64,000 bases of DNA from Prevotella sp. Lineage in GTDB: Bacteria; Bacteroidota; Bacteroidia; Bacteroidales; Bacteroidaceae. Positions 1 through 64,000 of the stretch are shown here, piece by piece. The stretch lies in assembly GCA_017412705.1 (NCBI GenBank), contig JAFPWS010000059.1, positions 1 to 64,000 of the forward strand, read 5' to 3'. Each line of letters opens with the position of its first letter. Positions within the stretch are counted from its first letter, which is position 1. The position numbers and the translations under genes are program-made. A model generated the notes under the pieces. That model was not told the origin of the DNA. It saw nothing but the letters and a program-made list of their open reading frames with translations, and searched no databases.

Positions 1-94
1 ATATTAATAGTATAATTGATAACTACTTCCTACTACTACCACATATAGGTCCTTCCCAATCCACCAATACCTAACCCTCAAAGTCAACGAAGTT

Positions 95-129
95 AAATGT
101 CAAAAGTGGGAAAGTGGGAAAGTGGGAAA
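95..129. repeat. Left arm of a perfect 35-bp inverted repeat
   Basis: This stretch carries three tandem GTGGGAAA units preceded by AAATGTCAAAA. Its exact reverse complement, 35 of 35 bases, lies at 18670-18704. The two copies bracket the phosphorothioation operon and most of the primase cassette. Short tandem motifs of this kind also occur as intergenic filler in Prevotella-like genomes, so the pair may be element ends or two copies of a dispersed repeat. No transposase or integrase is visible nearby. Confidence 0.75.
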
Positions 130-301
130 GTTGCGGTTAAGCGAGTGCAGTGCCATGCTTGCTTGAACACTGCCGAGTGTGAGAGTTTTCGACGAAGTCA
201 AAAAGTTCCATTCATACCCAATAAATCGTTAAAAAACCTTTCATCTCGCGTATAAAATAGGTGTTTTTCTGTCTTGAAGAAACATTCTCGCAGAAAATTC
301 G

Positions 302-309
302 TATATTTG
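302..309 (+). promoter_or_regulatory. Promoter -7 box for the 137-aa gene, with structured leader
   Basis: TATATTTG fits the Bacteroidota -7 consensus TAnnTTTG. Transcription from here would give a leader of about 200 nt before the gene at 513. The leader holds a hairpin at 342-366 (GCAAA/TTTGC and GAAAAC/GTTTTC arms with one bulged base) and a second possible stem at 445-470 (ATCGTT/AACGAT). A 9-codon ORF (MKTCFLCSR) starts inside the first hairpin at 346. Nothing else was recognised between 1 and 301 apart from the 35-bp repeat. Confidence 0.4.
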
Positions 310-512
310 CAGCGTAAAAGCCGCGAGCCTGCTAACGCTCGGCAAATGAAAACTTGTTTTCTTTGCTCTCGCTGAATCGCAGCCTTGCACCCAGTATAGC
401 ATCAAGAGTGGCTCATGTAGCCCACCAACCAGCCTACAGATAATATCGTTGGCAACGGTGGTAAAACGATGCGAGTGAACGAGACAGATCTATTCACTAA
501 ACAGTAAACGAT

Positions 513-926
513 ATGGAACGTGGAAAACTTGATTTGGATTACATTCAGCTGTTCCCAAGGACAGTTGAGCATGGTTTGGCTCCCCAGCATGTGGAGCAGA
601 GTGATTTTGCGGCCGAGTGCCGCTATGTTGAGGGCTTTGGCGATGCCTGGTTGTTGCACCAGCAGAAGCCTCCCCACCTTGTTGCCCACGTGCAGTTTGC
701 CACAGACGAGGCCGACTTCGACAAGAAACTTGGCACCGCCATTGCCCTCCAGCAGCTGCACGAATACATTGAGGGTGACCTCACCTTTTTCTGTATGCTT
801 GCCGGCATCAACGCTGACGAAGTGCCACCCACTTGGCCAGACAGAATCCGCATCCCTGTACGTGCCCTCAGTGCCGCCACAAGGTGGTGGCATGAGTATG
901 GTAAGGAGGCGCTTTCTCTTAAATAA
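513..926 (+). CDS. Hypothetical protein, 137 aa
   Basis: The protein has no domain I recognise. It is acidic and rich in aromatic residues and histidine, and it has no signal peptide or membrane segment. Codon choice in this frame (GAC, GAG, CAG, GCC, TTC) matches the other genes here, which is why it is preferred over the overlapping minus-strand frame at 402-944 and the plus-2 frame at 520-933. It has its own promoter at 302-309 and ends about 45 bases before the promoter of the phosphorothioation operon. It may be an accessory gene of the island, possibly regulatory, but nothing in the sequence shows its function. Confidence 0.55.
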   Translation: MERGKLDLDYIQLFPRTVEHGLAPQHVEQSDFAAECRYVEGFGDAWLLHQQKPPHLVAHVQFATDEADFDKKLGTAIALQQLHEYIEGDLTFFCMLAGINADEVPPTWPDRIRIPVRALSAATRWWHEYGKEALSLK

Positions 927-971
927 TGTGTAAAATTGTGCCAAATCGTTATAAATCTCACAAATAATTGC

Positions 972-979
972 TATCTTTG
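972..979 (+). promoter_or_regulatory. Promoter -7 box of the dnd operon
   Basis: TATCTTTG matches TAnnTTTG and lies about 65 bases upstream of the dndC start. No clear TTG -33 element is seen at the ideal distance. This is the only good promoter match upstream of an operon whose genes are tightly packed to 13695. Confidence 0.6.
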
Positions 980-1045
980 TAGGCTAATAAAGCGTGTCGG
1001 CTCGTAGAGCTGGATGATGCGCTGCTAATTTAAAACGAAGTTGAA

Positions 1046-2389
1046 GTGAAAACTGAGATAAAGTCAAAGAGAGTACGGGCTGTCGTAGACGAGCTGAAAG
1101 ACCAGTACATGGAGGCAGACAAAAATTGCCGTCCGTGGATTATTGGTTTCTCGGGCGGCAAAGACTCAACGGTACTCTTAATGCTCACTTGGATTGCAAT
1201 GCAGGAGCTGCGTGACGAAGGCATAGAGTTGCGTCGTCGCGTCTATGTTGTTTGCAATGATACGATGGTGGAGAATCCTGTCATCGAGGAATATGTTACT
1301 ACGGTTTTGTTCGAGATAGGCAAGGCGGCTCAGGAACAGCACCTTCCTGTGCAGGTGATGACAACCACCCCACAACTGGAAGATACGTTCTGGAGTTGCG
1401 TCATTGGCAAGGGCTACCCTGTGCCCAACAATGCCTTCCGCTTCTGCACAGAGAAGATGAAGATTAAGCCCACCTCGAAGTTCATCACAGATCAGGTGGT
1501 GGCAGATGGCGAAGCCATTGTCCTGGTGGGTACACGTCTAACGGAAAGCCAGCAGCGTGAACGCTCTATCAAGCGACATGAGATTAAGGGCCATCGCCTT
1601 TCGAAGCACCCTCTAAATCCCAATACTTTCACTTATGCCCCCATCAAGGAGCTGATGCTTGAAGAGGTTTGGTGGGTCATTAATGCTATCCCTTCACCTT
1701 GGGGCTTCGACAACGAAATCTTGTATAAGATTTATCTGGATGCTTCTGCTGACGACTACGAATGTCCAACTGTGGTAACAGACGATAGTCATCGCTCCTG
1801 CGGACAGAGCCGCTTTGGCTGCTGGATTTGTACTGTGGTGAAGGAAGACAAATCTATGTCATCACTGATTCAGAATGGCGTGTCATGGATGCAGCCTCTC
1901 TTGGACTTCCGCAACAAGCTGGTAGAGAACAGAAACGTTTCAGAACTACGCTGTTCTACTCGCCGTAATGGACAAGCTGCCGTTGACAGCACAGGTCACA
2001 ACCTTGGTAACTACACGATGGAATATCGCATAGAAATGCTGAGAGACCTGTTGAAAGTGCAGAAGAAAGTTCAGGAGGAGCATTCGAGTGTACGTCTGAT
2101 TACAAGCCAGGAACTGATTGCTATTCAGGTTATCTGGTTCCGTGATGGCAATTTCTCAACAACAGTAAACGACATCTATAACGAGATATACGGCTACAGC
2201 ATCCCCAATTTGGAGATAGGTTTGCAGGAAAGACTCATACTGGAGCGTTCTTGCAAAGACCCAAGCCACTTCCAATTGATTCAAGAACTGCTGGCCCTGC
2301 AAAAGAGCAAGGTTCTGCTGATGAGAAAGTATGGCTTGCAGAATGATTTGGATGAGCAGCTTGACCGCTATGTAAAGAAAGGAGGTTAA
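1046..2389 (+). CDS. dndC: DndC-type DNA phosphorothioation protein (PAPS-reductase-like)
   Basis: This 447-aa protein belongs to the DndC family, which activates the DNA backbone and transfers sulfur during phosphorothioate modification. The PP-loop ATP pyrophosphatase motif SGGKDS is at residues 36-41. Four cysteines near residues 239, 252, 260 and 263 (CPT...SCGQSRFGCWIC) form the expected iron-sulfur cluster site. The start is a GTG, and no better ATG lies upstream in frame. It is the first gene of the operon, and dndD begins two bases after its stop. There is no dndA next to it; in known Dnd systems a housekeeping IscS cysteine desulfurase can supply the sulfur. dndB, the usual repressor, is also absent. 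Confidence 0.93.
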   Translation: MKTEIKSKRVRAVVDELKDQYMEADKNCRPWIIGFSGGKDSTVLLMLTWIAMQELRDEGIELRRRVYVVCNDTMVENPVIEEYVTTVLFEIGKAAQEQHLPVQVMTTTPQLEDTFWSCVIGKGYPVPNNAFRFCTEKMKIKPTSKFITDQVVADGEAIVLVGTRLTESQQRERSIKRHEIKGHRLSKHPLNPNTFTYAPIKELMLEEVWWVINAIPSPWGFDNEILYKIYLDASADDYECPTVVTDDSHRSCGQSRFGCWICTVVKEDKSMSSLIQNGVSWMQPLLDFRNKLVENRNVSELRCSTRRNGQAAVDSTGHNLGNYTMEYRIEMLRDLLKVQKKVQEEHSSVRLITSQELIAIQVIWFRDGNFSTTVNDIYNEIYGYSIPNLEIGLQERLILERSCKDPSHFQLIQELLALQKSKVLLMRKYGLQNDLDEQLDRYVKKGG

Positions 2390-2391
2390 GC

Positions 2392-4494
2392 ATGCTGATT
2401 AATAAAATCATCCTGAATAACTATCGCCTTTACGAAGGAGAAAACACTATAAGTTTCAACTTCGACGAAAGCAGGAACATATATCTGGTATGTGGTGAGA
2501 ATGGCTTTGGTAAAACCACATTCCTCCATTCTTTGCTTTGGTGCCTGTATGGACGTTTCGTTGGCGACATTCCAGTTTCAGGGCAAGACGCAGGCAACTA
2601 TACTGCTACTCTGAAAGGCAATTTGAACCTGAGTGCCGCCAGGCGTTATGAAGAGCTGGCTACTCCTGATGCCATAGCAGCCATCAAGAAAAGCGGCTAC
2701 ACAGGATATGAAGAGATACAGAAAGACAGTATTTGTAGTGTCACCATCTGTTTCACAGAAGTAGGCATCCCTTCAATCCCTTGCCGCAATATTTCTGTAA
2801 AACGCAGCTATGATGCGCTACTCCAGAAAGAAGATGTTGAGATTCTGATAGACGGTAATCGCAATGAGTTGACAGATGAGATTGGGCCAGATGTATTCAT
2901 CAATGACTTCATCCTGAATAAAGATATTGCCAGTCTTTTCTTCTTTGATTCAGAGGAAATCGTATCGCTGGCAGAAACCAGCACTATTGCAGAACGTCGC
3001 AAGCTGAGTCAGGCATACGAAGAGGTGCTTGGTATCAGAAAATACGTAGAACTGAAAACCAACCTTGAAAGCCTGAGATTGCGCTATCGCAAGAAGTCGA
3101 AAGATTTGAGTCTCAGAGACAAGCTTGAGTCGCTGGAAGCAGAAAGAGATGCGAAACGCCAAGAAGCCCAGAATTTGGAATCTACCATTGAGCAGATGCA
3201 AGGATCTATGGATGCTTTGCGTGAGGAAAACGAACAACTTCAAACCAAGTTGTCTCGCGAAGGCAGTAGCGTGAAGACAGAAGAACTGCAAAGAGTAAAG
3301 GCAGTGATAGAGCATTGTAAACAGGAAGATACCAGAATGAAGAATGCCATCAAGCAGTTTATCGACTATGCTCCATTTGCTGTTGCCGGCAATGTGTTCA
3401 CCCAAGCCTACCAACTTGCAAAGACAGATCACAACACCACTGCCATTAACAATGCAGCGGTGGCTCAGAATAGTGTGCTTGATGCACTCAGTAGCGATAT
3501 GCTTCAGCTTCTAACCTCTATGCCTTTGAAGCAGAAAGAAACAGAAGAGGCCCAAAAGAAACTGGAAAACATCATCGCAAAATATCGTGGTGGCACCTCA
3601 AACAGAGAGATTCGCCTGAATATCTCTGACGAGGACTTTGCAGAAATCGAAGCCGTTTACAATAGCCTGACAACAACTTACAAGTTGGAATTCTCAACCC
3701 TTGCTGAGGCATATCGCAAAAACAGGATTACTCTGGAACGTAATGCCAGACGTTTGGCAAACATTCAGAGTAAGGAAAGCGATGAGGTTGTAAAGGCTCT
3801 TCGCGATAAGAAAAACGAAATCGAGCAGAAGATTAAAGATACAGATGAGCAACTTCGCCAGAACCATGTTAAGACTGGTGAGTTGAAACTGACATTGGAT
3901 TCTTTGAATAAGCAGATCAAGGAACTGAGTCGTAAGGTTAGTGTCGATGATGCTGACGAAGAGAAAGACAAAGTTGCCAGCGAGCTTATTGGCGAACTTG
4001 ATACCTTCTTGTTCTCATTGAAGGAAACCAAAAAGTCATCATTGGAACTGAGAATAAGAAATGCCCTCAACACATTGATGCACAAGGAAGATTTCATTGG
4101 ACGTGTAGAGGTTGAGTTGGAAGATGACTCAATGGATATAAAGCTATACTCACCAGACGGATTTGAGATTGACAAATCTCTTCTGTCTAAGGGAGAAAAG
4201 CAGCTGTACGCCACATCTATACTAAAGGCATTGGTGGATGAAAGTGGTATTCAATTCCCAGTATTCATTGATAGTCCTTTGCAAAAGTTCGACAAGAGCC
4301 ATGCCTCGAAGATAATCATAGAGTTTTATCCTTCTATTTCCAAGCAGGTCATCCTGTTCCCATTGCTTCACAAAGAGCTGACGGCTACAGAATATGATAT
4401 GCTGAAACCCTATGTTGAGAATGCCGTTGTCATTTCTAACGACACAGTGCGTTCTACATTCAAGAAGGTGAACACAGACAAACTAATGAATTGA
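2392..4494 (+). CDS. dndD: DndD-type SMC-like ATPase of DNA phosphorothioation
   Basis: This 700-aa protein has ABC/SMC ATPase architecture. The Walker A motif GENGFGKT is at about residues 35-42. A long charged coiled coil spans about 215-540. The signature LSKGEKQ is near 600, and the Walker B strand FPVFIDSPL is near 625. DndD proteins provide the ATPase activity of the DndCDE complex, probably nicking or remodelling DNA before sulfur insertion. The ribosome site AAAGGAGG lies in the last codons of dndC, so the two genes are translationally coupled. The length is typical for the family and all ATPase motifs are intact. Confidence 0.92.
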   Translation: MLINKIILNNYRLYEGENTISFNFDESRNIYLVCGENGFGKTTFLHSLLWCLYGRFVGDIPVSGQDAGNYTATLKGNLNLSAARRYEELATPDAIAAIKKSGYTGYEEIQKDSICSVTICFTEVGIPSIPCRNISVKRSYDALLQKEDVEILIDGNRNELTDEIGPDVFINDFILNKDIASLFFFDSEEIVSLAETSTIAERRKLSQAYEEVLGIRKYVELKTNLESLRLRYRKKSKDLSLRDKLESLEAERDAKRQEAQNLESTIEQMQGSMDALREENEQLQTKLSREGSSVKTEELQRVKAVIEHCKQEDTRMKNAIKQFIDYAPFAVAGNVFTQAYQLAKTDHNTTAINNAAVAQNSVLDALSSDMLQLLTSMPLKQKETEEAQKKLENIIAKYRGGTSNREIRLNISDEDFAEIEAVYNSLTTTYKLEFSTLAEAYRKNRITLERNARRLANIQSKESDEVVKALRDKKNEIEQKIKDTDEQLRQNHVKTGELKLTLDSLNKQIKELSRKVSVDDADEEKDKVASELIGELDTFLFSLKETKKSSLELRIRNALNTLMHKEDFIGRVEVELEDDSMDIKLYSPDGFEIDKSLLSKGEKQLYATSILKALVDESGIQFPVFIDSPLQKFDKSHASKIIIEFYPSISKQVILFPLLHKELTATEYDMLKPYVENAVVISNDTVRSTFKKVNTDKLMN

Positions 4495-4497
4495 CGT

Positions 4498-4899
4498 ATG
4501 AGCATAATGATAGCACAAATAAAGACCAGCTCTGAAAACAAGGAGCGTGTGCAAAGACTGACACGAAAGTTTGGTCTTGGCGCAGAAAACGTGATAGCAC
4601 GTATCGCCATTGCATACTCCCTGAAAAGTGGGCAGCGGTTTTCACCAACAGAAGTGAAGGATGCTGGCGGCAAAGAGTATAGCAGGAGTGTGCTTTTCGG
4701 CAACCTGTATCCGCTATACCTTGCCATGATATGCTCACACTATGGCATCAAAAGTACAGATAAAGATTTGGCCCGCTATTTCAAGATGCACTTGGATGAC
4801 GGGCTGGAGCTGATAGATAAAGACGTAAAAGACAACCCCAATTTGGTGGGATTCGACTATTTATTTGATAAGATAGAAGAAGGATTGAAGGAGTTATGA
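4498..4899 (+). CDS. dndE: DndE-type protein (DUF1832)
   Basis: This is a small 133-aa protein of the DndE family, which binds DNA (nicked DNA in the studied homologue) and is part of the DndCDE modification complex. The N-terminal half (residues about 10-55, LTRKFGLGAENVIARIAIAYSL) has the helical pattern typical of DUF1832, and its position directly after dndD supports the call. It starts three bases after the dndD stop, and its stop overlaps the start of the next gene in an ATGA arrangement, so production of the modification and effector proteins is coupled. Confidence 0.85.
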   Translation: MSIMIAQIKTSSENKERVQRLTRKFGLGAENVIARIAIAYSLKSGQRFSPTEVKDAGGKEYSRSVLFGNLYPLYLAMICSHYGIKSTDKDLARYFKMHLDDGLELIDKDVKDNPNLVGFDYLFDKIEEGLKEL

Positions 4900-7673
4900 G
4901 TGTTGACCTCTTTAGGCGGATGGATTATGCCGATGTGTTCGACTTTGACAAGTTCCACGAGGCGTTTAAGCAACAGTTAGCTGCTGCCAGAGGAGGTGAA
5001 CGCTTTACGCTACAGTCATATATCGAGGAGCACCATGAATTATGGCGTGATTATGATGTGGCAAAAACTGCTCAAATAGCAGAGACATTGGAAACAGAGG
5101 TCTCTGATATCTACGGCATTTTCCCTGATCCTGAAGATTATATAACTCTACCTACACCACAATGGCCAGAAAGAACGAAAAGAAGAGAGTCTTCCATTAG
5201 GGACTTGGCAAAAGAGTATCTGGAGAACAAACCAGCTCCCCAAGACTTGAACTATATTTTGGGTTATGTCAATGACCACAGGGAGAAGAAAACAAATCGA
5301 AATAGTCTTCGAACTTCTTTGGGGCAACTTAAGGATGTCTTTGTTCATTTCCAAGACATAGACAGATGGGGACTGTGTAGCATAGACTATACAAAGCAAC
5401 GTGTTCAAGACGAAGAGTCCACTTATGAAGAAATCGAAGATGAAGGTGTCTGGTGTGTAAGAGAAGATGAGCCTGAATATAATATTGAAAGGACCAACTT
5501 GTCGAGCCAAAGTTTCGAACTGCGTTATTCTACACGTCGTGAACATAAGCCAACAGACTTTTTCACTAAAGCATTGTCAAACAGCTCTCGACTGGATTTA
5601 GGACTTGGCTATTTCAGCAGTGCATGTTTTAATGTACTAGCTTGTGGCTTTGCCCATTTCGTTAAGAATGGGGGCAATATGCGACTCTATATCAATCCCA
5701 ACGTCACAGAAGAAGATTATTATCTGTTACGAGGTTATGATCAAAAGGAGTTCGAAAAACACATGATAAGCACCTATGAGAGATTGCTAAAGATTTTCTC
5801 ACGTAGGGATGAATTGTTCTTTAGATGTCTGTCATACCTGATAAGCCGCCATCGTATTGAAGTGAAAATGGTTTTGCTGAAAGAAGATGGTATCGCACAT
5901 GAAAAGTTTGGCATTTTTACTGATACAGAAGGTAACGAGGTCGCTTTTAATGGCTCAATGAATCTTACAGCGTCAGGTCTTACAAAAAACATAGAATCTA
6001 TTGACTCCATCTGCTCATGGCGTTCTGAAGATGACAGAGACAGAATTAAGTGCTACCATGACGATTTCAATAGCATCTGGGAAAGTAGAAATCCTGACGT
6101 AATGGTCTTTCCTGCTGATGAATTCTGTCAGCGTATCGTAACAGAGTACCCACCAGCTGTTGCTGTTGACGATCTGGTTAAACTGGAGAAAGAAGTATTA
6201 AAAGAACTGGAAACGGAGCACGTTGTTTCAAATCAGGATGAACCACATTTCCCGTCTAAATTCAAAGATGGCCCACGTCCGTACCAAATAGACGCATACC
6301 AAGCGTGGGTGAAGAATGGAAAACAAGGTGTGTTTGCAATGGCAACGGGTACAGGTAAAACCATTACATCGCTGAATTGTGCATTGGAAGAATATCTTGA
6401 CGATGGATTCTATCGTCTTTTAATATTGGTACCCTCGCTTGCATTGGTAGAACAATGGGGTGACGAAGTGCATAACTTTAATTATAGGAATGTCATTAAG
6501 GTCTCTTCAGAGAATGCCTCATGGAAACAGGAATTGGCAAAGATGACCATGAAAATAGGTCTTGGGCGTAATGTGAACTACGTCATCATTTCCACGTATC
6601 AATCATTTGTCATGAATGATTTCCAGGTGTTGCTTCCTAAATTATCAAAGGGTGCAATTCTCATAGCAGACGAGGCCCACAATATAGGCTCTTCTTCTGT
6701 AAGGAATGCATTCCACAGGCTAAGTATTACGAGACGAATAGCGCTTTCAGCTACGCCAAATCGCATATATGATGAAGAAGGTACAAGGGAAATAGAGGGT
6801 TTCTTTAACGACACCCATCCTTACACCTATAGCTTCTCCATGCGTAGGGCTATTCAGGAAGAGAGGCTGATGCCATATTATTACTTCCCATATCCTGTAA
6901 AGCTCGAAGATGAAGAAATGGTGGATTATGCCAGAATCACACGCCAGTTGATTCAGCTCTACAACGACAGGGGTAGCTTCTCAGACCCAGAGCGGGCAAG
7001 AAGGTTATTACTGTTAAGAAAGAATATCCTCCACAAAGCAAGAAATAAGATGGTCGTTTTTCGCAATATTATAAAGGATATTGGAGAGGACAAGTTGAAA
7101 TATTGCTTTGTCTATTCAGCTGCAGGTAAAAGGGCGCATAGTGATGAGACTGACGATGAACAGTTAGATGAATACATTTTGAAAGAGATGCAGAAGGTCC
7201 TGAAAAGTACTTTCCCTAATGTGACATGCAACTCATATACAGGAGAAGACTCCAAGGAAATGCGAAAGCAGAAACTGGCAGCTTTTGCAAATGGCCAGTT
7301 GAATGTACTATTTGCAAAGAACTGTCTTGATGAAGGTGTTGACGTACCACGTGCAGAATATGGCATCTTTACGTCAAGCACAGGAAACCCACGCCAGTTT
7401 ATTCAGAGACGAGGCAGACTTTTGAGAAGACATGAGGATAAACATTTTGCCTTTATCTTTGATATGGTTGTCATACCAGATTTTTACTCACCTCATTATG
7501 AAAGAAGATTTTGGGGATTGGAGAAGAAACTTGTTGAGAATGAAATGCGGCGAGTTGCTAATTTTGGCAGTCTTGCTAGCAACTACTATACAGGTGCTCT
7601 AAGCACATTGGAAGAAATCGTCTCGTTCTATGAAATAGACCTTGACGGAATGGTACTTAATGAAGATAATTAA
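4896..7673 (+). CDS. PLD-nuclease/SF2 DEAH-box helicase fusion, putative phosphorothioation effector
   Basis: This 925-aa protein joins a phospholipase D-type domain to a superfamily 2 helicase. The PLD half is at about residues 205-400 and carries an HxK...GSxN signature near 336-355 (AHEKFGIF, then FNGSMNLTASG). The helicase half has Walker A ATGTGKT near 485, DEAH near 592, SAT near 615 and the motif VI-like RRGRLLRR near 837. Similar proteins act as DNA translocases or nucleases in defence systems. Canonical Dnd restriction uses DndFGH, with DndH as the helicase; this protein is shorter and differently built. The four-base overlap with dndE suggests it acts on or with the modified DNA. 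I infer that it is the restriction or replication-blocking component. Confidence 0.85.
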   Translation: MSVDLFRRMDYADVFDFDKFHEAFKQQLAAARGGERFTLQSYIEEHHELWRDYDVAKTAQIAETLETEVSDIYGIFPDPEDYITLPTPQWPERTKRRESSIRDLAKEYLENKPAPQDLNYILGYVNDHREKKTNRNSLRTSLGQLKDVFVHFQDIDRWGLCSIDYTKQRVQDEESTYEEIEDEGVWCVREDEPEYNIERTNLSSQSFELRYSTRREHKPTDFFTKALSNSSRLDLGLGYFSSACFNVLACGFAHFVKNGGNMRLYINPNVTEEDYYLLRGYDQKEFEKHMISTYERLLKIFSRRDELFFRCLSYLISRHRIEVKMVLLKEDGIAHEKFGIFTDTEGNEVAFNGSMNLTASGLTKNIESIDSICSWRSEDDRDRIKCYHDDFNSIWESRNPDVMVFPADEFCQRIVTEYPPAVAVDDLVKLEKEVLKELETEHVVSNQDEPHFPSKFKDGPRPYQIDAYQAWVKNGKQGVFAMATGTGKTITSLNCALEEYLDDGFYRLLILVPSLALVEQWGDEVHNFNYRNVIKVSSENASWKQELAKMTMKIGLGRNVNYVIISTYQSFVMNDFQVLLPKLSKGAILIADEAHNIGSSSVRNAFHRLSITRRIALSATPNRIYDEEGTREIEGFFNDTHPYTYSFSMRRAIQEERLMPYYYFPYPVKLEDEEMVDYARITRQLIQLYNDRGSFSDPERARRLLLLRKNILHKARNKMVVFRNIIKDIGEDKLKYCFVYSAAGKRAHSDETDDEQLDEYILKEMQKVLKSTFPNVTCNSYTGEDSKEMRKQKLAAFANGQLNVLFAKNCLDEGVDVPRAEYGIFTSSTGNPRQFIQRRGRLLRRHEDKHFAFIFDMVVIPDFYSPHYERRFWGLEKKLVENEMRRVANFGSLASNYYTGALSTLEEIVSFYEIDLDGMVLNEDN

Positions 7674-7686
7674 AAACCCTAGCAAT

Positions 7687-7899
7687 ATGGAAGCAGAGCA
7701 GATATTCAAAGAGTTAATGAAGTCAGAAGAGTTGCAAACTCATTTTGGCATTAGTAAGGAAGAGTTGGCTGATGCGTCTTATGTTGGCGACTCTAACAAC
7801 ACTACTATAGAGATTGTTAAAGACGTTATCAAGGGGATTGCCAACAGAAAATCCCCCAATGTGGTCTTTCAAGGTATATTGAAAAAAGTTTCTGACTAA
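7687..7899 (+). CDS. Small conserved-looking protein between helicase and SMC ATPase, 70 aa
   Basis: This short, acidic, largely helical protein matches no family I recognise. An upstream in-frame ATG at 7642 would give 85 aa but would lie inside the helicase gene. The ATG at 7687, 13 bases after the helicase stop, gives MEAEQIFKEL and avoids the overlap, so it was chosen. The gene stops 15 bases before the SMC-like gene. Its position as a tiny gene between two large ATPases suggests an adaptor or inhibitor subunit, which is inference only. Confidence 0.7.
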   Translation: MEAEQIFKELMKSEELQTHFGISKEELADASYVGDSNNTTIEIVKDVIKGIANRKSPNVVFQGILKKVSD

Positions 7900-7914
7900 T
7901 AATTCTGTAGGTAT

Positions 7915-10053
7915 ATGGGTACATTTATCAAATCAATTAGTTTCCAAAACTTCTATAATTATTATGGGAGTTACGCGGACAACACCTATACCTTCAAGGA
8001 GGGTATAAATATCATCAATGCAGATAACAATATGGGAAAGTCGAAATTTTATAATGGCTTCCTATGGATATTGGATGATGAAGTTTATGATTCAGATGAT
8101 AAGAGAATCTACCCAGTTTCAGACTCCACCTATGTCAAGATGATGTCAAAAAAGGCTAGTCGTGAAAACGTGGAGTTGGACATGGGCGTTACCATTGTTT
8201 ACGAATCTGAAGGTATTAGGTATAAGGTAACTAAAGAGGTGCATTGTAAACAGGAAGACGGCGGCTGGCTCTTCGCACCTTCAACAAAGGTCTTAAAAAC
8301 ATCCAATAACGAGGATATGCCCGTAATGGATAAGCAAGAACAGCAAGAAGCCATAAGAGTGCTTATACCTGCTGATATGGAAAAATATGCTCTGCTTCAG
8401 GGGGAGTCAATGGAACGACTTGTTGATCTTTCTACTCTTAATGGTTTGGAGAATACGATCAACGCCTTAGCCGACATGAATAACCTTATAAGGATGTGTG
8501 GTCTTGCTGCAGATCTAGTAAAACTGGCCAAGCAAGAGTACAACAAAGAAGAAACAAAGAACAGAGGAGCAAGCAATGAGATTCTTAAACTTCGAGAAGA
8601 GCGTGACAATCTTGAAAAATGGATAGAAGATGCAAATGGCAAAATAGACCTTGCCCGCCAAGAATTGCTTAAAGCTAAAGAGAAGGAACAGCAATTCGAA
8701 TCAGACTTTTTTTCAAGCAAGAAGCGTGTTCAATTAAGAAAAGAATATGATGACGAACGTGATAAACTAGAATCCTTAAGGAGGGAGAAAGCCGAGCAAG
8801 AACTGTCTATCACAAGTAGACTTTTTGACGAAAACTGTCCTTGGATTCTGATGGGACTAGGGAATGAAACAAGTGATTTTGACACAAAGCGAATTGAACT
8901 GACAAAGATGATTGCGGCAAAAGAGATTTCTCAAAATCCACAAATACTTCTGCCAGACGATTCACCTGACGCTCCTTCCCTGAGAAGAATGCTGGAACAT
9001 GAACATTGTGAGGTATGTGATAGAGAAGCAAAAAAAGGAACCGCCCCATGGCTTCATATCAAGCAAGTGCTTGAAAGACCACATAAGGAAATGCGTACCT
9101 CTGCATCATTCATGCAGTTCTATAGTGGTATACAGAATACTACTGGTAGATATGAGGCAACAATTCCTCAAATCCAAGAAAGTTTTGAACAGTATATGAA
9201 TAACATCTATGATTTGGATGAGCAGATAGAGGCTCAGGAAAGAATTGTAGAGGCCAAAGAAAATGAACTCACATTGGTTGGTTCAGAAAACAGCACAGAG
9301 GAGGAAGACCGCAAAATCTTGTCAGGCTATAATCAGGCAAAACAGACCATTACCAACAAAAATGATGAAATTCAAAGATGGACTGGAAAGATAAAAATCT
9401 GGGATAGTGCTTTGTCAAAGGCGAAAGATGAACTGGATAAGAGACAGGGCTCTACACCTATCAGAAAGGCGAAGGAGTTGTATGACAACATGCAGGTCAT
9501 AAAGACGATGTTTGACTTAACTAAGGAACGTATTTTCCAAAATATCGTTGACAATCTTCAGACAGAAGCCAATAAGATGTACTCCACCTTAACTAAGGGA
9601 AATCAGACAGTTGGTGGCACATTAACCTTCAACAGGCAGGACAATGGTACTGTTCGTGTTTCTGTGATAGATTCTCAAGGAGAGGAACTGTTTGGTAATG
9701 GTACAGGATTCCAGAGAATGAAGCAATTGGCCATTGTCATGTCTATTATTTCATCCAAGGTTGGAAACAAGAGTTTCGATTATCCGTTTATTTCAGATGC
9801 GCCTTTCTCAGAATTCAATAAAAACTTCATAAATAATTTCTTTGAGATAGCACCAAATGTATTCCACCAAAGCATCATTATGATAAAAGAATTCTATGAC
9901 TCTGCAGATAGAAACTTAATTAGCGAACATGGAAAAGCCATTGTGAAGCAGATGAATGATGGTCAGCTCCAGGGTACCTTTTATGTTAATTATGCAGAAA
10001 CACCGGCTGATGCAGGAAATCTTGTGACGAAGAAATATTGTTATACTAAATAA
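7915..10053 (+). CDS. SMC/Rad50-like ATPase with CxxC hook, putative effector ATPase
   Basis: This 712-aa protein has an SMC/Rad50 layout: an N-terminal nucleotide-binding half, a coiled coil, a central CEVC motif (C365, C368) resembling a zinc hook, a second coiled coil and a C-terminal half. The Walker A is unusual: the loop reads NADNNMGKSKF at residues 35-45 and lacks the first glycine of GxxGxGKS/T. A signature-like GNGTGFQRMKQL lies near 594 and the Walker B FISDAPF near 625. It is distinct from DndD in sequence. In DndF-type and related systems an ATPase partners the helicase, so a similar role is likely here. It starts 15 bases after the 70-aa gene. Confidence 0.82.
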   Translation: MGTFIKSISFQNFYNYYGSYADNTYTFKEGINIINADNNMGKSKFYNGFLWILDDEVYDSDDKRIYPVSDSTYVKMMSKKASRENVELDMGVTIVYESEGIRYKVTKEVHCKQEDGGWLFAPSTKVLKTSNNEDMPVMDKQEQQEAIRVLIPADMEKYALLQGESMERLVDLSTLNGLENTINALADMNNLIRMCGLAADLVKLAKQEYNKEETKNRGASNEILKLREERDNLEKWIEDANGKIDLARQELLKAKEKEQQFESDFFSSKKRVQLRKEYDDERDKLESLRREKAEQELSITSRLFDENCPWILMGLGNETSDFDTKRIELTKMIAAKEISQNPQILLPDDSPDAPSLRRMLEHEHCEVCDREAKKGTAPWLHIKQVLERPHKEMRTSASFMQFYSGIQNTTGRYEATIPQIQESFEQYMNNIYDLDEQIEAQERIVEAKENELTLVGSENSTEEEDRKILSGYNQAKQTITNKNDEIQRWTGKIKIWDSALSKAKDELDKRQGSTPIRKAKELYDNMQVIKTMFDLTKERIFQNIVDNLQTEANKMYSTLTKGNQTVGGTLTFNRQDNGTVRVSVIDSQGEELFGNGTGFQRMKQLAIVMSIISSKVGNKSFDYPFISDAPFSEFNKNFINNFFEIAPNVFHQSIIMIKEFYDSADRNLISEHGKAIVKQMNDGQLQGTFYVNYAETPADAGNLVTKKYCYTK

Positions 10054-10064
10054 AGAACCGCTTT

Positions 10065-10562
10065 ATGAACAGTTCAACGTTTAGAGAAAAAGTTTTGGAT
10101 TTGCGTCCACAATATAGTGATCGGTATCGTTCTATGATTGATGCCATTTCCAATAAGTTGGAAAAGACAGGTAAAGGTAATGTTGCCCAGTTTGGTGCCT
10201 ACTATCAGACATATATGTATGCTTGCATTATCGGCCTACGCCTGGGTAAACCTAAATACCTGGAGGCAAATGAAAAGTCGTGGGAATTCGCTTTGATGAA
10301 CAAGTGGAAGCCAACTCAGATACGTGATTATGTCATTATGATGCTTTTCAATCGCTCCAAGGATTATGGCTACGATTGGATGGATTTAGAGGATGCAAGC
10401 GATGAAACGATAACTGCATTCCTGCGTACTTTTGAACGCGAAATGGAAGGCTATGCTAATAGAGGCTTAGAGTATATAAACAATTTGTGGGTGAACCAGC
10501 GAGTTAGATTTGAGTCGCCAACGATTTTTGTAGAAATCCTACAAGAACTTGATAATGCATAA
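10065..10562 (+). CDS. Unrecognised helical protein, 165 aa
   Basis: This soluble, mostly helical protein has no recognised domain. Residues about 40-62 (VAQFGAYYQTYMYACIIGLR) are hydrophobic but do not look like a true membrane segment, and they faintly recall the DndE core. It begins 11 bases after the SMC-like gene, so it is probably the fourth subunit of the effector set. A relationship to DndE would be a plausible hypothesis to test; at this level it is only an impression from the helix pattern. Confidence 0.75.
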   Translation: MNSSTFREKVLDLRPQYSDRYRSMIDAISNKLEKTGKGNVAQFGAYYQTYMYACIIGLRLGKPKYLEANEKSWEFALMNKWKPTQIRDYVIMMLFNRSKDYGYDWMDLEDASDETITAFLRTFEREMEGYANRGLEYINNLWVNQRVRFESPTIFVEILQELDNA

Positions 10563-10580
10563 ACTTCCTTATTAAGGTAA

Positions 10581-11870
10581 ATGGCAAAGTCTGAATATCT
10601 TGAAACACTTGAAAAGCTACAGAATGCTTTGACACAATTTGACATGTCGTTTGGCGTGTCAAATAGGATTTTTCGTCTAGCATTAGTTTCTGAGATTTTA
10701 GACACAGCTTGTTTGTTTGAGCAACTCTATGATAGTTGGAGTGAACACTTACCTTATGGTGAAGGGCCTGATGCTGACGTTGATTTCGCATACTGGAAAG
10801 AATTGAGTACCTGGGAGACGCTTCTTAATAGTGCCAAACAGAATGCATGTATTGATGACTTCCCCTTTGACATGGGTAACGGAGTAACATCAGATAGAAT
10901 ACATGGTAATCGAAGAAAATCTTATCTTAAGACGATCAATGGCGTTCTTCGACACTCCAAATACGCTGGTAAAGAGCCTACGTCTGCTTTTGTCAAAACT
11001 ATCAATAGTGATAAAACTCACATGATAACTTTTGGCAACATGGTGTTTGATGCCTTGTCTTCATTATTACTAGTCTTTAGCAAAATAGAGACCCTCTTAT
11101 CTAATCCTCCCCAAGAGCTATTTCTTAATTTCTATGAGATGCAGTATAATCGCTTCTGTGAGGAATGGTTTTCTTATAGGACACGCATAATTGAGATTTT
11201 AAACGAGGATATTTCTAACAAGAGAAGATGTAATAAGTTCTTTGCGCTGAAGGATGAAGTTTGGAAGAGTCTCTATGAATCGAGTTTCCTTGACGCATTG
11301 AAAGACGGCATCAATATATACGACATCCATGATTACGAGAAAGAGCATCCAGAATCTAGTAAAACTGAGGATGAAATCCGTGAAGTGTTAGCATTAGCAG
11401 AGTTGGTTGATAGTGAAAACAGACCATATAAAGAAAAGGTAGGTAAGTATATTTTCGAGCATCGCAAGTCTTTATCGTATGCGGACATCAGTACATTCTT
11501 CGTTTATCTCGATGCAGTACCAGACATCCTCAGTAACATTGAGAAGTTGAAAGAAGGAAATTGTGATGAGACAGCAGCTCCCCAGCCAGTAGCAAGTGAT
11601 AGCACATCTGAGGTGGGACAGGTTAATCCTGTTGTCGATGCTATTAAGGAACTGACTGGTGTTGTGAAAGAATCGTTGAAAACTCCCAAGCAACAGTTTA
11701 CCGTCTATCCTCAGGATGGCAGTACGGCTAACTTGGGGTGCCAGATGCAGAGTCCGCAATTTCAGGTGATACCTTCTTCGACGGAGCAACAGCCGAAATT
11801 GGAAAGCCGCTCGGCGACACAAGGAGACGCTTGCCAGAGCAAGAATAAAAAGGGCGATGAGAACGTTTGA
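10581..11870 (+). CDS. Unrecognised protein with disordered C-terminal tail, 429 aa
   Basis: No known family was recognised. The N-terminal 330 residues look globular and helical. The last 100 are proline-, glutamine- and serine-rich and look disordered. Near residues 380-400 the tail holds ANLGCQMQSPQFQVIP, which resembles ANIGCSMENVTFQTLV near the N terminus of the protein encoded at 13015. A shared motif in two genes of one operon suggests a common binding partner. The codons are rich in A and T compared with the flanking genes. The gene starts 18 bases after its neighbour behind an AAGG ribosome site. Confidence 0.7.
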   Translation: MAKSEYLETLEKLQNALTQFDMSFGVSNRIFRLALVSEILDTACLFEQLYDSWSEHLPYGEGPDADVDFAYWKELSTWETLLNSAKQNACIDDFPFDMGNGVTSDRIHGNRRKSYLKTINGVLRHSKYAGKEPTSAFVKTINSDKTHMITFGNMVFDALSSLLLVFSKIETLLSNPPQELFLNFYEMQYNRFCEEWFSYRTRIIEILNEDISNKRRCNKFFALKDEVWKSLYESSFLDALKDGINIYDIHDYEKEHPESSKTEDEIREVLALAELVDSENRPYKEKVGKYIFEHRKSLSYADISTFFVYLDAVPDILSNIEKLKEGNCDETAAPQPVASDSTSEVGQVNPVVDAIKELTGVVKESLKTPKQQFTVYPQDGSTANLGCQMQSPQFQVIPSSTEQQPKLESRSATQGDACQSKNKKGDENV

Positions 11871-11885
11871 TTAATTAGGTAGATT

Positions 11886-13037
11886 ATGGAAGAAAAGAAT
11901 AAAGATATAGTGGCTGGAGGTCAGCAGGAAACAATGCTGTATCAGGATGCATGCCAGATTATTGAGCAGGCACAGAAGTTGGCTTATCGTCAAGTCAACG
12001 AGACGCTGATAAAGCGCAATTGGCTCTTGGGTTTGCGTATCAATATGGATGTGCTGAAAACACAACGTGCGGAATATGGCGAACAGATTGTTAAGACCTT
12101 GGCAAGATCATTAACATTAAGGTATGGTGAAGGCTTCACTAAGACCAATCTTTACAATTATATAGGCTTTTACCAGAAGTGGCCAGAGATTTTCCACGCA
12201 GTGAGTGGAAAATCTATTGACCTCGATAACATTTTCCACGCAGTGAGTGGAAAATCTGAAAACATTCTGCAATCAGTGATTGCAAAATCTCCTATTCGTT
12301 TATCTTGGACGCACTATCGCATCATTCTGCAAGAAAACAACAAGGAGGCTCGCGACTGGTACGAGCAGGAGGCGGCTCGCGAAATGTGGGGTACGCGTAC
12401 ACTACAGCGCAATGTGAGTAGCCAGTACTATCATCGATTGCTTCAGTCGCAGAACAAGGATGCCGTAAGAGGAGAAATGAAGCAGCTGACGGCTCCACTA
12501 CAGGACAAACTGGAGTATATCAAGAACCCTGTGGTAGCAGAGTTCCTGGGATTCAAGAACAGGACTGACTATACGGAGAGTGAACTGGAACAGACCATCA
12601 TAGACCACCTGATACCATTTCTGATGGAGTTGGGAAAGGGCTTTGCACTGGTTGACCGGCAGAAGCGCATCCATACCGAGAAGGACGACTACTACATAGA
12701 CATGGTGTTTTATAACTATAATTTGCGTAGTTTCGTTTTGATCGACTTGAAGACAACTAAGCTGTGCCATCAGGATGTGGGCCAGATGGATATGTACGTG
12801 AGGATGTACGATGAGATGATGTGTCCGCAGGGGCACAATCCAACTATCGGGCTGATACTATGTGCTGACACCGATGACGATGTGGCTCACTACTCTGTGC
12901 TGAATGGTAGCGACCAGTTGTTTGCCGCCAAGTATCTGACCTATATGCCATCAAGAACTGATCTGCGCCGCGAGATAGAACAGCAGAAGGAGTTCTTCCT
13001 GTTGCAACATAAAAATGGGAAAGACGATGAACGATAA
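11886..13037 (+). CDS. DUF1016/YhcG-family PD-(D/E)XK nuclease
   Basis: This 383-aa protein has the DUF1016 N-terminal domain (residues about 15-180, including the RNWLLGLRI and YNYIGFYQKW blocks) and a PD-(D/E)XK nuclease-like C-terminal domain (about 210-370). The catalytic strand pair YYIDMVFYN ... FVLIDLK is at about 275-292. The final motif is DLK rather than ELK. Members of this family often sit in defence islands and restriction loci. Residues about 101-135 contain three related copies of an xxxAVSGKS/xxxSVIAKS repeat, encoded by DNA palindromes (see 12188-12288). It follows the 429-aa gene by 15 bases and overlaps the next gene. Confidence 0.85.
   Translation: MEEKNKDIVAGGQQETMLYQDACQIIEQAQKLAYRQVNETLIKRNWLLGLRINMDVLKTQRAEYGEQIVKTLARSLTLRYGEGFTKTNLYNYIGFYQKWPEIFHAVSGKSIDLDNIFHAVSGKSENILQSVIAKSPIRLSWTHYRIILQENNKEARDWYEQEAAREMWGTRTLQRNVSSQYYHRLLQSQNKDAVRGEMKQLTAPLQDKLEYIKNPVVAEFLGFKNRTDYTESELEQTIIDHLIPFLMELGKGFALVDRQKRIHTEKDDYYIDMVFYNYNLRSFVLIDLKTTKLCHQDVGQMDMYVRMYDEMMCPQGHNPTIGLILCADTDDDVAHYSVLNGSDQLFAAKYLTYMPSRTDLRREIEQQKEFFLLQHKNGKDDER
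12188..12288. repeat. Three tandem hairpin-forming repeats inside the DUF1016 gene
   Basis: Copy 1 (12188-12214) has perfect 10-bp arms GATTTTCCAC/GTGGAAAATC around a 7-base loop. Copy 2 (12231-12255) has the same stem with 9-bp arms. Copy 3 (12264-12288) has different bases, TGCAATC/GATTGCA, yet pairs perfectly. The arms of copy 3 differ from the others by changes on both sides that keep the pairing, and all three stay in frame. Confidence 0.85.
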
Positions 13038-13695
13038 GGAGAAACAGGCACAGGCTCCCATCAATGTGTGGGGCATAGCGAATATAGGCTGCTCGATGGA
13101 AAACGTTACGTTCCAGACGCTGGTGGCGGCTCCTGAAGAGACGAAGACGGAGGAAGCAGAAGCGGTGGAAGAGGTGACGGAAGTTACAGAGGAATGTGAC
13201 GAGTTGCTGGTCAACGATGTTTTCTCTGACGAATTGTTTACGACTAATCAGCAGTTGTTGCAGTTGCGAACAATCATCAATGAATCCGTTGGCATGGGTG
13301 ACCAAGAAAAGATAGACCTGAGCAAAGGCTTGGAGTGGTTTTGGTTGTATCAGGCCATTTACGATGCCGGATTGTTTGAAACACGCAGCAATCGCGAAAA
13401 TGTCGCGACGGTTGTTGGCTTTGTGCGCCAGATAGCCAAATGGCTCTCTGGTATCATCAACATAGATGACGAAGAACGTATTCGAAACATCTGTAAAAGT
13501 GTTTCTGCCGAGCAAGGTAAATGGATGATGAACGGCAAACCCGTGAACCTTGTAGATATCGAGGCTAACAAACGACGCATGACGGTAATGAAGCCCACGA
13601 AAATTGAACGTATTGTTAGGGTTGCCTATCACGGGCTATACACAAAGCTTGTTGCCCTGAAGCAGGATATAATGAAGGAGAAGGTTACACGATAG
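13015..13695 (+). CDS. Unrecognised protein, 226 aa, last gene of the dnd operon
   Basis: No family was recognised. The N terminus (residues about 18-40, ANIGCSMENVTFQTLV) resembles a motif in the tail of the 429-aa protein. A very acidic linker (about 42-65) follows. The C-terminal 150 residues look helical and basic, ending in a lysine-rich stretch. Two starts are possible: ATG 13015 overlaps the nuclease gene by 23 bases and ATG 13027 by 11. Either way it is coupled to the nuclease. A strong hairpin at 13724-13766 ends the transcript. Confidence 0.7.
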   Translation: MGKTMNDKEKQAQAPINVWGIANIGCSMENVTFQTLVAAPEETKTEEAEAVEEVTEVTEECDELLVNDVFSDELFTTNQQLLQLRTIINESVGMGDQEKIDLSKGLEWFWLYQAIYDAGLFETRSNRENVATVVGFVRQIAKWLSGIINIDDEERIRNICKSVSAEQGKWMMNGKPVNLVDIEANKRRMTVMKPTKIERIVRVAYHGLYTKLVALKQDIMKEKVTR

Positions 13696-13723
13696 GTTTC
13701 TTCAGAAATGCGACCAACTCATC

Positions 13724-13766
13724 AAAACGCGCCAAGATCAGTTCAAGGTCTGGGTGCGTTTTTTTA
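13724..13766. terminator. Rho-independent terminator, probably bidirectional
   Basis: AAAACGCGCC-A-AGATC pairs with GGTCT-G-GGTGCGTTTT, giving a stem of about 15 pairs with one mismatch and a six-base loop, followed by T7 on the plus strand. On the minus strand the A-run gives T4, so it could also end the small gene at 13764-13871. Confidence 0.85.
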
Positions 13767-13871
13767 TATTTTGGATTTAAGATGAGTATTCATTACAGTC
13801 AAGTGAGCGCGAAGGCTTTCTACAGCCTTCTGCATTTCTTCATTTGAACGTGGTGTGAATCTCTTGTCCAT
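13764..13871 (-). CDS. Putative 35-aa protein convergent with the dnd operon
   Basis: This small ORF starts MDKRFTPRSNEEM and ends HLKSKI. It is highly charged and probably one helix. A good -7 box for the minus strand (TATCTTTG, 13899-13906) lies about 28 bases upstream, with a TTG about 21 bases further up, and the ORF ends inside the terminator hairpin. Promoter, ORF and terminator together make a compact transcription unit. No family was recognised. It may be a small protein or a small RNA antisense to the end of the dnd transcript. Confidence 0.5.
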   Translation of the reverse strand: MDKRFTPRSNEEMQKAVESLRAHLTVMNTHLKSKI

Positions 13872-13898
13872 CTTTTGACCTTTCTTCTTTTCTTGGTG

Positions 13899-13906
13899 CA
13901 AAGATA
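13899..13906 (-). promoter_or_regulatory. Promoter -7 box for the 35-aa gene
   Basis: On the minus strand this reads TATCTTTG, with TTG about 21 bases upstream, matching the Bacteroidota promoter pattern. It points away from the primase cassette toward 13871. Confidence 0.55.
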
Positions 13907-14084
13907 GAATTAATTTTTGATACTTCCAAGGAAAAGCGAAGAAATGTGCATTTTTGAGGCTTCTTTTGCATTTTTGTTGGACATTGGAATAGACATGTTA
14001 GACAGAAAACGGCGAATGAATTAGACTCGTTAGACAACGCAGGATATATAGGTTTCATAATTCTCTACCTATAATAATATCACC

Positions 14085-14417
14085 TAATTTTGCGCTTGCA
14101 AACCCCGGGACGCTGGGATCAAGTTTGCAAGAGTTCTTTGAGCTTCGCTCGAAAACGGAGGCGCCTCAACAAAGCCAGAAAACGAGATTTTCCGCTTTGT
14201 ATTCGGCTTTCGCGTTCTTTGAAATATTGACACAACGACACATACGCAGCATATCGTTACTTGATAGTCTGAACTGATCTTTCTTTCTCTCTTCAGGAGC
14301 TGCTGAGGTAATTGCCTCGGTAGCTCTCTCACGTACACACGTACACGTACATTTTATTTTTTATCATCACATAAAGGTCGCCTTCAAGGGGGCGACGTTA
14401 AATAAACTGTCTGCCTT
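14085..14417 (+). promoter_or_regulatory. Promoter and long structured leader of the primase cassette
   Basis: TAATTTTG at 14085-14092 fits a -7 box. The roughly 310 bases up to the ATG at 14418 hold no good plus-strand ORF but several strong inverted repeats: GAGGCGCCTC at 14158-14167; ACAAAGC/GCTTTGT with inner GAAAA/TTTTC at 14170-14200; a 12-pair stem with loop TAATTG at 14297-14326; and GTCGCC/GGCGAC at 14377-14396. CACGTACA is repeated at 14329-14350. None is followed by a T-run, so these are not obvious terminators. A structured 5' leader or an RNA element is likely. I do not recognise a known riboswitch. Confidence 0.5.
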
Positions 14418-15077
14418 ATGAACAGAACAGAGATTCAGGAATTTAAGAGATTCCTACACGTTAGAGAACTTTTTGGTATGTTCTCACAGTACTACCGTAC
14501 TAACCACCTGACTTCGAACCCCGCCTCTTTGGATGCCTATCTGGAGAAGGCCAAGGCTGAGAGTGTCATCCCACTGGCTTTCGTCTATCCGAAGACGATT
14601 TATGGCAAGGACTTCTGGTTGGCTATCCACGAGGAATGGAACCAGCACCTGCAGGAAGAGCGGGCTGAACGTAGCGAGGCTGACCAGCTGAGCAGTCTGG
14701 GTTTGGAGGTTATCGACATCCAGACGAGGACTACCTGCACAGGTCTGCCGAAGAACACTTGTTCGCTGAGTCTCAGAGGCGGTAAGCGTTTCTCGCTGAA
14801 CCTGGAGCACTCGAGGATGGTGGCTAAGAAGCTTTCGACTCACATGCTGCTGACCCGTAGCCGACAGACTACCGACGTAGTCCTGATGTTTAACCGACAG
14901 CGGGGCATCGAGGTGAAGTTCAAGCCGGGTTCGAGCAGTCTGCAGTTCAACAATGCGGAGTTGGCTAATCAGCTGATTAAGCTGCTGGAACTGGACCCCG
15001 AGAAGGAGTATTTCCAGATTGGCATTGAGGTGCTGACGGAGTCGAAGGACTACCTACTTTTCATGCTTAAGAAGTGA
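14418..15077 (+). CDS. Hypothetical protein, 219 aa, first gene of primase cassette
   Basis: This soluble protein has no domain I recognise. Residues about 95-190 look like a beta-rich region with basic patches (LSLRGGKRFSLN, MFNRQRGIEVKF), which would suit nucleic-acid binding, but that is inference. It has no signal peptide. The leader hairpin GTCGCC/GGCGAC ends about 20 bases before the start codon. The downstream spacer (15078-15155) carries the repeated motif CACGAAT, common as intergenic filler. Confidence 0.65.
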   Translation: MNRTEIQEFKRFLHVRELFGMFSQYYRTNHLTSNPASLDAYLEKAKAESVIPLAFVYPKTIYGKDFWLAIHEEWNQHLQEERAERSEADQLSSLGLEVIDIQTRTTCTGLPKNTCSLSLRGGKRFSLNLEHSRMVAKKLSTHMLLTRSRQTTDVVLMFNRQRGIEVKFKPGSSSLQFNNAELANQLIKLLELDPEKEYFQIGIEVLTESKDYLLFMLKK

Positions 15078-15155
15078 ACACGAATTTCACGAATAACACG
15101 AATATAAGGAAGAAGATTAAGGATAAGGTTTGTAAATTGTAACAGGTTAAAAGAA

Positions 15156-15449
15156 ATGGAAAAGACTGTTAGAATTTTGGATCAGTCGGCACTTTCCACG
15201 AGAAAGTACACCGACAAGAAGACTGGTCAGGAAAAGGTGATGAATGCAGTTACCTTTAAGCTGACTGATGGTATTGACACGTTCTTGGGCGAGATGACAG
15301 GCGAACGAGCTGTTAACTGTCCGATGTACGACAAGAACTACTTCTACAGGGTGCAGTGCTCTATGGTTGTGAGAGACTGGTTGTCTCAGCAAACTGGAGA
15401 ACAGATGCAGGCTACGACGATCTATATCGACAAGATTGCGATAGCGTAG
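15156..15449 (+). CDS. Small beta-rich protein, possibly SSB-like, 97 aa
   Basis: Alternating hydrophobic strands (AVTFKLTDGIDTFLGEMTG, FYRVQCSMVV, TTIYIDKIAI) give an OB-fold-like pattern. Together with the primase/helicase-like gene 0.5 kb downstream this suggests a single-strand DNA-binding accessory protein. No family was positively recognised. It lies 78 bases after the 219-aa gene and 35 bases before the next. Confidence 0.6.
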   Translation: MEKTVRILDQSALSTRKYTDKKTGQEKVMNAVTFKLTDGIDTFLGEMTGERAVNCPMYDKNYFYRVQCSMVVRDWLSQQTGEQMQATTIYIDKIAIA

Positions 15450-15484
15450 ATTATCTATCAAGAATTTGAGAATTAGAGAATCTT

Positions 15485-16024
15485 ATGACACTTGAATATC
15501 AACAATTATTGGAAGATATGGAAGAGATTAAGAAGCAGGAGAATGAGGTGCAAGGCACCTCTTCTCCACGTAGGAAGCTGGTGGAGAGCTATAAGTCGAA
15601 TACACGTCGCTACGATGATGGGTCGATAGAGATAGCTCCGCAAGAGAAAGGTGAACCGAGTCAGAAGGATGTGAAGAAAGTGGGTCGCTCTAAGCGATAT
15701 GCCACTACCGGCAAGAATCCCCTGACTTGTATTGAGCTGAAGTGTCCTGACAACGTACCTGACAAAGCTGCCTTCTTCCACAAGGAGTTGGCTAAGTTGA
15801 CTAAGGACATGGAGATTGAGGAGCCGCAGTTGCCTGAGGGGGAGTTCCTGTTGGATGAACCCTGCGTAAAGGTTCGCTTTGCGGCAAAGGAGCACAAGGT
15901 TGTGGCCTGGCTCACATTCGAGGCTAAAGGATTGATAGACGTAAGGAGAGAGCTGTACAATCTAACAAGCAAGATTGACAAATGTTTTGTAATCAACAGC
16001 GATTCGATTTGCCCACAGCCATAG
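15485..16024 (+). CDS. Hypothetical protein, 179 aa, upstream of and overlapping the primase gene
   Basis: The N terminus is charged and probably coiled. The C-terminal half (residues about 75-175) alternates strands and helices and ends in FVINSDSICPQP. Its last 43 bases overlap the start of the primase gene in another frame, which points to translational coupling. No known domain was recognised. Confidence 0.6.
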   Translation: MTLEYQQLLEDMEEIKKQENEVQGTSSPRRKLVESYKSNTRRYDDGSIEIAPQEKGEPSQKDVKKVGRSKRYATTGKNPLTCIELKCPDNVPDKAAFFHKELAKLTKDMEIEEPQLPEGEFLLDEPCVKVRFAAKEHKVVAWLTFEAKGLIDVRRELYNLTSKIDKCFVINSDSICPQP

Positions 16025-18612
16025 TGACCGCTGCAATCTTCAATAGTTTGGTGGACAGTGCCCAGACCAAGTGGCTTACGACTCAACACCGTAAGCTGAG
16101 GGAGGCACTGCCCTCCATTCTTGAGGGGAATGCGGAGTTGCTGGCTCAGTGGACCGGTGACGAGAATTTTCAGAAGTTCTGCCAAGCTCAGGAGGCGAGC
16201 AAGAAGCGTGTGGCTGGAGGTAAGACCAAGGGTGAGGTGTTTAAGGCTCTCACCATCGAGAAGAAGCTCCAGACCTACTGCGACTCGCTGAAGAAGTCGT
16301 TGCCGTTTGTGATTTTCATTGCTACCTATATCGAGACCGTTTCTGCAAGCGGTAAGTTGGGTTGCTGGAGAAAGCAGGCGGCTTGTAGGCTGAACGGATT
16401 GTGTGTGATAGACTTCGACCACATCAATGGCGATGTCAGGGAGGTATGGGCTGAAGCCTACTCGCTGCTTAGCGACGAGGACAAGGCCCGTGTGCTACTG
16501 GTTTACGTCACACCGTCGGGACATGGACTGAAGGTCATTTTCATTGCCGACCCGCAATACAATCTGATAGACAATCAGAAGGTTTTTGCGGAGAAGCTGG
16601 GAGGTGAGAAGTTCGGTCTGACGCCAGACTCCGTTTGCCGCGACGCTTCGAGAGGTGCCTTTTTGACTTCGCGTGAGGACATTTTATTGATTAACGAAGA
16701 AAAACTGTTTACGTATGAGAACAAGGATTTTGGCGAGAAATATAACTCGCAGTATCGTGCTGGTAAGTCTCAGCCTACTCTTGACTTTGCTCCGAGTGGT
16801 GCTGATACTCGTAGTGTATCCACCCTTCAAGCTGCTGGAGAAAACCAACAGGCTGTATCAGGAGTCGATGGAGGAGACCTGCGGAATGCTGAGTCTATGA
16901 TGTATAATGGCGTCAGTTACGCCAAAATCATCGAGGCTTGGATGGAGGGCAGGAACCTCACTAACCATCGGCATGATACGTTGGTAGAACTGACGGATCA
17001 TTTGAGGTACTTGATAGGTAAGAACCCTACCAAGATTACCGAGGTGGTGATGACGTTGCCCTGGGTGCAAGACCTTGCTGCCGAGGGTGAGGATGTGGCT
17101 GGTACAGTCAGTTCGATTATGGGCTGGCGGTATAAGCAGAAGAAGCCGGAGGAGGTTTTGGAGGCGTTGAGGAAAGCGGGAGCAGAGTCGCAAGACGCTT
17201 CTCTAAACTCTCAACCCTCAACTCTCAACTCTCAGAACGACAACGACGTTTACGCCGTGCTGCCCTTGGAGGCTTGGGCTGAGGAACTGCTGGAGATGGC
17301 AGAGTACTACCCCTGCTTGAAGGAGCTGTTCCTGAATGTGCATCCCCACAAGTTGCCTGCGGTGTGGTTCTCTTCGGCGGCGTTGTTCGGAACGTTGATG
17401 ACAAGGGCTTTTTATCATTTTTGGTATGAGCCAGAGTTGGTGCGCCGACTGAACTACTGCATCTTCATTATTGGTGACCCGGGTGCCGGCAAGAACGTCA
17501 TCGAGAAGTTCTACAAGAAGATTGCCGACCCGATGATTCAGGCTGATCAATGTCTGATTGATGCGGTGAACCGCTACAAGGAGGGCAGAACGGAACGTAC
17601 CACTTCGACGAAGGCCCAGAAGGGCGAGGCGCTGAAGAAGCCTGTGGTGGGTATCAGAGTGCATCCTGCAAGAACAGCTACGGGTGAGTTTATCCGCCAC
17701 ATGCTGGCAGCTGTGGAGACAATACAGGACAAGCCTCTGAATCTGCACATGTTTTCGTTTGATGCTGAGCTGGATAACGTCACTAAGCAGAACAAGGGTG
17801 GCGACTGGAAGGACCGAGAAATCCTCGAGCTGAAAGCTTTCCACAACGAGGAGGACGGACAGATGTATGCCAATCAGGAGTCTGTTACGGGTATGTTCAA
17901 TGTATTCTGGAACTTCATCTACACGGGTACGCCGTATGCCCTGCACCGCAAGGTGAACCAAAGGAATTTCGGTACGGGTATGAGTACCCGACTTGCCGTT
18001 ATCCCACTGCCTGATAAGGGTATGGCGAAGCGACACCAGCAGGTAGATCCGTCAGCCAACGAGACGCTGCAGACGTGGGCTTACCGACTGGACAAGGTTG
18101 AGGGTGAGCTGCCTATTGAGCCGCTGAACGACGAGACCTACGAGTGGCAAACCAGTCACTTGGAGATTGCCGAGTTTAACGACGACAAGGCAGACAGAAC
18201 GCTGTTGAAGCGTATTCCGTACTACGGCATTGGCATCTCCCTTCCCTTCATCCTGATGCGTCATTGGGATGAGTGGCAGGAGAAGAAGACGCTGACGATG
18301 GATGAACGCGACAAGAGGCTCTGTAGGTTGGCTATGGAGATTCAGTACAAGTGCCAGCAGTTCTACTTCGGCGAGATGGCCTACAACTACTTTGCTGACC
18401 AGAACAAAGAGTTCGTACAGCGTCGCCGCACCACCCGCTATGATGACTGTTTCCGCAAACTGCCTGACGAGTTCAAGACGCAGCAGTTCATGGACATCTT
18501 CAACTGTTCGAAGACGGCAGCATCGAGAGCCATCATCCGCTTTCAGGATGAAAAGGTGGTGGAGAAGGTGAAGTACGGATTGTATCGGAAGGTGGTACAG
18601 GAACTGCCTTAA
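15982..18612 (+). CDS. BT4734-like/DUF3987 primase-ATPase
   Basis: This 876-aa protein has a two-part architecture found in Bacteroidota mobile cassettes. A BT4734/VirE-type N-terminal domain (residues about 90-290) has the primase-like block LCVIDFDHI near 140 and VTPSGHGLKVIF near 175. A DUF3987-type ATPase domain follows, with Walker A GDPGAGKN near 500. Such proteins are thought to initiate or support replication of the element; that role is from family knowledge, not shown here. Residues about 407-418 (SLNSQPSTLNSQ) are encoded by a repeat otherwise typical of intergenic DNA, placed exactly at the linker between the two domains. Confidence 0.85.
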   Translation: MFCNQQRFDLPTAIVTAAIFNSLVDSAQTKWLTTQHRKLREALPSILEGNAELLAQWTGDENFQKFCQAQEASKKRVAGGKTKGEVFKALTIEKKLQTYCDSLKKSLPFVIFIATYIETVSASGKLGCWRKQAACRLNGLCVIDFDHINGDVREVWAEAYSLLSDEDKARVLLVYVTPSGHGLKVIFIADPQYNLIDNQKVFAEKLGGEKFGLTPDSVCRDASRGAFLTSREDILLINEEKLFTYENKDFGEKYNSQYRAGKSQPTLDFAPSGADTRSVSTLQAAGENQQAVSGVDGGDLRNAESMMYNGVSYAKIIEAWMEGRNLTNHRHDTLVELTDHLRYLIGKNPTKITEVVMTLPWVQDLAAEGEDVAGTVSSIMGWRYKQKKPEEVLEALRKAGAESQDASLNSQPSTLNSQNDNDVYAVLPLEAWAEELLEMAEYYPCLKELFLNVHPHKLPAVWFSSAALFGTLMTRAFYHFWYEPELVRRLNYCIFIIGDPGAGKNVIEKFYKKIADPMIQADQCLIDAVNRYKEGRTERTTSTKAQKGEALKKPVVGIRVHPARTATGEFIRHMLAAVETIQDKPLNLHMFSFDAELDNVTKQNKGGDWKDREILELKAFHNEEDGQMYANQESVTGMFNVFWNFIYTGTPYALHRKVNQRNFGTGMSTRLAVIPLPDKGMAKRHQQVDPSANETLQTWAYRLDKVEGELPIEPLNDETYEWQTSHLEIAEFNDDKADRTLLKRIPYYGIGISLPFILMRHWDEWQEKKTLTMDERDKRLCRLAMEIQYKCQQFYFGEMAYNYFADQNKEFVQRRRTTRYDDCFRKLPDEFKTQQFMDIFNCSKTAASRAIIRFQDEKVVEKVKYGLYRKVVQELP
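17201..17235 (+). repeat. Intergenic-type AACTCTC repeat inside the primase coding sequence
   Basis: Degenerate tandem units of about 7-8 bases (AACTCTC, AACCCTC, AACTCTC, AACTCTC) run in frame through the interdomain linker and encode SLNSQPSTLNSQ. The composition differs sharply from the surrounding coding sequence. Confidence 0.75.
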
Positions 18613-18613
18613 A

Positions 18614-18660
18614 GACGGTTTCAGGTTTCAGGTCTTGAAACTTGGATCTTGAAACTTGAA
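18614..18660 (+). repeat. TTTCAGG/CTTGAAA repeat hairpin
   Basis: Two TTTCAGG units are followed by units of CTTGAAACTTG. The left block (GGTTTCAGGTTTCAGG) pairs with the right block (CTTGAAACTTGAAACC) in 14 of 16 positions plus G-T pairs. It sits just after the primase stop and may act as a transcript end, although no T-run follows. Confidence 0.5.
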
Positions 18661-18669
18661 ACCATCCGG

Positions 18670-18704
18670 TTTCCCACTTTCCCACTTTCCCACTTTTGAC
18701 ATTT
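18670..18704. repeat. Right arm of the perfect 35-bp inverted repeat
   Basis: This is the exact reverse complement of 95-129. It lies between the primase gene and the P5-like gene, so the P5-like gene falls just outside the bracketed 18.6 kb. Confidence 0.75.
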
Positions 18705-18740
18705 GACATTTGAATAGTTAAGAATTAAAAGTTTATAGTT

Positions 18741-19172
18741 ATGTTACCAAGAGGAATTAGGAATAATAACCCGCTGAACATCCGTCGCACAGCGAAGGAT
18801 CAGTGGAAGGGCCTTGCTGCCCAACAAAGCGACAGAGCATTCTGTCAGTTCAAGTCTTTAGAATGGGGATGGCGTGCAGCCTTCCAACTGCTCACCCGTA
18901 CGTACTATCACAAGTACCGTCTCTACACCATCCGCGGCATCATCTCGAGGTGGGCACCATCGAGCGAGAACGACTCTCACAGCTACATCGAGAACGTCTC
19001 TCGCCTCACCGGCATCGACCCCGACGAGCCGATAGGCATTCCGTCGGAAAGGCCCAGCCGATGGATGATGGTGGGTGTGGCTATGGCGATTCAGGAAAAC
19101 GGAATGTCAAGCATTGACTATTTCGCCATGCTGCGAGGATGGGAGTTGGCAAGGGGTAGTCATCTCGACTAA
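18741..19172 (+). CDS. Phage structural protein P5-like (putative muralytic) protein
   Basis: This 143-aa protein begins with the family hallmark GIRNNNPLNIR and continues with W.G..., FCQF, and RWAPSSEND near residues 73-82. Bacteroidota proteins of this kind are annotated as phage structural protein P5 and resemble lysozyme-like or transglycosylase-like folds. They commonly accompany BT4734/DUF3987 cassettes in the position of a cell-wall hydrolase. No signal peptide is present. No other phage structural genes are nearby, so this looks like a satellite-type or remnant cassette rather than a prophage. Confidence 0.75.
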   Translation: MLPRGIRNNNPLNIRRTAKDQWKGLAAQQSDRAFCQFKSLEWGWRAAFQLLTRTYYHKYRLYTIRGIISRWAPSSENDSHSYIENVSRLTGIDPDEPIGIPSERPSRWMMVGVAMAIQENGMSSIDYFAMLRGWELARGSHLD

Positions 19173-19197
19173 GCGAAGCGCATAAAGGAACAAAAGA

Positions 19198-19231
19198 GGC
19201 TCCAACCCAAGTGATGATGAGGGTTGGGGCC
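19198..19231 (+). terminator. Hairpin after the P5-like gene
   Basis: GGCTCCAACCC pairs with GGGTTGGGGCC (11 pairs, one G-T) around a 12-base loop. No T-run follows, so it is a weak or processing-type end rather than a classical terminator. Confidence 0.4.
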
Positions 19232-19306
19232 CAGTCCCACTTCTTGCAGGCTGCCACGTTCTTTTTCTACAGGCACCTCGAAAATGCAAAGAAAAATGCT
19301 TTTTTC

Positions 19307-19337
19307 TTTGAATTTAGCTCGGTTTTCACTAACTTTG
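19307..19337 (+). promoter_or_regulatory. Promoter of the NUDIX gene
   Basis: TTTG (19307-19310), 19 bases of spacer, then TAACTTTG (19330-19337) is a near-ideal Bacteroidota promoter. The gene starts 37 bases downstream. Confidence 0.7.
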
Positions 19338-19374
19338 CGCGCTGATAGGAAGAAACAGGTAAGGACTTGAAGTT

Positions 19375-19914
19375 ATGAAGATGAAAGACAACCAGGAAGA
19401 GGTTTTCCCCATAGTGGATGAAGAGGGGACGGTGACAGGCAGGGCGACGCGTGGCGAGTGTCATAACGGGTCACGTCTGCTGCATCCCGTGGTACACCTG
19501 CATGTGTTTAACTCGCGCGGTGAGGTGTACCTGCAGAAACGGCCATTATGGAAAGATATACAGCCCGGAAAGTGGGACACTGCGGTGGGTGGCCATTTGG
19601 ACTATGGCGAGACACCAGAGGAGGCGCTGCGAAGAGAGGTACGCGAAGAGTTAGGCATCACCGACTTCGAGCCTGAGTACATAGGCAAGTATGTGTTTGA
19701 CAGCAAGCGCGAAAGGGAGCTGGTGTACGTGAACCGCACAACCTACGACGGTGACATCAAGCCTTCGAAGGATGAGCTGGACGGTGGGCGTTTCTGGACG
19801 ATGCAGGAGATTAAGGCTGCGATAGGCAAGTCCGGCCAGTCTGATGCAACGGAGTTGCTCACTCCTAACTTCGAGCAGGAGTTTCAGCGTTTCTTCCTTG
19901 AGAAATCATTATAG
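19375..19914 (+). CDS. NUDIX hydrolase
   Basis: This 179-aa protein has a complete NUDIX box at residues about 78-100 (GHLDYGETPEEALRREVREE...G), fitting GX5EX7REUXEEXGU. The overall layout (FPIVDEEGTVTGRATRGECH at the N terminus, then LHPVVHLHVFN) resembles the isopentenyl-diphosphate isomerase-like group of NUDIX proteins that remove phosphates from nucleotide or related substrates. The exact substrate cannot be read. It is a single-gene unit convergent with the GH5 gene; the two stops are only 8 bases apart. Confidence 0.88.
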   Translation: MKMKDNQEEVFPIVDEEGTVTGRATRGECHNGSRLLHPVVHLHVFNSRGEVYLQKRPLWKDIQPGKWDTAVGGHLDYGETPEEALRREVREELGITDFEPEYIGKYVFDSKRERELVYVNRTTYDGDIKPSKDELDGGRFWTMQEIKAAIGKSGQSDATELLTPNFEQEFQRFFLEKSL

Positions 19915-19921
19915 AGATTTC

Positions 19922-21106
19922 TTAATAGGGCCATTTGCCAGCGCCAATGCCTGCAAGGATACCCTCGATGGCGATGGGGTTGAAGACCTGCAGACGCTGT
20001 CGGTCGATGACAGTGAAAGTGCCCTGTTCGCCTTTGCGGTCAGGGACGTTGATGTCCCAGAGCATGGTGACGCAGCCATGGTTGACAGCACGGCGGTTGA
20101 GCTCGCTATACCAGTAGCGGATGGAGGCGTCGTGCCGGGCCTGATGGTGGGGCACCTGGCGCCAATTGGCCCCACACTCACCAATGATGACGGGATAGCC
20201 GCGGGAGACGAACTTATCGTCGAGGGCCTGCATCATACGTTCCATGTGTTCCTCGTTGCCCCATGAGCTATTGTGGTCATCGCCCTCCACGAGGTTGTCC
20301 TTACCCCAGAACCATGCGCCGTCGGCCTCCTGCCCGCAGAAGTTCCATGGCTCGTAAAAGTGTACCTCTACCATCAGATGGTCTGCGCCAGCCAAGTCGG
20401 AAGGCACGCTGAAGGCCACGGCGGGGTCGGTGGCTGAGGCGATGCTGGTACTGGGAGTCTGTATGATGAGCGTGCGCTGGGCATTACGCCCTCCCGTGGC
20501 ACGGACGGTATTGACAAAAGCCTGATTGTATCGCATCAGGATGGGCGTCAGTTCCTGATGGCGGCCATTGAACAGGTTGTACTGCTGGAAAGGCTCGTTG
20601 AGTCCGGCAAAGAGCAGATAGTCGTCGAAGTCGCGGAAGGCAGTGGCTATCTGCGTCCACAGGTCGGCCAAGCGGAGTATCTTGTCGTTGACAATATCGT
20701 CGGTGACAGGCTGGAACGCCTTGGTGGAGCTGCTGAAGCCCTCGACCTCTATCCAGCCGCCATCCCAGTGGTCGTTGAGCACGACATAGAGGCCGTCGTT
20801 CAGACAGTAGCGCACAATCTCCTGGACACGGCTAATCCATGTGGGGTCTATGCGTCCCTGGGCATCGCAATGGACATTCCAGGCACAGGGTATGCGTACG
20901 GAGCGGAAGCCCTGAGCCTTGACAAAGTCGATGATCTGCTGCGTAGTACGTGTGCTTTGCCAGCCTGTCTCGCCCTCGGTAGCCTCTAATGTGTTGCCGA
21001 GGTTCCAGCCGGGATACATCTGCCGTGCCTGCTCACGGGCACCGGCATAAACTACTGTGACAACCAGTAGAGTTGCCAGCATAAGGAGGTAGCGTCTTTT
21101 CTGCAT
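19922..21106 (-). CDS. GH5-family endo-glycanase (beta-glucanase/mannanase type), secreted
   Basis: This 394-aa protein starts with a signal peptide (residues 1-21) and has the GH5 fold: GWNLGNTLEA near 33, RIPCAWNVH near 71, the acid/base glutamate E171 in GLNEP and the nucleophile E310 in IIGECG. The WNLGNTLEA start is typical of GH5_4-type endoglucanases, so beta-1,4-glucan or mixed-linkage glucan is the likeliest substrate. It lies 27 bases behind the LacI-type regulator on the same strand and is probably cotranscribed with it. Confidence 0.88.
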   Translation of the reverse strand: MQKRRYLLMLATLLVVTVVYAGAREQARQMYPGWNLGNTLEATEGETGWQSTRTTQQIIDFVKAQGFRSVRIPCAWNVHCDAQGRIDPTWISRVQEIVRYCLNDGLYVVLNDHWDGGWIEVEGFSSSTKAFQPVTDDIVNDKILRLADLWTQIATAFRDFDDYLLFAGLNEPFQQYNLFNGRHQELTPILMRYNQAFVNTVRATGGRNAQRTLIIQTPSTSIASATDPAVAFSVPSDLAGADHLMVEVHFYEPWNFCGQEADGAWFWGKDNLVEGDDHNSSWGNEEHMERMMQALDDKFVSRGYPVIIGECGANWRQVPHHQARHDASIRYWYSELNRRAVNHGCVTMLWDINVPDRKGEQGTFTVIDRQRLQVFNPIAIEGILAGIGAGKWPY

Positions 21107-21133
21107 TCTTCTTGAACTTTATAACATGTTTCT

Positions 21134-22162
21134 TTACTGCTTCTTCTTGGCAGAGGTCTCGCGGATGACGAGCTGCTGGGGCACAATCTCCTTATACACC
21201 TTGGCATCGCCATTGATGTTCTTGAGCAGGAGACGGCAAGCGGTGACACCCATGAGGTGTGACTGGTCCTCAATGGCTGACATCTGGGGGGTGACATAGG
21301 CCGCATGGGCATCGTCGGTGAAGCCTATCAGGGCAACATCGTCAGGAATGCGCAGTCCACACTCCTTGATGGCTGTAAAGGCCGCAAAGGTGATGATGTC
21401 GTTGAAGGCGAGGATGGCGTCGGGACGGTTGGGCATCTGCAGCAGGCGCTTGGTAGCGTCAAGGGCTACCTGATAGTCTATCTTGTCGCAAACGACCAGG
21501 TCGCGGTCTATGGGGATACGACGCTCACGCAAGGCCTCCAGATAGCCATGTTTACGGCGTCGCACCATGTCCAGGTGGTTGGGGCCTCCCAGGAAGGCTA
21601 CATGCTGGCTGCCGGTATCGATGAGGTGCAGGGTGGCCTGCTGGGCTGCCTCGTCGCCATTGGCGGTGACGCAGGAGAACTGGTCTGTCAGACAAGTGCG
21701 TCCGAAGAAGACCAGGGGGATGCCCATATCGGCTATCTCCTGATAGTGGTGGTAGTCGGTGGTGTTCTGCGCCAGACAGGCAATGATGCCTTCGACATGC
21801 AGTCCTACGAAATTGTCGACAGCCAGCTCCTCGTCCTCATAGCTCTCATGGCTGTTGGCGCTGATGACACTATAGCCGGCACGACGGGCCTCGTCCTCGA
21901 TGCCGTCGAGCACAGCTGCATAGTAGTGCGTCACCAGATTGGGCACAACGACGCCTATCATCTTGGGAGCCTCCTTGCGCAGACTCTGCGCAAAGGGGTT
22001 AGGACGGTAGTTCAGCCTCTTGGCCAGATCCTTCACCCGCTGCTGCATCTCCTTACCTATCTCGGGGGAGTTGCGCAGGGCGCGGCTGACGGTGGCTATG
22101 CTGACTCCCAGCTCTTGAGCCAAGTCCTTCAGCGAGGTGCGGCGTTGCTTCTTATTTACCAT
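21134..22162 (-). CDS. LacI-family transcriptional regulator
   Basis: This protein of about 342 aa has an N-terminal LacI-type helix-turn-helix (LKDLAQELGVSIATVSRALR) followed by YRPNPFAQSLR and a periplasmic-binding-like effector domain (IGVVVPNLVTHYYAAVLDGI onward). The start was set at 22162 (MVNKKQRRTSLK) because 11 extra upstream residues would run into its own promoter. It heads an operon with the GH5 enzyme and probably senses a sugar released by it. A near-perfect operator-like palindrome sits upstream at 22208-22221. Confidence 0.92.
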   Translation of the reverse strand: MVNKKQRRTSLKDLAQELGVSIATVSRALRNSPEIGKEMQQRVKDLAKRLNYRPNPFAQSLRKEAPKMIGVVVPNLVTHYYAAVLDGIEDEARRAGYSVISANSHESYEDEELAVDNFVGLHVEGIIACLAQNTTDYHHYQEIADMGIPLVFFGRTCLTDQFSCVTANGDEAAQQATLHLIDTGSQHVAFLGGPNHLDMVRRRKHGYLEALRERRIPIDRDLVVCDKIDYQVALDATKRLLQMPNRPDAILAFNDIITFAAFTAIKECGLRIPDDVALIGFTDDAHAAYVTPQMSAIEDQSHLMGVTACRLLLKNINGDAKVYKEIVPQQLVIRETSAKKKQ

Positions 22163-22182
22163 GTTGAGGTCTATTGTCCGTG

Positions 22183-22221
22183 CAAAGATACACAATTTTG
22201 GGGAATCCGCAAACGTTTACG
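22183..22221 (-). promoter_or_regulatory. Promoter and putative LacI operator of the regulator-GH5 operon
   Basis: The minus strand reads TATCTTTG at 22190-22183, about 20 bases before the start codon. At 22208-22221 CGCAAACGTTTACG is a 14-bp palindrome with one mismatched pair and a central CG, as in LacI-family operators. It lies where a bound repressor would block RNA polymerase, so autoregulation is likely. Confidence 0.65.
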
Positions 22222-22265
22222 TGAGATTTTTACGCATTTTTGTTGCAATCGTAGGAAAAAGTGCG

Positions 22266-22362
22266 TATCTTTGCAGCGTGAAATTCAGAATGAGTAATGA
22301 ATAGTTGATAATAAGTTAGTTAGAAAAGAATTAGGGATGTCGTGAGACATCCCTAGTTTTTT
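22266..22362 (+). ncRNA. Candidate small RNA with own promoter and terminator
   Basis: TATCTTTG at 22266-22273, with TTG 20 bases upstream (22243-22245), points to the right. The next feature is a strong terminator at 22332-22362: TAGGGATGTC/GACATCCCTA, loop GTGA, then T6. In between there are only about 60 bases and no ORF beyond the 4-codon MSNE. This predicts an RNA of about 80 nt. The hairpin could also end the minus-strand GIN gene, which stops at 22369, but its T-run is on the plus strand. Confidence 0.55.
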
Positions 22363-22368
22363 GTACCT

Positions 22369-23121
22369 CTATTTCTTCTTGACGTTCAGTGACGAGATAT
22401 CGATGTCGCCAGAGCCTCGCTTATAATAGTTATACTCGTTGACATTGCCGGAGAGCTTGATGTCGCCGGAGCCTACCAGCCGCAGGTCTACCTTACCGCA
22501 GTCCTTGAGGTGCATCTTGATGTCGCCGGAGCCCTTCAGTTCCATCTTCGTCAGGGCGGCCTTCTGCTCATTCATCTTCAGGTCGCCAGAGCCTACTACC
22601 TCTATCGCCGTGTTACGGGTGACAACCTTCTTCAGCTCCACATCGCCCGAGCCAAGGAGTGATACCCTGACATTGTCGCAGATGATGTCGTAGAAGTCGA
22701 TGTTGCCAGAGCCCTTCAGGCGGATGTCAAGGTTGTCGGTATCGAGGTGTCGCTTGCACTCGAAGTCGCCGGAGCCCTTCAGCTCTATGCCCAGGAAGTC
22801 GGGGGAGGTGACATATACCGTCACGTCGTCGCCACTGTTGTTGCCGAAGCTGAGCATCTTTCCTTTCATGTTAACCACCAGCTTGTTGCCCACCACACGG
22901 GTCTCCACCTGCTTGATGACACGCTTGGGAGCTTTGACAAATACGGAGAAGGTGTCAGCCTGCTGGTACTTCACATCCAGCGAGCCCAGCTGCTCTATGC
23001 GTTCAAAGCCCTTCAGAGAACGGCGTTCCACTACTCTGTTGTCGCCACTGATTTCCGTCACTACCTTTGCACTCACCGACAGCACGCCAAGTACCATCAC
23101 AAACAACAATAACTTTTTCAT
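22369..23121 (-). CDS. GIN-domain (DUF2807) secreted protein with GSGD repeats
   Basis: This 250-aa protein has a signal peptide (residues 1-18) and then the DUF2807 pattern FERIEQLGSLDVKYQQ followed by seven GSGD/GSGN turns spaced about 18-22 residues apart. The repeats build a right-handed beta-solenoid called a putative adhesin head domain. The C terminus ends SSLNVKKK. It is probably periplasmic or surface-located. It lies between the sensor kinase gene and the LacI region; linkage to the kinase is possible, with a 131-base gap. Confidence 0.85.
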   Translation of the reverse strand: MKKLLLFVMVLGVLSVSAKVVTEISGDNRVVERRSLKGFERIEQLGSLDVKYQQADTFSVFVKAPKRVIKQVETRVVGNKLVVNMKGKMLSFGNNSGDDVTVYVTSPDFLGIELKGSGDFECKRHLDTDNLDIRLKGSGNIDFYDIICDNVRVSLLGSGDVELKKVVTRNTAIEVVGSGDLKMNEQKAALTKMELKGSGDIKMHLKDCGKVDLRLVGSGDIKLSGNVNEYNYYKRGSGDIDISSLNVKKK

Positions 23122-23252
23122 ATACTTTACATTTTAGGATTGTTCTTACTGGTTAGACGCAGAAAGCCAGCAAGAAGTTGCAAAGGGAAGAAAAAAGTTT
23201 TGCGCGTACCTTAATATAATATATAAGATAAGGAAAACAGGCCTTGGCAGGG

Positions 23253-24524
23253 TCATGCCTTGCCCAGATCGAGCCAGAACGTAGAGCCCTCGTTGAGCTT
23301 CGACTCGACACCCACCTCGCCATTCAGCGTCAGCGCCAGGCTGCGGCAGATGCTCAGGCCGAGGCCTGTGCCAGGAATAAACTCATCGACCTTGACGAAA
23401 CGCTCAAAGAGGTGCTCGTTACACATCTCCTGGGGTATGCCCTTGCCAGTGTCCTGGACATAGATGCGCCACTTGCCTTCGTGCTCTGTACAGCCCAGCG
23501 TCACCTGTCCGGTTGTGGTAAACTTGATGGCGTTGTTCAGGTATTGGTTCAGGATTTCACGCACTCTGTCGCGGTCGGTAGTCAGCATGGGCAGGGTCTC
23601 CTTCTGGCCCACGACGATGCTTAGGCCCTTCTCGTCGGCCTGCTGCCGGTACTTGTCTGTCAGATCATTGAAGAGCTGGCTCAGCTCGAAGGTAGACTTC
23701 TTAAGCTCACCACCGCCACGGGCCTCCAACTTCGACATGCTGACAATGTCGTCGAAGATGCGCAACAGCTGGGTGTTGTTCTGCTTGATGAGGGCTATCA
23801 GGTTCTGACGCTCCTCGTCGCTCTCTGCCATGGGCAGCACATCGCTGAAGCCCACAATGGCATTCAACGGGGTGCGGATCTCATGACTGATATTGGCCAG
23901 GAAGGCAGACTTCAGACGGTCGCTCTCCTCAGCATGGTAGACAGCATCCATCAAGGCGCTCTCAATCTCCTTCTGCTGGTCGATGCGCATCAGTGTGCCG
24001 ACAGCACTCAAGGGATTGCCCTGATAGTCGCGCTTGTCGATGGTGGCATATATCTCGCTCCAATAGGTGCGGTCTGTATGGGGCACCAGCATCTGGTACT
24101 GGGCATGGAACACATCAATCTTGCCTGCAAGCAAGTCCTCGTAGCCGTTTCTCACCATATCCTGATATTCCGGGGCTACGTGGTCGATGACGTCGTCTAT
24201 CTTTGTTCCCGGCGGGATGACGACACTGTCGCTATTGTCACGGTAGTCAGTATCAAACGAGAAAACGCGTGTCGGCACATCCATGCGCCAGATGGCCAAC
24301 TTCATAGCTTTCAGCACGAGGTCATATTCCACGGAGTGTACCTTAACCTTGGAAAGCTGCTTCAGGTCGAACTTCAAGGCCTTATGCTGACGGTACTGTA
24401 ATACCAGCATGACGAGGGTTATCACCAAGACGGGAACACCCACCAACCATACCAGTATCTCCAGTTGCAAGAGCGAGCGAAGACTGAAAAGCAGTATAGA
24501 ACAGGTTACGGTCATAGTCAGCAT
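23253..24524 (-). CDS. PAS-domain sensor histidine kinase
   Basis: This protein of 423 aa has two membrane segments within residues about 5-48, a PAS-like domain (about 70-190, LAIWRMDVPTRVFSFDT...), a His-kinase dimerisation box (LANISHEIRTPLNAIVGF) and an ATPase domain with the N box (YLNNAIKFTTTG), G1 (VQDTGKGIP) and G2 (GTGLGLSICRSLA). No receiver domain is attached and no response regulator lies next to it. The longer ORF from 24824 would overlap rlmL on the other strand, so the ATG at 24524 was chosen. Its promoter (TAATTTTG) is at 24540-24547. Confidence 0.9.
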   Translation of the reverse strand: MLTMTVTCSILLFSLRSLLQLEILVWLVGVPVLVITLVMLVLQYRQHKALKFDLKQLSKVKVHSVEYDLVLKAMKLAIWRMDVPTRVFSFDTDYRDNSDSVVIPPGTKIDDVIDHVAPEYQDMVRNGYEDLLAGKIDVFHAQYQMLVPHTDRTYWSEIYATIDKRDYQGNPLSAVGTLMRIDQQKEIESALMDAVYHAEESDRLKSAFLANISHEIRTPLNAIVGFSDVLPMAESDEERQNLIALIKQNNTQLLRIFDDIVSMSKLEARGGGELKKSTFELSQLFNDLTDKYRQQADEKGLSIVVGQKETLPMLTTDRDRVREILNQYLNNAIKFTTTGQVTLGCTEHEGKWRIYVQDTGKGIPQEMCNEHLFERFVKVDEFIPGTGLGLSICRSLALTLNGEVGVESKLNEGSTFWLDLGKA

Positions 24525-24539
24525 TTTATTTATCAAGGG

Positions 24540-24598
24540 CAAAATTACATAAAAATCATGAATTATGGATGAAGTATTAAGAATTATTTGTATCTTTG
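24540..24598. promoter_or_regulatory. Divergent promoters of the kinase gene and rlmL operon
   Basis: The minus-strand -7 box TAATTTTG at 24547-24540 serves the kinase; the plus-strand -7 box TATCTTTG at 24591-24598 serves rlmL. They are 43 bases apart. Confidence 0.6.
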
Positions 24599-24621
24599 CA
24601 CCATATTTATAAAATAACATC

Positions 24622-26169
24622 ATGACACAAGAGTTTGAAATGATCGCCAAGACCTTTATGGGCCTTGAGTCCGTTTTGGCGAAAGAATTGACGCAGTTGG
24701 GCGCAAAAAATGTACAGGAAGGACGTCGCATGGTGTCCTTCACAGGCGATAAGGAGATGATGTACCGTGCCAACTTCCAACTGCATACAGCCATCCGAAT
24801 CCTAAAACCCATCAAACACTTCAAGGCTTTGTCAGCTGACGATGTCTACGAAGGTGTCAAGACCATTGACTGGACAGAATATCTGGAGCTGGACAAGACA
24901 TTCGCCGTAGACTCCGTGGTATTCTCCGAGGAGTTCCGTCATTCCAAGTTTGTGGCCTACAAGGTCAAGGACGCCATCGTAGACCAGTTCCGCGAGAAGA
25001 CGGGACAGCGTCCGAATATCAGCATTACCAACCCTGACATCCGCCTGCACATCCATATTGCCGATGTGGCTCCCGGCAAGAGCGAGTGTACGCTGTGTCT
25101 GGACTCCAGCGGTGAGAGCCTGCATCGTCGCGGCTACCGTCAGGAGTCTGTCGAGGCCCCTCTGAACGAGGTGTTGGCAGCAGGCATGATTCTGATGACG
25201 GGCTGGCAGGGCGAAAGCGACTTCATAGACCCCATGTGCGGCTCCGGCACCTTGCTCATCGAGGCTGCCCTCATAGCCCGCAACATGGCACCGGGTCTGT
25301 TCCGCAAAGAGTTTGCCTTCGAGAAATGGTCTGACTTCGATGCCGACTTATTTGACAAGATATACAACGACGACTCGCAGGAACGTGAGTTCAACCACCA
25401 CATCTATGGCTACGATGTCGACATCAAGGCTGTCAACACAGCGCGGCTGAATATCAAGGCTGCAGGTTTGACAAATGTCATCACCGTGACGGAGCAGGAT
25501 TTCAAGGACTTCACACAACCCGGCGAGCCTTCCATCATGGTGACGAACCCTCCCTATGGCGAGCGCATCTCGACGCCTAACCTGCTGGCTACCTACAAGA
25601 TGATTGGCGAGCGTCTGAAGCATCAGTTCACCGGCAACGACGCCTGGGTACTGAGCTACCGTGAGGAATGCTTCGAACAGATAGGCTTGAAGCCCTCTAT
25701 CAAGATTCCTTTGTATAACGGTTCGCTGGAGTGCGAGTTCCGCAAGTACCAGATGTTTGACGGCAAGATGCGCGTCTACCGTGAAGAAGGAGGCGTCGTC
25801 AAGACTGAGGAGGAGAAGCGCCAGATGGCAGAGAAGCACCGTTTCAAGAAGGAGCGTGAGTTCAAGAAGCGTCTGGACGAGCAAGAGGAGAACGAAGGTG
25901 CCGACATCCGCAACTTCAAGTTCCACTCGCTGGAAGACAGGAAGCCCCGCGAACCCAGAAGCTCCCGTGAGCCCAGGGAAGACAGAGACAGCAGAGGTGC
26001 CAGGGACGCCAGAGGCTCCAGACCCTCGAGAGACTCCAGAGGTCCTAAGAAGCCCTTCAACAAAGGCGGAAGGAACTTTGACAACAAAGGTGGACGCAGC
26101 TTTGACAAGAAAGGCGGACGCGACTTTGGAAAGAAGAACAGGAGGTTTCACGATGAAGACGATGACTAA
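24622..26169 (+). CDS. rlmL: RlmL-type 23S rRNA (guanine-N2) methyltransferase
   Basis: This 515-aa protein has an N-terminal THUMP domain (about residues 45-160) and a class I methyltransferase domain with DPMCGSGTLLIEAAL near 203 and the N2-guanine motif NPPY near 310. It would modify G2445-type positions of 23S rRNA. The last 90 residues form an arginine/glycine/serine-rich basic tail with repeats such as REPREDRDSRG and KGGRxFDxKGGR. The tail resembles RGG RNA-binding regions and is longer than the enzyme core needs. The stop overlaps the DPPIV gene by 17 bases. Confidence 0.9.
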   Translation: MTQEFEMIAKTFMGLESVLAKELTQLGAKNVQEGRRMVSFTGDKEMMYRANFQLHTAIRILKPIKHFKALSADDVYEGVKTIDWTEYLELDKTFAVDSVVFSEEFRHSKFVAYKVKDAIVDQFREKTGQRPNISITNPDIRLHIHIADVAPGKSECTLCLDSSGESLHRRGYRQESVEAPLNEVLAAGMILMTGWQGESDFIDPMCGSGTLLIEAALIARNMAPGLFRKEFAFEKWSDFDADLFDKIYNDDSQEREFNHHIYGYDVDIKAVNTARLNIKAAGLTNVITVTEQDFKDFTQPGEPSIMVTNPPYGERISTPNLLATYKMIGERLKHQFTGNDAWVLSYREECFEQIGLKPSIKIPLYNGSLECEFRKYQMFDGKMRVYREEGGVVKTEEEKRQMAEKHRFKKEREFKKRLDEQEENEGADIRNFKFHSLEDRKPREPRSSREPREDRDSRGARDARGSRPSRDSRGPKKPFNKGGRNFDNKGGRSFDKKGGRDFGKKNRRFHDEDDD

Positions 26170-28348
26170 GCAACTGCCGGCCCTGCTGGTTCTCTTATCC
26201 CTACCCTATCTGCCCATGAGTGCACAGGAGAAAAAGCTTTTCACGCTGGAAGACCTCAACTTCGGAGGCAAGAACTTCCACAACCTGCAACCTGAGAACC
26301 TGTGGCTGACGTGGTGGGGCGACCAGCTGATGTATCAGGATGCGGAAGAGGGCGGTACGATAGAAAGCACGAAAGACAAGAATGCTGCGGCAGGCACCAA
26401 GAAAACGAAGCTCTTCACGCTGAAGGAGGTAGGCAGCGATTTCCACTCTGCCTTCTCAGCAGCATACCCCTATGCCGACCAGCCCCTTGTCCTGCTTAAG
26501 AACAGCAAGCTGCGCGTGCTCTATGACTGGCAACAGAAGAAGACCATTTGGCAGCAGAGCTGTGAGGGCGAGACCAATAGCGACTGGAACAAGCAGTCAC
26601 GTGCCGTAGCCTATGTCAAGGACAGCCAGCTCTATATCCGTCAGGCTGACGACAAGGAAGTACAGCTGACAAAGGACGGCAGCCGTGAGATAGTCTATGG
26701 ACAGAGCGTACACCGCAACGAGTTCGGCATCAGGAAGGGCACCTTCTGGAGTACCGACGGACAGCGGTTGGCCTTTTACAGAATGGACCAGACGATGGTC
26801 AGCGACTATCCGCAGGTAGACATCTTCCCCCGTGTGGCCTCTTACGAGCCAGACAAATACCCCATGGCTGGCGAATCATCGCATATCGTCACCGTTGGCG
26901 TCTACGACCTTGCCACCGGCAAGACCGTCTATCTGAAGACACCCGTGGGTGCTGTCAGTGGCGACTCCACAGCATGCTCTACGCCCGTCTACTTCACCAA
27001 CATAGCCTGGAGCCCTGATGCCAAGACGATTTATATGTTCGAGCTGAACCGTGACCAGAACGACTGTCGCCTTGTAAGCTACGACGCCCTGACTGGTGAG
27101 CGCATGGCCGAGCTTTATAGGGAGACCAGCGAGAAGTACGTAGAGCCGCTGCACCCCATTCAGTTCCTGCCGTGGAACGAAAACCTGTTCATCATGCAGA
27201 GCCAGCGCGACGGCTACAACCATCTTTATATATATAATAAGGAGGGGAAGCTCATCAAGCAGCTGACCAGTGGACCGTGGGTGGTACAGGAGGTGCTGGG
27301 CTTCAACAAGAAGCAGCGCAGCATCCTCATCACCTCCAACGAGGCCAACCCCATACAGCATAACACCTGGGCTGTCGATGTGAAGACAGGACGCCGAACC
27401 CTGCTCGACAACGGGCGTGGCTCACACCATGCCATGCTGTCGGAGAGTGGACAGCTGTTCTACGACAAGTATACTGAGCCTGACGTGCCTCGTAACATAG
27501 ACCTGGCTGACATCCGTCACACTACCCCGAAGGTCTCACACCTTCTGATAGCTGCCGATCCGTGGAAGGACTACGTGCAGCCCATCTTCGAGTGTGGCAC
27601 CATCAAGGCTGCTGACGGCGCGACAAACCTTTACTACCGCATGGTGAAGCCCCACGACTTCGACGCTGGCAAGAAATATCCTGCCGTGGTCTATGTCTAC
27701 GGAGGTCCTCATGCCCACAACGTCGAGGCAGCCTGGCACTGGTATAGCCGCTCCTGGGAAACCTACATGGCACAGAAGGGATACATTTTGTTCATCCTTG
27801 ACAACCGTGGCAGCGAGAGTCGTGGACGCGACTTCGAGCAGACTACCTTCCGCCAGCTGGGACAGGTGGAGATGCAAGACCAGATAAAAGGTGTGGAGTA
27901 CCTGAAGTCCCTGCCCTATGTCGATGCCAACAGGCTGGGTGTTCATGGCTGGTCGTTTGGTGGCTTTATGACCATCTCGCTCATGACCAACTACCCGGAT
28001 GTGTTCAAGGTGGGCGTGGCCGGCGGTCCCGTCATCGACTGGAAATGGTACGAGGTGATGTATGGCGAGCGCTATATGGACACGCCACAGCAGAATCCGG
28101 AGGGCTATGCCAAGACAAGCCTCATCGACAAAGCCAAGAACCTGAAGGGCCGTCTGCAGATTATTACCGGCTACAACGACAATACCGTCGTGCCTCAGCA
28201 CTGCCTTTCCTTCCTCGATGCATGTATCAAGGCTGGCACTCAGCCCGACTTCTTTGCCTATCCTGGCGAGGAGCACAACATGCGAGGCCATGCTTCGGTG
28301 CATCTGCACGAGCGCATCACACAGTATTTTGAAGACTACTTAAAATAA
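26153..28348 (+). CDS. Dipeptidyl-peptidase IV (S9B family), exported
   Basis: This 731-aa protein has a signal peptide (MKTMTKQLPALLVLLSLPYL..SAQ), an N-terminal beta-propeller and a C-terminal alpha/beta-hydrolase domain. The catalytic triad is visible: Ser near 601 in GWSFGG, Asp near 675 in NDNTV and His near 708 in EEHNMRGH. It removes X-Pro dipeptides from peptides in the periplasm. The ATG at 26153 has an AGGAGG ribosome site 7 bases upstream, inside rlmL. The longer open frame from 25757 would be non-native N-terminal sequence. Confidence 0.93.
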   Translation: MKTMTKQLPALLVLLSLPYLPMSAQEKKLFTLEDLNFGGKNFHNLQPENLWLTWWGDQLMYQDAEEGGTIESTKDKNAAAGTKKTKLFTLKEVGSDFHSAFSAAYPYADQPLVLLKNSKLRVLYDWQQKKTIWQQSCEGETNSDWNKQSRAVAYVKDSQLYIRQADDKEVQLTKDGSREIVYGQSVHRNEFGIRKGTFWSTDGQRLAFYRMDQTMVSDYPQVDIFPRVASYEPDKYPMAGESSHIVTVGVYDLATGKTVYLKTPVGAVSGDSTACSTPVYFTNIAWSPDAKTIYMFELNRDQNDCRLVSYDALTGERMAELYRETSEKYVEPLHPIQFLPWNENLFIMQSQRDGYNHLYIYNKEGKLIKQLTSGPWVVQEVLGFNKKQRSILITSNEANPIQHNTWAVDVKTGRRTLLDNGRGSHHAMLSESGQLFYDKYTEPDVPRNIDLADIRHTTPKVSHLLIAADPWKDYVQPIFECGTIKAADGATNLYYRMVKPHDFDAGKKYPAVVYVYGGPHAHNVEAAWHWYSRSWETYMAQKGYILFILDNRGSESRGRDFEQTTFRQLGQVEMQDQIKGVEYLKSLPYVDANRLGVHGWSFGGFMTISLMTNYPDVFKVGVAGGPVIDWKWYEVMYGERYMDTPQQNPEGYAKTSLIDKAKNLKGRLQIITGYNDNTVVPQHCLSFLDACIKAGTQPDFFAYPGEEHNMRGHASVHLHERITQYFEDYLK

Positions 28349-28352
28349 GACT

Positions 28353-29582
28353 ATGAAAGAAGAGCAAATCCTCGTCCGCATCACAGGTCAGGACCGTCCT
28401 GGCCTTACTGCCAGCGTCATGGGCATCCTTGCCAAGTACGACGCACAGATTCTGGACATCGGCCAGGCCGACATCCACTCCACTCTCTCGCTGGGCATCC
28501 TTATCCGTATGGATGAGATGAAATCAGGACTGGCCATGAAGGAACTGCTGTTCAAGGCTACCGAGCTGGGAGTCAACATCGGCTTCTCGCCCATCAGTGA
28601 CGACGAGTACGAAGACTGGGTGGGCCACCAGGGCAAGAACCGTTACATCCTCATGGTGCTGGGACGCCAGCTTGAGGCCAAGCAGATAGAAGCGGCAACA
28701 CGTATTCTGGCTGACCAGGGGCTGAACATCGACAGCATTCTGCGCCTGACAGGCCGCAAGAGCATTAAGACTCCAGGCAAGCATGTCCGTGCCTGCATCC
28801 AGTTCTCGCTGCGTGGCGAGCCTCACAACCGTCAGGAGATGCAGTCGAAGCTGATGAAGCTGTCACAGGAGATGGAGATAGACTTCTCGTTCCAGAAGGA
28901 CGACATGTTCCGACGCATGCGCCGACTCATCTGCTTCGACATGGACTCGACGCTGATACAGACGGAGTGCATCGACGAGCTGGCGGAGCGCAATGGCGTA
29001 GGCGACAAGGTACGTGCCATCACCGAGAGTGCCATGCGTGGCGAGATTGACTTCAAGGAGAGCTTTACACGGCGTGTAGCCCTGCTCAAAGGACTGGACG
29101 TCAGCGTGATGCAGGATATTGCCGAGCACTTGCCCATCACAGAGGGTGTAGACCGTCTGATGAAGATTCTGAAGACCTGTGGCTACAAGATTGCCATCCT
29201 CTCAGGTGGATTCACCTATTTTGGCGAGTATCTGCAACGCAAATACGGCATCGACTATGTCTATGCCAACGAGCTGGAGATAGGCGACGACGGCAAGCTG
29301 ACGGGACGCTACGTAGGCGAAGTGGTTGACGGCCACCGCAAGGCTGAGTTGCTGAAGCTCATTGCCCAGGTGGAGAAAGTCAACCTGGCGCAGACCATTG
29401 CCGTAGGTGACGGTGCTAACGACCTGCCGATGATTAGTGAGGCCGGTCTGGGCATTGCCTTCCATGCCAAGCCTCGTGTGGTGGCTAATGCTGAGCAGAG
29501 CATCAACACCATCGGTCTCGACGGTGTGCTCTACTTCCTTGGATTCAAGGATTCCTACCTTGGTGAACAGGGCAAGCTCTGA
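28353..29582 (+). CDS. serB: Phosphoserine phosphatase with N-terminal ACT domains
   Basis: This 409-aa protein has two ACT-type regulatory domains (residues about 5-80 and 95-175, RITGQDRPGLTASVM and ILMVLGRQLEAKQIE). A HAD phosphatase domain follows with motif I FDMDSTLIQTE near 195, a glycine-rich ILSGGF near 288 and GDGANDLPM near 352. It catalyses the last step of serine synthesis. The start is four bases after the DPPIV stop. A palindromic array that can act as a terminator follows. Confidence 0.93.
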   Translation: MKEEQILVRITGQDRPGLTASVMGILAKYDAQILDIGQADIHSTLSLGILIRMDEMKSGLAMKELLFKATELGVNIGFSPISDDEYEDWVGHQGKNRYILMVLGRQLEAKQIEAATRILADQGLNIDSILRLTGRKSIKTPGKHVRACIQFSLRGEPHNRQEMQSKLMKLSQEMEIDFSFQKDDMFRRMRRLICFDMDSTLIQTECIDELAERNGVGDKVRAITESAMRGEIDFKESFTRRVALLKGLDVSVMQDIAEHLPITEGVDRLMKILKTCGYKIAILSGGFTYFGEYLQRKYGIDYVYANELEIGDDGKLTGRYVGEVVDGHRKAELLKLIAQVEKVNLAQTIAVGDGANDLPMISEAGLGIAFHAKPRVVANAEQSINTIGLDGVLYFLGFKDSYLGEQGKL

Positions 29583-29591
29583 CAACTGAAA

Positions 29592-29678
29592 GTTTCCTAC
29601 CGAGAAACTCATCGTTTCCTACCGACAAAGCAACAGTTTCCTACCGAGAAACTACAGGTTTGTCGGTAGGAAACTGTT
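29592..29678. repeat. 22-bp-period palindromic array and bidirectional terminator
   Basis: Units starting GTTTCCTACCGA recur at 29592, 29614 and 29636, exactly 22 bases apart, and an inverted unit follows at 29659-29676. Unit 3 and the inverted unit form a 15-bp perfect stem (ACAGTTTCCTACCGA/TCGGTAGGAAACTGT). It lies between convergent genes and overlaps the stop of the GH78-like gene. A second array with the same period and the same CCGAGAAACT core is at 50453-50540. Confidence 0.8.
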
Positions 29679-31327
29679 TATTGCTGGAAGACGTCAGGAT
29701 ATTGATGGATGAAATAGACCGGTGTGCAGCTCCAGGCATGGCAGGCGGAGTTGACAGGGAAGAAGGAGTAAGGCGAGATGTAGTCGTCCTTGGGGTCGTA
29801 GGCTTCCCAGAAGGTGTCGGCCCCTTTGCTAACCATGCCTCCCCAGTAGTCAATGAGATAGTCTTTAGCCTCCTGCTTCATGTCGCATAGCAGCATGGCG
29901 TCAATGAGGTAGTGAGTGGCATAGGGAGTTCCCGGCATCAGCACGCCATCGGTTTGCAGAGCGGTACGAATAGCCTTGGCACCTTCCTTCTTACTGAGGA
30001 CACCAGCTTTGATAAGCCATGTCTGAGAGAGGATGCTCACCTGCTTTGCGGGACCGCTCTCCATCACACCGCGTTTAGCGTTATAGAGGAACTTGCGGGC
30101 TGCCTGTGTCATCTTCTTAATCAGAGCGGGATAAGACGCCACCTCCTTCTCACGGCCCAACAGCTTAGCCAACTCGTAAGTCTGTCGCAGGGCGAAGATG
30201 GCGGCACCCTGCATCGGTGTATTCACGTCAAGACCCTCACGCCAGTCAAAGAAGAGCCAGATATATTGGCCACGCTTATGCTGGTCGAAAAGTCCTTTGT
30301 CATCAACATAGGTAAGGGCATCTTCCGTCTGACGCTTCGCTACCTGCCACAGGTCGTTGGCAGTCTCCTTGTCGTCAGTATCTTTCAGATACTCCAACAG
30401 GGCCGAGTTCCACAGCAGACAGTAGGTCAGACAGTAGGAACCGTACTGAGGATGCGGCTCAGGTTCCTCAAAGCAGTTGGAGATGAGTATGCCATCATCT
30501 GCTGCCAAGCCTGCAAAGAGGTAGAGGCAGTGTTTGGTCAGCTGATGGTTCTTAAAGGAATAACGATTGGCCAGCGACTCCAGGTACATATCACCAATCC
30601 AAAGTCTGCGGTCTCGCTTGGGACCGTCTTCATAGACTGTCTGCATGCACTCCCGCAACGTCTCGATGCCTATCTGGTTGATTCGGCGCACCATGTCAGG
30701 GCAGGAGGGTTGCAACGCCGTCAGCACCTCGCCTGCTGATGACTGGGCAACAAACTCCACATCGTCAATAGCAAAGTCGAAATCCTGCGAGGCGCCAAGC
30801 AGCTCTATCTTCAGATAGCGTGCAGCAATGCGGCGTGGAATGGCTATCCATTGGTCTGCCTGCGTTACTGTCACCACCTCGTCCTGCATCCAGGCACGGC
30901 TGAGCCATCCCTTCCAAGGGTCGAGGGGCGTATTCAGCTCGGCAGGCAACTCGCCAAAGAAGAACTTCAGTCGCACTGGAGCATCCTGACATCCTCTGGT
31001 CGTCTTGATATGAAAGCGGAAATAGCCTACCATGTGACGGCCAAAGTCAAGTGTCAGTTCCTTAACATCCTTGAAATTCTTGGCGTAGAGCTCTGCCTGC
31101 GGATCACCTGTCCGCTCATAGCGCCAGCCCTGGAAAGCCTTGTCATCCTGCATTGCCTTAACCGTAGCCACAGGTTTGAGTGTCTGAAACTTCAGCTCAG
31201 GCTTTGTCGCCTCAGCTATCTTCATCCAACGGGTCCTGTCGTTCTTGTAGACATCTGCTGCCCTGACGGTCTGACACAGCATGAGGGTCAGCATCCCCCA
31301 TAGCAAGATTCCTTTTTTACCCATCAC
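29678..31327 (-). CDS. GH78-like (alpha-L-rhamnosidase-type) glycoside hydrolase
   Basis: This 549-aa secreted protein has a signal peptide (residues 1-24), a beta-sandwich region (about 60-200) and an (alpha/alpha)6-barrel whose start carries YEDGPKRDRRLWIGD, the diagnostic block of rhamnosidase-type enzymes. It is shorter than classical GH78 proteins of about 900 aa and lacks several accessory domains. It is the last gene of the mannan operon. A mannan side-chain sugar or a related unusual residue may be the substrate, but rhamnosidase activity is not proven. Confidence 0.75.
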   Translation of the reverse strand: MMGKKGILLWGMLTLMLCQTVRAADVYKNDRTRWMKIAEATKPELKFQTLKPVATVKAMQDDKAFQGWRYERTGDPQAELYAKNFKDVKELTLDFGRHMVGYFRFHIKTTRGCQDAPVRLKFFFGELPAELNTPLDPWKGWLSRAWMQDEVVTVTQADQWIAIPRRIAARYLKIELLGASQDFDFAIDDVEFVAQSSAGEVLTALQPSCPDMVRRINQIGIETLRECMQTVYEDGPKRDRRLWIGDMYLESLANRYSFKNHQLTKHCLYLFAGLAADDGILISNCFEEPEPHPQYGSYCLTYCLLWNSALLEYLKDTDDKETANDLWQVAKRQTEDALTYVDDKGLFDQHKRGQYIWLFFDWREGLDVNTPMQGAAIFALRQTYELAKLLGREKEVASYPALIKKMTQAARKFLYNAKRGVMESGPAKQVSILSQTWLIKAGVLSKKEGAKAIRTALQTDGVLMPGTPYATHYLIDAMLLCDMKQEAKDYLIDYWGGMVSKGADTFWEAYDPKDDYISPYSFFPVNSACHAWSCTPVYFIHQYPDVFQQ

Positions 31328-31364
31328 TTATTGAATAGTGTGTTCCTTCTGCCTGATTGCCTGC

Positions 31365-32645
31365 CTACATTCCTTCGGTGCGCTCAATGATTTCGAGGCA
31401 CATACGGCTGTTGTGGTAAGGACATTTCCAGAAGCCTGCCTTGTCATCGACGGTGTTTAGGCTTCCATCTGGATGACGGCTCCAGTGCCACTCACCATGC
31501 TCATAGTCTATCAGTTGGTCTTTGATGTACTGCCAGCAACGGACAGCCTTGTCGAGGGCGTCCTCGTCGTGGAAATACTGATAGAGGTTGAACCATCCTA
31601 CCACATTCTCAGCCTGTACCCACCAATGCAGGTCGTCGTCGACATGGCCCGTATCGAGGTTGGCCTCGTGAATCATGGATCCGTCGGGGCGCAGTCCCTT
31701 GGCAGAAGCCTGAGCCACAATGCGGACAATGGGCTCTACCTTATCCAATACATCTCTGTCGCCCAGCACAAGGGCAGCCTCGTGCATCAGCCATGAGCAC
31801 TCAATGTCGTGACCATAGCTCTCCAAATGGCCTGCACCACGTGTCCAGTCCATCTCGAAGAAGAGGTCAAGATGGTGTGTCTCCGGATTGAGAATCTTGT
31901 CTGTAAAGATATTGATGATATTGCGCAGCGATGCCTCAACGCTGTTGATAGTCTCCTGAGGAACCGTCACATTCACCGGGAGCACAGAGCCAATGACAGG
32001 CACATAGTCGCATGACTCAGCTGCACGCAACTCGCTCAGGCAGCGATAGAGGTTTGCGTAGGGTTCAATGATGTGCAGATGGGTGTTCTGCGATTTGGGG
32101 AAGTTGGCATCCAGCTCTGACAGGCGCATGTCGGCAATAGGCTGCCAGTCACGTGTCATGGCCTCGATATAGCCATTATACTGATGGTCCAGCGCATGCT
32201 CCTCGATGCAGGAGTAAAGCTGTAAGGCACACTCCAGCGCCTCTCTGTCGCCAGTGGCACGGGCATACTCCGACATGCCGTAGAGCGCAAAGCCTATGGC
32301 ATAGAACTGCTTACGGGTGTTCAGCGGATTCCCCAAATAGTCTAAGCTCCAGTAGACACCGCCATACTCCTTATCTATAAAATGCTCTATGAAATACTCT
32401 TTGGCATAGGTGGCCATCTCCAAGTACTCAGGCTTACGGAGTACCCGATAAGCCGCAGAGAACGTCCAAAGGATGCGGGCATTGAGGATGGCACCTTTCT
32501 CTGCATCCTTATGCAACACCTCCTGAGCATCGATACGACCGTAGAAACCGCCATGCTCGCGGTCTACCATCTTATCCTGCCAAAAGCGCAGGATGTTGCT
32601 TTCAACAACATCCTGCATTTCTTTTCTTAATAGCTTAATGTCCAT
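31365..32645 (-). CDS. Cellobiose/mannobiose 2-epimerase
   Basis: This protein of 426 aa belongs to the N-acylglucosamine/cellobiose 2-epimerase family: NARILWTFSAAYR near 55, KQFYAIGFALYGMSEYA near 110, HLHIIEPYANLYRCL near 188 and W..H motifs near the end (EWHWSRHPDG). In mannan operons it converts mannobiose to mannosyl-glucose for GH130. The start was put at 32645 (MDIKLLRKEM), one base after the transporter stop; the 32663 start would overlap that gene. Confidence 0.88.
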   Translation of the reverse strand: MDIKLLRKEMQDVVESNILRFWQDKMVDREHGGFYGRIDAQEVLHKDAEKGAILNARILWTFSAAYRVLRKPEYLEMATYAKEYFIEHFIDKEYGGVYWSLDYLGNPLNTRKQFYAIGFALYGMSEYARATGDREALECALQLYSCIEEHALDHQYNGYIEAMTRDWQPIADMRLSELDANFPKSQNTHLHIIEPYANLYRCLSELRAAESCDYVPVIGSVLPVNVTVPQETINSVEASLRNIINIFTDKILNPETHHLDLFFEMDWTRGAGHLESYGHDIECSWLMHEAALVLGDRDVLDKVEPIVRIVAQASAKGLRPDGSMIHEANLDTGHVDDDLHWWVQAENVVGWFNLYQYFHDEDALDKAVRCWQYIKDQLIDYEHGEWHWSRHPDGSLNTVDDKAGFWKCPYHNSRMCLEIIERTEGM

Positions 32646-32646
32646 A

Positions 32647-34047
32647 TCAATCTTCGATGGCACGTACTTTCTTCAGTTCAGCATTAATCTTATTGATGCG
32701 CTCTGTGGTCAGAGGATAGAACCAGACGATGCACACAGAGAGCAGAGCCACACAAGCAGGGATAAAGCTCATAAGCCAACGCAGACATGTCAGCGCACTG
32801 TCGGGCTGGATGATGTTGCCTGCAGCCAACATCTCCGGATCGGTAATGTAGCCAAAGCCTGAGAGCAGCCACAGCACAGCAGCACCACCAATGGCACCAC
32901 CAAACTTCTGAGCCATCGACGACGACGAGAAGATAAGACCTGTCGAGGCTGTCTTGAACTCGAGCTCGGCATAGTCAGAGACGTCAGCATACATCGACCA
33001 TACCAACGGAGACATGATACCCGTCAGAATAGAGATAAGAATCTGGAAGATGAGCATCACCCAATAGCCTGACGGTGTACAGGGGATAAAGAAGAACAGC
33101 ACGCTGAGCACTACCAGTGAGGCATTGACCAGAATGAAAGTAGTCTTCTTACCCAACTTACTGGCAATAGGCACACACGATGCCACACCTACCATGTTGC
33201 TGACCTCACCGACACCCAGGAAAAGTCCTGCATAGAAGGCAAACACGATGCCGAAGAAGGCCAGGCTGACACTCGGTCCGATGATGTCCTGGAAGAAGTA
33301 AGCCACCGTGGCACCACGCACCGTATTGAACAGGTTGAAGCAGAGGGCTGCACCAATGAGCAGCCACCAAGGCTTGTTCGAGAGCAGGGCTTTGAAGTCG
33401 CTGCCTACGCTGACGGTAGAAACGGTCTTCAGGTGCTCCTTGGTCATGAAGAAGCAAAGGATGAACATGACGAAACAAGCTGTTGCTATGGTTACCATAG
33501 CCCAGAACCATCCACCAGGGCTGTTATAGCCGCCCATCATGTTGGTCAACGGTTCCCAAAGGAACAGCGAGATGAACGAACCACCGTATGCAAAGAACAT
33601 ACGGAACGAGGAGAACACGGTCTTCTCGTTAGAGTCGTCTGTCATCACACCCAGCATGGCACCGTAAGGCACGTTGATGCCAGTATAGACTGTCATCATC
33701 AGGATGTAGGTAACATAGGCCCATATCAGCTTGCCACCATAATTCAAGTCAGGGGTGGTAAACAACAGGATACCGCAGATGGAGAAAAACGGTGCTACCC
33801 ACAGCAGGTAGGGACGATACTTACCCCACTTGGTCTGCGTACGGTCGGAGATGATACCCATCATGGGGTCTGAGACAGCATCCCAGATACGGGTCACCAG
33901 CACCAGCACGCCTGCGTCTACCAGCGAAAGACCGAAGATGTTTGAGTAGAAGAAAGGCAGGTAATAGGAGAATATCTTCCAGAACATGCTGGATGACATA
34001 TCACCAAAACCATAGCCTATTTTTTCTTTTAGATTAGATTTAGCCAT
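32647..34047 (-). CDS. GPH-family sugar:cation symporter (MelB-like)
   Basis: This 466-aa inner-membrane protein has about 12 membrane segments. The family signature around residues 55-80 (ISDRTQTKWGKYRPYLLWVAP and preceding DAVSDPMMG) is intact. GPH symporters import disaccharides with Na+ or H+. In this operon mannobiose is the likely cargo. The start overlaps the end of the GH130 gene by 8 bases. Confidence 0.92.
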   Translation of the reverse strand: MAKSNLKEKIGYGFGDMSSSMFWKIFSYYLPFFYSNIFGLSLVDAGVLVLVTRIWDAVSDPMMGIISDRTQTKWGKYRPYLLWVAPFFSICGILLFTTPDLNYGGKLIWAYVTYILMMTVYTGINVPYGAMLGVMTDDSNEKTVFSSFRMFFAYGGSFISLFLWEPLTNMMGGYNSPGGWFWAMVTIATACFVMFILCFFMTKEHLKTVSTVSVGSDFKALLSNKPWWLLIGAALCFNLFNTVRGATVAYFFQDIIGPSVSLAFFGIVFAFYAGLFLGVGEVSNMVGVASCVPIASKLGKKTTFILVNASLVVLSVLFFFIPCTPSGYWVMLIFQILISILTGIMSPLVWSMYADVSDYAELEFKTASTGLIFSSSSMAQKFGGAIGGAAVLWLLSGFGYITDPEMLAAGNIIQPDSALTCLRWLMSFIPACVALLSVCIVWFYPLTTERINKINAELKKVRAIED

Positions 34048-35206
34048 TTTGTTTGTTCTTTGCGATTAGTTTCTTAATGGTTTCGACGGATGCTGCAGTA
34101 CATAGGCCATCCTCTGGCGTGTTCATGCAGTAGTCAATCAGCTTGTCGATGGTTGAGGTAGCAACATGCATACGGGTATCGGCCGAGGCATAATAGATAA
34201 ACACCTTTCCGTCCTCGTCAGCAATCCAACCGTTGGCAAAGGCTACATTCATGACGTCGCCCAGATACTCATCGCCCTGAGGAACCAGGAAGAATCCACC
34301 CGGCTGGGCTATCACCTTCGTGGGATCCTCCAGCGAAGTCATGTACATGTAGAGCACATAGCGCAGTCCGTCGGCAGTGGCACGAACGCCATGAGCCAGG
34401 TGCAGCCAGCCCTTAGGAGTCTTAATGGGATGTGGACCCTCGCCATTCTTTACCTCAGTGATGGTGTGGTAGTGACGGGCATTGATAATCTTCTCGTCCT
34501 TGACCTCTGCATGAGTGATGTCGTCTACCAGTGCCCAGCCTATACCGCCACCGGAACCTGTATCGATGAAGCCATCCTGAGGACGGGTATAGAAAGCATA
34601 CTTGCCATTTACAAACTCAGGATGCAGCACTACGTTTCGCTGCTGGCTCTTGGTCTTCAGGTCTGGCAGACGCTCCCAGGTCTTGAGGTCCTTCGTACGG
34701 GCAATACCTGCTGTAGCGGTTGCTGCCGAAAGGTTGCCTGGCTGCGAGTCGTCATGACGCTCAGCACAGAAGACACCATAAATCCAACCATCCTCATGAG
34801 CCGTAATGCGCATGTCATAAATATTGGTGGCGGGAATCACGTCATCAGGCATCGTGATGGGTTCTTCCCAGAAACGGAAGTTGTCGACACCATTGGGACT
34901 CTCTGCCACTGCAAAGAATGACTTGCGATCAGCACCCTCAACACGTACTACCAGGCAATACTTACCTTGCCACTTGATGGCACCTGAGTTGAGCGTGGCA
35001 TTCATCATGATGCGCTGCATCAGGTAGGGATTGTCCTTCTCGTTGAAGTCATACTTCCACTCCAGCGGTGTATGCTCAGCAGTCAGTATCGGGTTTTTCC
35101 ACTTGTCATAAATACCATTGCCCCACTCCATGGGCTCGTTCTTACGCGTCAGCAGCTCCTCGTGGTGAGCTCGCAACGCCTTTACTCTTTCTTGAAAATT
35201 GCTCAT
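34040..35206 (-). CDS. GH130 beta-mannosyl-glucose phosphorylase
   Basis: This 388-aa cytoplasmic protein has the GH130_1 layout: PMEWGNGIYDKWKNPILT near 26, a beta-propeller core with the general region MMNATLNSGAIKW near 67, and conserved DTGSGGGIGWALVDD near 216. It phosphorolyses 4-O-beta-mannosyl-glucose to mannose-1-phosphate and glucose. It has no signal peptide, in line with use after import and epimerisation. Confidence 0.9.
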   Translation of the reverse strand: MSNFQERVKALRAHHEELLTRKNEPMEWGNGIYDKWKNPILTAEHTPLEWKYDFNEKDNPYLMQRIMMNATLNSGAIKWQGKYCLVVRVEGADRKSFFAVAESPNGVDNFRFWEEPITMPDDVIPATNIYDMRITAHEDGWIYGVFCAERHDDSQPGNLSAATATAGIARTKDLKTWERLPDLKTKSQQRNVVLHPEFVNGKYAFYTRPQDGFIDTGSGGGIGWALVDDITHAEVKDEKIINARHYHTITEVKNGEGPHPIKTPKGWLHLAHGVRATADGLRYVLYMYMTSLEDPTKVIAQPGGFFLVPQGDEYLGDVMNVAFANGWIADEDGKVFIYYASADTRMHVATSTIDKLIDYCMNTPEDGLCTAASVETIKKLIAKNKQNG

Positions 35207-35235
35207 TTTTTATATCCTTTTTATGTTTATTTTGA

Positions 35236-36354
35236 TTATTCTGTAATATCTTTAAGGAAAAGAATCTTCTCGTCGTTATAGAAGTCTACGAAATACTTGG
35301 CATCGGGTTTCGATGTGGAAGGTCCGAACCACTCATCCTTGTAGTTACGCCAAGTAAGCAGGTAGCAGATGGGGTATTCCTTTACAGCTGGCAGCAGGGT
35401 CGAAGTCCACCATGTAGGCTCCGTCAAGTTCTTCATGCCACACTCTGTCAGAGCCGGAATCTTACCGTGTGCCTGAGCTACTTCGCAGAGTACGCTGAGA
35501 TTCTGCTTGGTACGGGCAAGGAAGGCATCCTTCTCTTCTGGTGTCCACTGATAACCGTCAAGTCCTAACATATCTACACGGTCGTCTCCAGGATAGCGGT
35601 CAAGGAGACGTTCTGCCGTCAGATTATCCTGACAACCAGGAGAATAAGCCCAGACAAGATTGTCGAAACCATCGGCCTTCAGTTTATCCTGTAGCATATT
35701 CCAAAGGGCCTTGTACTCCTCAACGGTACAGAGCTTCTCGCCCCACCAGAACCAAGAGCCTGAATTCTCATGCCATGGGCGGAAGATAAAGGGAATCTTC
35801 TGTCCGTCTTCAGTCTTTAAGGTTGCGAGGAAGTCAGACAGACGCTGCATCCATGTCTGGAACTTCTCGTGCTGCGCTCCTCCAGGGAGGATGCTCTTGA
35901 CGACAGTTGTGTCGGTGACGTCCCAAGCTGTACCCTCAGGGAACTTCTGTCCGGCATTGCCACCACCCTCTATCGTCGTGATGGGATTGCGCGGATGCCA
36001 GCTGATGGTAATAATGCCACCACGCTTATAATGGTTGATAATCTCTTCTGTGATGCGGGTAAAGGGCACACTGTCGAGACTCTTCTCGTCGCCCATCTCA
36101 ATGCCGCCGAGCTCAAAGCCCATGACTGCGGGATAGTCACCGCAAACATTCTTCACGTCACTACTGTCCTTATCGTAGGACCAGGTCAGGCCGTAGAAGG
36201 GGTCATCCTGATGACCGTACATAATACCCTTCTTGCAAAGGGTGTCCAAACGTTCTGCCAACTGCTGACCGAATGTCTTCACTGGCTCAGCCTGCTTTGT
36301 TGCACAGGCGACCATTGTCATTGCCGCTACTGCTATTGCCAATACCTTTTTCAT
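35236..36354 (-). CDS. GH26 endo-beta-1,4-mannanase, lipoprotein
   Basis: This 372-aa protein has a lipoprotein signal (Cys17 in MVACAT) and a complete GH26 domain. The acid/base E196 is in FRPWHENSG and the nucleophile E304 in ALTECG. YGHQDDPFYG near 46 and SWHPRNP near 119 are also typical. It hydrolyses beta-mannan at the cell envelope, releasing mannobiose. It lies 29 bases before the GH130 gene. Confidence 0.93.
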   Translation of the reverse strand: MKKVLAIAVAAMTMVACATKQAEPVKTFGQQLAERLDTLCKKGIMYGHQDDPFYGLTWSYDKDSSDVKNVCGDYPAVMGFELGGIEMGDEKSLDSVPFTRITEEIINHYKRGGIITISWHPRNPITTIEGGGNAGQKFPEGTAWDVTDTTVVKSILPGGAQHEKFQTWMQRLSDFLATLKTEDGQKIPFIFRPWHENSGSWFWWGEKLCTVEEYKALWNMLQDKLKADGFDNLVWAYSPGCQDNLTAERLLDRYPGDDRVDMLGLDGYQWTPEEKDAFLARTKQNLSVLCEVAQAHGKIPALTECGMKNLTEPTWWTSTLLPAVKEYPICYLLTWRNYKDEWFGPSTSKPDAKYFVDFYNDEKILFLKDITE

Positions 36355-36365
36355 ATTACCTTAAT

Positions 36366-37664
36366 TTATTTCTTTACATTCAACTCCTTTAACAGCCATG
36401 CCACCCACTCGTCCCACTGCTCCTGGAACCAGAAATGCCATGTAGCCTGATAGGGAGAAATCTCCTTGGGACCTGTTACTATATTATAGGTTGCCCAGGC
36501 TGTTGTCGGGGGCACCACATCGTCGCAATAGCCAAACGAGAACCAACCCTTCTGTTTGTCAGTAATCAGACGGGCAAAGTTGACACCATCGTAATAGCGT
36601 GAGGTCTCTATCTTCAGCTCCTGACCTTTACCCTTATTCCAATAGAAATAATGTGGCCAGCCACAGGCAACACCCTTCAACGATGCAGTATGGTCGCAAA
36701 GCGCTGCATGCACAGCACCATAGCAAGTAACACGCTTGTCAAGACCTGCCGTTGACAGCGTCAGGAAACCTCCCTGACTGGAACCTGTCACGCCATAGTC
36801 CTTACCATTCCAGGGAGTGTACTGCTCAATATAGTCAATGGCGCGGATACAACCCAGCACCACTCGTTTGTAATAACTGTCGTCACGATTGTCCATACCC
36901 CAGTTCCAATAGTTCATCAAGGCGCCATTGAAGACATCGTCGTACACTTTTTGATCCATGGTAACAGAAATACCGTGAATGCCAATCTCCAGGGTAATTA
37001 CTCCCTGCGAAGCCGTCCACACATCGCCCCCATAGGGACGTACGCCAGCACCGGGAACGCGCAGCAAGGCGGGATACTTTCCCTCTTTCACCGGTACACA
37101 GAGGATGCCGTAAGTACGATAGTTCCACTGCACATTCTGGAACGACACCTCATAAACATTCACGTCCTTGGTGCAACGCTCTGGCAACAGGCGCTTCGTA
37201 GGATTCAGGTCTACCTTACGCGCTTCCTTAATGGCATTCTGCCAATAGTCATTGAAGTCCTTTGGCATCACCGTCGTGGGCTGAAGTTTCTCTGGAGAGA
37301 AGGCTGCCGCACAGGCACCTTTATATTCCTTGCCGCCGACATATGCTTTCACATCAACACGATAGAAACCCGGTGTTGTCATCTTGCCCTTCAGCGTCAA
37401 AGTTCCGTCTTTCAGTACTACTCCCTTCTTTTTCACATCCTGATACATCTCAGGACCTGCCTTGTAATCAACCATTACATTATCAAGCAAAGTATTCGAC
37501 TTGGTCACACTGACCTTAAAGGTAGCAGTCTGTCCCACTTCGTAACGCCAGTCCTGGTGGTCTGGAACCACCGTAACCTGAATATTATTACCTCGTATTT
37601 GTGCGCTAATGGGAAGCATTCCCGTCAGCACCAACAACAAGAAAAGGAGTCTTGTATGTTTCAT
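36366..37664 (-). CDS. CE7-family acetyl esterase (acetyl xylan esterase-like), secreted
   Basis: This 432-aa protein has a signal peptide (residues 1-22), a beta-sandwich N-terminal half (about 25-130) and an alpha/beta-hydrolase domain. The nucleophile is Ser near 296 in GSSQGG, with an Asp in GYCDDVVPP and a His in TWHFWF. CE7 enzymes deacetylate acetylated sugars or oligosaccharides; here it probably deacetylates mannan or its breakdown products. It is the first gene of the operon, with a promoter at 37705-37712. Confidence 0.88.
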   Translation of the reverse strand: MKHTRLLFLLLVLTGMLPISAQIRGNNIQVTVVPDHQDWRYEVGQTATFKVSVTKSNTLLDNVMVDYKAGPEMYQDVKKKGVVLKDGTLTLKGKMTTPGFYRVDVKAYVGGKEYKGACAAAFSPEKLQPTTVMPKDFNDYWQNAIKEARKVDLNPTKRLLPERCTKDVNVYEVSFQNVQWNYRTYGILCVPVKEGKYPALLRVPGAGVRPYGGDVWTASQGVITLEIGIHGISVTMDQKVYDDVFNGALMNYWNWGMDNRDDSYYKRVVLGCIRAIDYIEQYTPWNGKDYGVTGSSQGGFLTLSTAGLDKRVTCYGAVHAALCDHTASLKGVACGWPHYFYWNKGKGQELKIETSRYYDGVNFARLITDKQKGWFSFGYCDDVVPPTTAWATYNIVTGPKEISPYQATWHFWFQEQWDEWVAWLLKELNVKK

Positions 37665-37704
37665 TGTTCCTGGTTTTTAGTTGCATTATTTATAAAGTTC
37701 GATG

Positions 37705-37846
37705 CAAAGTTACTACTATTTTTTGAATAATTACAATACTCTCATGATAATCTTCCACACTTTTCTTCAATTTATCCTTTAAAAAAACTTAAAAGCAAAA
37801 AAGTACACGTCAAATTTGCACAGGTATTTAAAAATATATACCTTTG
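37705..37846. promoter_or_regulatory. Divergent promoters of the mannan operon and the RidA-like operon
   Basis: The minus-strand -7 box TAACTTTG (37712-37705), with TTG 21 bases upstream, drives the mannan operon. The plus-strand -7 box TACCTTTG (37839-37846), with TTG 20 bases upstream at 37816-37818, drives the gene at 37860. No operator was recognised between them. Confidence 0.7.
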
Positions 37847-37859
37847 CAGCAAAAATACG

Positions 37860-38876
37860 ATGGACAACTATACAATACTGAAACCATTGTCAAAAGACAT
37901 CTTTGACAAAAGGCTCATCGAATTAGAGACACTTGTACGTGAATACCTTCAGGCTGAAAGCCTTGAAGGCAGGACGTTGCAGTGGTGCAAAATCTTTCTC
38001 AGCGATGCCCAAAACCAATACACACAACTAATCGAGTCAGACCTCTACCAAGACATTGTTTCCACATATGCCTCAACCATCGTGGAACAGGCACCTGCTG
38101 ACGGAAGTAAGATTGCCATGCTAATCAAGACCAGTACAGAGCCTGCTCCCTACATCTTCCAGAGCATGAGACTGACGGAGGGTGAAACACGTGGCACCAG
38201 TTCCTATCTGCAGACGATGATGCTTTTTGAGAAATATGTCAGATGGCTGAAAGAGCAAGGGCTCAGGCTGGACACACATTGTGTCAGGACCTGGATATAC
38301 GTCAATGACATCGACAACAACTATGCCGGTGCCGTCAAAGCCCGCAATGACATCTTTCGTCAACACGGCCTGACCATCGATACGCATTTCATTGCCAGCA
38401 CAGGCATCGGCGGTGCCTCTCATATCCAGTCTGCCCAGGTGGCGATAGACTTCCTGACCTATCCCAACATTGAGGAAAGCAATAAGACCTATCTCAAGGC
38501 GCTGGACCACCTGAATCCGACACACGAGTATGGTGTTGCCTTCGAGAGAGGCACCAAGCTGTCTTTGGCAGACAAGACCATATTCTATATCTCTGGCACA
38601 GCATCCATCGACCGTCATGGACATGTCATCTATCTGCGAGATATCGGTCGTCAGGCTAAGCGTCTGTTAGAGAACATCGGTGCCCTGCTGAAGGACGGAA
38701 ACGCCACCATGGAGGACATCAAATACTTCATCGTCTACCTGCGTGACACTTCCGACTACGAGCAGATAGAGAGCTTCATGCAACAGAATTATCCCCATAT
38801 TCCCCATGTCATAGTCCGTGCCAAGGTATGCCGCCCGGAATGGCTGGTGGAGATGGAATGTTTAGCGCAACAATGA
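37860..38876 (+). CDS. RidA/chorismatase-like protein
   Basis: This 338-aa protein has the RidA/YjgF fold in its C-terminal half (SGTASIDRHGHVIYLRDIG near 242, VYLRDTSDY near 286). A second related domain precedes it, as in chorismatase-type enzymes (FkbO/XanB2-like). THCVRTWIYVNDIDNNY near 138 is typical of that group. Chorismate hydrolysis is possible but not proven. Its stop overlaps the next start (ATGA), so it is coupled to the membrane/haem-propeller pair. Confidence 0.75.
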   Translation: MDNYTILKPLSKDIFDKRLIELETLVREYLQAESLEGRTLQWCKIFLSDAQNQYTQLIESDLYQDIVSTYASTIVEQAPADGSKIAMLIKTSTEPAPYIFQSMRLTEGETRGTSSYLQTMMLFEKYVRWLKEQGLRLDTHCVRTWIYVNDIDNNYAGAVKARNDIFRQHGLTIDTHFIASTGIGGASHIQSAQVAIDFLTYPNIEESNKTYLKALDHLNPTHEYGVAFERGTKLSLADKTIFYISGTASIDRHGHVIYLRDIGRQAKRLLENIGALLKDGNATMEDIKYFIVYLRDTSDYEQIESFMQQNYPHIPHVIVRAKVCRPEWLVEMECLAQQ

Positions 38877-40279
38877 GACTTGGGATTCGACCGAAGGGCA
38901 TTCAATGGATATTGGCAGGAATATGGGCCATTGCCTGTTTTTCCTTCTTTCAGTGGTGCTATCCTTATCATTTCTTTTATAAGGAACAGAACCAGTTGTT
39001 CCTATGGTCAGGGGACTACCTCGCCACCTACTTTGACCAGCCTGCATGGCTGGCCTGCCTGATTGGCGACTTCCTCACACAATTCTACTATTACCTTTAT
39101 GCAGGTGCCACTATTCTGACACTCTCCCTACTCTTATTAATAGGAGTAACCTATGCCACGCTAAGACTGCTGGGCATGAACAGATGGCTGGCAATAGGGG
39201 TTGCCCTCGCGCTTGCCACGCTGGAAGCCGTCTTCCATCTCCGTTATGATTTCAAGCTCTCGTCCACCTTCGCACTCATCGGATGGCTGACCATCCTTTT
39301 AGTTGTCATAAAGGCTGTGCCTTGGCGTCGTTGGTGGACATACGCCCTTGCCTTGCTGGTGGCGCTCCCCCTGGCCTATTGGATGTTCGGCTACCAGGTC
39401 GTAGGACGCATCAGCTCCCCCAGCTGGTATTTAGAGAAACAACTGGCCGTTGACAGTGAATACTATTTTGGCAATTGGGAGAAGGTTGTCACATTAGTTG
39501 AGAGCGAGGCGCAGCCTACGCCGGAAATGCTTTTCTTCTACAACCTTGTCAAGGCCCAGCAGGGACAGCTGCCTGATGTACTGCTAAAGTACACACCTAA
39601 CGAAATGGGTACCTTTTATAAGATAGGTCCCGGCACGCCCATGCTAACCATCAGGAACATGAACGAGCTGTACTTTGCCCTGGGCGACATGACCTTCACG
39701 GAGCGGGCAGCCATGATGGCCTGCGTCTTCTCGCCCGACAACCGCAACAGCCGCATGATACGCCGTCTGGCAGAGTGTGCCATTATCAGTGGCGACACCT
39801 TGGCCAGCCGTAAGTTCTTAGGGCTGCTGGAGAAGACTTTTGTCTGGCATGACTGGGCTCGTCTGGCTCCACAGGCTGAACGTTATCGCAACAAGGCTCT
39901 TTTCAACAATCAGCAAGACACCCTATCGCTGTCAGACAACGCCCATTTCATCATGATGCAGCTGCTTGACTCCAACCCCCAGAACGAGACCGCGCTCGAC
40001 TATATTCTGTGCAGCAACCTGTTGCTGAAGGACATAACGAACTTCAAGCGCGACTATGACCGCTACTGCTCAGACCGCCCCCGACTGAAGAAACTCTACC
40101 AGGAGGCACTCTGCATCTGGCTTGCCGGCAGTCAGGCCTCCCAGGAAGAGTGGCAGCACTACATCAAGAGAAATGACATTCTCCAGCAGTTCATGCAGTA
40201 TAACCGGCAACGCGGAAGCAAGTCATTCCGTGACACCTACTGGTACTATTTTGACAAGATAAAAGCACCACAGCCATGA
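38873..40279 (+). CDS. Polytopic membrane protein with helical C-terminal domain (copy 1)
   Basis: This protein of 468 aa has about six membrane helices in residues 12-200, starting with QWILAGIWAIACFSFFQW. The pattern YPYHFFYKEQNQLFLWSGDY near 31 and the following helices are shared with the copies at 43234 and 46990. The C-terminal 260 residues are soluble and look like TPR/Sel1-type helices (NPQNETALDYILCSNLLLKD). It resembles the DUF6057-type group. It overlaps the RidA-like gene (ATGA) and the following propeller gene. An ORF start 45 bases upstream was not used. Confidence 0.75.
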   Translation: MRLGIRPKGIQWILAGIWAIACFSFFQWCYPYHFFYKEQNQLFLWSGDYLATYFDQPAWLACLIGDFLTQFYYYLYAGATILTLSLLLLIGVTYATLRLLGMNRWLAIGVALALATLEAVFHLRYDFKLSSTFALIGWLTILLVVIKAVPWRRWWTYALALLVALPLAYWMFGYQVVGRISSPSWYLEKQLAVDSEYYFGNWEKVVTLVESEAQPTPEMLFFYNLVKAQQGQLPDVLLKYTPNEMGTFYKIGPGTPMLTIRNMNELYFALGDMTFTERAAMMACVFSPDNRNSRMIRRLAECAIISGDTLASRKFLGLLEKTFVWHDWARLAPQAERYRNKALFNNQQDTLSLSDNAHFIMMQLLDSNPQNETALDYILCSNLLLKDITNFKRDYDRYCSDRPRLKKLYQEALCIWLAGSQASQEEWQHYIKRNDILQQFMQYNRQRGSKSFRDTYWYYFDKIKAPQP

Positions 40280-41718
40280 AGAAATTCCTGCTTTTATATA
40301 TCCTCATCCTATCCCTGTTCGCCTGCGCCCCTACGCCACAAGACGTAAGGCAAAGCGACGAGCTGCCTCCTATCTACCCAGACTATTGTGATGTGACGAT
40401 ACCAGCCAACATCTGTCCCCTGAATTTCCTTGTCCGCGACGACATCGAGGCCATACAGGTCAAGGCAGGCGACATTACTGTCAATAAGCGCGGCAACGAG
40501 GTGACCTTCGACGAGGATGAATGGCGCGAGCTGGTGGCTAAGAATGAAGATATCACAGTTACGGTAACCACCTTAAAGAATGGAGAATGGACGGCATACC
40601 GCTCCTTCCACTGGCAAGTGGTGAAAGACTTGCTTGACCCATACCTGACCTACCGACTGATAGAGCCTGACTACGAGATATGGAACCGTCTGCAAATCAA
40701 GCAACGCTGCATTGAGAACTTTGACGAGGAAGCCCTCTGCGACTACCGACATGCGGACAACCAATGCATGAACTGCCATACCACAGGCAGTCAGGACCCC
40801 AACCTCTCTATGCTGTATGTCCGCGGAGCCAACGGAGGCGCCATCCTCAACCAGCATGGGCAGCTGCGCAAGCTGGCCATCAAGACCCAAGACATGATTA
40901 GCGGCTCCGTCTATTTCGGATTCTCGCCTTCAGGGCGCTATATCGCTTTCTCCACTAATATCATTATCCCTGGTTTCCACTCCAAGGCAGGCAAGCGCCT
41001 GGAAGTCTTTGACTCCAAGTCTGACGTCTACGTAGCTGACCTGAAGGAGAACCGTATCATCCGCTCACCATTGCTCAGCGACAGCACTGTCTTTGAGACC
41101 TTCCCCACCTTCTCACCTGACGGGAAATACATTTACTACTGTGCTGCCGACAACGTCAAGCTGCCCCAAGAGCTGAAGCAGCTGCAATATGCCTTGGTGC
41201 GTATTCCCTTCAACGAGAAAGACGGTAGCATAGGCACCCAGGCAGACACCCTTCTCGCAGCTCAGCCCGTTTCCGCCAATGCCAAGTCGTCCGTCTGTCA
41301 TCCCCGCATCTCTCCTGACGGGAGCCGTCTGCTCTATACCGTGCAGGATTATGGCACATTCCCCATCTGGCATCAGGAGTCTGACCTGCGCCTGATGGAC
41401 TTGAAGACAGGAACAGTTGATACGCTGGCTCTTGTCAACAGCCAGAAGAGCGACACATACCATTCATGGTCCAGCAACAGCAGGTGGTTTGTCTTCGCCT
41501 CCAAGCGTGACGACGGTCTCTATGGAAAACCCTATTTCTGCTATGTTGACCGTCAGGGCAAGGCACACAAGCCTTTCTGCCTGCCCCAGAAGTCACCGAC
41601 CTTCTATGACAACACACTCAAATCGTTCAACACACCAGAACTGTCGAAAGGTAAGCTTCCCTTCGATGCCAGGGATGTGGAACAAGCCTTAAAATTAGAG
41701 GCAGAACCCTTCCGATAA
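40276..41718 (+). CDS. Haem-motif/PD40 beta-propeller lipoprotein (copy 1)
   Basis: This 480-aa protein has a lipoprotein signal (Cys17 in LFACAP), a conserved SDELPPIYPDY block and an N-terminal beta domain (about 30-120). A single CxxCH haem-attachment motif follows (C164, CMNCH), then a WD40/PD40-like propeller with repeated FSPSGRYIAFS, FSPDGKYIYYC, ISPDGSRLLYT and WSSNSRWFVFA blocks. The CxxCH indicates a c-type cytochrome, so haem would be attached in the periplasm. Two paralogues (41725, 45524) share all of these features. Confidence 0.8.
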   Translation: MKKFLLLYILILSLFACAPTPQDVRQSDELPPIYPDYCDVTIPANICPLNFLVRDDIEAIQVKAGDITVNKRGNEVTFDEDEWRELVAKNEDITVTVTTLKNGEWTAYRSFHWQVVKDLLDPYLTYRLIEPDYEIWNRLQIKQRCIENFDEEALCDYRHADNQCMNCHTTGSQDPNLSMLYVRGANGGAILNQHGQLRKLAIKTQDMISGSVYFGFSPSGRYIAFSTNIIIPGFHSKAGKRLEVFDSKSDVYVADLKENRIIRSPLLSDSTVFETFPTFSPDGKYIYYCAADNVKLPQELKQLQYALVRIPFNEKDGSIGTQADTLLAAQPVSANAKSSVCHPRISPDGSRLLYTVQDYGTFPIWHQESDLRLMDLKTGTVDTLALVNSQKSDTYHSWSSNSRWFVFASKRDDGLYGKPYFCYVDRQGKAHKPFCLPQKSPTFYDNTLKSFNTPELSKGKLPFDARDVEQALKLEAEPFR

Positions 41719-41724
41719 GATTCT

Positions 41725-43230
41725 CTACTGTCTTGCTTTGGTTTCCAGCCGGCTGTCGCCCATAATCTCCTTGGCAGCAGCATGCGCGTCGAAGTCTACC
41801 TTGCGCTGGGTAAAGTCCGGGGTATTGAAGGAATAGAGGCTACGCTCATCATACTTCTTGGGGTTGCGCTGAGGCAGCATGAAAGGCTTGGAGCATTGTC
41901 CCTTGTCATCGATGCAGGCCAGATAGAGACGGCTGTAGAGTCCGTCGTCGCGACGCGATGTGAAGACCACCCAATGACTGTTTACATTCCAGTTATGATA
42001 GCTGTCGGCCCTGGGACTGTTCATCTCCTTCAACTCCCTGGCCTCCCCTGTGTCCAGGTCTAACAACCACTGGTCGCTTTCCTCATGCCAAATAGAGAAA
42101 TAGCCATAGTCTGTCAAGGTAAACAAGATGTACTTGCCATCGTACGAAGGCCGGGGCCATGTCAGGCTTTTTCCCATTGCCACCGCATTGAACAGCGTAT
42201 CCGCCTGCTGGCCAAATACACCCTTCTCGGCATCGAAGGCAATACGGCAGAGATTGTATTTCTCATCCTTATAGTGGGCAGGATACTCCTGTTGCTTGCA
42301 GGTCATATAATAGAGGTACTTGCCATCGGGCGAGAACACCGGGGAGTTCTCCGACCAGTCCTTCGTCATCAGCAGGGAGTCTGTCAGGATTTCCCTGGAT
42401 ACAGGGTTATACACAAACACATCCGATGAAAGGTCAAACACCTCTATGCGCTCGTCTTTGACGACGTGGAATCCCTGACGGGTCTGGTTGGTGGAAAACG
42501 CACAGTATTTACCTGTCGGATGCCAATAGGGATAGACCATTGAGCCACCCAACAAATCACTCTTGGCTTTTAGCCATTCTCGCTTTCCATTCATCTGCAC
42601 CATCGTAGCACCATGAGCTCCTCTCACATGAAAGACAAAACGGTCCGGATTCGTGCGATTCGACATGTGGCAGTTGACGCACTGGCCTGGAATCTGCGTA
42701 TTATCAATGATTGCCGACTCCTCGAAAGTAGCCAGCTCGCGCTGAAATATTCCCATATGGCTATACACCTCGTAGCCTGGAGCAATACGGCGGTAGGTCA
42801 GTCCCCATTCATCGAGGGCATAGTTGCTCACCATTATCTTGAAGTCCTGGTACTGTGTCCACTGACCAGCCTTCAACACGCAAACGGTATAAGTCAGCTC
42901 ACCGCCTTTGTTCTGCGCCAGCAACTGATGCCACTCATCGATGTCGAAGTCAGCCCACTCGCCCTGAACATGCATGGTGCCACCCTTGCTACCCTTCACA
43001 TTCACGTCGACAGCCTCCGCATTCTCGTCTTGCACGCTGAAATTCAAGGGAGCTATCCCTACAGGAATGGTAACCCCGACATAGTCAGGGTATAACTTGG
43101 GCAACTGGTCTGACTTCTTCACATCCGTCGGATTTGAAGAGCAACCTGTCAGAACTACTATGAGTAGAAATACTATAGATACCAGAGAGCTGTGCATGAC
43201 ATTGTTCATTTCTTCATTTACATTTCTCAT
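41725..43230 (-). CDS. Haem-motif/PD40 beta-propeller lipoprotein (copy 2)
   Basis: This 501-aa paralogue of the 40276 protein has a lipobox (LTGCSS near residue 30), KKSDQLPKLYPDY, a CxxCH near 184 (CVNCH) and the propeller repeats (FSPDGKYLYYM, WNVNSHWVVFTSRRDDG). Start choice is uncertain: in-frame ATGs at 43230, 43209 and 43197 are all possible; 43230 keeps an arginine in the signal peptide. It lies 3 bases after the membrane-protein copy 2 stop and ends 6 bases from the convergent copy 1. Confidence 0.8.
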   Translation of the reverse strand: MRNVNEEMNNVMHSSLVSIVFLLIVVLTGCSSNPTDVKKSDQLPKLYPDYVGVTIPVGIAPLNFSVQDENAEAVDVNVKGSKGGTMHVQGEWADFDIDEWHQLLAQNKGGELTYTVCVLKAGQWTQYQDFKIMVSNYALDEWGLTYRRIAPGYEVYSHMGIFQRELATFEESAIIDNTQIPGQCVNCHMSNRTNPDRFVFHVRGAHGATMVQMNGKREWLKAKSDLLGGSMVYPYWHPTGKYCAFSTNQTRQGFHVVKDERIEVFDLSSDVFVYNPVSREILTDSLLMTKDWSENSPVFSPDGKYLYYMTCKQQEYPAHYKDEKYNLCRIAFDAEKGVFGQQADTLFNAVAMGKSLTWPRPSYDGKYILFTLTDYGYFSIWHEESDQWLLDLDTGEARELKEMNSPRADSYHNWNVNSHWVVFTSRRDDGLYSRLYLACIDDKGQCSKPFMLPQRNPKKYDERSLYSFNTPDFTQRKVDFDAHAAAKEIMGDSRLETKARQ

Positions 43231-43233
43231 TTA

Positions 43234-44856
43234 TCATTTCATATTTAATAAATAGTACCATACCGTATTGCGATAGAGTTCCAGAGAAGCGTGACCGCTG
43301 TATGCCTTCGTAAACTGGTTGTAACGCTGCATGACCGACTGGCTGACAACTCCCTGAGGAGGTTGCTGACGTCGGCTGGCATAGGCAAAGGCTACGGCTT
43401 CCTGACACGAACGCGGCTGATACTGAGTATGTTGCGAGACAAAGCCCATATAATTCATGAACTTATTGATGTCACCCTGCAGAATAGGATACAACAGCAG
43501 GTATTGCAGAGCTATGCGGTTGTTGGGAGACTTTGCCACCAGCTGTCCACAAATTTTATCTAACTCCTGTTCACTGAACAGCAAGTCGTCAGTGAGTCGG
43601 ACCTGACGCATATAGCCATAGACAGGATGGGCGTTGATGGCCTGTTCGTTACCCAAAAGGTCCATCGTACGCTGCGCCCACTTCCGATAGAAGATGGTCT
43701 TCTCCAGTAGTTTCAGGTATTTGCGTGACACCTCGTACTGGCCATTCACGAGATTGGTCTCAGCCAGACGACGGATGCAGCGACAGCTCTTGTTGTAATC
43801 GGGCAACGCCTCCATCGCCTCGAAGTAGAAACGCTGGGCAGTATTGACAAGTCCCAACTGCCAATACGCCTCGCCCGTCACGAGAATGGTATTGTAGTTG
43901 ATTTCGAACGAAGGCAGCAAACCCTGTGTGCCATGCTGGTAGTAGTCGAAGGCTCGCTCACCCAGTTCACCCTTCATGGCGAGTGCCAGATTGGTGGCAC
44001 AGACACTCATGGGCAGGTCAGGCATTTTCTTGTCGGCCTTGGCAATGATGCGGTCCCACTGCCCTTTTCGTACAAGATAGTCATATTCGATGAGTTCGTA
44101 AGTACGGGCATCGAAACCCTTCGACAGGGTAACGGTACTAGGATACCGATAGTAGCCAATGCCGCCCCAAAGTACCTCAACGGGATATGGCACCACCAGA
44201 CTACTGATCCATACGAACAGTGCCATTGCGAGTACTGGCAACGTGGCCACAATGGTGGCAAGGATTCTTCGCGATACGACCTTCTCTGAGAACTGCCTGC
44301 TCAACAGCGACCCCATCATCCAAAATGCCAGCAGCAATGCCAACGGTCCTGCCAGCCAATAAGTTATGGCGAGCAAAATGATATAAGATGTATGAAGTAA
44401 GACGGAAGACGTAATAAGCGATAACCATCTGGCAACGAGCATCATAGCAAAGACAAACCCGACAGCCACTACGAATCCCAACAGCACTTTTTCATCACCC
44501 ATCTGCCACCAGCAGAACAAGGGTGCAATGAGACTGATGACAGCCGTCAGCAGCGAAGAACGAGTAGCCACAAGTGCACACATCATGCGATGTATCAGCA
44601 TCAACAACAAGGCAATGATGGCTGCTCCCACCATGACGATGTTGTAAAACTGCACCAAGAACTCAGCCACATAGCGTGTCAGACCACCAGGTACAGCCAG
44701 ACGCTGCATAAAGTATTCACCATCGATCAAGAACAGTTGGAACTGCTCCTGATAGCTCAGTGCAAAGGAATAGCGCAGCCACCAGAACAGGAACACAGCG
44801 ATGCCCAACAGCAGCGTTAGCGTCCACGAGCCGTATTTATCAATCAATCGGTTCAT
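43234..44856 (-). CDS. Polytopic membrane protein with helical C-terminal domain (copy 2)
   Basis: This 540-aa paralogue has about eight to ten membrane helices in the first 230 residues and the shared motif YSFALSYQEQFQLFLIDGEY near 30. The soluble C-terminal half holds helical repeats (ETNLVNGQYEVSRKYLKLLEK). The start was set at 44856 (MNRLIDKYGSW), where it aligns with copy 3; five more residues are possible upstream. It overlaps the end of the DUF4369 lipoprotein gene by 17 bases. Confidence 0.75.
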   Translation of the reverse strand: MNRLIDKYGSWTLTLLLGIAVFLFWWLRYSFALSYQEQFQLFLIDGEYFMQRLAVPGGLTRYVAEFLVQFYNIVMVGAAIIALLLMLIHRMMCALVATRSSLLTAVISLIAPLFCWWQMGDEKVLLGFVVAVGFVFAMMLVARWLSLITSSVLLHTSYIILLAITYWLAGPLALLLAFWMMGSLLSRQFSEKVVSRRILATIVATLPVLAMALFVWISSLVVPYPVEVLWGGIGYYRYPSTVTLSKGFDARTYELIEYDYLVRKGQWDRIIAKADKKMPDLPMSVCATNLALAMKGELGERAFDYYQHGTQGLLPSFEINYNTILVTGEAYWQLGLVNTAQRFYFEAMEALPDYNKSCRCIRRLAETNLVNGQYEVSRKYLKLLEKTIFYRKWAQRTMDLLGNEQAINAHPVYGYMRQVRLTDDLLFSEQELDKICGQLVAKSPNNRIALQYLLLYPILQGDINKFMNYMGFVSQHTQYQPRSCQEAVAFAYASRRQQPPQGVVSQSVMQRYNQFTKAYSGHASLELYRNTVWYYLLNMK

Positions 44857-45502
44857 TTGTATCGGCATCATAAGTTGTTTCTGTGCCGTCAGCGCTTTTC
44901 TTTGTGTAGGTCTTCGGATACATTGTTCCCAGGAACTTGCCCAGCACCGTTTCCTTCAGATTGGCTGCCAGACTACGAGTCTTGTTCTTATAGACCACAT
45001 GCTTGTCGTGAGCATCCTGTTTGATTCTCGCAGCACCGATGCTGTCGCCTTTGCGCTGGCATTCCATCATCTGCTGATTGGCAATGGCGTTCTCTATCAT
45101 ATGACGCTCTGTCAGCACTTTCCAGGCTTGAAGCGAGTCGTTCTGAGGTGTTCCCGATGCTGAACTGATGGAATCGATGTGCACGTTGACCTCTCCACCT
45201 TCGGTCACCACCAACAGGGGTTGAAGGTTCATGCGATAGTGATAATCCATAACGATTTTCGCCATCATCACCGTATCCTTCTTAAACTCAAACTGACCAT
45301 TGGCCACCTCCATCGAGTCGACGTATTCTGCTGTCTTGGGACCTTCCATCGGCACGAGGAAAATACGCTTGCCATTATATTCGGGTGATATGGTACCCTT
45401 GATTACACATGGGCCTTCAATCTGTCCGGATTGATGATCCTTACAGCCTCCCATTACGATGGCTCCAGCGGCCATCAAACATAATAATAACTTTTGTTTC
45501 AT
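44840..45502 (-). CDS. DUF4369-type lipoprotein without thioredoxin domain
   Basis: This 220-aa protein has a lipoprotein signal (Cys20 in VMGGCKDH) and the DUF4369 domain (GTISPEYNGKRIFLVPMEG near 38, VDSMEVANGQFEFKKDTV near 62). Proteins of this type usually continue into a TlpA-like thioredoxin domain; here only a helical tail follows and no CxxC is present. It lies between two haem-propeller/membrane pairs on the same strand, so it is probably part of the same envelope system. Confidence 0.8.
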   Translation of the reverse strand: MKQKLLLCLMAAGAIVMGGCKDHQSGQIEGPCVIKGTISPEYNGKRIFLVPMEGPKTAEYVDSMEVANGQFEFKKDTVMMAKIVMDYHYRMNLQPLLVVTEGGEVNVHIDSISSASGTPQNDSLQAWKVLTERHMIENAIANQQMMECQRKGDSIGAARIKQDAHDKHVVYKNKTRSLAANLKETVLGKFLGTMYPKTYTKKSADGTETTYDADTNEPID

Positions 45503-45523
45503 TTCGTTATATGTTTACCAAAT

Positions 45524-46993
45524 TTACTTTTTCACCTTTACCTTCTCTCTTTCATTGCGGAACACCTGCTCATGAGCCTCGCGGATATCGAAGTCCACCT
45601 TGGTCTTCGTGAAGTCAGGCACATTGTACGAGTCAAACATCTCCCGGTAGTACTTCTTAGGATTGCGCTGGGGCATCAGGAAGGGTTTCGTGACCCTACC
45701 CTCCTCGTCGATGGAGGCAAAGTAGAGGCGTGCAAACATGCCGTCCTCACGCTTCGACGAGAATACGAACCAATGCGAGTTGTCCGACCAGTTATGGTAG
45801 CTGTCCGTATTGTCGCTGTTGGCCTCCTTCAGCGGACGCGTCTCTCCCGTCTTCATATCCATCAGCCACAGGTCGGCATCAGGATGGAATACAGGGAAGT
45901 TGCTGCGACTGGTGACGCAGTACATGAGCCAGCGCCCGTCATACGAAGGACGGACCAAGGTATAGCTGCAGTCGTCCTTGGGACCGTTGAGCAGTGTGTC
46001 CACCTCATGGCCGAAGGTACCCGTTCCAGCATCGAAGGGGATGCGGCATACCGAGCACTTTACCTTCTCATACTCCGCAGGCACACGGCATGCCTTCGAC
46101 GTACTGTAATACAAATACTTACCGTCAGGCGAGAAGGCAGGGAATATCTCCAGGTCTGTCGTCGTCATCAGCTCTGGTGTCAGTATCAGCTCGTTGGTGC
46201 GGACATCCAAGACTATGACGTTACTGAACTCGTGGTAGGCCTCGATGCGCTGTCCCTTGCCCACAAAGAAGCTCTGATGCACAGAGTTGGTGGCGTAGGC
46301 GCAGTAGTTGCCCGAGGGATGCCAGTAGGCATAGGAGCCTGCTGCCTTCGTCGAGTCGGTCTTGGTGTTGAGCCATCGCTGCCGTCCGTCGGCCAGCTGC
46401 ACCAGCGTGCCTCCACCCTCACCGCGTATCTGCAACGTCAACTGGCGCGGGTCAGTACGATTAGGAGTATGGCAGTTGAAGCAACGGCCTGGTACTGCGG
46501 ATTCCCGCATGATAGCATATTCGTCAAACGTATGGATGTCGCGCTGGTAGATGCCAATGTCGCCCCCCACCTCGTAGCCTGGAGCTATGCGACGGTAGGT
46601 GACTCCGTATTCGTCCATCGCATAGGGGCTTACATAGACTACAAAGTCCTTGTACTGCAGCCACTTGCCATCCTTTCGGGCGCAGACGGTCAGCGTCAGC
46701 CGGCCTCCCTTGTTCTGAGTAGTTAACGCATGCCACTCGTCAATATCAAAGTCAGCCCACTCACCCTGCACATGCAGTTCGCCACCCTTACTGCCTCTAA
46801 CCTGGACGTCGACGGCATCAACGCCAGCATCAACGATATTGAAATTCAAGGGAGCAATACCGTCGGGAATGGTCACACCCACATAGTCTGGATAGATAGG
46901 TGGCAGCGCATCAGTCTTCTTGACATCCGTAGGCGTCGACGTACACGACACCAGCAGCCAGAAGCCTACAGCCAGAAGCCAAAGACACCTCAT
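45524..46993 (-). CDS. Haem-motif/PD40 beta-propeller lipoprotein (copy 3)
   Basis: This 489-aa paralogue has a lipobox (LLVSCTS, Cys17), KKTDALPPIYPDY, CxxCH near 171 (CFNCH) and the PD40 repeats (FSPDGKYLYYS, WSDNSHWFVFSSKREDG). It overlaps the copy 3 membrane protein by four bases (ATGA). It is closer to copy 2 than to copy 1 in the blocks that can be compared by eye. Confidence 0.8.
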   Translation of the reverse strand: MRCLWLLAVGFWLLVSCTSTPTDVKKTDALPPIYPDYVGVTIPDGIAPLNFNIVDAGVDAVDVQVRGSKGGELHVQGEWADFDIDEWHALTTQNKGGRLTLTVCARKDGKWLQYKDFVVYVSPYAMDEYGVTYRRIAPGYEVGGDIGIYQRDIHTFDEYAIMRESAVPGRCFNCHTPNRTDPRQLTLQIRGEGGGTLVQLADGRQRWLNTKTDSTKAAGSYAYWHPSGNYCAYATNSVHQSFFVGKGQRIEAYHEFSNVIVLDVRTNELILTPELMTTTDLEIFPAFSPDGKYLYYSTSKACRVPAEYEKVKCSVCRIPFDAGTGTFGHEVDTLLNGPKDDCSYTLVRPSYDGRWLMYCVTSRSNFPVFHPDADLWLMDMKTGETRPLKEANSDNTDSYHNWSDNSHWFVFSSKREDGMFARLYFASIDEEGRVTKPFLMPQRNPKKYYREMFDSYNVPDFTKTKVDFDIREAHEQVFRNEREKVKVKK

Positions 46994-48579
46994 TGAGCAC
47001 CTCCTTTCATACTCATCATCCGACGCACATACGTCCCATATTTCGTTCCTTGGGCTTGTCCGCGACTCTGAATGGTGCGGGCCGCATCCTGATAACCCGC
47101 CGGCATCCTGCTATAACCGCCATATTGCTCTGCCCAAGGCATATACTGGGCTACGCCCTGCACATTGCCGCGAAGCAGCATCTCTGCTATGAAATAGTCA
47201 AGAGCCATCTTATTGTCATGATTGTCCATAAACAACAGGCCGAATATCTTATCCTTCTCAGCATGGCTGAACAGGAAGTCATTCTTAAAGCGCAACTGAC
47301 GCAGACGTCCCCAGACAGGGTGCCGGTCCACCAGGTCATCCCTGTTCAAACAGCGTTCAGCCTCCTCAGCCCAACTGCGATAGAACAACGACTTCTTCAA
47401 CAATGCGATATACTTCTCGGCGGTCTTGTAGTGTCCATTCACTATCATGCACTCCACAATACGCTTCGTGCAGCGCCCGCTCTTCTTGCCATTCAGGATA
47501 GACTCCTGAATGTCAAACATATAACGCTGTGCCGAGTTGACCAGTCCCAAACGGAAGAAAGCTTCCGCAGAGGGCAGGTTGCTTGTCAAGTCACGATGGC
47601 GAGGCATGATAAGCGCATCGTCGCCACTCTGATAGAAGTCGAACTGACGCTCTGCCAACAGCCGTTTCTGCGACAAGGCCAGATTGACGCAGTTAGACCA
47701 GAAAGCCGTTGGAACAACATGCTGTTCAGCCCGGCTTATGACCTCATCCCACTGCTCATTGCGTATCAGGCAGTCCATGTTGATGAGCTCGTACTTTTCC
47801 TCATCGTAGCCCGAAGGAACGTACAGCAAAGCAGCGATGGCACAGCAGGCAGAGGCAGCCCATCTTGTCTTGGACGACTTGCAGCAGCGCTCGAACAGCA
47901 GCGCCCCGACGACAGCCAACGGAATCAATGCCATCATCAGCGGCATTTGCATGGGAACACGGTAGTAGCTCATCGAGAAGAACACAGCTGGATAGGGCCA
48001 CTGCTGCATCACCGTCAGCATAGCCAGTGCCATCAAGGCTGGCAGGTAGGCCAGCAGCCACACATGGCGCCATCCCAGCTGCAGAACCCGCATGGCCACA
48101 TAAAGCCAGCACATGGGGCCAAAGAGCCAATAGATGACAGGCACCAATAGCAACTCCCAGTACCACTTGACGTTACGGAACAAGCGACTGCACAGCAAAA
48201 CTCCAGCCATGGCCACTACATAGGCCGGCAACACACTCTCATTACCCATCAGATGGAGCAACAGCAAGTCTATCGCTACGCCCCAAAGGGCACCAACCAG
48301 GCGTTGTATCAACACAAACAGCACAGTCAACAGCAAAGCACCCAGCCAAGGTACGTAATAAAACTGAGCCACAAAATCGCCCAGCCAGTCAGCCAAGCCC
48401 CCTGCCACGCTCAGACGCTCTCCAAAATAATCGGCTGTCCAAAGGAACAGCTGGTACTGCTCCTGATACGATAATGCGTGCGGATAGGCAACATACCAGA
48501 ACAAGAATATCCCGATACCTACCAGCACCGACAGTCCCCAGTCAGTATACTGCAACAACCGTTGTTTCGTCAACCCCAT
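46990..48579 (-). CDS. Polytopic membrane protein with helical C-terminal domain (copy 3)
   Basis: This 529-aa paralogue has about eight membrane helices in residues 12-260, the motif YPHALSYQEQYQLFLWTADY near 33 and a helical soluble C-terminal half. The first gene of the minus-strand set, it is followed by copy 3 of the propeller, the DUF4369 lipoprotein and copy 2 of both partners, ending at 41725. No clear promoter was found in the 24 bases before the preceding gene's stop; a promoter inside the upstream gene is possible. Confidence 0.75.
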   Translation of the reverse strand: MGLTKQRLLQYTDWGLSVLVGIGIFLFWYVAYPHALSYQEQYQLFLWTADYFGERLSVAGGLADWLGDFVAQFYYVPWLGALLLTVLFVLIQRLVGALWGVAIDLLLLHLMGNESVLPAYVVAMAGVLLCSRLFRNVKWYWELLLVPVIYWLFGPMCWLYVAMRVLQLGWRHVWLLAYLPALMALAMLTVMQQWPYPAVFFSMSYYRVPMQMPLMMALIPLAVVGALLFERCCKSSKTRWAASACCAIAALLYVPSGYDEEKYELINMDCLIRNEQWDEVISRAEQHVVPTAFWSNCVNLALSQKRLLAERQFDFYQSGDDALIMPRHRDLTSNLPSAEAFFRLGLVNSAQRYMFDIQESILNGKKSGRCTKRIVECMIVNGHYKTAEKYIALLKKSLFYRSWAEEAERCLNRDDLVDRHPVWGRLRQLRFKNDFLFSHAEKDKIFGLLFMDNHDNKMALDYFIAEMLLRGNVQGVAQYMPWAEQYGGYSRMPAGYQDAARTIQSRGQAQGTKYGTYVRRMMSMKGGAQ

Positions 48580-48602
48580 CTGCTTATAACATCAATTCCA
48601 TC

Positions 48603-50186
48603 TTATGCGATGTCACTTACCCATTCTTCTGGAATACGGGTATCTACATTGAATTTAACACCAACCTTTACCACTGTCCGACCATCTGTTTGATATGGAA
48701 TGGCATAATCGCGATGATTGATCTGGTCCAATGCCTTTCGGGCTGACTCAGACGTCTTCATCTCAAATACATACGTCGTGTCTGGCATCCATACTACCAT
48801 ATCCACACGCCCGCCAGCACATTTCACCTGAGTCCGGACATAAACGTTAAGCATAGAGAATATCAAGTACATGGTGTACTCATAGAATCCTTCGGCGGTG
48901 GCAGCGTCGGCCAACTTTTGCTTAAAACCTTCTACATAGGGAACCCCGGCAAGATATGCCTGCATCTCACGCATCGCCAGGTCTACGTCGCCCTTCTTCA
49001 GTGCACGCCAGAACTTGGCTGCAAAACCTACCTGCACATCAGCATCATCAAGACCAATATATGTGGGAAGCAACCCCCTGACATAACCTATACGCACCTC
49101 CTGATTGGGGATAGACAGCGTATAGATTTCTCCTTCTCGGTCGTAGTCCTTGATGGTGAGATAGCCACTCTGATATAGCAATGGTAAAGCATTATTCATG
49201 TTCTCGGTAGGCTGATCGAATGCCGACGAGGGTACATCAAGACGGTCGAGCGACATAATATCGGTTTTGAAATGCTGAAGTTGGCGAATAAGGAATGTCG
49301 GAGTACCCGAAGCAAACCAATAGTTGTCGAGTTTCTGATCGCCAAGGGCATTCAAAATACTGTAGGGATTATAGATGTCATCTGACACCTCGGAGAAATG
49401 GTAGCCGTCGTAACGCAATTTTATTCTCTGAAACATCTCGTCGAACGTGTAACCCAAATAGTCGGCCATCATCTGAATGTCTTCTGCAAGATCATCTCTA
49501 ACCTCCTGCTCCGTTATTCCGCAAATGGCAGAGAAACGAGGAAGCAATGTCACGTTTTTAAGGTTATTAGTCGTTGAGAAGATGCTTAACTGCGAGAACT
49601 TAGTGATACCAGTGATGAAACAGAACTTTATCTTCGCCTCCTGCTTCTTAAGTCGCTGGTAGAACTCCTGCATCACCTCGCGCACCTCTTTCAGCCTAAT
49701 GTCTTCATGGAGGACATCGAGCAATGGTGCATCATACTCATCAATAAGAACGACAACCTGACGGCCAGTCTGTTCATACGCCCTGTCAATAAGACCGCCC
49801 AAACACATACCGGGTGTGGTCTCTTGAGGATTCCCACCATAAATCTTCTCATACGGAGCCAGTATATTTTCCAGTTCCTGTCTGACCTGTGCAGGGGGCA
49901 TGTGCTTGGCGCCGCTCAAGTCAAGATGCAGTACTGGATACTGTTCCCATTTCTGTTCATACTGCATAATCTTCAGCCCCTCAAAGAGTTCACGTTCACC
50001 CTGGAAATACGACTCCAAGGTAGACGTAAGCAGCGACTTACCAAACCTGCGCGGCCGGCTCATAAATATAAACTTGGCATATTTTGCTAACTGCCAAACA
50101 AGGTCTGTTTTATCTATATACAAATAACCTTCACGAATTACTTCTGAAAACGTCTGAATGCCAATAGGATATCGTCTTTCTGCCAT
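48603..50186 (-). CDS. AAA-ATPase-like/PD-(D/E)XK protein (DUF1703 type)
   Basis: This 527-aa protein starts MAERRYPIGIQTFSEVIREGYLY and has the AAA-ATPase-like N-terminal domain (SRPRRFGKSLLTSTLESYF, a Walker A variant near 45) and a C-terminal PD-(D/E)XK nuclease-type domain (TYVFEMKTSES near 470). Bacteroidota genomes carry many copies of this family; their role is unknown and mobility or defence has been suggested. The promoter is at 50208-50215. Confidence 0.88.
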   Translation of the reverse strand: MAERRYPIGIQTFSEVIREGYLYIDKTDLVWQLAKYAKFIFMSRPRRFGKSLLTSTLESYFQGERELFEGLKIMQYEQKWEQYPVLHLDLSGAKHMPPAQVRQELENILAPYEKIYGGNPQETTPGMCLGGLIDRAYEQTGRQVVVLIDEYDAPLLDVLHEDIRLKEVREVMQEFYQRLKKQEAKIKFCFITGITKFSQLSIFSTTNNLKNVTLLPRFSAICGITEQEVRDDLAEDIQMMADYLGYTFDEMFQRIKLRYDGYHFSEVSDDIYNPYSILNALGDQKLDNYWFASGTPTFLIRQLQHFKTDIMSLDRLDVPSSAFDQPTENMNNALPLLYQSGYLTIKDYDREGEIYTLSIPNQEVRIGYVRGLLPTYIGLDDADVQVGFAAKFWRALKKGDVDLAMREMQAYLAGVPYVEGFKQKLADAATAEGFYEYTMYLIFSMLNVYVRTQVKCAGGRVDMVVWMPDTTYVFEMKTSESARKALDQINHRDYAIPYQTDGRTVVKVGVKFNVDTRIPEEWVSDIA

Positions 50187-50207
50187 CGAAACTATTATTT
50201 ATGATTG

Positions 50208-50215
50208 CAAAGATA
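50208..50215 (-). promoter_or_regulatory. Promoter -7 box of the DUF1703-type gene
   Basis: The minus strand reads TATCTTTG about 22 bases before the start codon. A TTG at a proper distance is not obvious. The rest of 50216-50452 holds no gene; it contains CACTTCTAACACTTCT-type repeats at 50319-50336 whose inverted counterparts occur at 50606-50632. Confidence 0.55.
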
Positions 50216-50452
50216 GAAAGAATAACTGTAATATCCAAATAATTGCACATTTTTTTAATTTGTGACAACTATCAGCCACTTTTCTTACATCGAACCCACG
50301 TTTATTCAAATAACATCTGACACTTCTAACACTTCTCGCGCTAATAATTGAAAATCGGATAGTTATAAAACCAGCACCTTACACCTAACCTTGCACCTAA
50401 CCCTCACGACATCCCCCTATTCCCATTAGGCTTAACCACCATCAGAGTCGGA

Positions 50453-50540
50453 GTTACATGCCGAGAAACTACCAGTTACATGCCGAGAAACTACCGGTTA
50501 CATGCCGAGAAACTACCAGTTACATGCCGAGAAACTTTAT
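50453..50540 (+). repeat. Four-unit 22-bp tandem array
   Basis: Units starting GTTACATGCCGAGAAACT begin at 50453, 50475, 50497 and 50519, exactly 22 bases apart with one or two base changes. The period and the CCGAGAAACT core match the array at 29592-29678, which has TTTCCTA in place of TTACATG. There are no spacers, so it is not a CRISPR array. Confidence 0.85.
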
Positions 50541-50689
50541 GTAAGCTTAGGTGTCAGGTCAAGTGTAAGGTACTTTTTTGTAACCATCTATAAATCAATA
50601 TTTAGTGTAAGAAGTGTAAGAAGTGTCAGGTACTATTTACTTTAAGAGCATTTTGGGATTCTTATCTCGATATGCTCAATGCTATTTTA

Positions 50690-50729
50690 AAATGATTCGT
50701 TAAAAACTTAAGCGAAACGAATCCGCCCT
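50690..50729. repeat. 40-bp direct repeat, copy 1 (left of toxin-antitoxin cassette)
   Basis: This is identical over 40 of 40 bases to 51352-51391, in the same orientation. It contains an 8-bp inverted repeat GATTCGTT/AACGAATC around a 14-base centre. Confidence 0.85.
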
Positions 50730-50762
50730 ACAGGCTTATGCGGGCTTAGCAGGTTTATGGGA

Positions 50763-51064
50763 TTATCGTTTCTTGTATGTCTTGCTGAACAAGTCGGAAT
50801 GTGTGCCTGTATTTAGGAGTACAAGGACAAGTTCTTGATTGCGTATCTCCCAAACGAGCAGCCAGTTGGGCTGGATTGGCACTCCCACTGCCCTTTGCGA
50901 TCACCTGTCAACATGTGGGGCTGATACTTTTCTTCGAGCTGCTCACCATTGAGCAATTTCCCGACAACCGTCCACAGTTCATTCATCGGCAGGCCACGGC
51001 GCTTGCAAAGTTTCATATTCTGCTTGCATTCACCTGTAATGCGCAGCTTATATTTCGTGCTCAT
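50763..51064 (-). pseudogene. yafQ: YafQ/RelE-type toxin gene with a frameshift
   Basis: The first 60 residues (STKYKLRITGECKQNMKLCKRRGLP ... HMLTGDRKGQWEC) match YafQ-type mRNA-cleaving toxins. After WEC the zero frame turns to unrelated sequence and stops at 50813. Adding one base near 50877 restores IQPNWLLVWEIRNQELVLV and the catalytic TGTHSDLF up to the stop at 50763. The original frame therefore lost one base where the family has a His codon. As read, the toxin lacks its active-site region. A sequencing error or a frameshift site is the alternative. Confidence 0.75.
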
Positions 51065-51297
51065 CCCTCAATCTCTTTGATAAGGTCATCCAGGCTTTCG
51101 TACTCAAAAACACGCCCTTCGTCGAGGTCGCGCAGTGAACGCTCGTATGAGGACATCCTCTGGCGGCGGGGGACGGTGACCTTGGTGACACCGCGCACCA
51201 TGCTAATGGCTTTTTTTATGTCGCGGAGCATGCTGATATCCTCAATGTCAACGGTGAGGGTGCCAGGCTGCGGAGGGATTGCTGTCAGTGTTGTCAT
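51061..51297 (-). CDS. Antitoxin of the YafQ-type pair
   Basis: This 78-aa acidic protein has a C-terminal toxin-binding-like segment (YERSLRDLDEGRVFEYESLDD...). The N-terminal half is probably the DNA-binding or dimer part. Its last four bases overlap the toxin start (ATGA), the usual antitoxin-first order. Promoter TACCTTTG is at 51330-51323. The frame looks intact although the toxin is broken. Confidence 0.8.
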   Translation of the reverse strand: MTTLTAIPPQPGTLTVDIEDISMLRDIKKAISMVRGVTKVTVPRRQRMSSYERSLRDLDEGRVFEYESLDDLIKEIEG

Positions 51298-51322
51298 ATT
51301 CGTCTTGTTTCAGTTTCGACAG

Positions 51323-51330
51323 CAAAGGTA
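51323..51330 (-). promoter_or_regulatory. Promoter -7 box of the antitoxin-toxin operon
   Basis: The minus strand reads TACCTTTG, about 26 bases before the antitoxin start. It lies inside the 40-bp repeats, so the cassette carries its own promoter. Confidence 0.55.
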
Positions 51331-51351
51331 CGAAGTTTTTCCGAGACAGCC

Positions 51352-51391
51352 AAATGATTCGTTAAAAACTTAAGCGAAACGAATCCGCCCT
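51352..51391. repeat. 40-bp direct repeat, copy 2 (right of toxin-antitoxin cassette)
   Basis: This is identical to 50690-50729. The last seven bases also form one arm of the terminator at 51385-51416. Confidence 0.85.
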
Positions 51392-51416
51392 GCGGCTATG
51401 GGAAGTCGCAGGGCGG
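51385..51416 (-). terminator. Terminator of the left Sus operon
   Basis: CCGCCCTGCG/CGCAGGGCGG forms a 10-bp GC-rich stem with a 12-base loop, 44 bases after the lipoprotein stop on the minus strand. The T-run is weak (ATTCGTTT). Confidence 0.6.
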
Positions 51417-51459
51417 AATGAATAATTTGTTTAGAACTAATGTTCTGTCTGTTCAGAGG

Positions 51460-52965
51460 TTACTTAGCCTTGAAGTGCCAGAATGTTGCTTCCGACCAAC
51501 TGCCTAGGCCTTTTTCAGCAGCTTCAGAACCTGGATAAACAAGAGTCATCTTATCAGAAGTCAAATATACAACTTCGTATGATCCAGATCCCCAAGTAGC
51601 TTCAGATGGCTTAGTAGCATTTGTATTGATAATCCATGGCCAGAGAATAGCATCGGTTTTCAACTCAGCTACTTTCCATTCATTATTCTCAATCCGAGTA
51701 AACTCATATGCGCCAGAACGAATAGAAGAACCATCAGCAGCATAGCTTGTCAACATTCCTTCTGCATCGAAAGTCATGTAGGCATCAAGATCGCCATCAC
51801 CGTGGTTTACTTCACCCTCAGAGTGCTGTAACTGGTTGTTGAACTCTTCAGAACTATCGATACCCCACCACTGACCGTTACCAGAGGTTCCAACATCAGC
51901 ACCTGCACCACCGCAGTAGCCCATGTTACCCCAAACAGCGCCTGTGATAGACGGATCCCAGGTCCAGCTCTTCTTGGCTTCCTTGCCATAACCCAAAGCC
52001 ATACCTTCGATATCACTATCGCTCTTGAAGTGCCAGAATGTTGCTTCCGACCAACTGCCTAAACCTTTTTCAGCAGCTTCAGAACCTGGATAAACTAAGG
52101 TCATTTTGTCTGCTGTCAGATAAACAATTTCATAGCCACCAGTCCCCCAGGTTGCCTGAGAAGGCAGAGTAGCATTAGTATTGATAATCCACGGCCACAG
52201 GATGGCATCAGTTTTTAATTCACCGACTTTCCATTCACCAGAAGGATTATAGTTCTCAACTACATAGGCACCTTGGCGGATAATGTTGCCTTCTGCATCA
52301 TAACTTGTTACTATACCCTCATCATTGAAGGACATATAAGCATTAAGGTCACCATCACCGTGGTTTACTCCACCCTCAGAGTGCTGTAACTGGTTGTTGA
52401 ACTCTTCAGAACTATCGATACCCCACCACTGACCGTTACCTGAGATACCAACATCAGCACCTGCGCCACCGCAGTAACCCATGTTACCCCAGACAGCACC
52501 TGTGATAGAGGTATCCCACTTCCAAATCTTTGAGCCGTAAGCATCAGAAGCAAGCAAGCGGATTTCCGGATCAAGTTCCTGCTGCACATAAACGTTCACA
52601 GTCTTTGTAATCTCTACAGGCTGGTTGTCTGAGCCAACAAAGCGTACATGGAATGTTTGGTTGGGGTCAGAGCCACGCTTTGGCTTGATGGCGAACGAGC
52701 CACTCATGCCTCTAGCCAACATATTCTCAGAGCCGTCACTGAGGAAGTTGTAGACCGTCAATTGCATGGCGGGATTGGTAGTGAAAGTGAAGTAGTTGCC
52801 ATCAGCAGCAGGATTGCCATCGGCATCAGTCTGCACGAAGGTGACAGCACTCTCAATCTCATTGGCCGTCACAGTATAGAGGTCAAGATCCCTCTCCTCT
52901 TTGATAGGATTACAGGATGTAACCATGGCTGCGGCAGCTATGAAGCAAAAAATTGATTTTTTCAT
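51460..52965 (-). CDS. SusE/F-position lipoprotein with duplicated glycan-binding-like domain
   Basis: This 501-aa surface lipoprotein has Cys18 in VTSCNP, a DUF1735-like N-terminal domain (residues about 25-140) and two nearly identical domains of about 165 residues (149-314 and 332-501). Both copies share ITGAVWGNMGYCGGAGADVG, LKTDAILWPWIINTNAT and GSEAAEKGLGSWSEATFWHF. The DNA of the copies is also almost identical over long stretches, so the duplication is recent. It is the third gene of the left Sus operon and probably binds glycan at the cell surface. Confidence 0.85.
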   Translation of the reverse strand: MKKSIFCFIAAAAMVTSCNPIKEERDLDLYTVTANEIESAVTFVQTDADGNPAADGNYFTFTTNPAMQLTVYNFLSDGSENMLARGMSGSFAIKPKRGSDPNQTFHVRFVGSDNQPVEITKTVNVYVQQELDPEIRLLASDAYGSKIWKWDTSITGAVWGNMGYCGGAGADVGISGNGQWWGIDSSEEFNNQLQHSEGGVNHGDGDLNAYMSFNDEGIVTSYDAEGNIIRQGAYVVENYNPSGEWKVGELKTDAILWPWIINTNATLPSQATWGTGGYEIVYLTADKMTLVYPGSEAAEKGLGSWSEATFWHFKSDSDIEGMALGYGKEAKKSWTWDPSITGAVWGNMGYCGGAGADVGTSGNGQWWGIDSSEEFNNQLQHSEGEVNHGDGDLDAYMTFDAEGMLTSYAADGSSIRSGAYEFTRIENNEWKVAELKTDAILWPWIINTNATKPSEATWGSGSYEVVYLTSDKMTLVYPGSEAAEKGLGSWSEATFWHFKAK

Positions 52966-52995
52966 ATTACCTATTTCTTTTTTAAAGTTACGAAA

Positions 52996-54843
52996 TTAAT
53001 AAACAGGAGTACCACTCATGTTGGCATCAGCTACACTTGCACCCCATCCGGCATTCTGCTTTAATACATTCTCATCGTCTGTGATAAGAATCTGAGAGGG
53101 AGGTATCTGCAGGAATCCATCAGTAGCAGCATAACGTGCTGCCCATGAAGAAGCAGCGTGGTGCATAGTTGTCCATCTACCACAATAGTTGACGCGAGTA
53201 CCATTCTGGCGTTCCAATGATGTGGCAGCTTCACAAGAAGCACCACCGTTCTTACCTGACCAACGGCGCAGGTCGTTAAAGCGCAGGCCCTCACCAGCAA
53301 GCTCAAAACGACGTTCGTCCTTGATATTTTGCCACGAGTAAGTTGTTGGGGCCAGACCAGCACGCGCACGAACCTTATTCATCTGATCAGCAGTACCAGT
53401 CAGCTCTGAGTGCATCAGCATCACATCAGCTAAACGGAGCAGTACAATGTCGCCGAAGTGGTCGCCCTGGAACGAATTGTCGTTAGGTGCACCAATCTCC
53501 TTAGAATGTCTGTAAACACCCCACCAAGTATAATATTGGTTGAAGTCGTCGAAAGAAGAACCTGAACAAGTAATTGGCATCAGCTTCTTATTATAGTAGC
53601 CGGCATCCTCAGAGCAAGAGGTGGTGAATACGAATCCCGGGCACTCAGCCTGAGCATCAAGGATGGTAGCTCTCTTACGTGGATCGGAGTCTGACCAGTC
53701 GTCCCACAGCTGTGCATTGATGGTACCTTGTCCCCAGCCCTGTCCGAAAGGCATCGTTCCGGCATCACCATTCTTATGACCAGCACCATCGTCATCGCAG
53801 CGGAGACCACAGTACAGAGAGGCCATATTGGTGAAACCCATACCGATGTTACCATTCCATGAACCTGCATTCATGAACTGAACCTGGAACATCTCCTCAG
53901 AGTTGCCGTCACCAGCCCAGTATTCGCCTTTGGCAGCCAGGTCAGCAACAAACGGATAATCAGGAGCAGTCAGTTGGTTGGTGTACTGCCACAGTAAGCG
54001 GAAGTCCTTCACGAGGCTGTAGCCACCATTATTAATGGCATCTTCAAGGAATGCAATCACCTGTTCCTTGGTCAGAGAATTGCCTGCACCTTCCTGGTTG
54101 AAGCCCTCGAAAGAGACAATAGGAAGTTCCTTGCTACCCCCCAGTTCACCTTGTTTCAAATAGAAGCCCTGATAGAACATGTAGGCACGAGCCAACATAC
54201 CCTCAGCAGCGCCCTTAGTGGCATGACCGTCGCCACGAGTGGTAGCACCATGGGTCATCAAGTTTGATGCACTAACAAAGTCGGCCAAAATATGAGGATA
54301 AATAACCGTCTCTGCATCCTGCTGAGGGCAGGGATCAGGAGCTGCAGCAGCCCAGTATGCGGGGATATTGCCCCAGAACTGCGATCCCCAAAGGTAGAAG
54401 AGACCACGCATGAAGTAAGCTTCACCAAGCAGCTGGTTACGGGTAGTCTCCTGACCAGTCCAGTCAAAAGCATCAACAGCATAGATGATGGCGTTAGCAC
54501 GGGCAATACCTACGTAAGTATTATGCCAGGCATTGTCAAAGATATTCTCTTTGTTAACCATCAGGTGACCAATAGCATGACACTCTACGTCACCAGTACC
54601 ACCGGCGCCATTGGCATCGTCAGACATCAGATAAGGAACAAACCAAGGAGACTGCAATGGGTCAGTACTGTATTGGTTCATCACACCATAGAGGGCTGCC
54701 AACTCCTTGTTCAAGTCGCCTGCTGAAGCTGGATAGTTGGCTGTATTGGCCTCTGTGTAGTTTTCGGAATCGAGGAAGTCTTCACATGACGTCATACCGA
54801 ATGTGAAAGCAGCCGCAATTGCCATTAAATATATCTTTTTCAT
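52996..54843 (-). CDS. susD: SusD/RagB-family outer-membrane lipoprotein (left locus)
   Basis: This 615-aa protein has a lipoprotein signal (Cys20 in MTSCEDF), the SusD start EDFLDSENYTEAN, TPR-like helices (FMRGLFYLWGSQFWGNIPAYW near 144) and the C-terminal INKERRFELAGEGLRFNDLRRW-type block near 510. It forms the lid of the SusCD transporter and binds the glycan. It lies 31 bases after the SusC gene. Confidence 0.93.
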   Translation of the reverse strand: MKKIYLMAIAAAFTFGMTSCEDFLDSENYTEANTANYPASAGDLNKELAALYGVMNQYSTDPLQSPWFVPYLMSDDANGAGGTGDVECHAIGHLMVNKENIFDNAWHNTYVGIARANAIIYAVDAFDWTGQETTRNQLLGEAYFMRGLFYLWGSQFWGNIPAYWAAAAPDPCPQQDAETVIYPHILADFVSASNLMTHGATTRGDGHATKGAAEGMLARAYMFYQGFYLKQGELGGSKELPIVSFEGFNQEGAGNSLTKEQVIAFLEDAINNGGYSLVKDFRLLWQYTNQLTAPDYPFVADLAAKGEYWAGDGNSEEMFQVQFMNAGSWNGNIGMGFTNMASLYCGLRCDDDGAGHKNGDAGTMPFGQGWGQGTINAQLWDDWSDSDPRKRATILDAQAECPGFVFTTSCSEDAGYYNKKLMPITCSGSSFDDFNQYYTWWGVYRHSKEIGAPNDNSFQGDHFGDIVLLRLADVMLMHSELTGTADQMNKVRARAGLAPTTYSWQNIKDERRFELAGEGLRFNDLRRWSGKNGGASCEAATSLERQNGTRVNYCGRWTTMHHAASSWAARYAATDGFLQIPPSQILITDDENVLKQNAGWGASVADANMSGTPVY

Positions 54844-54874
54844 ATTTTCTTATCTCTTAATTCTTAATTAGTAT

Positions 54875-57800
54875 TTAGAATTTAATGCTTGCACCAACAA
54901 CCCATGTACGTGCCGAAGGATACAGACCGACATCGATGCCACGGATGAAGTTCATGTTGTCAGCAGACTTACCACCATCTGAGCTACATTCGGGATCAAC
55001 ACCCGTGTAACCGGTAATGGTAGCAATGTTCTGAGCCTGAACATAGAAACGAAGCTGCTGGAACGGAGATGACTTCCAAATCTTAGTGAAGTCGTAACCC
55101 AGCGTGATGTTCTGAATCTTGAAGTAGTCAGCATTCTGCATGTAGCGGGTAGACACCCACTGGTCATTGATGTGACCAACGGTCAGGCGAGGCTGTGTGT
55201 TGCTGGTACCCTCACCGTGCCAACGATCGAATGCATCGACGGTATAGGTATTGTACTGGTTAGCGAGCAGGGCAGTACGGTAGCACTGCATAATCTGCTG
55301 TCCGAAAGCACCAAAACCGGTAATACCGAAGTCAAAACCTCTCCAATCGAAACCAAGGTTAACACCAAGAGTTACCTTCGGATGAGGCTGACCAATCTCG
55401 TGACGGTCGTTGTCGTAGTTGATAATGCCATCTTCATCATAGTCATCCCAGATGGGGTCGCCAGGCTGAGCACCTGCGAGCACGGCCTTGCCTGCTGCAC
55501 GTGCAGCGTCAATCTGAGCCTGGGTCTGCCAGATGCCACTATAAGACATTCCGTAGAAATAGCCTACAGGGTGACCTTCTTCCACGATAGAAACGTATGA
55601 AGAGTTCTGGAACAGTGAGCTGGCATACTTGCTGTCAGTACCAATCTTGCCACCAGCTGCAGCCAGACGTGTAACCTCGTTCTTATTAGTTGCGAAGTTT
55701 ACATTAGCATGGTAGTTGAAGTCCTTACCAATCTTGTCACGCCAAGAGAGGGCAATCTCAATACCGGTATTCTTGATGTCACCACCGTTAATCATAGCAG
55801 GCTCCTCATAACCAAGAACCTCGTTCATTGGAGCTTGTACCAGCCAGTCCTTGGTCTTCTTGACATACCAGTCGAAGTTCAAACCGAGACGACCGTCCAG
55901 GAAACGTGCATCCAAACCGATGTTGGTCTGCTCAGAGGTCTCCCATGTCACATCCTCGTTGGGAACGTTCTTGGCATAAGCACCTGTTGTATAGTTGTTA
56001 CGCTGGATGGTTTCATCCAAAGAGCTATAGAACTTATAACCATAGTCAGCATATCCAGAAGGTGAGAAGCCGATGTTTGAAAGATAGAAGAAGTTACCGA
56101 TATCGCAGTTACCGTTCTGACCCCAAGAAGCACGGATCTTCAAGAAATCAAGCCAGCTCTTGGTCTTCTCCATAAATGGCTCGTTGGTGATAACCCAACC
56201 TGCTGATACAGAGGGGAAGGTACCCCAGCGCTTGCCCTTGGCAAAGTTGCTAGAACCGTCGGTACGCAGGATGGCTGTCAGCATGTACTTCTCATCGTAG
56301 TTCCAGTTGGCACGTGCGAAGAACGAAGCGATAGAGCCCTGCCAGGGATTGTCATAACCACTGTGACCATTCATGTACTGGCTCTCGTAGTTAGAAGGAA
56401 TATTGTAGTTCCAGCCATTAAGTACCAATGAGCTGACAAATTGAGAAGGAACAGAGAAGCTCATGCTCATGCCAGAACTCCAGTTAGAACGCTCGAAAGA
56501 CTGACCAACCAACACATCAATGTTGTGCTTGCCAAGTTTCGGCAGAACATATGAAAGGGTATTCTCCAGCGTGAAGCTTGAACTCTGGCTTTCGCTCATG
56601 TTCAGGTTATAACCGTCGCTGGCACTGGTGCTGCTTGAAGAATAAGGCAGCGAGATGCTACGGCTGTTACTTGCACTGTAACCGGTATTGAACTGACCAC
56701 GATACTTCAAGTTCTTAATCGGTTCGATGATCCAGTAGAAAGTGGCACCCACACCGAAGTCACGGTTTTTGTTGATAGAGTTAAAACCACCATTGAGGAA
56801 GTGATTCAGCGGGTTATTGTAAATCATACCAGAATAACCTGCACCATTCTTGGTATAAGATGTCAGATTTCCATCAGCATCGAATGGCTCTACCAATGGA
56901 GAAGCAACATATGCAGCCTGCATGATGTTCCAGTAACCATTGCCCTCAGCGAGGTCGTGAGAACGATGATACCAATAAGAAATGTTTTCACCAAGAGTAA
57001 TAATGTCGTGCTCCTCACCCAGCAAGTCCTTACCTTTATGAAGAACGTGCTCAGAGTTGATACGGCCACCATAACGCTTATAGTTTGAAGCATTGTCGCC
57101 ACCCATGATACCTTCGTTAGAACTATAGTTCAAGCTCATAGAGAACTTTGAGCGGTCGGTACCACCTGTGAGTGTCACGGCGTTGCTGAACTGCAAAGCG
57201 TTCTTGTTCTCGTACTCCTTGAACCAGTCGGTACCTGCCCAGCCACTGTTCACCTTGTCGAGAATGCTCTGTGGAACGAGCGATGACCAGTTGGTGGCTG
57301 TTCCGTATGTATTGAAGTTGGTTTCATTGATAAGCTGCATATACTGCTGAGCATTCACCAGACCGGGAACTTTGTAAGCATTTGACCAACCTACGAAACC
57401 GTCATACTGGATTGACAGCTTACCAGCCTTACCCTGCTTGGTGGTCACCAAGATAACACCGTTGGCAGCACGTGCACCATAGATGGCTGCAGAGGCGGCG
57501 TCCTTCAGCACGTCGATGCTCTCAATGTCATTTGGATTCAGACCATTCAGACCGTTATCAGCAGTACCGGCATTGATACCGTCGATGATCAGCAATGGTG
57601 AAGAGTTACCGATGGTACCCACACCACGGATATTTACCTTAAATCCCTTACCAGGCTGTGATGAACTCTGCGTAATGTTTACACCGGGAGATGCAGACTG
57701 CATGGCAGTCAGAGCGTTGGTAGTGTTCAGCTTAGCGATGTCCTCACCCTTCACCTGAACGGTAGCACCAGTGACGAGCTTTTTCTTCTGGACACCATAA

Positions 57801-58168
57801 CCCACAACGACGACTTCCTCAAGAGAGGTATTGTCTTCCTTCAGGGTGATTTTAAATTCTGACTGATTGCCAACGGCAATCTCCTGAGTAGTAAAGCCAA
57901 TGTAGCTGATAACGAGCGTAGCACCTGGCTTGACGTTGAGTGTGAAGTTTCCGTCGAAGTCGGTCACCACACCATTGGTGGTACCCTTTTCAACGACACT
58001 AGCACCAATCACGGGACCCATCGCGTCGGATACAGTACCCGTAACCTTCTTCGTTGACTGTTGAACAGCCTGTACCGATGTCTCGGCATTAGCCGTTATT
58101 GGTGAGTACATTCCCAACAGGGAGCATGCACCCATCAACAGCGCTGTCTTTCTGATTTTTTGATTCAT
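54875..58168 (-). CDS. susC: SusC/RagA-family TonB-dependent glycan importer (left locus)
   Basis: This 1097-aa outer-membrane protein has a signal peptide, a carboxypeptidase-like beta-sandwich (VTGTVSDAMGPVIGASVVEK near 43), the TonB box (EEVVVVGYGVQKK near 116), a plug domain with SIDVLKDAASAAIYGARAANG and a C-terminal barrel ending in ASIKF. The first 110 residues are very close to those of the divergent SusC at 58673. The substrate cannot be told. Promoter TATCTTTG is at 58380-58373. Confidence 0.95.
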   Translation of the reverse strand: MNQKIRKTALLMGACSLLGMYSPITANAETSVQAVQQSTKKVTGTVSDAMGPVIGASVVEKGTTNGVVTDFDGNFTLNVKPGATLVISYIGFTTQEIAVGNQSEFKITLKEDNTSLEEVVVVGYGVQKKKLVTGATVQVKGEDIAKLNTTNALTAMQSASPGVNITQSSSQPGKGFKVNIRGVGTIGNSSPLLIIDGINAGTADNGLNGLNPNDIESIDVLKDAASAAIYGARAANGVILVTTKQGKAGKLSIQYDGFVGWSNAYKVPGLVNAQQYMQLINETNFNTYGTATNWSSLVPQSILDKVNSGWAGTDWFKEYENKNALQFSNAVTLTGGTDRSKFSMSLNYSSNEGIMGGDNASNYKRYGGRINSEHVLHKGKDLLGEEHDIITLGENISYWYHRSHDLAEGNGYWNIMQAAYVASPLVEPFDADGNLTSYTKNGAGYSGMIYNNPLNHFLNGGFNSINKNRDFGVGATFYWIIEPIKNLKYRGQFNTGYSASNSRSISLPYSSSSTSASDGYNLNMSESQSSSFTLENTLSYVLPKLGKHNIDVLVGQSFERSNWSSGMSMSFSVPSQFVSSLVLNGWNYNIPSNYESQYMNGHSGYDNPWQGSIASFFARANWNYDEKYMLTAILRTDGSSNFAKGKRWGTFPSVSAGWVITNEPFMEKTKSWLDFLKIRASWGQNGNCDIGNFFYLSNIGFSPSGYADYGYKFYSSLDETIQRNNYTTGAYAKNVPNEDVTWETSEQTNIGLDARFLDGRLGLNFDWYVKKTKDWLVQAPMNEVLGYEEPAMINGGDIKNTGIEIALSWRDKIGKDFNYHANVNFATNKNEVTRLAAAGGKIGTDSKYASSLFQNSSYVSIVEEGHPVGYFYGMSYSGIWQTQAQIDAARAAGKAVLAGAQPGDPIWDDYDEDGIINYDNDRHEIGQPHPKVTLGVNLGFDWRGFDFGITGFGAFGQQIMQCYRTALLANQYNTYTVDAFDRWHGEGTSNTQPRLTVGHINDQWVSTRYMQNADYFKIQNITLGYDFTKIWKSSPFQQLRFYVQAQNIATITGYTGVDPECSSDGGKSADNMNFIRGIDVGLYPSARTWVVGASIKF

Positions 58169-58372
58169 ACTTAAGTATTTTCTTTGAATTGATTGGATAA
58201 ATACAATGTTTTAGTTAGTAGAGATATAAAATCTCCTCCACGCCAAGCCCACCAGGCCCGCAATGGTGAATTTCCGCTTTTTTACTCTCTCTTTCTCATT
58301 TAATTTAGTTTTAATTTTATATGTTAGTAATAAAGTTATGTTCATACGTGTATTCCACCGTGCAAAGATAAT

Positions 58373-58606
58373 ACTTTTTTGTGAATTCGTAACATCTTTT
58401 ATTGATTATTTTTGATACTTTTTTGCTTTTCCGCCAAAATGACCACGATTTTTCCACTATGAGAACAAGGACTTAGTACAATACGCGCGTACATTAATAT
58501 AATTTTACTCTGCAAATGCTTTTTCTTCTTTGTTTTACAGGATAACACCAATTTAAAAAATATTTTTTAATATCATTGGCTATTTCTTTTTTATTTCGTA
58601 TCTTTG
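58373..58606. promoter_or_regulatory. Divergent promoter region of the two Sus loci
   Basis: The 504 bases between the susC genes hold a minus-strand -7 box TATCTTTG (58380-58373) and a plus-strand -7 box TATCTTTG (58599-58606) with TTG 20 bases upstream. The leaders are about 200 and 65 bases long. No regulator gene or anti-sigma factor lies nearby, and no terminator or ORF was seen in the gap. Confidence 0.7.
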
Positions 58607-58672
58607 CATCGCCTTATATGGCAACATACCGATAACTCGAGAAAAAGTATACTATTAACTAACTAAAGAAGT

Positions 58673-61600
58673 ATGAATCTAAATTGCAGTAAGAACTCTC
58701 TGCTGGCGGGATTATGCGCTATAGTCCTGCTGGGCCATTCGCCCGTGATGTATGCAGCAGGGGGCAGTGCACCACTGCCCGCCGTGCAACAGGCGAAGAA
58801 GATTACGGGTACGGTGACAGACGCCATGGGTCCTGTCATCGGTGCAAGTGTAGTTGTGAAGGGAACTTCGAACGGTGTAGCTACCGACTTCGACGGAAAC
58901 TTTACGCTCAACGTCAAACAGGGTCAGACCATCGTTGTGTCCTACATTGGGTACGTATCGAAGGAGATCAGGATTGACGGCCGTAACAATTATCAGATTA
59001 CCCTCGAAGAGGACAAGAAGGTGCTCGACGAAGTGGTGGTCGTAGGTTATGGTACGATGAAGCGCTCTGACCTGACCGGTTCAGTAGCCAGCATCGACGA
59101 GAAAGCCATTAAGCAAGGTGTCAACACCTCTATCGAACAGGCCATGCAAGGTCGTATTGCCGGTGTGGCTGTAACCCAGAACTCAGGTGCCCCAGGTGGT
59201 GGTATCTCTGTACAAATCCGTGGTATCAACTCTCTGAGCGGTAACGAGCCTCTGTACGTGATTGACGGTGTCGCTATGTCTGGACAGACCAGTGACAACT
59301 CATCAGTACTGAGCACCCTGAACCCATCGGATATTACCTCACTGGAGGTATTGAAGGATGCCTCTGCAACGGCCATCTATGGTTCACGCGCATCGAATGG
59401 TGTCGTTCTGATTACCACCAAGAAGGGACAAGAAGGCAAGCCCAAAGTCAATTATGAAGGTATGGTGGGTTGGCAGTCGCTGCCTAAGCACCTCGACATG
59501 ATGAACCTCCAGCAGTACGCACAGTTCTATAACGAGCGTGCCGCATTATGGGGCTGGGGTGCTATGGAGCAGTACAAGGACCCTTCCCTGCTGACTACCG
59601 GTACCGACTGGCAGAAAGAGCTTTTTCAGGTGGCATTCATGCACCAGCATCAGTTGGGTGTCAGCGGTGGTACCAAGGACTTGAACTATAACCTCTCCGG
59701 CGGCTATCTAGACCAGGATGGTATAGGTGTCGGCTCCGGATTCACCCGCGCCAGTTTCCGTGCCAACGTGGAAACCAATGTCAACAACTGGCTGAAGGTG
59801 GGTGCCAACGGCTACTTTGCCCGCACGAAGCAGATTATCACCTTCGACGATGCCAACGTCATTCAAGATGCCATCTCCATGACGCCCGATGTGGCAGCCC
59901 GCAATGCCGACGGAAGTTACGACTCTGGTGCCGAGAACGAGTATAACTATACGGAAAACCCTTTGTTCAAGGCACAGCAGATTGACAACAACAACAAGAA
60001 ATCACAGCTGGACTTCAACCTTTATGGCAACATCACTCCTATCAAGAATCTGATTATCCGCATAGAGTATGGTGGCAGCTTCTCTTGGGCCAACTCCTAT
60101 TACTTCCGTCCTACCTATACCTATGGTTCCAACAACCAGAAGGTCGAGTCCTTGGCTCAGCGCAGCTCCTCTACCAGCAACTATCAGAGTTTCAAGCAGT
60201 ATGCGACCTACGATTTCGACCCTTTGGAGCACCACCACCTGCAGATTATGTTAGGTCATGAGGCCCAGTGGGGCGACTGGGGCAACCTCTCCGGCTCACG
60301 AAGGGGCTACATCTCCGACGCCATCCATTCACTGCATGTAGGCGATGCCACAACGGCGACCAACGACGAGCAGGGCAGCGAGTGGTCTATTGAGTCTTAC
60401 TATGGTCGTCTGAACTACAACCTGATGGACCGTTATCTGCTGACGGCCACGCTTCGTGCCGACGGCTCGTCCTCTTTCGGCCCCAACAACCGCTGGGGTT
60501 GGTTCCCCTCGGTGGCTGCCGCCTGGCGTATCACCCAGGAGCCTTTCATGAAGAACGTCACGTGGCTGAGCAATGCCAAGCTGCGTCTGGGCTGGGGTCT
60601 TGTAGGTAACCAGCAGGCCGGCTCTTATTCGTATGGTGTGGCCATGAGCTCCATCTCAACGGCCTGGGGTACCGGCTACTATTCCGGCAACTACTCCAAC
60701 CCCGACCTGAAGTGGGAAAGCACCAAGGCTTGGAACATCGGTCTGGACCTTTCCTTGTTCAACAACCGCATCGAGTTCATTGTGGATGCCTACTACAAGA
60801 ATACCGATAACCTGCTGATGTACTCGGTGCTTCCTACCTACTTGATTGACGAGGAAGGCTATCAGTACTATTTCGGCATCAAGCCCCCGTACGTCAACGC
60901 CGGTGCCATCCGCAACAAGGGTATTGAGTTTACCTTGAACACCGTGAACATCACCAACAAGGATTTCCAGTGGCGTACCAGCGCAACCCTCTCCTTCAAC
61001 CGTAACAAGCTGACCAAACTGAACAGCGAGGACTCCTCCTTGCAGGGACGCATCGGCAGCGACACTTACACTCTCTCTGAGGTCGGTGGACCTGTTGGAC
61101 GCTTCTATGGTTACAATGTCATTGGCATGTATACCAAGGAGGATGACTTCTATCAGAAAGACCCCGACGGCAACTTCATGATTGACAAGGACGGCAACCG
61201 TATTCCCGTTGCACGTCCTGTTGACAGCGACGGCAACTTCTACGACATCAAGCAGAATGGTATCTGGGTTGGTGACTATATCTTCGAGGATATAGACGGT
61301 GACGGCAAGATTACAGAGTCTGACCGTACCTATATTGGTAATCCTAACCCAAAGTTCACATTCGGTCTCAACAACACCATCACGTGGAAGGACTTTGAGT
61401 TGTCCTTCTTCCTGAGCGGTTCTTATGGCAACGATGTGTATAACGTGCTCCGCCAGACAAAGACCAATCCTTCAGGCTGGGGTAACAAGATGTCGTATGT
61501 GGCCAATTGTGCCAAGATTGCCATGTATGACCCAGAGGGCTCTCTGAGCGACATCTCTAATGTCTATATCTCAAATGCCGGCTCGGCAGAGTGCTGGCGC

Positions 61601-61909
61601 ATCGAGCCTTCCGGCAGTGGCCAGAACAACAACAGCCGAATCTCCTCAAAATTCGTGGAGAACGGCTCGTACATCCGACTGAAGTCCCTCTCTTTGGCTT
61701 GGAACCTGCCTTACAGGTGGATTTCCAAGATAGGCATGCAATGGTGCCAGGTTTATGCCAACGTGCAGAACCTCTTCACCATCACTGGTTACAAGGGCTA
61801 TGACCCTGAAGTCGGTGCCCAGGGACAGAGCGTGATTCTCCAAGGCCTCGATAACGGCCGCTATCCTTCCCAGCGCATTTGGAACTTTGGTGTAAAACTT
61901 AACTTCTAA
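58673..61909 (+). CDS. susC: SusC/RagA-family TonB-dependent glycan importer (right locus)
   Basis: This 1078-aa outer-membrane protein has a signal peptide, a carboxypeptidase-like domain (ITGTVTDAMGPVIGASVVVK near 43), the TonB box (LDEVVVVGYGTMKR near 117), the plug (SLEVLKDASATAIYGSRASNG) and a barrel ending FGVKLNF. The N-terminal domain is almost the same as in the left-locus SusC while the barrel differs, so the two importers probably take different glycans. Confidence 0.95.
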   Translation: MNLNCSKNSLLAGLCAIVLLGHSPVMYAAGGSAPLPAVQQAKKITGTVTDAMGPVIGASVVVKGTSNGVATDFDGNFTLNVKQGQTIVVSYIGYVSKEIRIDGRNNYQITLEEDKKVLDEVVVVGYGTMKRSDLTGSVASIDEKAIKQGVNTSIEQAMQGRIAGVAVTQNSGAPGGGISVQIRGINSLSGNEPLYVIDGVAMSGQTSDNSSVLSTLNPSDITSLEVLKDASATAIYGSRASNGVVLITTKKGQEGKPKVNYEGMVGWQSLPKHLDMMNLQQYAQFYNERAALWGWGAMEQYKDPSLLTTGTDWQKELFQVAFMHQHQLGVSGGTKDLNYNLSGGYLDQDGIGVGSGFTRASFRANVETNVNNWLKVGANGYFARTKQIITFDDANVIQDAISMTPDVAARNADGSYDSGAENEYNYTENPLFKAQQIDNNNKKSQLDFNLYGNITPIKNLIIRIEYGGSFSWANSYYFRPTYTYGSNNQKVESLAQRSSSTSNYQSFKQYATYDFDPLEHHHLQIMLGHEAQWGDWGNLSGSRRGYISDAIHSLHVGDATTATNDEQGSEWSIESYYGRLNYNLMDRYLLTATLRADGSSSFGPNNRWGWFPSVAAAWRITQEPFMKNVTWLSNAKLRLGWGLVGNQQAGSYSYGVAMSSISTAWGTGYYSGNYSNPDLKWESTKAWNIGLDLSLFNNRIEFIVDAYYKNTDNLLMYSVLPTYLIDEEGYQYYFGIKPPYVNAGAIRNKGIEFTLNTVNITNKDFQWRTSATLSFNRNKLTKLNSEDSSLQGRIGSDTYTLSEVGGPVGRFYGYNVIGMYTKEDDFYQKDPDGNFMIDKDGNRIPVARPVDSDGNFYDIKQNGIWVGDYIFEDIDGDGKITESDRTYIGNPNPKFTFGLNNTITWKDFELSFFLSGSYGNDVYNVLRQTKTNPSGWGNKMSYVANCAKIAMYDPEGSLSDISNVYISNAGSAECWRIEPSGSGQNNNSRISSKFVENGSYIRLKSLSLAWNLPYRWISKIGMQWCQVYANVQNLFTITGYKGYDPEVGAQGQSVILQGLDNGRYPSQRIWNFGVKLNF

Positions 61910-61921
61910 AACAGCATAACA

Positions 61922-63760
61922 ATGAAAAAGCTAAATATATTTTTATTGGCAGCGTCTCTGACAATAGGGGTACTGACAACCAGTTGCAGTAAGGATTTCC
62001 TGGACAAGACCCCCCAGCATGACTACACAGCAGACACCTACTATTCATCAGACGAGGCTGTGATGAAGGCCATTGAGCCATTGTACAACTACGCATGGTT
62101 CAACTACAACTACCGTGCCATGGTTGGTATGGGCTCCGCCCGTGCCAACGACGGATGGAACCCTTACCTGAATCCCCAGTTCGCCACCTTCCAGGTAACA
62201 GGTCTGGACGGTGACTTGAGCAACGCCTGGAAATCCTTCTACCTGGTCGTGTCCATGTCAAACCAGCTGATTTCCGACATCAACACCTACTGCACTGATG
62301 CTGTCAGCGAAGACACAAAGAACCTGGCACTGGGCGAGGCTTACCTGATGCGCGGCACCGCCTACTTCTATTTGGTCCGTGCCTGGGGCGATGTCATCGT
62401 CTACGAGAACAACTTGGATATGACCAATACTCCTGTCGTTCCCCTGACAAAGGAAGAAGACGTGCTGAAGTTTGTCATCCGCGACTACAGGCGCGCCGTC
62501 AAGCTCCTGCCGGAAGCCAGCACCAGCATGCACGCCACCAAGTATGCCGCAGAAGGCCTGCTGGCAAAGGCGCTGCTCGCCTACAGCGGCTGGAACAAGA
62601 CCACGCGTGACGAGTCAGTCCTTCGGGAGGTCATCACGCTCTGCGACGACGTCATCAACAATGGTCCCTATTCACTGATGAGCGACTATGCAGACCTGTT
62701 CAAGTACGCATCGAACAACTTCTCTATGCAGAATTCGGAGACTCTGCTGGCTATGCGCTGGGCAGACCCTCTGACTTCTTCTTGGGGCACATATAGCGCC
62801 AACTTCTCCGACCTGGCTTGGAGCGGTTCCTCAGACGTGACGGTATGGGGCGGCATCTATGCCTCTCCTGACATGCTGGACCTCTATAACGAGGATATCA
62901 GCGACTCCATCCGCTTCCAGGCCACCTTCTGTCTGCCGGGCATCTATTATGACTATTGGGACACGGGCAACGACCTTGTCTCCGCAGCAGACAAGACGCC
63001 GGCCAATGGCTATCCTAAGACGTCAGGCTACGTGTATAGCAAGAAGTACTGCCAGCTGAAGAAGTGGGTGGTAGGCACCAAAGCCGACTGCAACGGCCAT
63101 CTGGCCCAGATGGCGTCGCCCCTGAACACCTACATTATGCGTCTTGCTGACTTATACCTCATCAAGGCCGAGGCTGTGCTGGGCAATAACGATGCCACTT
63201 CCGACGCCGCAGGCCTGGCCGCCATCAATGCTGTACGTGCAAGAGCCAAGGTGGACAAGATGTATGACTCTTACGGTTTGGAAGAGTTGATCAAGGAGCG
63301 CCGCAAGGAGTTCTGCATGGAGTTCTCCAACTGGTACGATATGGTAACCTGGTATCGCTGGAAGCCCCAGTACATGCTGAACTACTTCAACAACAAGCAG
63401 CACCGCGCCTTCATGATTAACAGCGGCGATGTGCTCTTCAACGCAGACCGCACCATTTCCTACCGCACGTTCCCCAACCGCCAGTCCTCCCCCTGGTACT
63501 TCTACGACAACACGATGAATCCTCGCGGTTGCTACTGGAACGACTGTATGCGCGAGGAAGACAGCGAGACCGTCATCATGACTAAGGATCAGGGATATGT
63601 CTATGACGTGGACGCCCTCTGCCGGGCTCAGGACGGTTACGACCCCGTCACCTTGAATGAGGAGAATATCTTCATGCCTTATCCTGAGGCTGACGTCATT
63701 CGCAATCCTTACTTCAAGCAGCCTGCCCAGGACTACGATTTCGGAGATGAAGAAGAGTAA
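61922..63760 (+). CDS. susD: SusD/RagB-family outer-membrane lipoprotein (right locus)
   Basis: This 612-aa protein has a lipoprotein signal (Cys21 in TTSCSKD), CSKDFLDKTPQHDYTADTYY at the start, MRGTAYFYLVRAWGDVIVYE near 144 and LIKERRKEFCMEFSNWYDMV near 456. It begins 12 bases after the SusC stop and is its transport partner. Confidence 0.93.
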   Translation: MKKLNIFLLAASLTIGVLTTSCSKDFLDKTPQHDYTADTYYSSDEAVMKAIEPLYNYAWFNYNYRAMVGMGSARANDGWNPYLNPQFATFQVTGLDGDLSNAWKSFYLVVSMSNQLISDINTYCTDAVSEDTKNLALGEAYLMRGTAYFYLVRAWGDVIVYENNLDMTNTPVVPLTKEEDVLKFVIRDYRRAVKLLPEASTSMHATKYAAEGLLAKALLAYSGWNKTTRDESVLREVITLCDDVINNGPYSLMSDYADLFKYASNNFSMQNSETLLAMRWADPLTSSWGTYSANFSDLAWSGSSDVTVWGGIYASPDMLDLYNEDISDSIRFQATFCLPGIYYDYWDTGNDLVSAADKTPANGYPKTSGYVYSKKYCQLKKWVVGTKADCNGHLAQMASPLNTYIMRLADLYLIKAEAVLGNNDATSDAAGLAAINAVRARAKVDKMYDSYGLEELIKERRKEFCMEFSNWYDMVTWYRWKPQYMLNYFNNKQHRAFMINSGDVLFNADRTISYRTFPNRQSSPWYFYDNTMNPRGCYWNDCMREEDSETVIMTKDQGYVYDVDALCRAQDGYDPVTLNEENIFMPYPEADVIRNPYFKQPAQDYDFGDEEE

Positions 63761-63781
63761 TAACTTAAAGATGACAAAGCT

Positions 63782-64000
63782 ATGAATACAATATCAAAAA
63801 TGAGTAAAGGTGTCCTGATGACGGCACTACTGGCGGTCATCACGCTGGGCTTTGCCGCATGTAGCGACAGTGATGGCAGTAGCGGACAGCCTGAGATTAC
63901 CGGTGTTCGCGTCTGCGACCCCGAAAAAGCCGACAGCCTCTTCACCAAGTCGGCACAAGGCCAGGTGATTGCCATTATCGGTAACAACCTGGGAGGAGCT
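63782..64000 (+). CDS. SusE-position lipoprotein with IPT/TIG-like domain (partial, runs off the window)
   Basis: The first 73 codons show a lipoprotein signal (FAACSDS, Cys28) and then a beta-rich start, ITGVRVCDP and VIAIIGNNLGG, typical of the IPT/TIG domain of surface glycan-binding proteins. It lies 21 bases after susD. The rest lies beyond the window. Confidence 0.75.
   Translation, partial: MNTISKMSKGVLMTALLAVITLGFAACSDSDGSSGQPEITGVRVCDPEKADSLFTKSAQGQVIAIIGNNLGGA

Follow-up and report, generated by a model that had tools for sequence, protein, structure and literature searches.

Does an operon that opens with the DNA phosphorothioation genes dndC, dndD and dndE and continues through seven further genes encode one system or several? 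The operon lies in the window, by which we mean the whole 64,000-nucleotide stretch of Prevotella sp. DNA analysed (contig JAFPWS010000059.1), and comprises ten ORFs on the plus strand at 1046-13695, with intergenic gaps of -23 to +18 bp. An earlier sequence-only reading had taken all ten for a single phosphorothioation effector of a new type; its description of an uninterrupted row with overlaps or short gaps throughout was accurate, the genes being real and at the positions it gave. We found that genes 1-7 (1046-10562) are a bacterial DndCDE-PbeABCD system, already described, and that a separate cassette follows in genes 8-10 (10581-13695). The new part is a matching motif at the C-terminus of the gene 8 product and the N-terminus of the gene 10 product, on unrelated bodies.

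Edges of the operon

A SAM-I/IV riboswitch match (Rfam RF01725, 47.2 bits, gathering threshold 41.1) at 394..514 on the plus strand lies at the conserved 5' edge of the island, and the cargo of locus L013 is also preceded by this family. A 137-aa ORF (513..926; this and all following features are on the plus strand) is likewise conserved at the 5' edge, with 95% identity in L085 and 52% in L013. The promoter previously placed at 972 is borne out in part: the box TATCTTTG (972..979, a pattern match), which we take to be of the Bacteroidota -7 type, does start there, while no TTTG was found 17-23 bases ahead of it. The intrinsic terminator (13724..13762) is real, with a fold of -19.7 kcal/mol (z -4.1, 0/200 shuffles) followed by a T run. 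Further downstream is a primase-like gene (15982..18612) with a BT4734-like_N domain (Pfam, 29.5 bits, cut-off 22.4).

Genes 1-7 are a DndCDE-PbeABCD system

The three dnd genes are all present and contiguous. dndC (1046..2389) encodes a sulfurtransferase with the PP-loop SGGKDS and C..C cysteines (PADLOC 459 bits; TIGR03183 404.7, cut-off 290.4), dndD (2392..4494) an ABC ATPase (TIGR03185 248.6, cut-off 245.85) whose top PADLOC model is named PbeC (383 bits; DndD 277), and dndE (4498..4899) a protein scoring 95.6 bits with Pfam DndE (cut-off 25) and 64.3 with TIGR03184, under the cut-off of 71.85.

Gene 4 is pbeA (4896..7673), a fusion of a PLD/HKD nuclease and an SF2 helicase (PLDc_2 27.8, cut-off 27; ResIII 83.4 bits), of which aa 211-912 align to 722/722 positions of the PADLOC PbeA model (770 bits); an extra N-terminus of ~210 aa precedes this part, and the full length including the extension has 77% identity in genome G128, that of L085. 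Gene 5 (7660..7899) is pbeB-like by its position and size (79 aa); L085 has a homologue of 70 aa at the corresponding position (2e-27), and ATG at 7660 is preferred as its start over TTG at 7642. It matched no PbeB model in Pfam, PADLOC or NCBIfam, and the PbeB-position proteins of three other loci gave no PbeB match either. Gene 6, pbeC (7915..10053), encodes an ABC ATPase with hook cysteines (PADLOC PbeC 85 bits, aa 5-658), the motif being CxxC (CEVC) and not CxC. Gene 7 (10065..10562), a probable pbeD, was matched by hhalign to the proteins that occupy the PbeD position in seven other Pbe loci (probability 97.6, E 3.8e-12, 152 columns). Three scanned PbeD-position proteins of other loci likewise have no PADLOC PbeD match, and hhalign gave no link for a PbeD-DndE relation of gene 7.

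Four of the seven genes that had passed for unrecognised are PbeA, PbeC and, as probable members, PbeB and PbeD, in the published gene order (pbeA, a small gene, pbeC, pbeD), and the idea of a type other than PbeABCD is not supported. The claim that the effector is not DndFGH held: no DndF, DndG or DndH was among the matches listed for the ten operon proteins in Pfam, PADLOC and NCBIfam (in PADLOC the best 25 for genes 2, 4 and 9, in NCBIfam the best 25 for gene 4), the scope being these ten proteins and the control of the TIGR03238 search in the own genome having been silent. The operon lacks dndA and dndB, as had been noted. The own genome (86% complete) gave no DndB match and contains two full-length proteins of the Aminotran_5 class, which includes cysteine desulfurases.

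Genes 8-10 are a separate cassette

The short gaps and overlaps all along the operon and its one terminator speak for a single ten-gene effector. Against it stand the identity of genes 4-7 as PbeABCD and the arrangement in L085, where the same seven genes (79% DNA identity) are followed by unrelated ones. Of 13 other Pbe loci found, eight from Prevotella were read, and none of these eight gave a match to genes 8-10 (phmmer, E 1e-3); relatives of genes 8 and 10, by body or by tag, follow Type I, Type III, methylase, GmrSD or HNH genes elsewhere. Since the last three genes have relatives away from dnd, and eight Pbe loci gave no match to these genes, the ten are not one unit. A single system was rejected on the strength of L085, the Pbe loci without a match to genes 8-10 and the independent cassette loci, and we leave it hardly any probability; downstream genes occurring independently of dnd in related genomes are what the sequence-only reading had itself named as counting against it. 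The last three genes should not be counted in the phosphorothioation effector.

Gene 8 (10581..11870), termed TAIL, encodes 429 aa with no family above cut-off. Among 249 Prevotella genomes its orphan body turned up in a single one, that of the window itself, and its C-terminal tag VYPQDGSTANLGCQMQSPQFQVIP (11697..11777) recurs in alignments on unrelated bodies. A relation to the L009/L067/L048/L011 TAIL family was rejected, as hhalign gave no link. The structure matches of TAIL family A9 are mainly coiled coils (nucleoporins, E 5e-4). Gene 9 (11886..13037) encodes a YhcG/DUF1016 PD-(D/E)XK nuclease with the D...DLK motif (Pfam YhcG_C 164.9, DUF1016_N 118.8 bits; PADLOC PDC-S02). A helicase/ABC-ATPase layer together with a DUF1016 nuclease is supported. 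Such a nuclease, 25-87% identical to that of the window, occupies the same slot between tagged genes in four loci. Gene 10, termed HEAD (13015..13695, likely start ATG at 13027), encodes 226 aa made up of an N-terminal tag INVWGIANIGCSMENVTFQTLV (13060..13125, from alignments) and a body of type a. Homologous bodies with other N-termini occur in L009, L048, L010, L050 and L051. Types a and b of the HEAD body may be related (probability 73), and body e shows no link to b or c. Solved structures gave no match for HEAD a or YhcG and one for HEAD c (E 0.13), and no known toxin or signalling domain was found in the scanned HEADs.

Matching tags on exchangeable bodies

Judged by alignment, one short motif is shared by the TAIL protein, at its C-terminus, and the HEAD protein, at its N-terminus, with a match score of 53 between the two tags. 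Across Prevotella, bodies and motifs reshuffle. We distinguished nine or ten motif types, and in 19/22 adjacent pairs found both partners carry the same type. The window and L009 have HEAD bodies that are 91% identical and tags that are unrelated, each resembling that of its own TAIL, while in L011 a 145-aa middle protein bears a head tag of one type and a tail tag of another. Six untagged HEADs are single proteins of 368-455 aa with an added N-terminal domain, which in two is HIRAN-like (under cut-off), as in the tagged TAIL of L069; in L052 a tag-like stretch lies within one longer protein. Tags are richer in G/N/Q/S/T than bodies (38% vs 23%) and poorer in charged residues (20% vs 29%; 13 chosen pairs). 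Within the cassette, DNA homology stops where tag and body join: the match of L029 to the window covers 11694-13176 (tag-YhcG-tag, 83%), and that of L009 runs from 13150 on (HEAD body, 87%). Constraint acts at the protein level, with a median dN/dS of 0.23 for the TAIL tag (40/55 pairs computable) and 0.20 for the HEAD tag (47/66 computable), third codon positions of the tags being 45% alike.

The pairing of tags is well supported by the sequence statistics. With 10 pairs, one per tag type plus one untagged, own partners reached a summed score of 433 vs 248 +/- 25.5 for shuffled partners (0/200,000 permutations); the bodies of the same pairs gave no signal (14,080/20,000 shuffles reach the observed value). 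A score of 38 was used as the pair-match threshold. Ordinary adjacent pairs (n=263) had a mean of 21.8 and a maximum of 37, and i+2 pairs (n=175) a maximum of 210, from repeated sequence, followed by 44, with a 99th percentile of 39.6; the TAIL and HEAD of the window are two genes apart and not adjacent. In the discovery set L032 (24), L066 (30) and L010 (37) fell under 38, and the tail of L068 scored 39 with a foreign head vs 38 with its own. In a test fixed beforehand, 11/17 new pairs reached 38 and their own sum was 711 vs 431 +/- 36 for shuffled partners (0/100,000); with two near-copies of discovery pairs removed the count was 9/15, still at 0/100,000. These 17 had an upstream ORF by a rule that permitted overlaps up to 150 bp, and come from 37 places in the follow-up search, of which 10 were known, 5 had no locus and 22 were tested. 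The misses were L140 (36), L145 (17) and four long HEADs (L127, L139, L141, L143), a division made afterwards. Among type-A pairs the preference for own partners is slight at best (17,590/200,000 shuffles reach the observed value, or 9,070/200,000 with over-long ORF starts corrected). The type-A discovery loci were found via the tag itself, and some later loci came from searches without tag residues. L050, L051, L053 and L035, with no readable upstream partner, stand outside the pair counts; L054 (pair as in L045) and L070 (as in L068) were omitted as copies, and head-profile matches in G416 (E 8e-4) and G149 (E 2e-3) were omitted, no tag being seen.

Proposed mechanism

We propose that the operon holds two head-to-tail units, probably on one transcript, in which a tag-mediated sensor-effector relay stands behind a modification-based defence; we consider this reading as a whole to be evenly poised. 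In unit 1 DndCDE would put sulfur on self DNA, presumably drawn from a housekeeping desulfurase, and PbeABCD would act against unmodified invading DNA. In unit 2 the C-terminal tag of TAIL may bind its like at the N-terminus of HEAD, a contact that would hold the two proteins together or activate them. TAIL bodies, which differ between loci (HIRAN-like, coiled-coil, orphan), are likely sensors, although a sensor role for the window TAIL is guesswork, its body being without a homologue in the 248 other genomes. HEAD bodies, small conserved domains, likely provide the output, and the YhcG nuclease between the two would be an extra effector. We infer physical contact, an assembly of amyloid type, the division into sensor and effector and an antiviral function, with the cassette as a second or last line behind the upstream system. 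A broader and tentative version holds that Prevotella may possess a modification-agnostic second immune tier, in which a DNA sensor and an effector, both exchangeable, are wired by amyloid-like tags that are interchangeable and exclude one another, L011 offering an example of a tag-switching adaptor; this tier would stand behind many kinds of R-M and phosphorothioation systems and fire when these fail.

Neighbourhood of tagged pairs and alternative readings

TAIL and HEAD might instead be part of an adjoining mobile or chromosomal element (BT4734-like primase, small genes, M15 peptidase), with a role in its replication or regulation, the defence genes being cargo and the tags still pairing. 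The primase-like cluster c1, that of the window gene, is the usual 3' neighbour of tagged pairs (12/14 pair loci), so that it may be by position that the pair is linked to defence. Small c4/c6/c7 genes lie in between; the defence genes are on the opposite strand in L031 and not contiguous with the pair in L032 and L045. Against such an element, R-M, nuclease or Abi genes lie near the pair in 9/11 loci with several kb upstream (window included); in six (window, L010, L011, L012, L013, L030) they are contiguous with the pair and share its strand. YhcG also recurs in its slot. The two loci counted as having none seen are L009, where one upstream protein was scanned (HAD-like), and L029, where zero were; a gene of L029 falls into the same cluster (c12) as the L010 Fic gene. 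L014 and L035 (contig end), L015 (~2 kb upstream, AbiH) and ~3-kb loci with short flanks stand outside this count. As a control, 21 query proteins matched 0/20 evenly spaced 20-kb stretches of one genome (E 1e-8), which is indicative only, since the queries come from the loci under judgement (tagged loci and window). A phage or plasmid origin of the pair was rejected: viral contigs gave no match to tag profile A3 or to bodies A5, A7 and A13, plasmids none to the window HEAD and phages none to one body-e HEAD. On balance we regard the element reading as possible and rather doubtful.

The tags could also act as docking peptides, binding either one another or a third protein common to both, with no amyloid being formed. 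The motifs are short, with prolines and some charge, and their likeness to BASS is limited to layout and composition; yet partners share the same motif type and not complementary ones, as expected for like-with-like assembly, and we hold docking to be somewhat unlikely. That the tags are DNA recombination handles for body exchange, with protein similarity as a by-product, would fit the homology breaks in L029 and L009. The dN/dS values of 0.20 and 0.23, the third positions, and nine or ten dissimilar motif types, each common to two different genes, argue against it and make it improbable. If the relay reading is true, paired-motif signalling, known in bacteria beside NLRs, would also serve a second, NLR-free immune-type family in a major gut genus; nature would then supply nine or ten tag types insulated from each other, the homologues made as one polypeptide would serve as an internal control, and the presence of extra genes behind R-M and Dnd-Pbe operons would have a concrete explanation.

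Comparison with known systems

Xiong et al. (2019) described DndCDEA-PbeABCD and reported 235 pbeAC cases in bacterial genomes (PMC6459918). The window operon shares with it dndCDE followed by pbeA (PLD and helicase), a small pbeB, pbeC and pbeD, and differs in lacking dndA, in the ~210-aa N-terminus of PbeA and in its three additional genes. Rakesh et al. (2024) proposed edge nucleases as backup suicide effectors of CxC ABC-ATPase/DndE systems (PMC10853773). The core of these systems is common with the window, whereas PbeC here has CxxC; a word search of the main text gave neither YhcG nor DUF1016, and the parts consulted contain no tagged pairs. Both Pfam domains of YhcG/DUF1016 nucleases are over cut-off here, the peculiarity being the slot between tagged genes. 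Among the matches listed from openly accessible papers, none dealt with such tagged pairs in Bacteroidota. In BASS1-10, which comprise several motif families, a protein ends in a short motif resembling the one with which the product of the neighbouring gene begins (PMC8086366, PMC12261475). The BASS partners are Bell and NLR proteins, whereas a Pfam scan of TAIL and HEAD proteins found no NLR domain and the pair stands behind R-M or Pbe in Prevotella. The common feature is the layout, similar motifs at the C- and N-termini of neighbouring products, which the cassette displays as well.

Operon layout and genes 1–7

The ten genes lie on one strand between 1046 and 13695 of the window (genome 3.4 Mb, completeness 86%) with intergenic gaps of -23 to +18 bp. 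A putative -7 promoter box was found at 972 (+) by pattern match and a strong terminator is predicted at 13724–13762 (+), which bears out the contiguous run with a promoter at 972 and a terminator at 13724 that the sequence-only reading had described. Family-model searches clearly identified dndC, dndD and dndE, the last scoring under the TIGR03184 cut-off; the top PADLOC model for dndD carries the name PbeC. Gene 4 is PbeA (PADLOC model matched over 722 of 722 positions) with an additional N-terminus of ~210 aa. Residues 1 to ~210 (4896–5525) had no Pfam family match and, in a PbeA search of Prevotella genomes, were covered by one other PbeA match only, in genome G128 (locus L085). Gene 5 (79 aa) sits at the PbeB position. 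Gene 6 is PbeC (7915–10053, 85 bits) and contains CxxC (CEVC), whereas the clade is named CxC in the literature. By profile comparison gene 7 resembles PbeD-position proteins from seven other Pbe loci; the same method found no link to DndE, to which Rakesh et al. (2024, PMC10853773) connect PbeD. Since genes 4, 6 and 7 match PbeA, PbeC and PbeD-position proteins, the earlier proposal of another type of phosphorothioation effector is not supported, and genes 1–7 are almost certainly DndCDE-PbeABCD. Xiong et al. (2019, PMC6459918) describe dndCDE-pbeABCD from archaea and list another 235 cases of pbeAC from bacteria; a bacterial DndCDE-PbeABCD is therefore not new, and the Dnd-Pbe part is already known.

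Of 200 Prevotella genomes, 13 have PbeA relatives (threshold E 1e-60), the window's genome counted, at a total of 14 places, and eight of the 13 places other than the window were read. dndCDE lay 5' of the Pbe genes in three (L085, L087, L089) and was not found in five within the stretch taken. The nearest relative, L085, shows 79% DNA identity to the window from 1055 to 10549. Past its Pbe genes the genes differ from the window's and, within L085:1-8585, encode a Fic-like 459-aa protein, one of 448 aa that matches MzaB weakly, one of 1307 aa, and a fragment whose match to TIR is weak. At L086, L088, L090, L091 and L092, Pbe-type genes without dnd follow genes of ~1,050–1,100 aa and ~367–381 aa with a common C-terminus CxNCFI, with additional genes intervening at L091; this gene pair is perhaps another modification module.

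Genes 8–10 as a separate cassette

By family match gene 9 encodes a YhcG/DUF1016 nuclease, and Pfam, PADLOC and NCBIfam scans gave no family over cut-off for TAIL (gene 8) or HEAD (gene 10). A single ten-gene unit had been assumed before, which is contradicted by the absence of any match to genes 8–10 at all eight other Pbe loci read and by HEAD/tag relatives that in other Prevotella stand behind other cargo; judged from sequence, genes 8–10 are a cassette separate from genes 1–7. The cargo 5' of these relatives comprises Type I (L010) and Type III R-M (L012), an N6/N4-methylase with a ResIII nuclease, together resembling Type III (L045), a Type II cytosine-type methylase accompanied by an HNH gene (L013), genes of HNH and HIT/methyltransferase type (L030), GmrSD (L032) and HSDR_N with Abi_2 (L011); L031 has a SNF2/N6-methylase/ResIII set on the opposite strand. 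Of the 11 loci that have several kb of upstream sequence, window counted, nine carry such cargo, contiguous and on the same strand in six; none was seen at L009 and L029, where upstream genes were barely scanned. YhcG occupies the identical slot at four loci (25–87% identity to the window's), and the primase-like cluster c1, whose member in the window has a BT4734-like_N match, is present at 12 of 14 pair loci.

Loci found by name with the window's tag (n=9) are labelled Prevotella (7), Prevotellaceae (1) and Bacteroidales (1). The profile of this tag, type A, hit 11 of 398 Prevotella genomes (nine if the two weakest are dropped). HEAD bodies were found in 7/200 (a), 1/201 from the family (b), 7/201, one strong (c), and 34/346 genomes (e).

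A SAM-I/IV riboswitch (394–514, +, 47.2 bits) lies 5' of a conserved 137-aa ORF at the island's 5' edge. L013 has a riboswitch of this type (59.8 bits) and the ORF homologue, both 5' of the methylase cargo; L085 has the homologue, with no riboswitch over cut-off. Short, mutually inverted octamer arrays, AAAGTGGG and TTTCCCAC at 103–131 and 18670–18696, enclose the tagged pair together with the defence cargo and the primase-like gene, and are perhaps element borders.

Matching of tags between TAIL and HEAD

TAIL, in its C-terminal ~40 residues, and HEAD, in its N-terminal ~40, have a motif in common (ANLGCQMQSPQF / ANIGCSMENVTF, score 53); among the window's other same-strand neighbours scanned, the best pair scored 33. 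Background adjacent pairs (n=263, from 20 stretches spaced evenly along another genome) averaged 21.8 with a maximum of 37, and pairs two genes apart, as in the window (n=175), averaged 22.5, the top score of 210 being a repeat and the next 44. Tag A was found on several TAIL bodies and on five HEAD bodies, namely a (window), b (L011, L029, L030, L032, L035, L053), c (L012, L013, L015, L045), d (L031) and e (L014). Body a carries five assignable tags plus one unassigned and body e six different tags. TAIL and HEAD tag types agree at most loci. For one pair per tag type plus one pair without visible tag, own partners summed to 433 versus 248 ± 25.5 with shuffled partners (0/200,000 shuffles; 1/200,000 for an alternative choice of nine pairs), and the bodies of these pairs gave no partner signal (14,080/20,000). 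Scores reached at least 38 in 19 of 22 discovery pairs, the rest being L010 (37), L066 (30) and L032 (24). Inside type A own-partner preference is weak (17,590/200,000; 9,070/200,000 with over-long ORF starts corrected), and specificity lies between tag types. At L011:5326-7578 three genes form a chain: they encode a 365-aa TAIL bearing tag D, then a 145-aa protein whose head tag is D and whose tail tag is A, and last a HEAD of 220 aa bearing tag A. The second of the three looks like a tag-switching adaptor.

Under a rule set in advance, we searched with body e alone, tag residues excluded, and scored every new locus with sequence (n=22; upstream neighbour by rule in 17). Eleven of 17 new pairs scored at least 38, a level attained by 7.4% of cross-locus pairs, and none of 100,000 shuffles matched the observed score sum; without L119 and L122, near-copies of discovery pairs, the figures are 9 of 15 and again 0/100,000. 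The six misses were L140 (36), L145 (17) and four long HEADs, each one polypeptide of 368–455 aa that has an extra domain at the N-terminus and in which no tag is visible; two further long HEADs had no upstream ORF by the rule. HIRAN matches under cut-off occur in the extra domain of two of the six long HEADs (E 1e-4, 0.0085) and in the tagged TAIL of L069 (E 3e-4), which has a 54-aa segment in common with one long HEAD (28%). We take this as weak to moderate evidence that the long one-protein form and the split, tagged form do the same job.

Selection and exchange

Median dN/dS of tag A is 0.23 in TAIL (40 of 55 pairs computable) and 0.20 in HEAD (47 of 66), third codon positions are 45% alike, and the tag is evidently under protein-level constraint. 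DNA homology inside the cassette stops at tag/body borders: homology of L029 to the window covers 11694–13176 (tag-YhcG-tag, 83%) but not the bodies, and that of L009 covers the HEAD body (87%, from 13150 on) but not the tag, so bodies are swapped around tags. In 13 chosen pairs, G/N/Q/S/T make up 38% of tags versus 23% of bodies, and charged residues 20% versus 29%.

Proposed mechanism and comparison with known systems

TAIL would be joined to HEAD by like-with-like tag contact, homotypic assembly being favoured because both partners bear like motifs. Tag-mediated pairing is probable; amyloid-type assembly of the tags is a tentative idea towards which we are somewhat sceptical, and for a role of the cassette in defence we see the balance as even. 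HIRAN binds DNA ends, and the HIRAN-like TAILs suggest that the signal is a DNA structure. YhcG would plausibly be a nuclease effector, consistent with the idea, voiced by Rakesh et al. (2024, PMC10853773), of edge nucleases as backup suicide effectors. For the other unit, following Xiong et al. (2019, PMC6459918), DndCDE would mark self DNA with sulfur and PbeABCD would stop invaders without such marks.

The literature searched gave no description of the tagged-pair cassette. Bacterial amyloid signalling motifs (BASS) are placed, in PMC8086366, at Bell C-termini and at the N-termini of neighbouring NLRs. The layout found here is the same, with alike motifs at the TAIL C-terminus and the neighbouring HEAD N-terminus; in contrast to the NLR partner there, the TAIL and HEAD proteins scanned have no NLR domain. 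What appears to be new at the locus is thus the tagged-pair cassette, as a pair of BASS layout without NLR.
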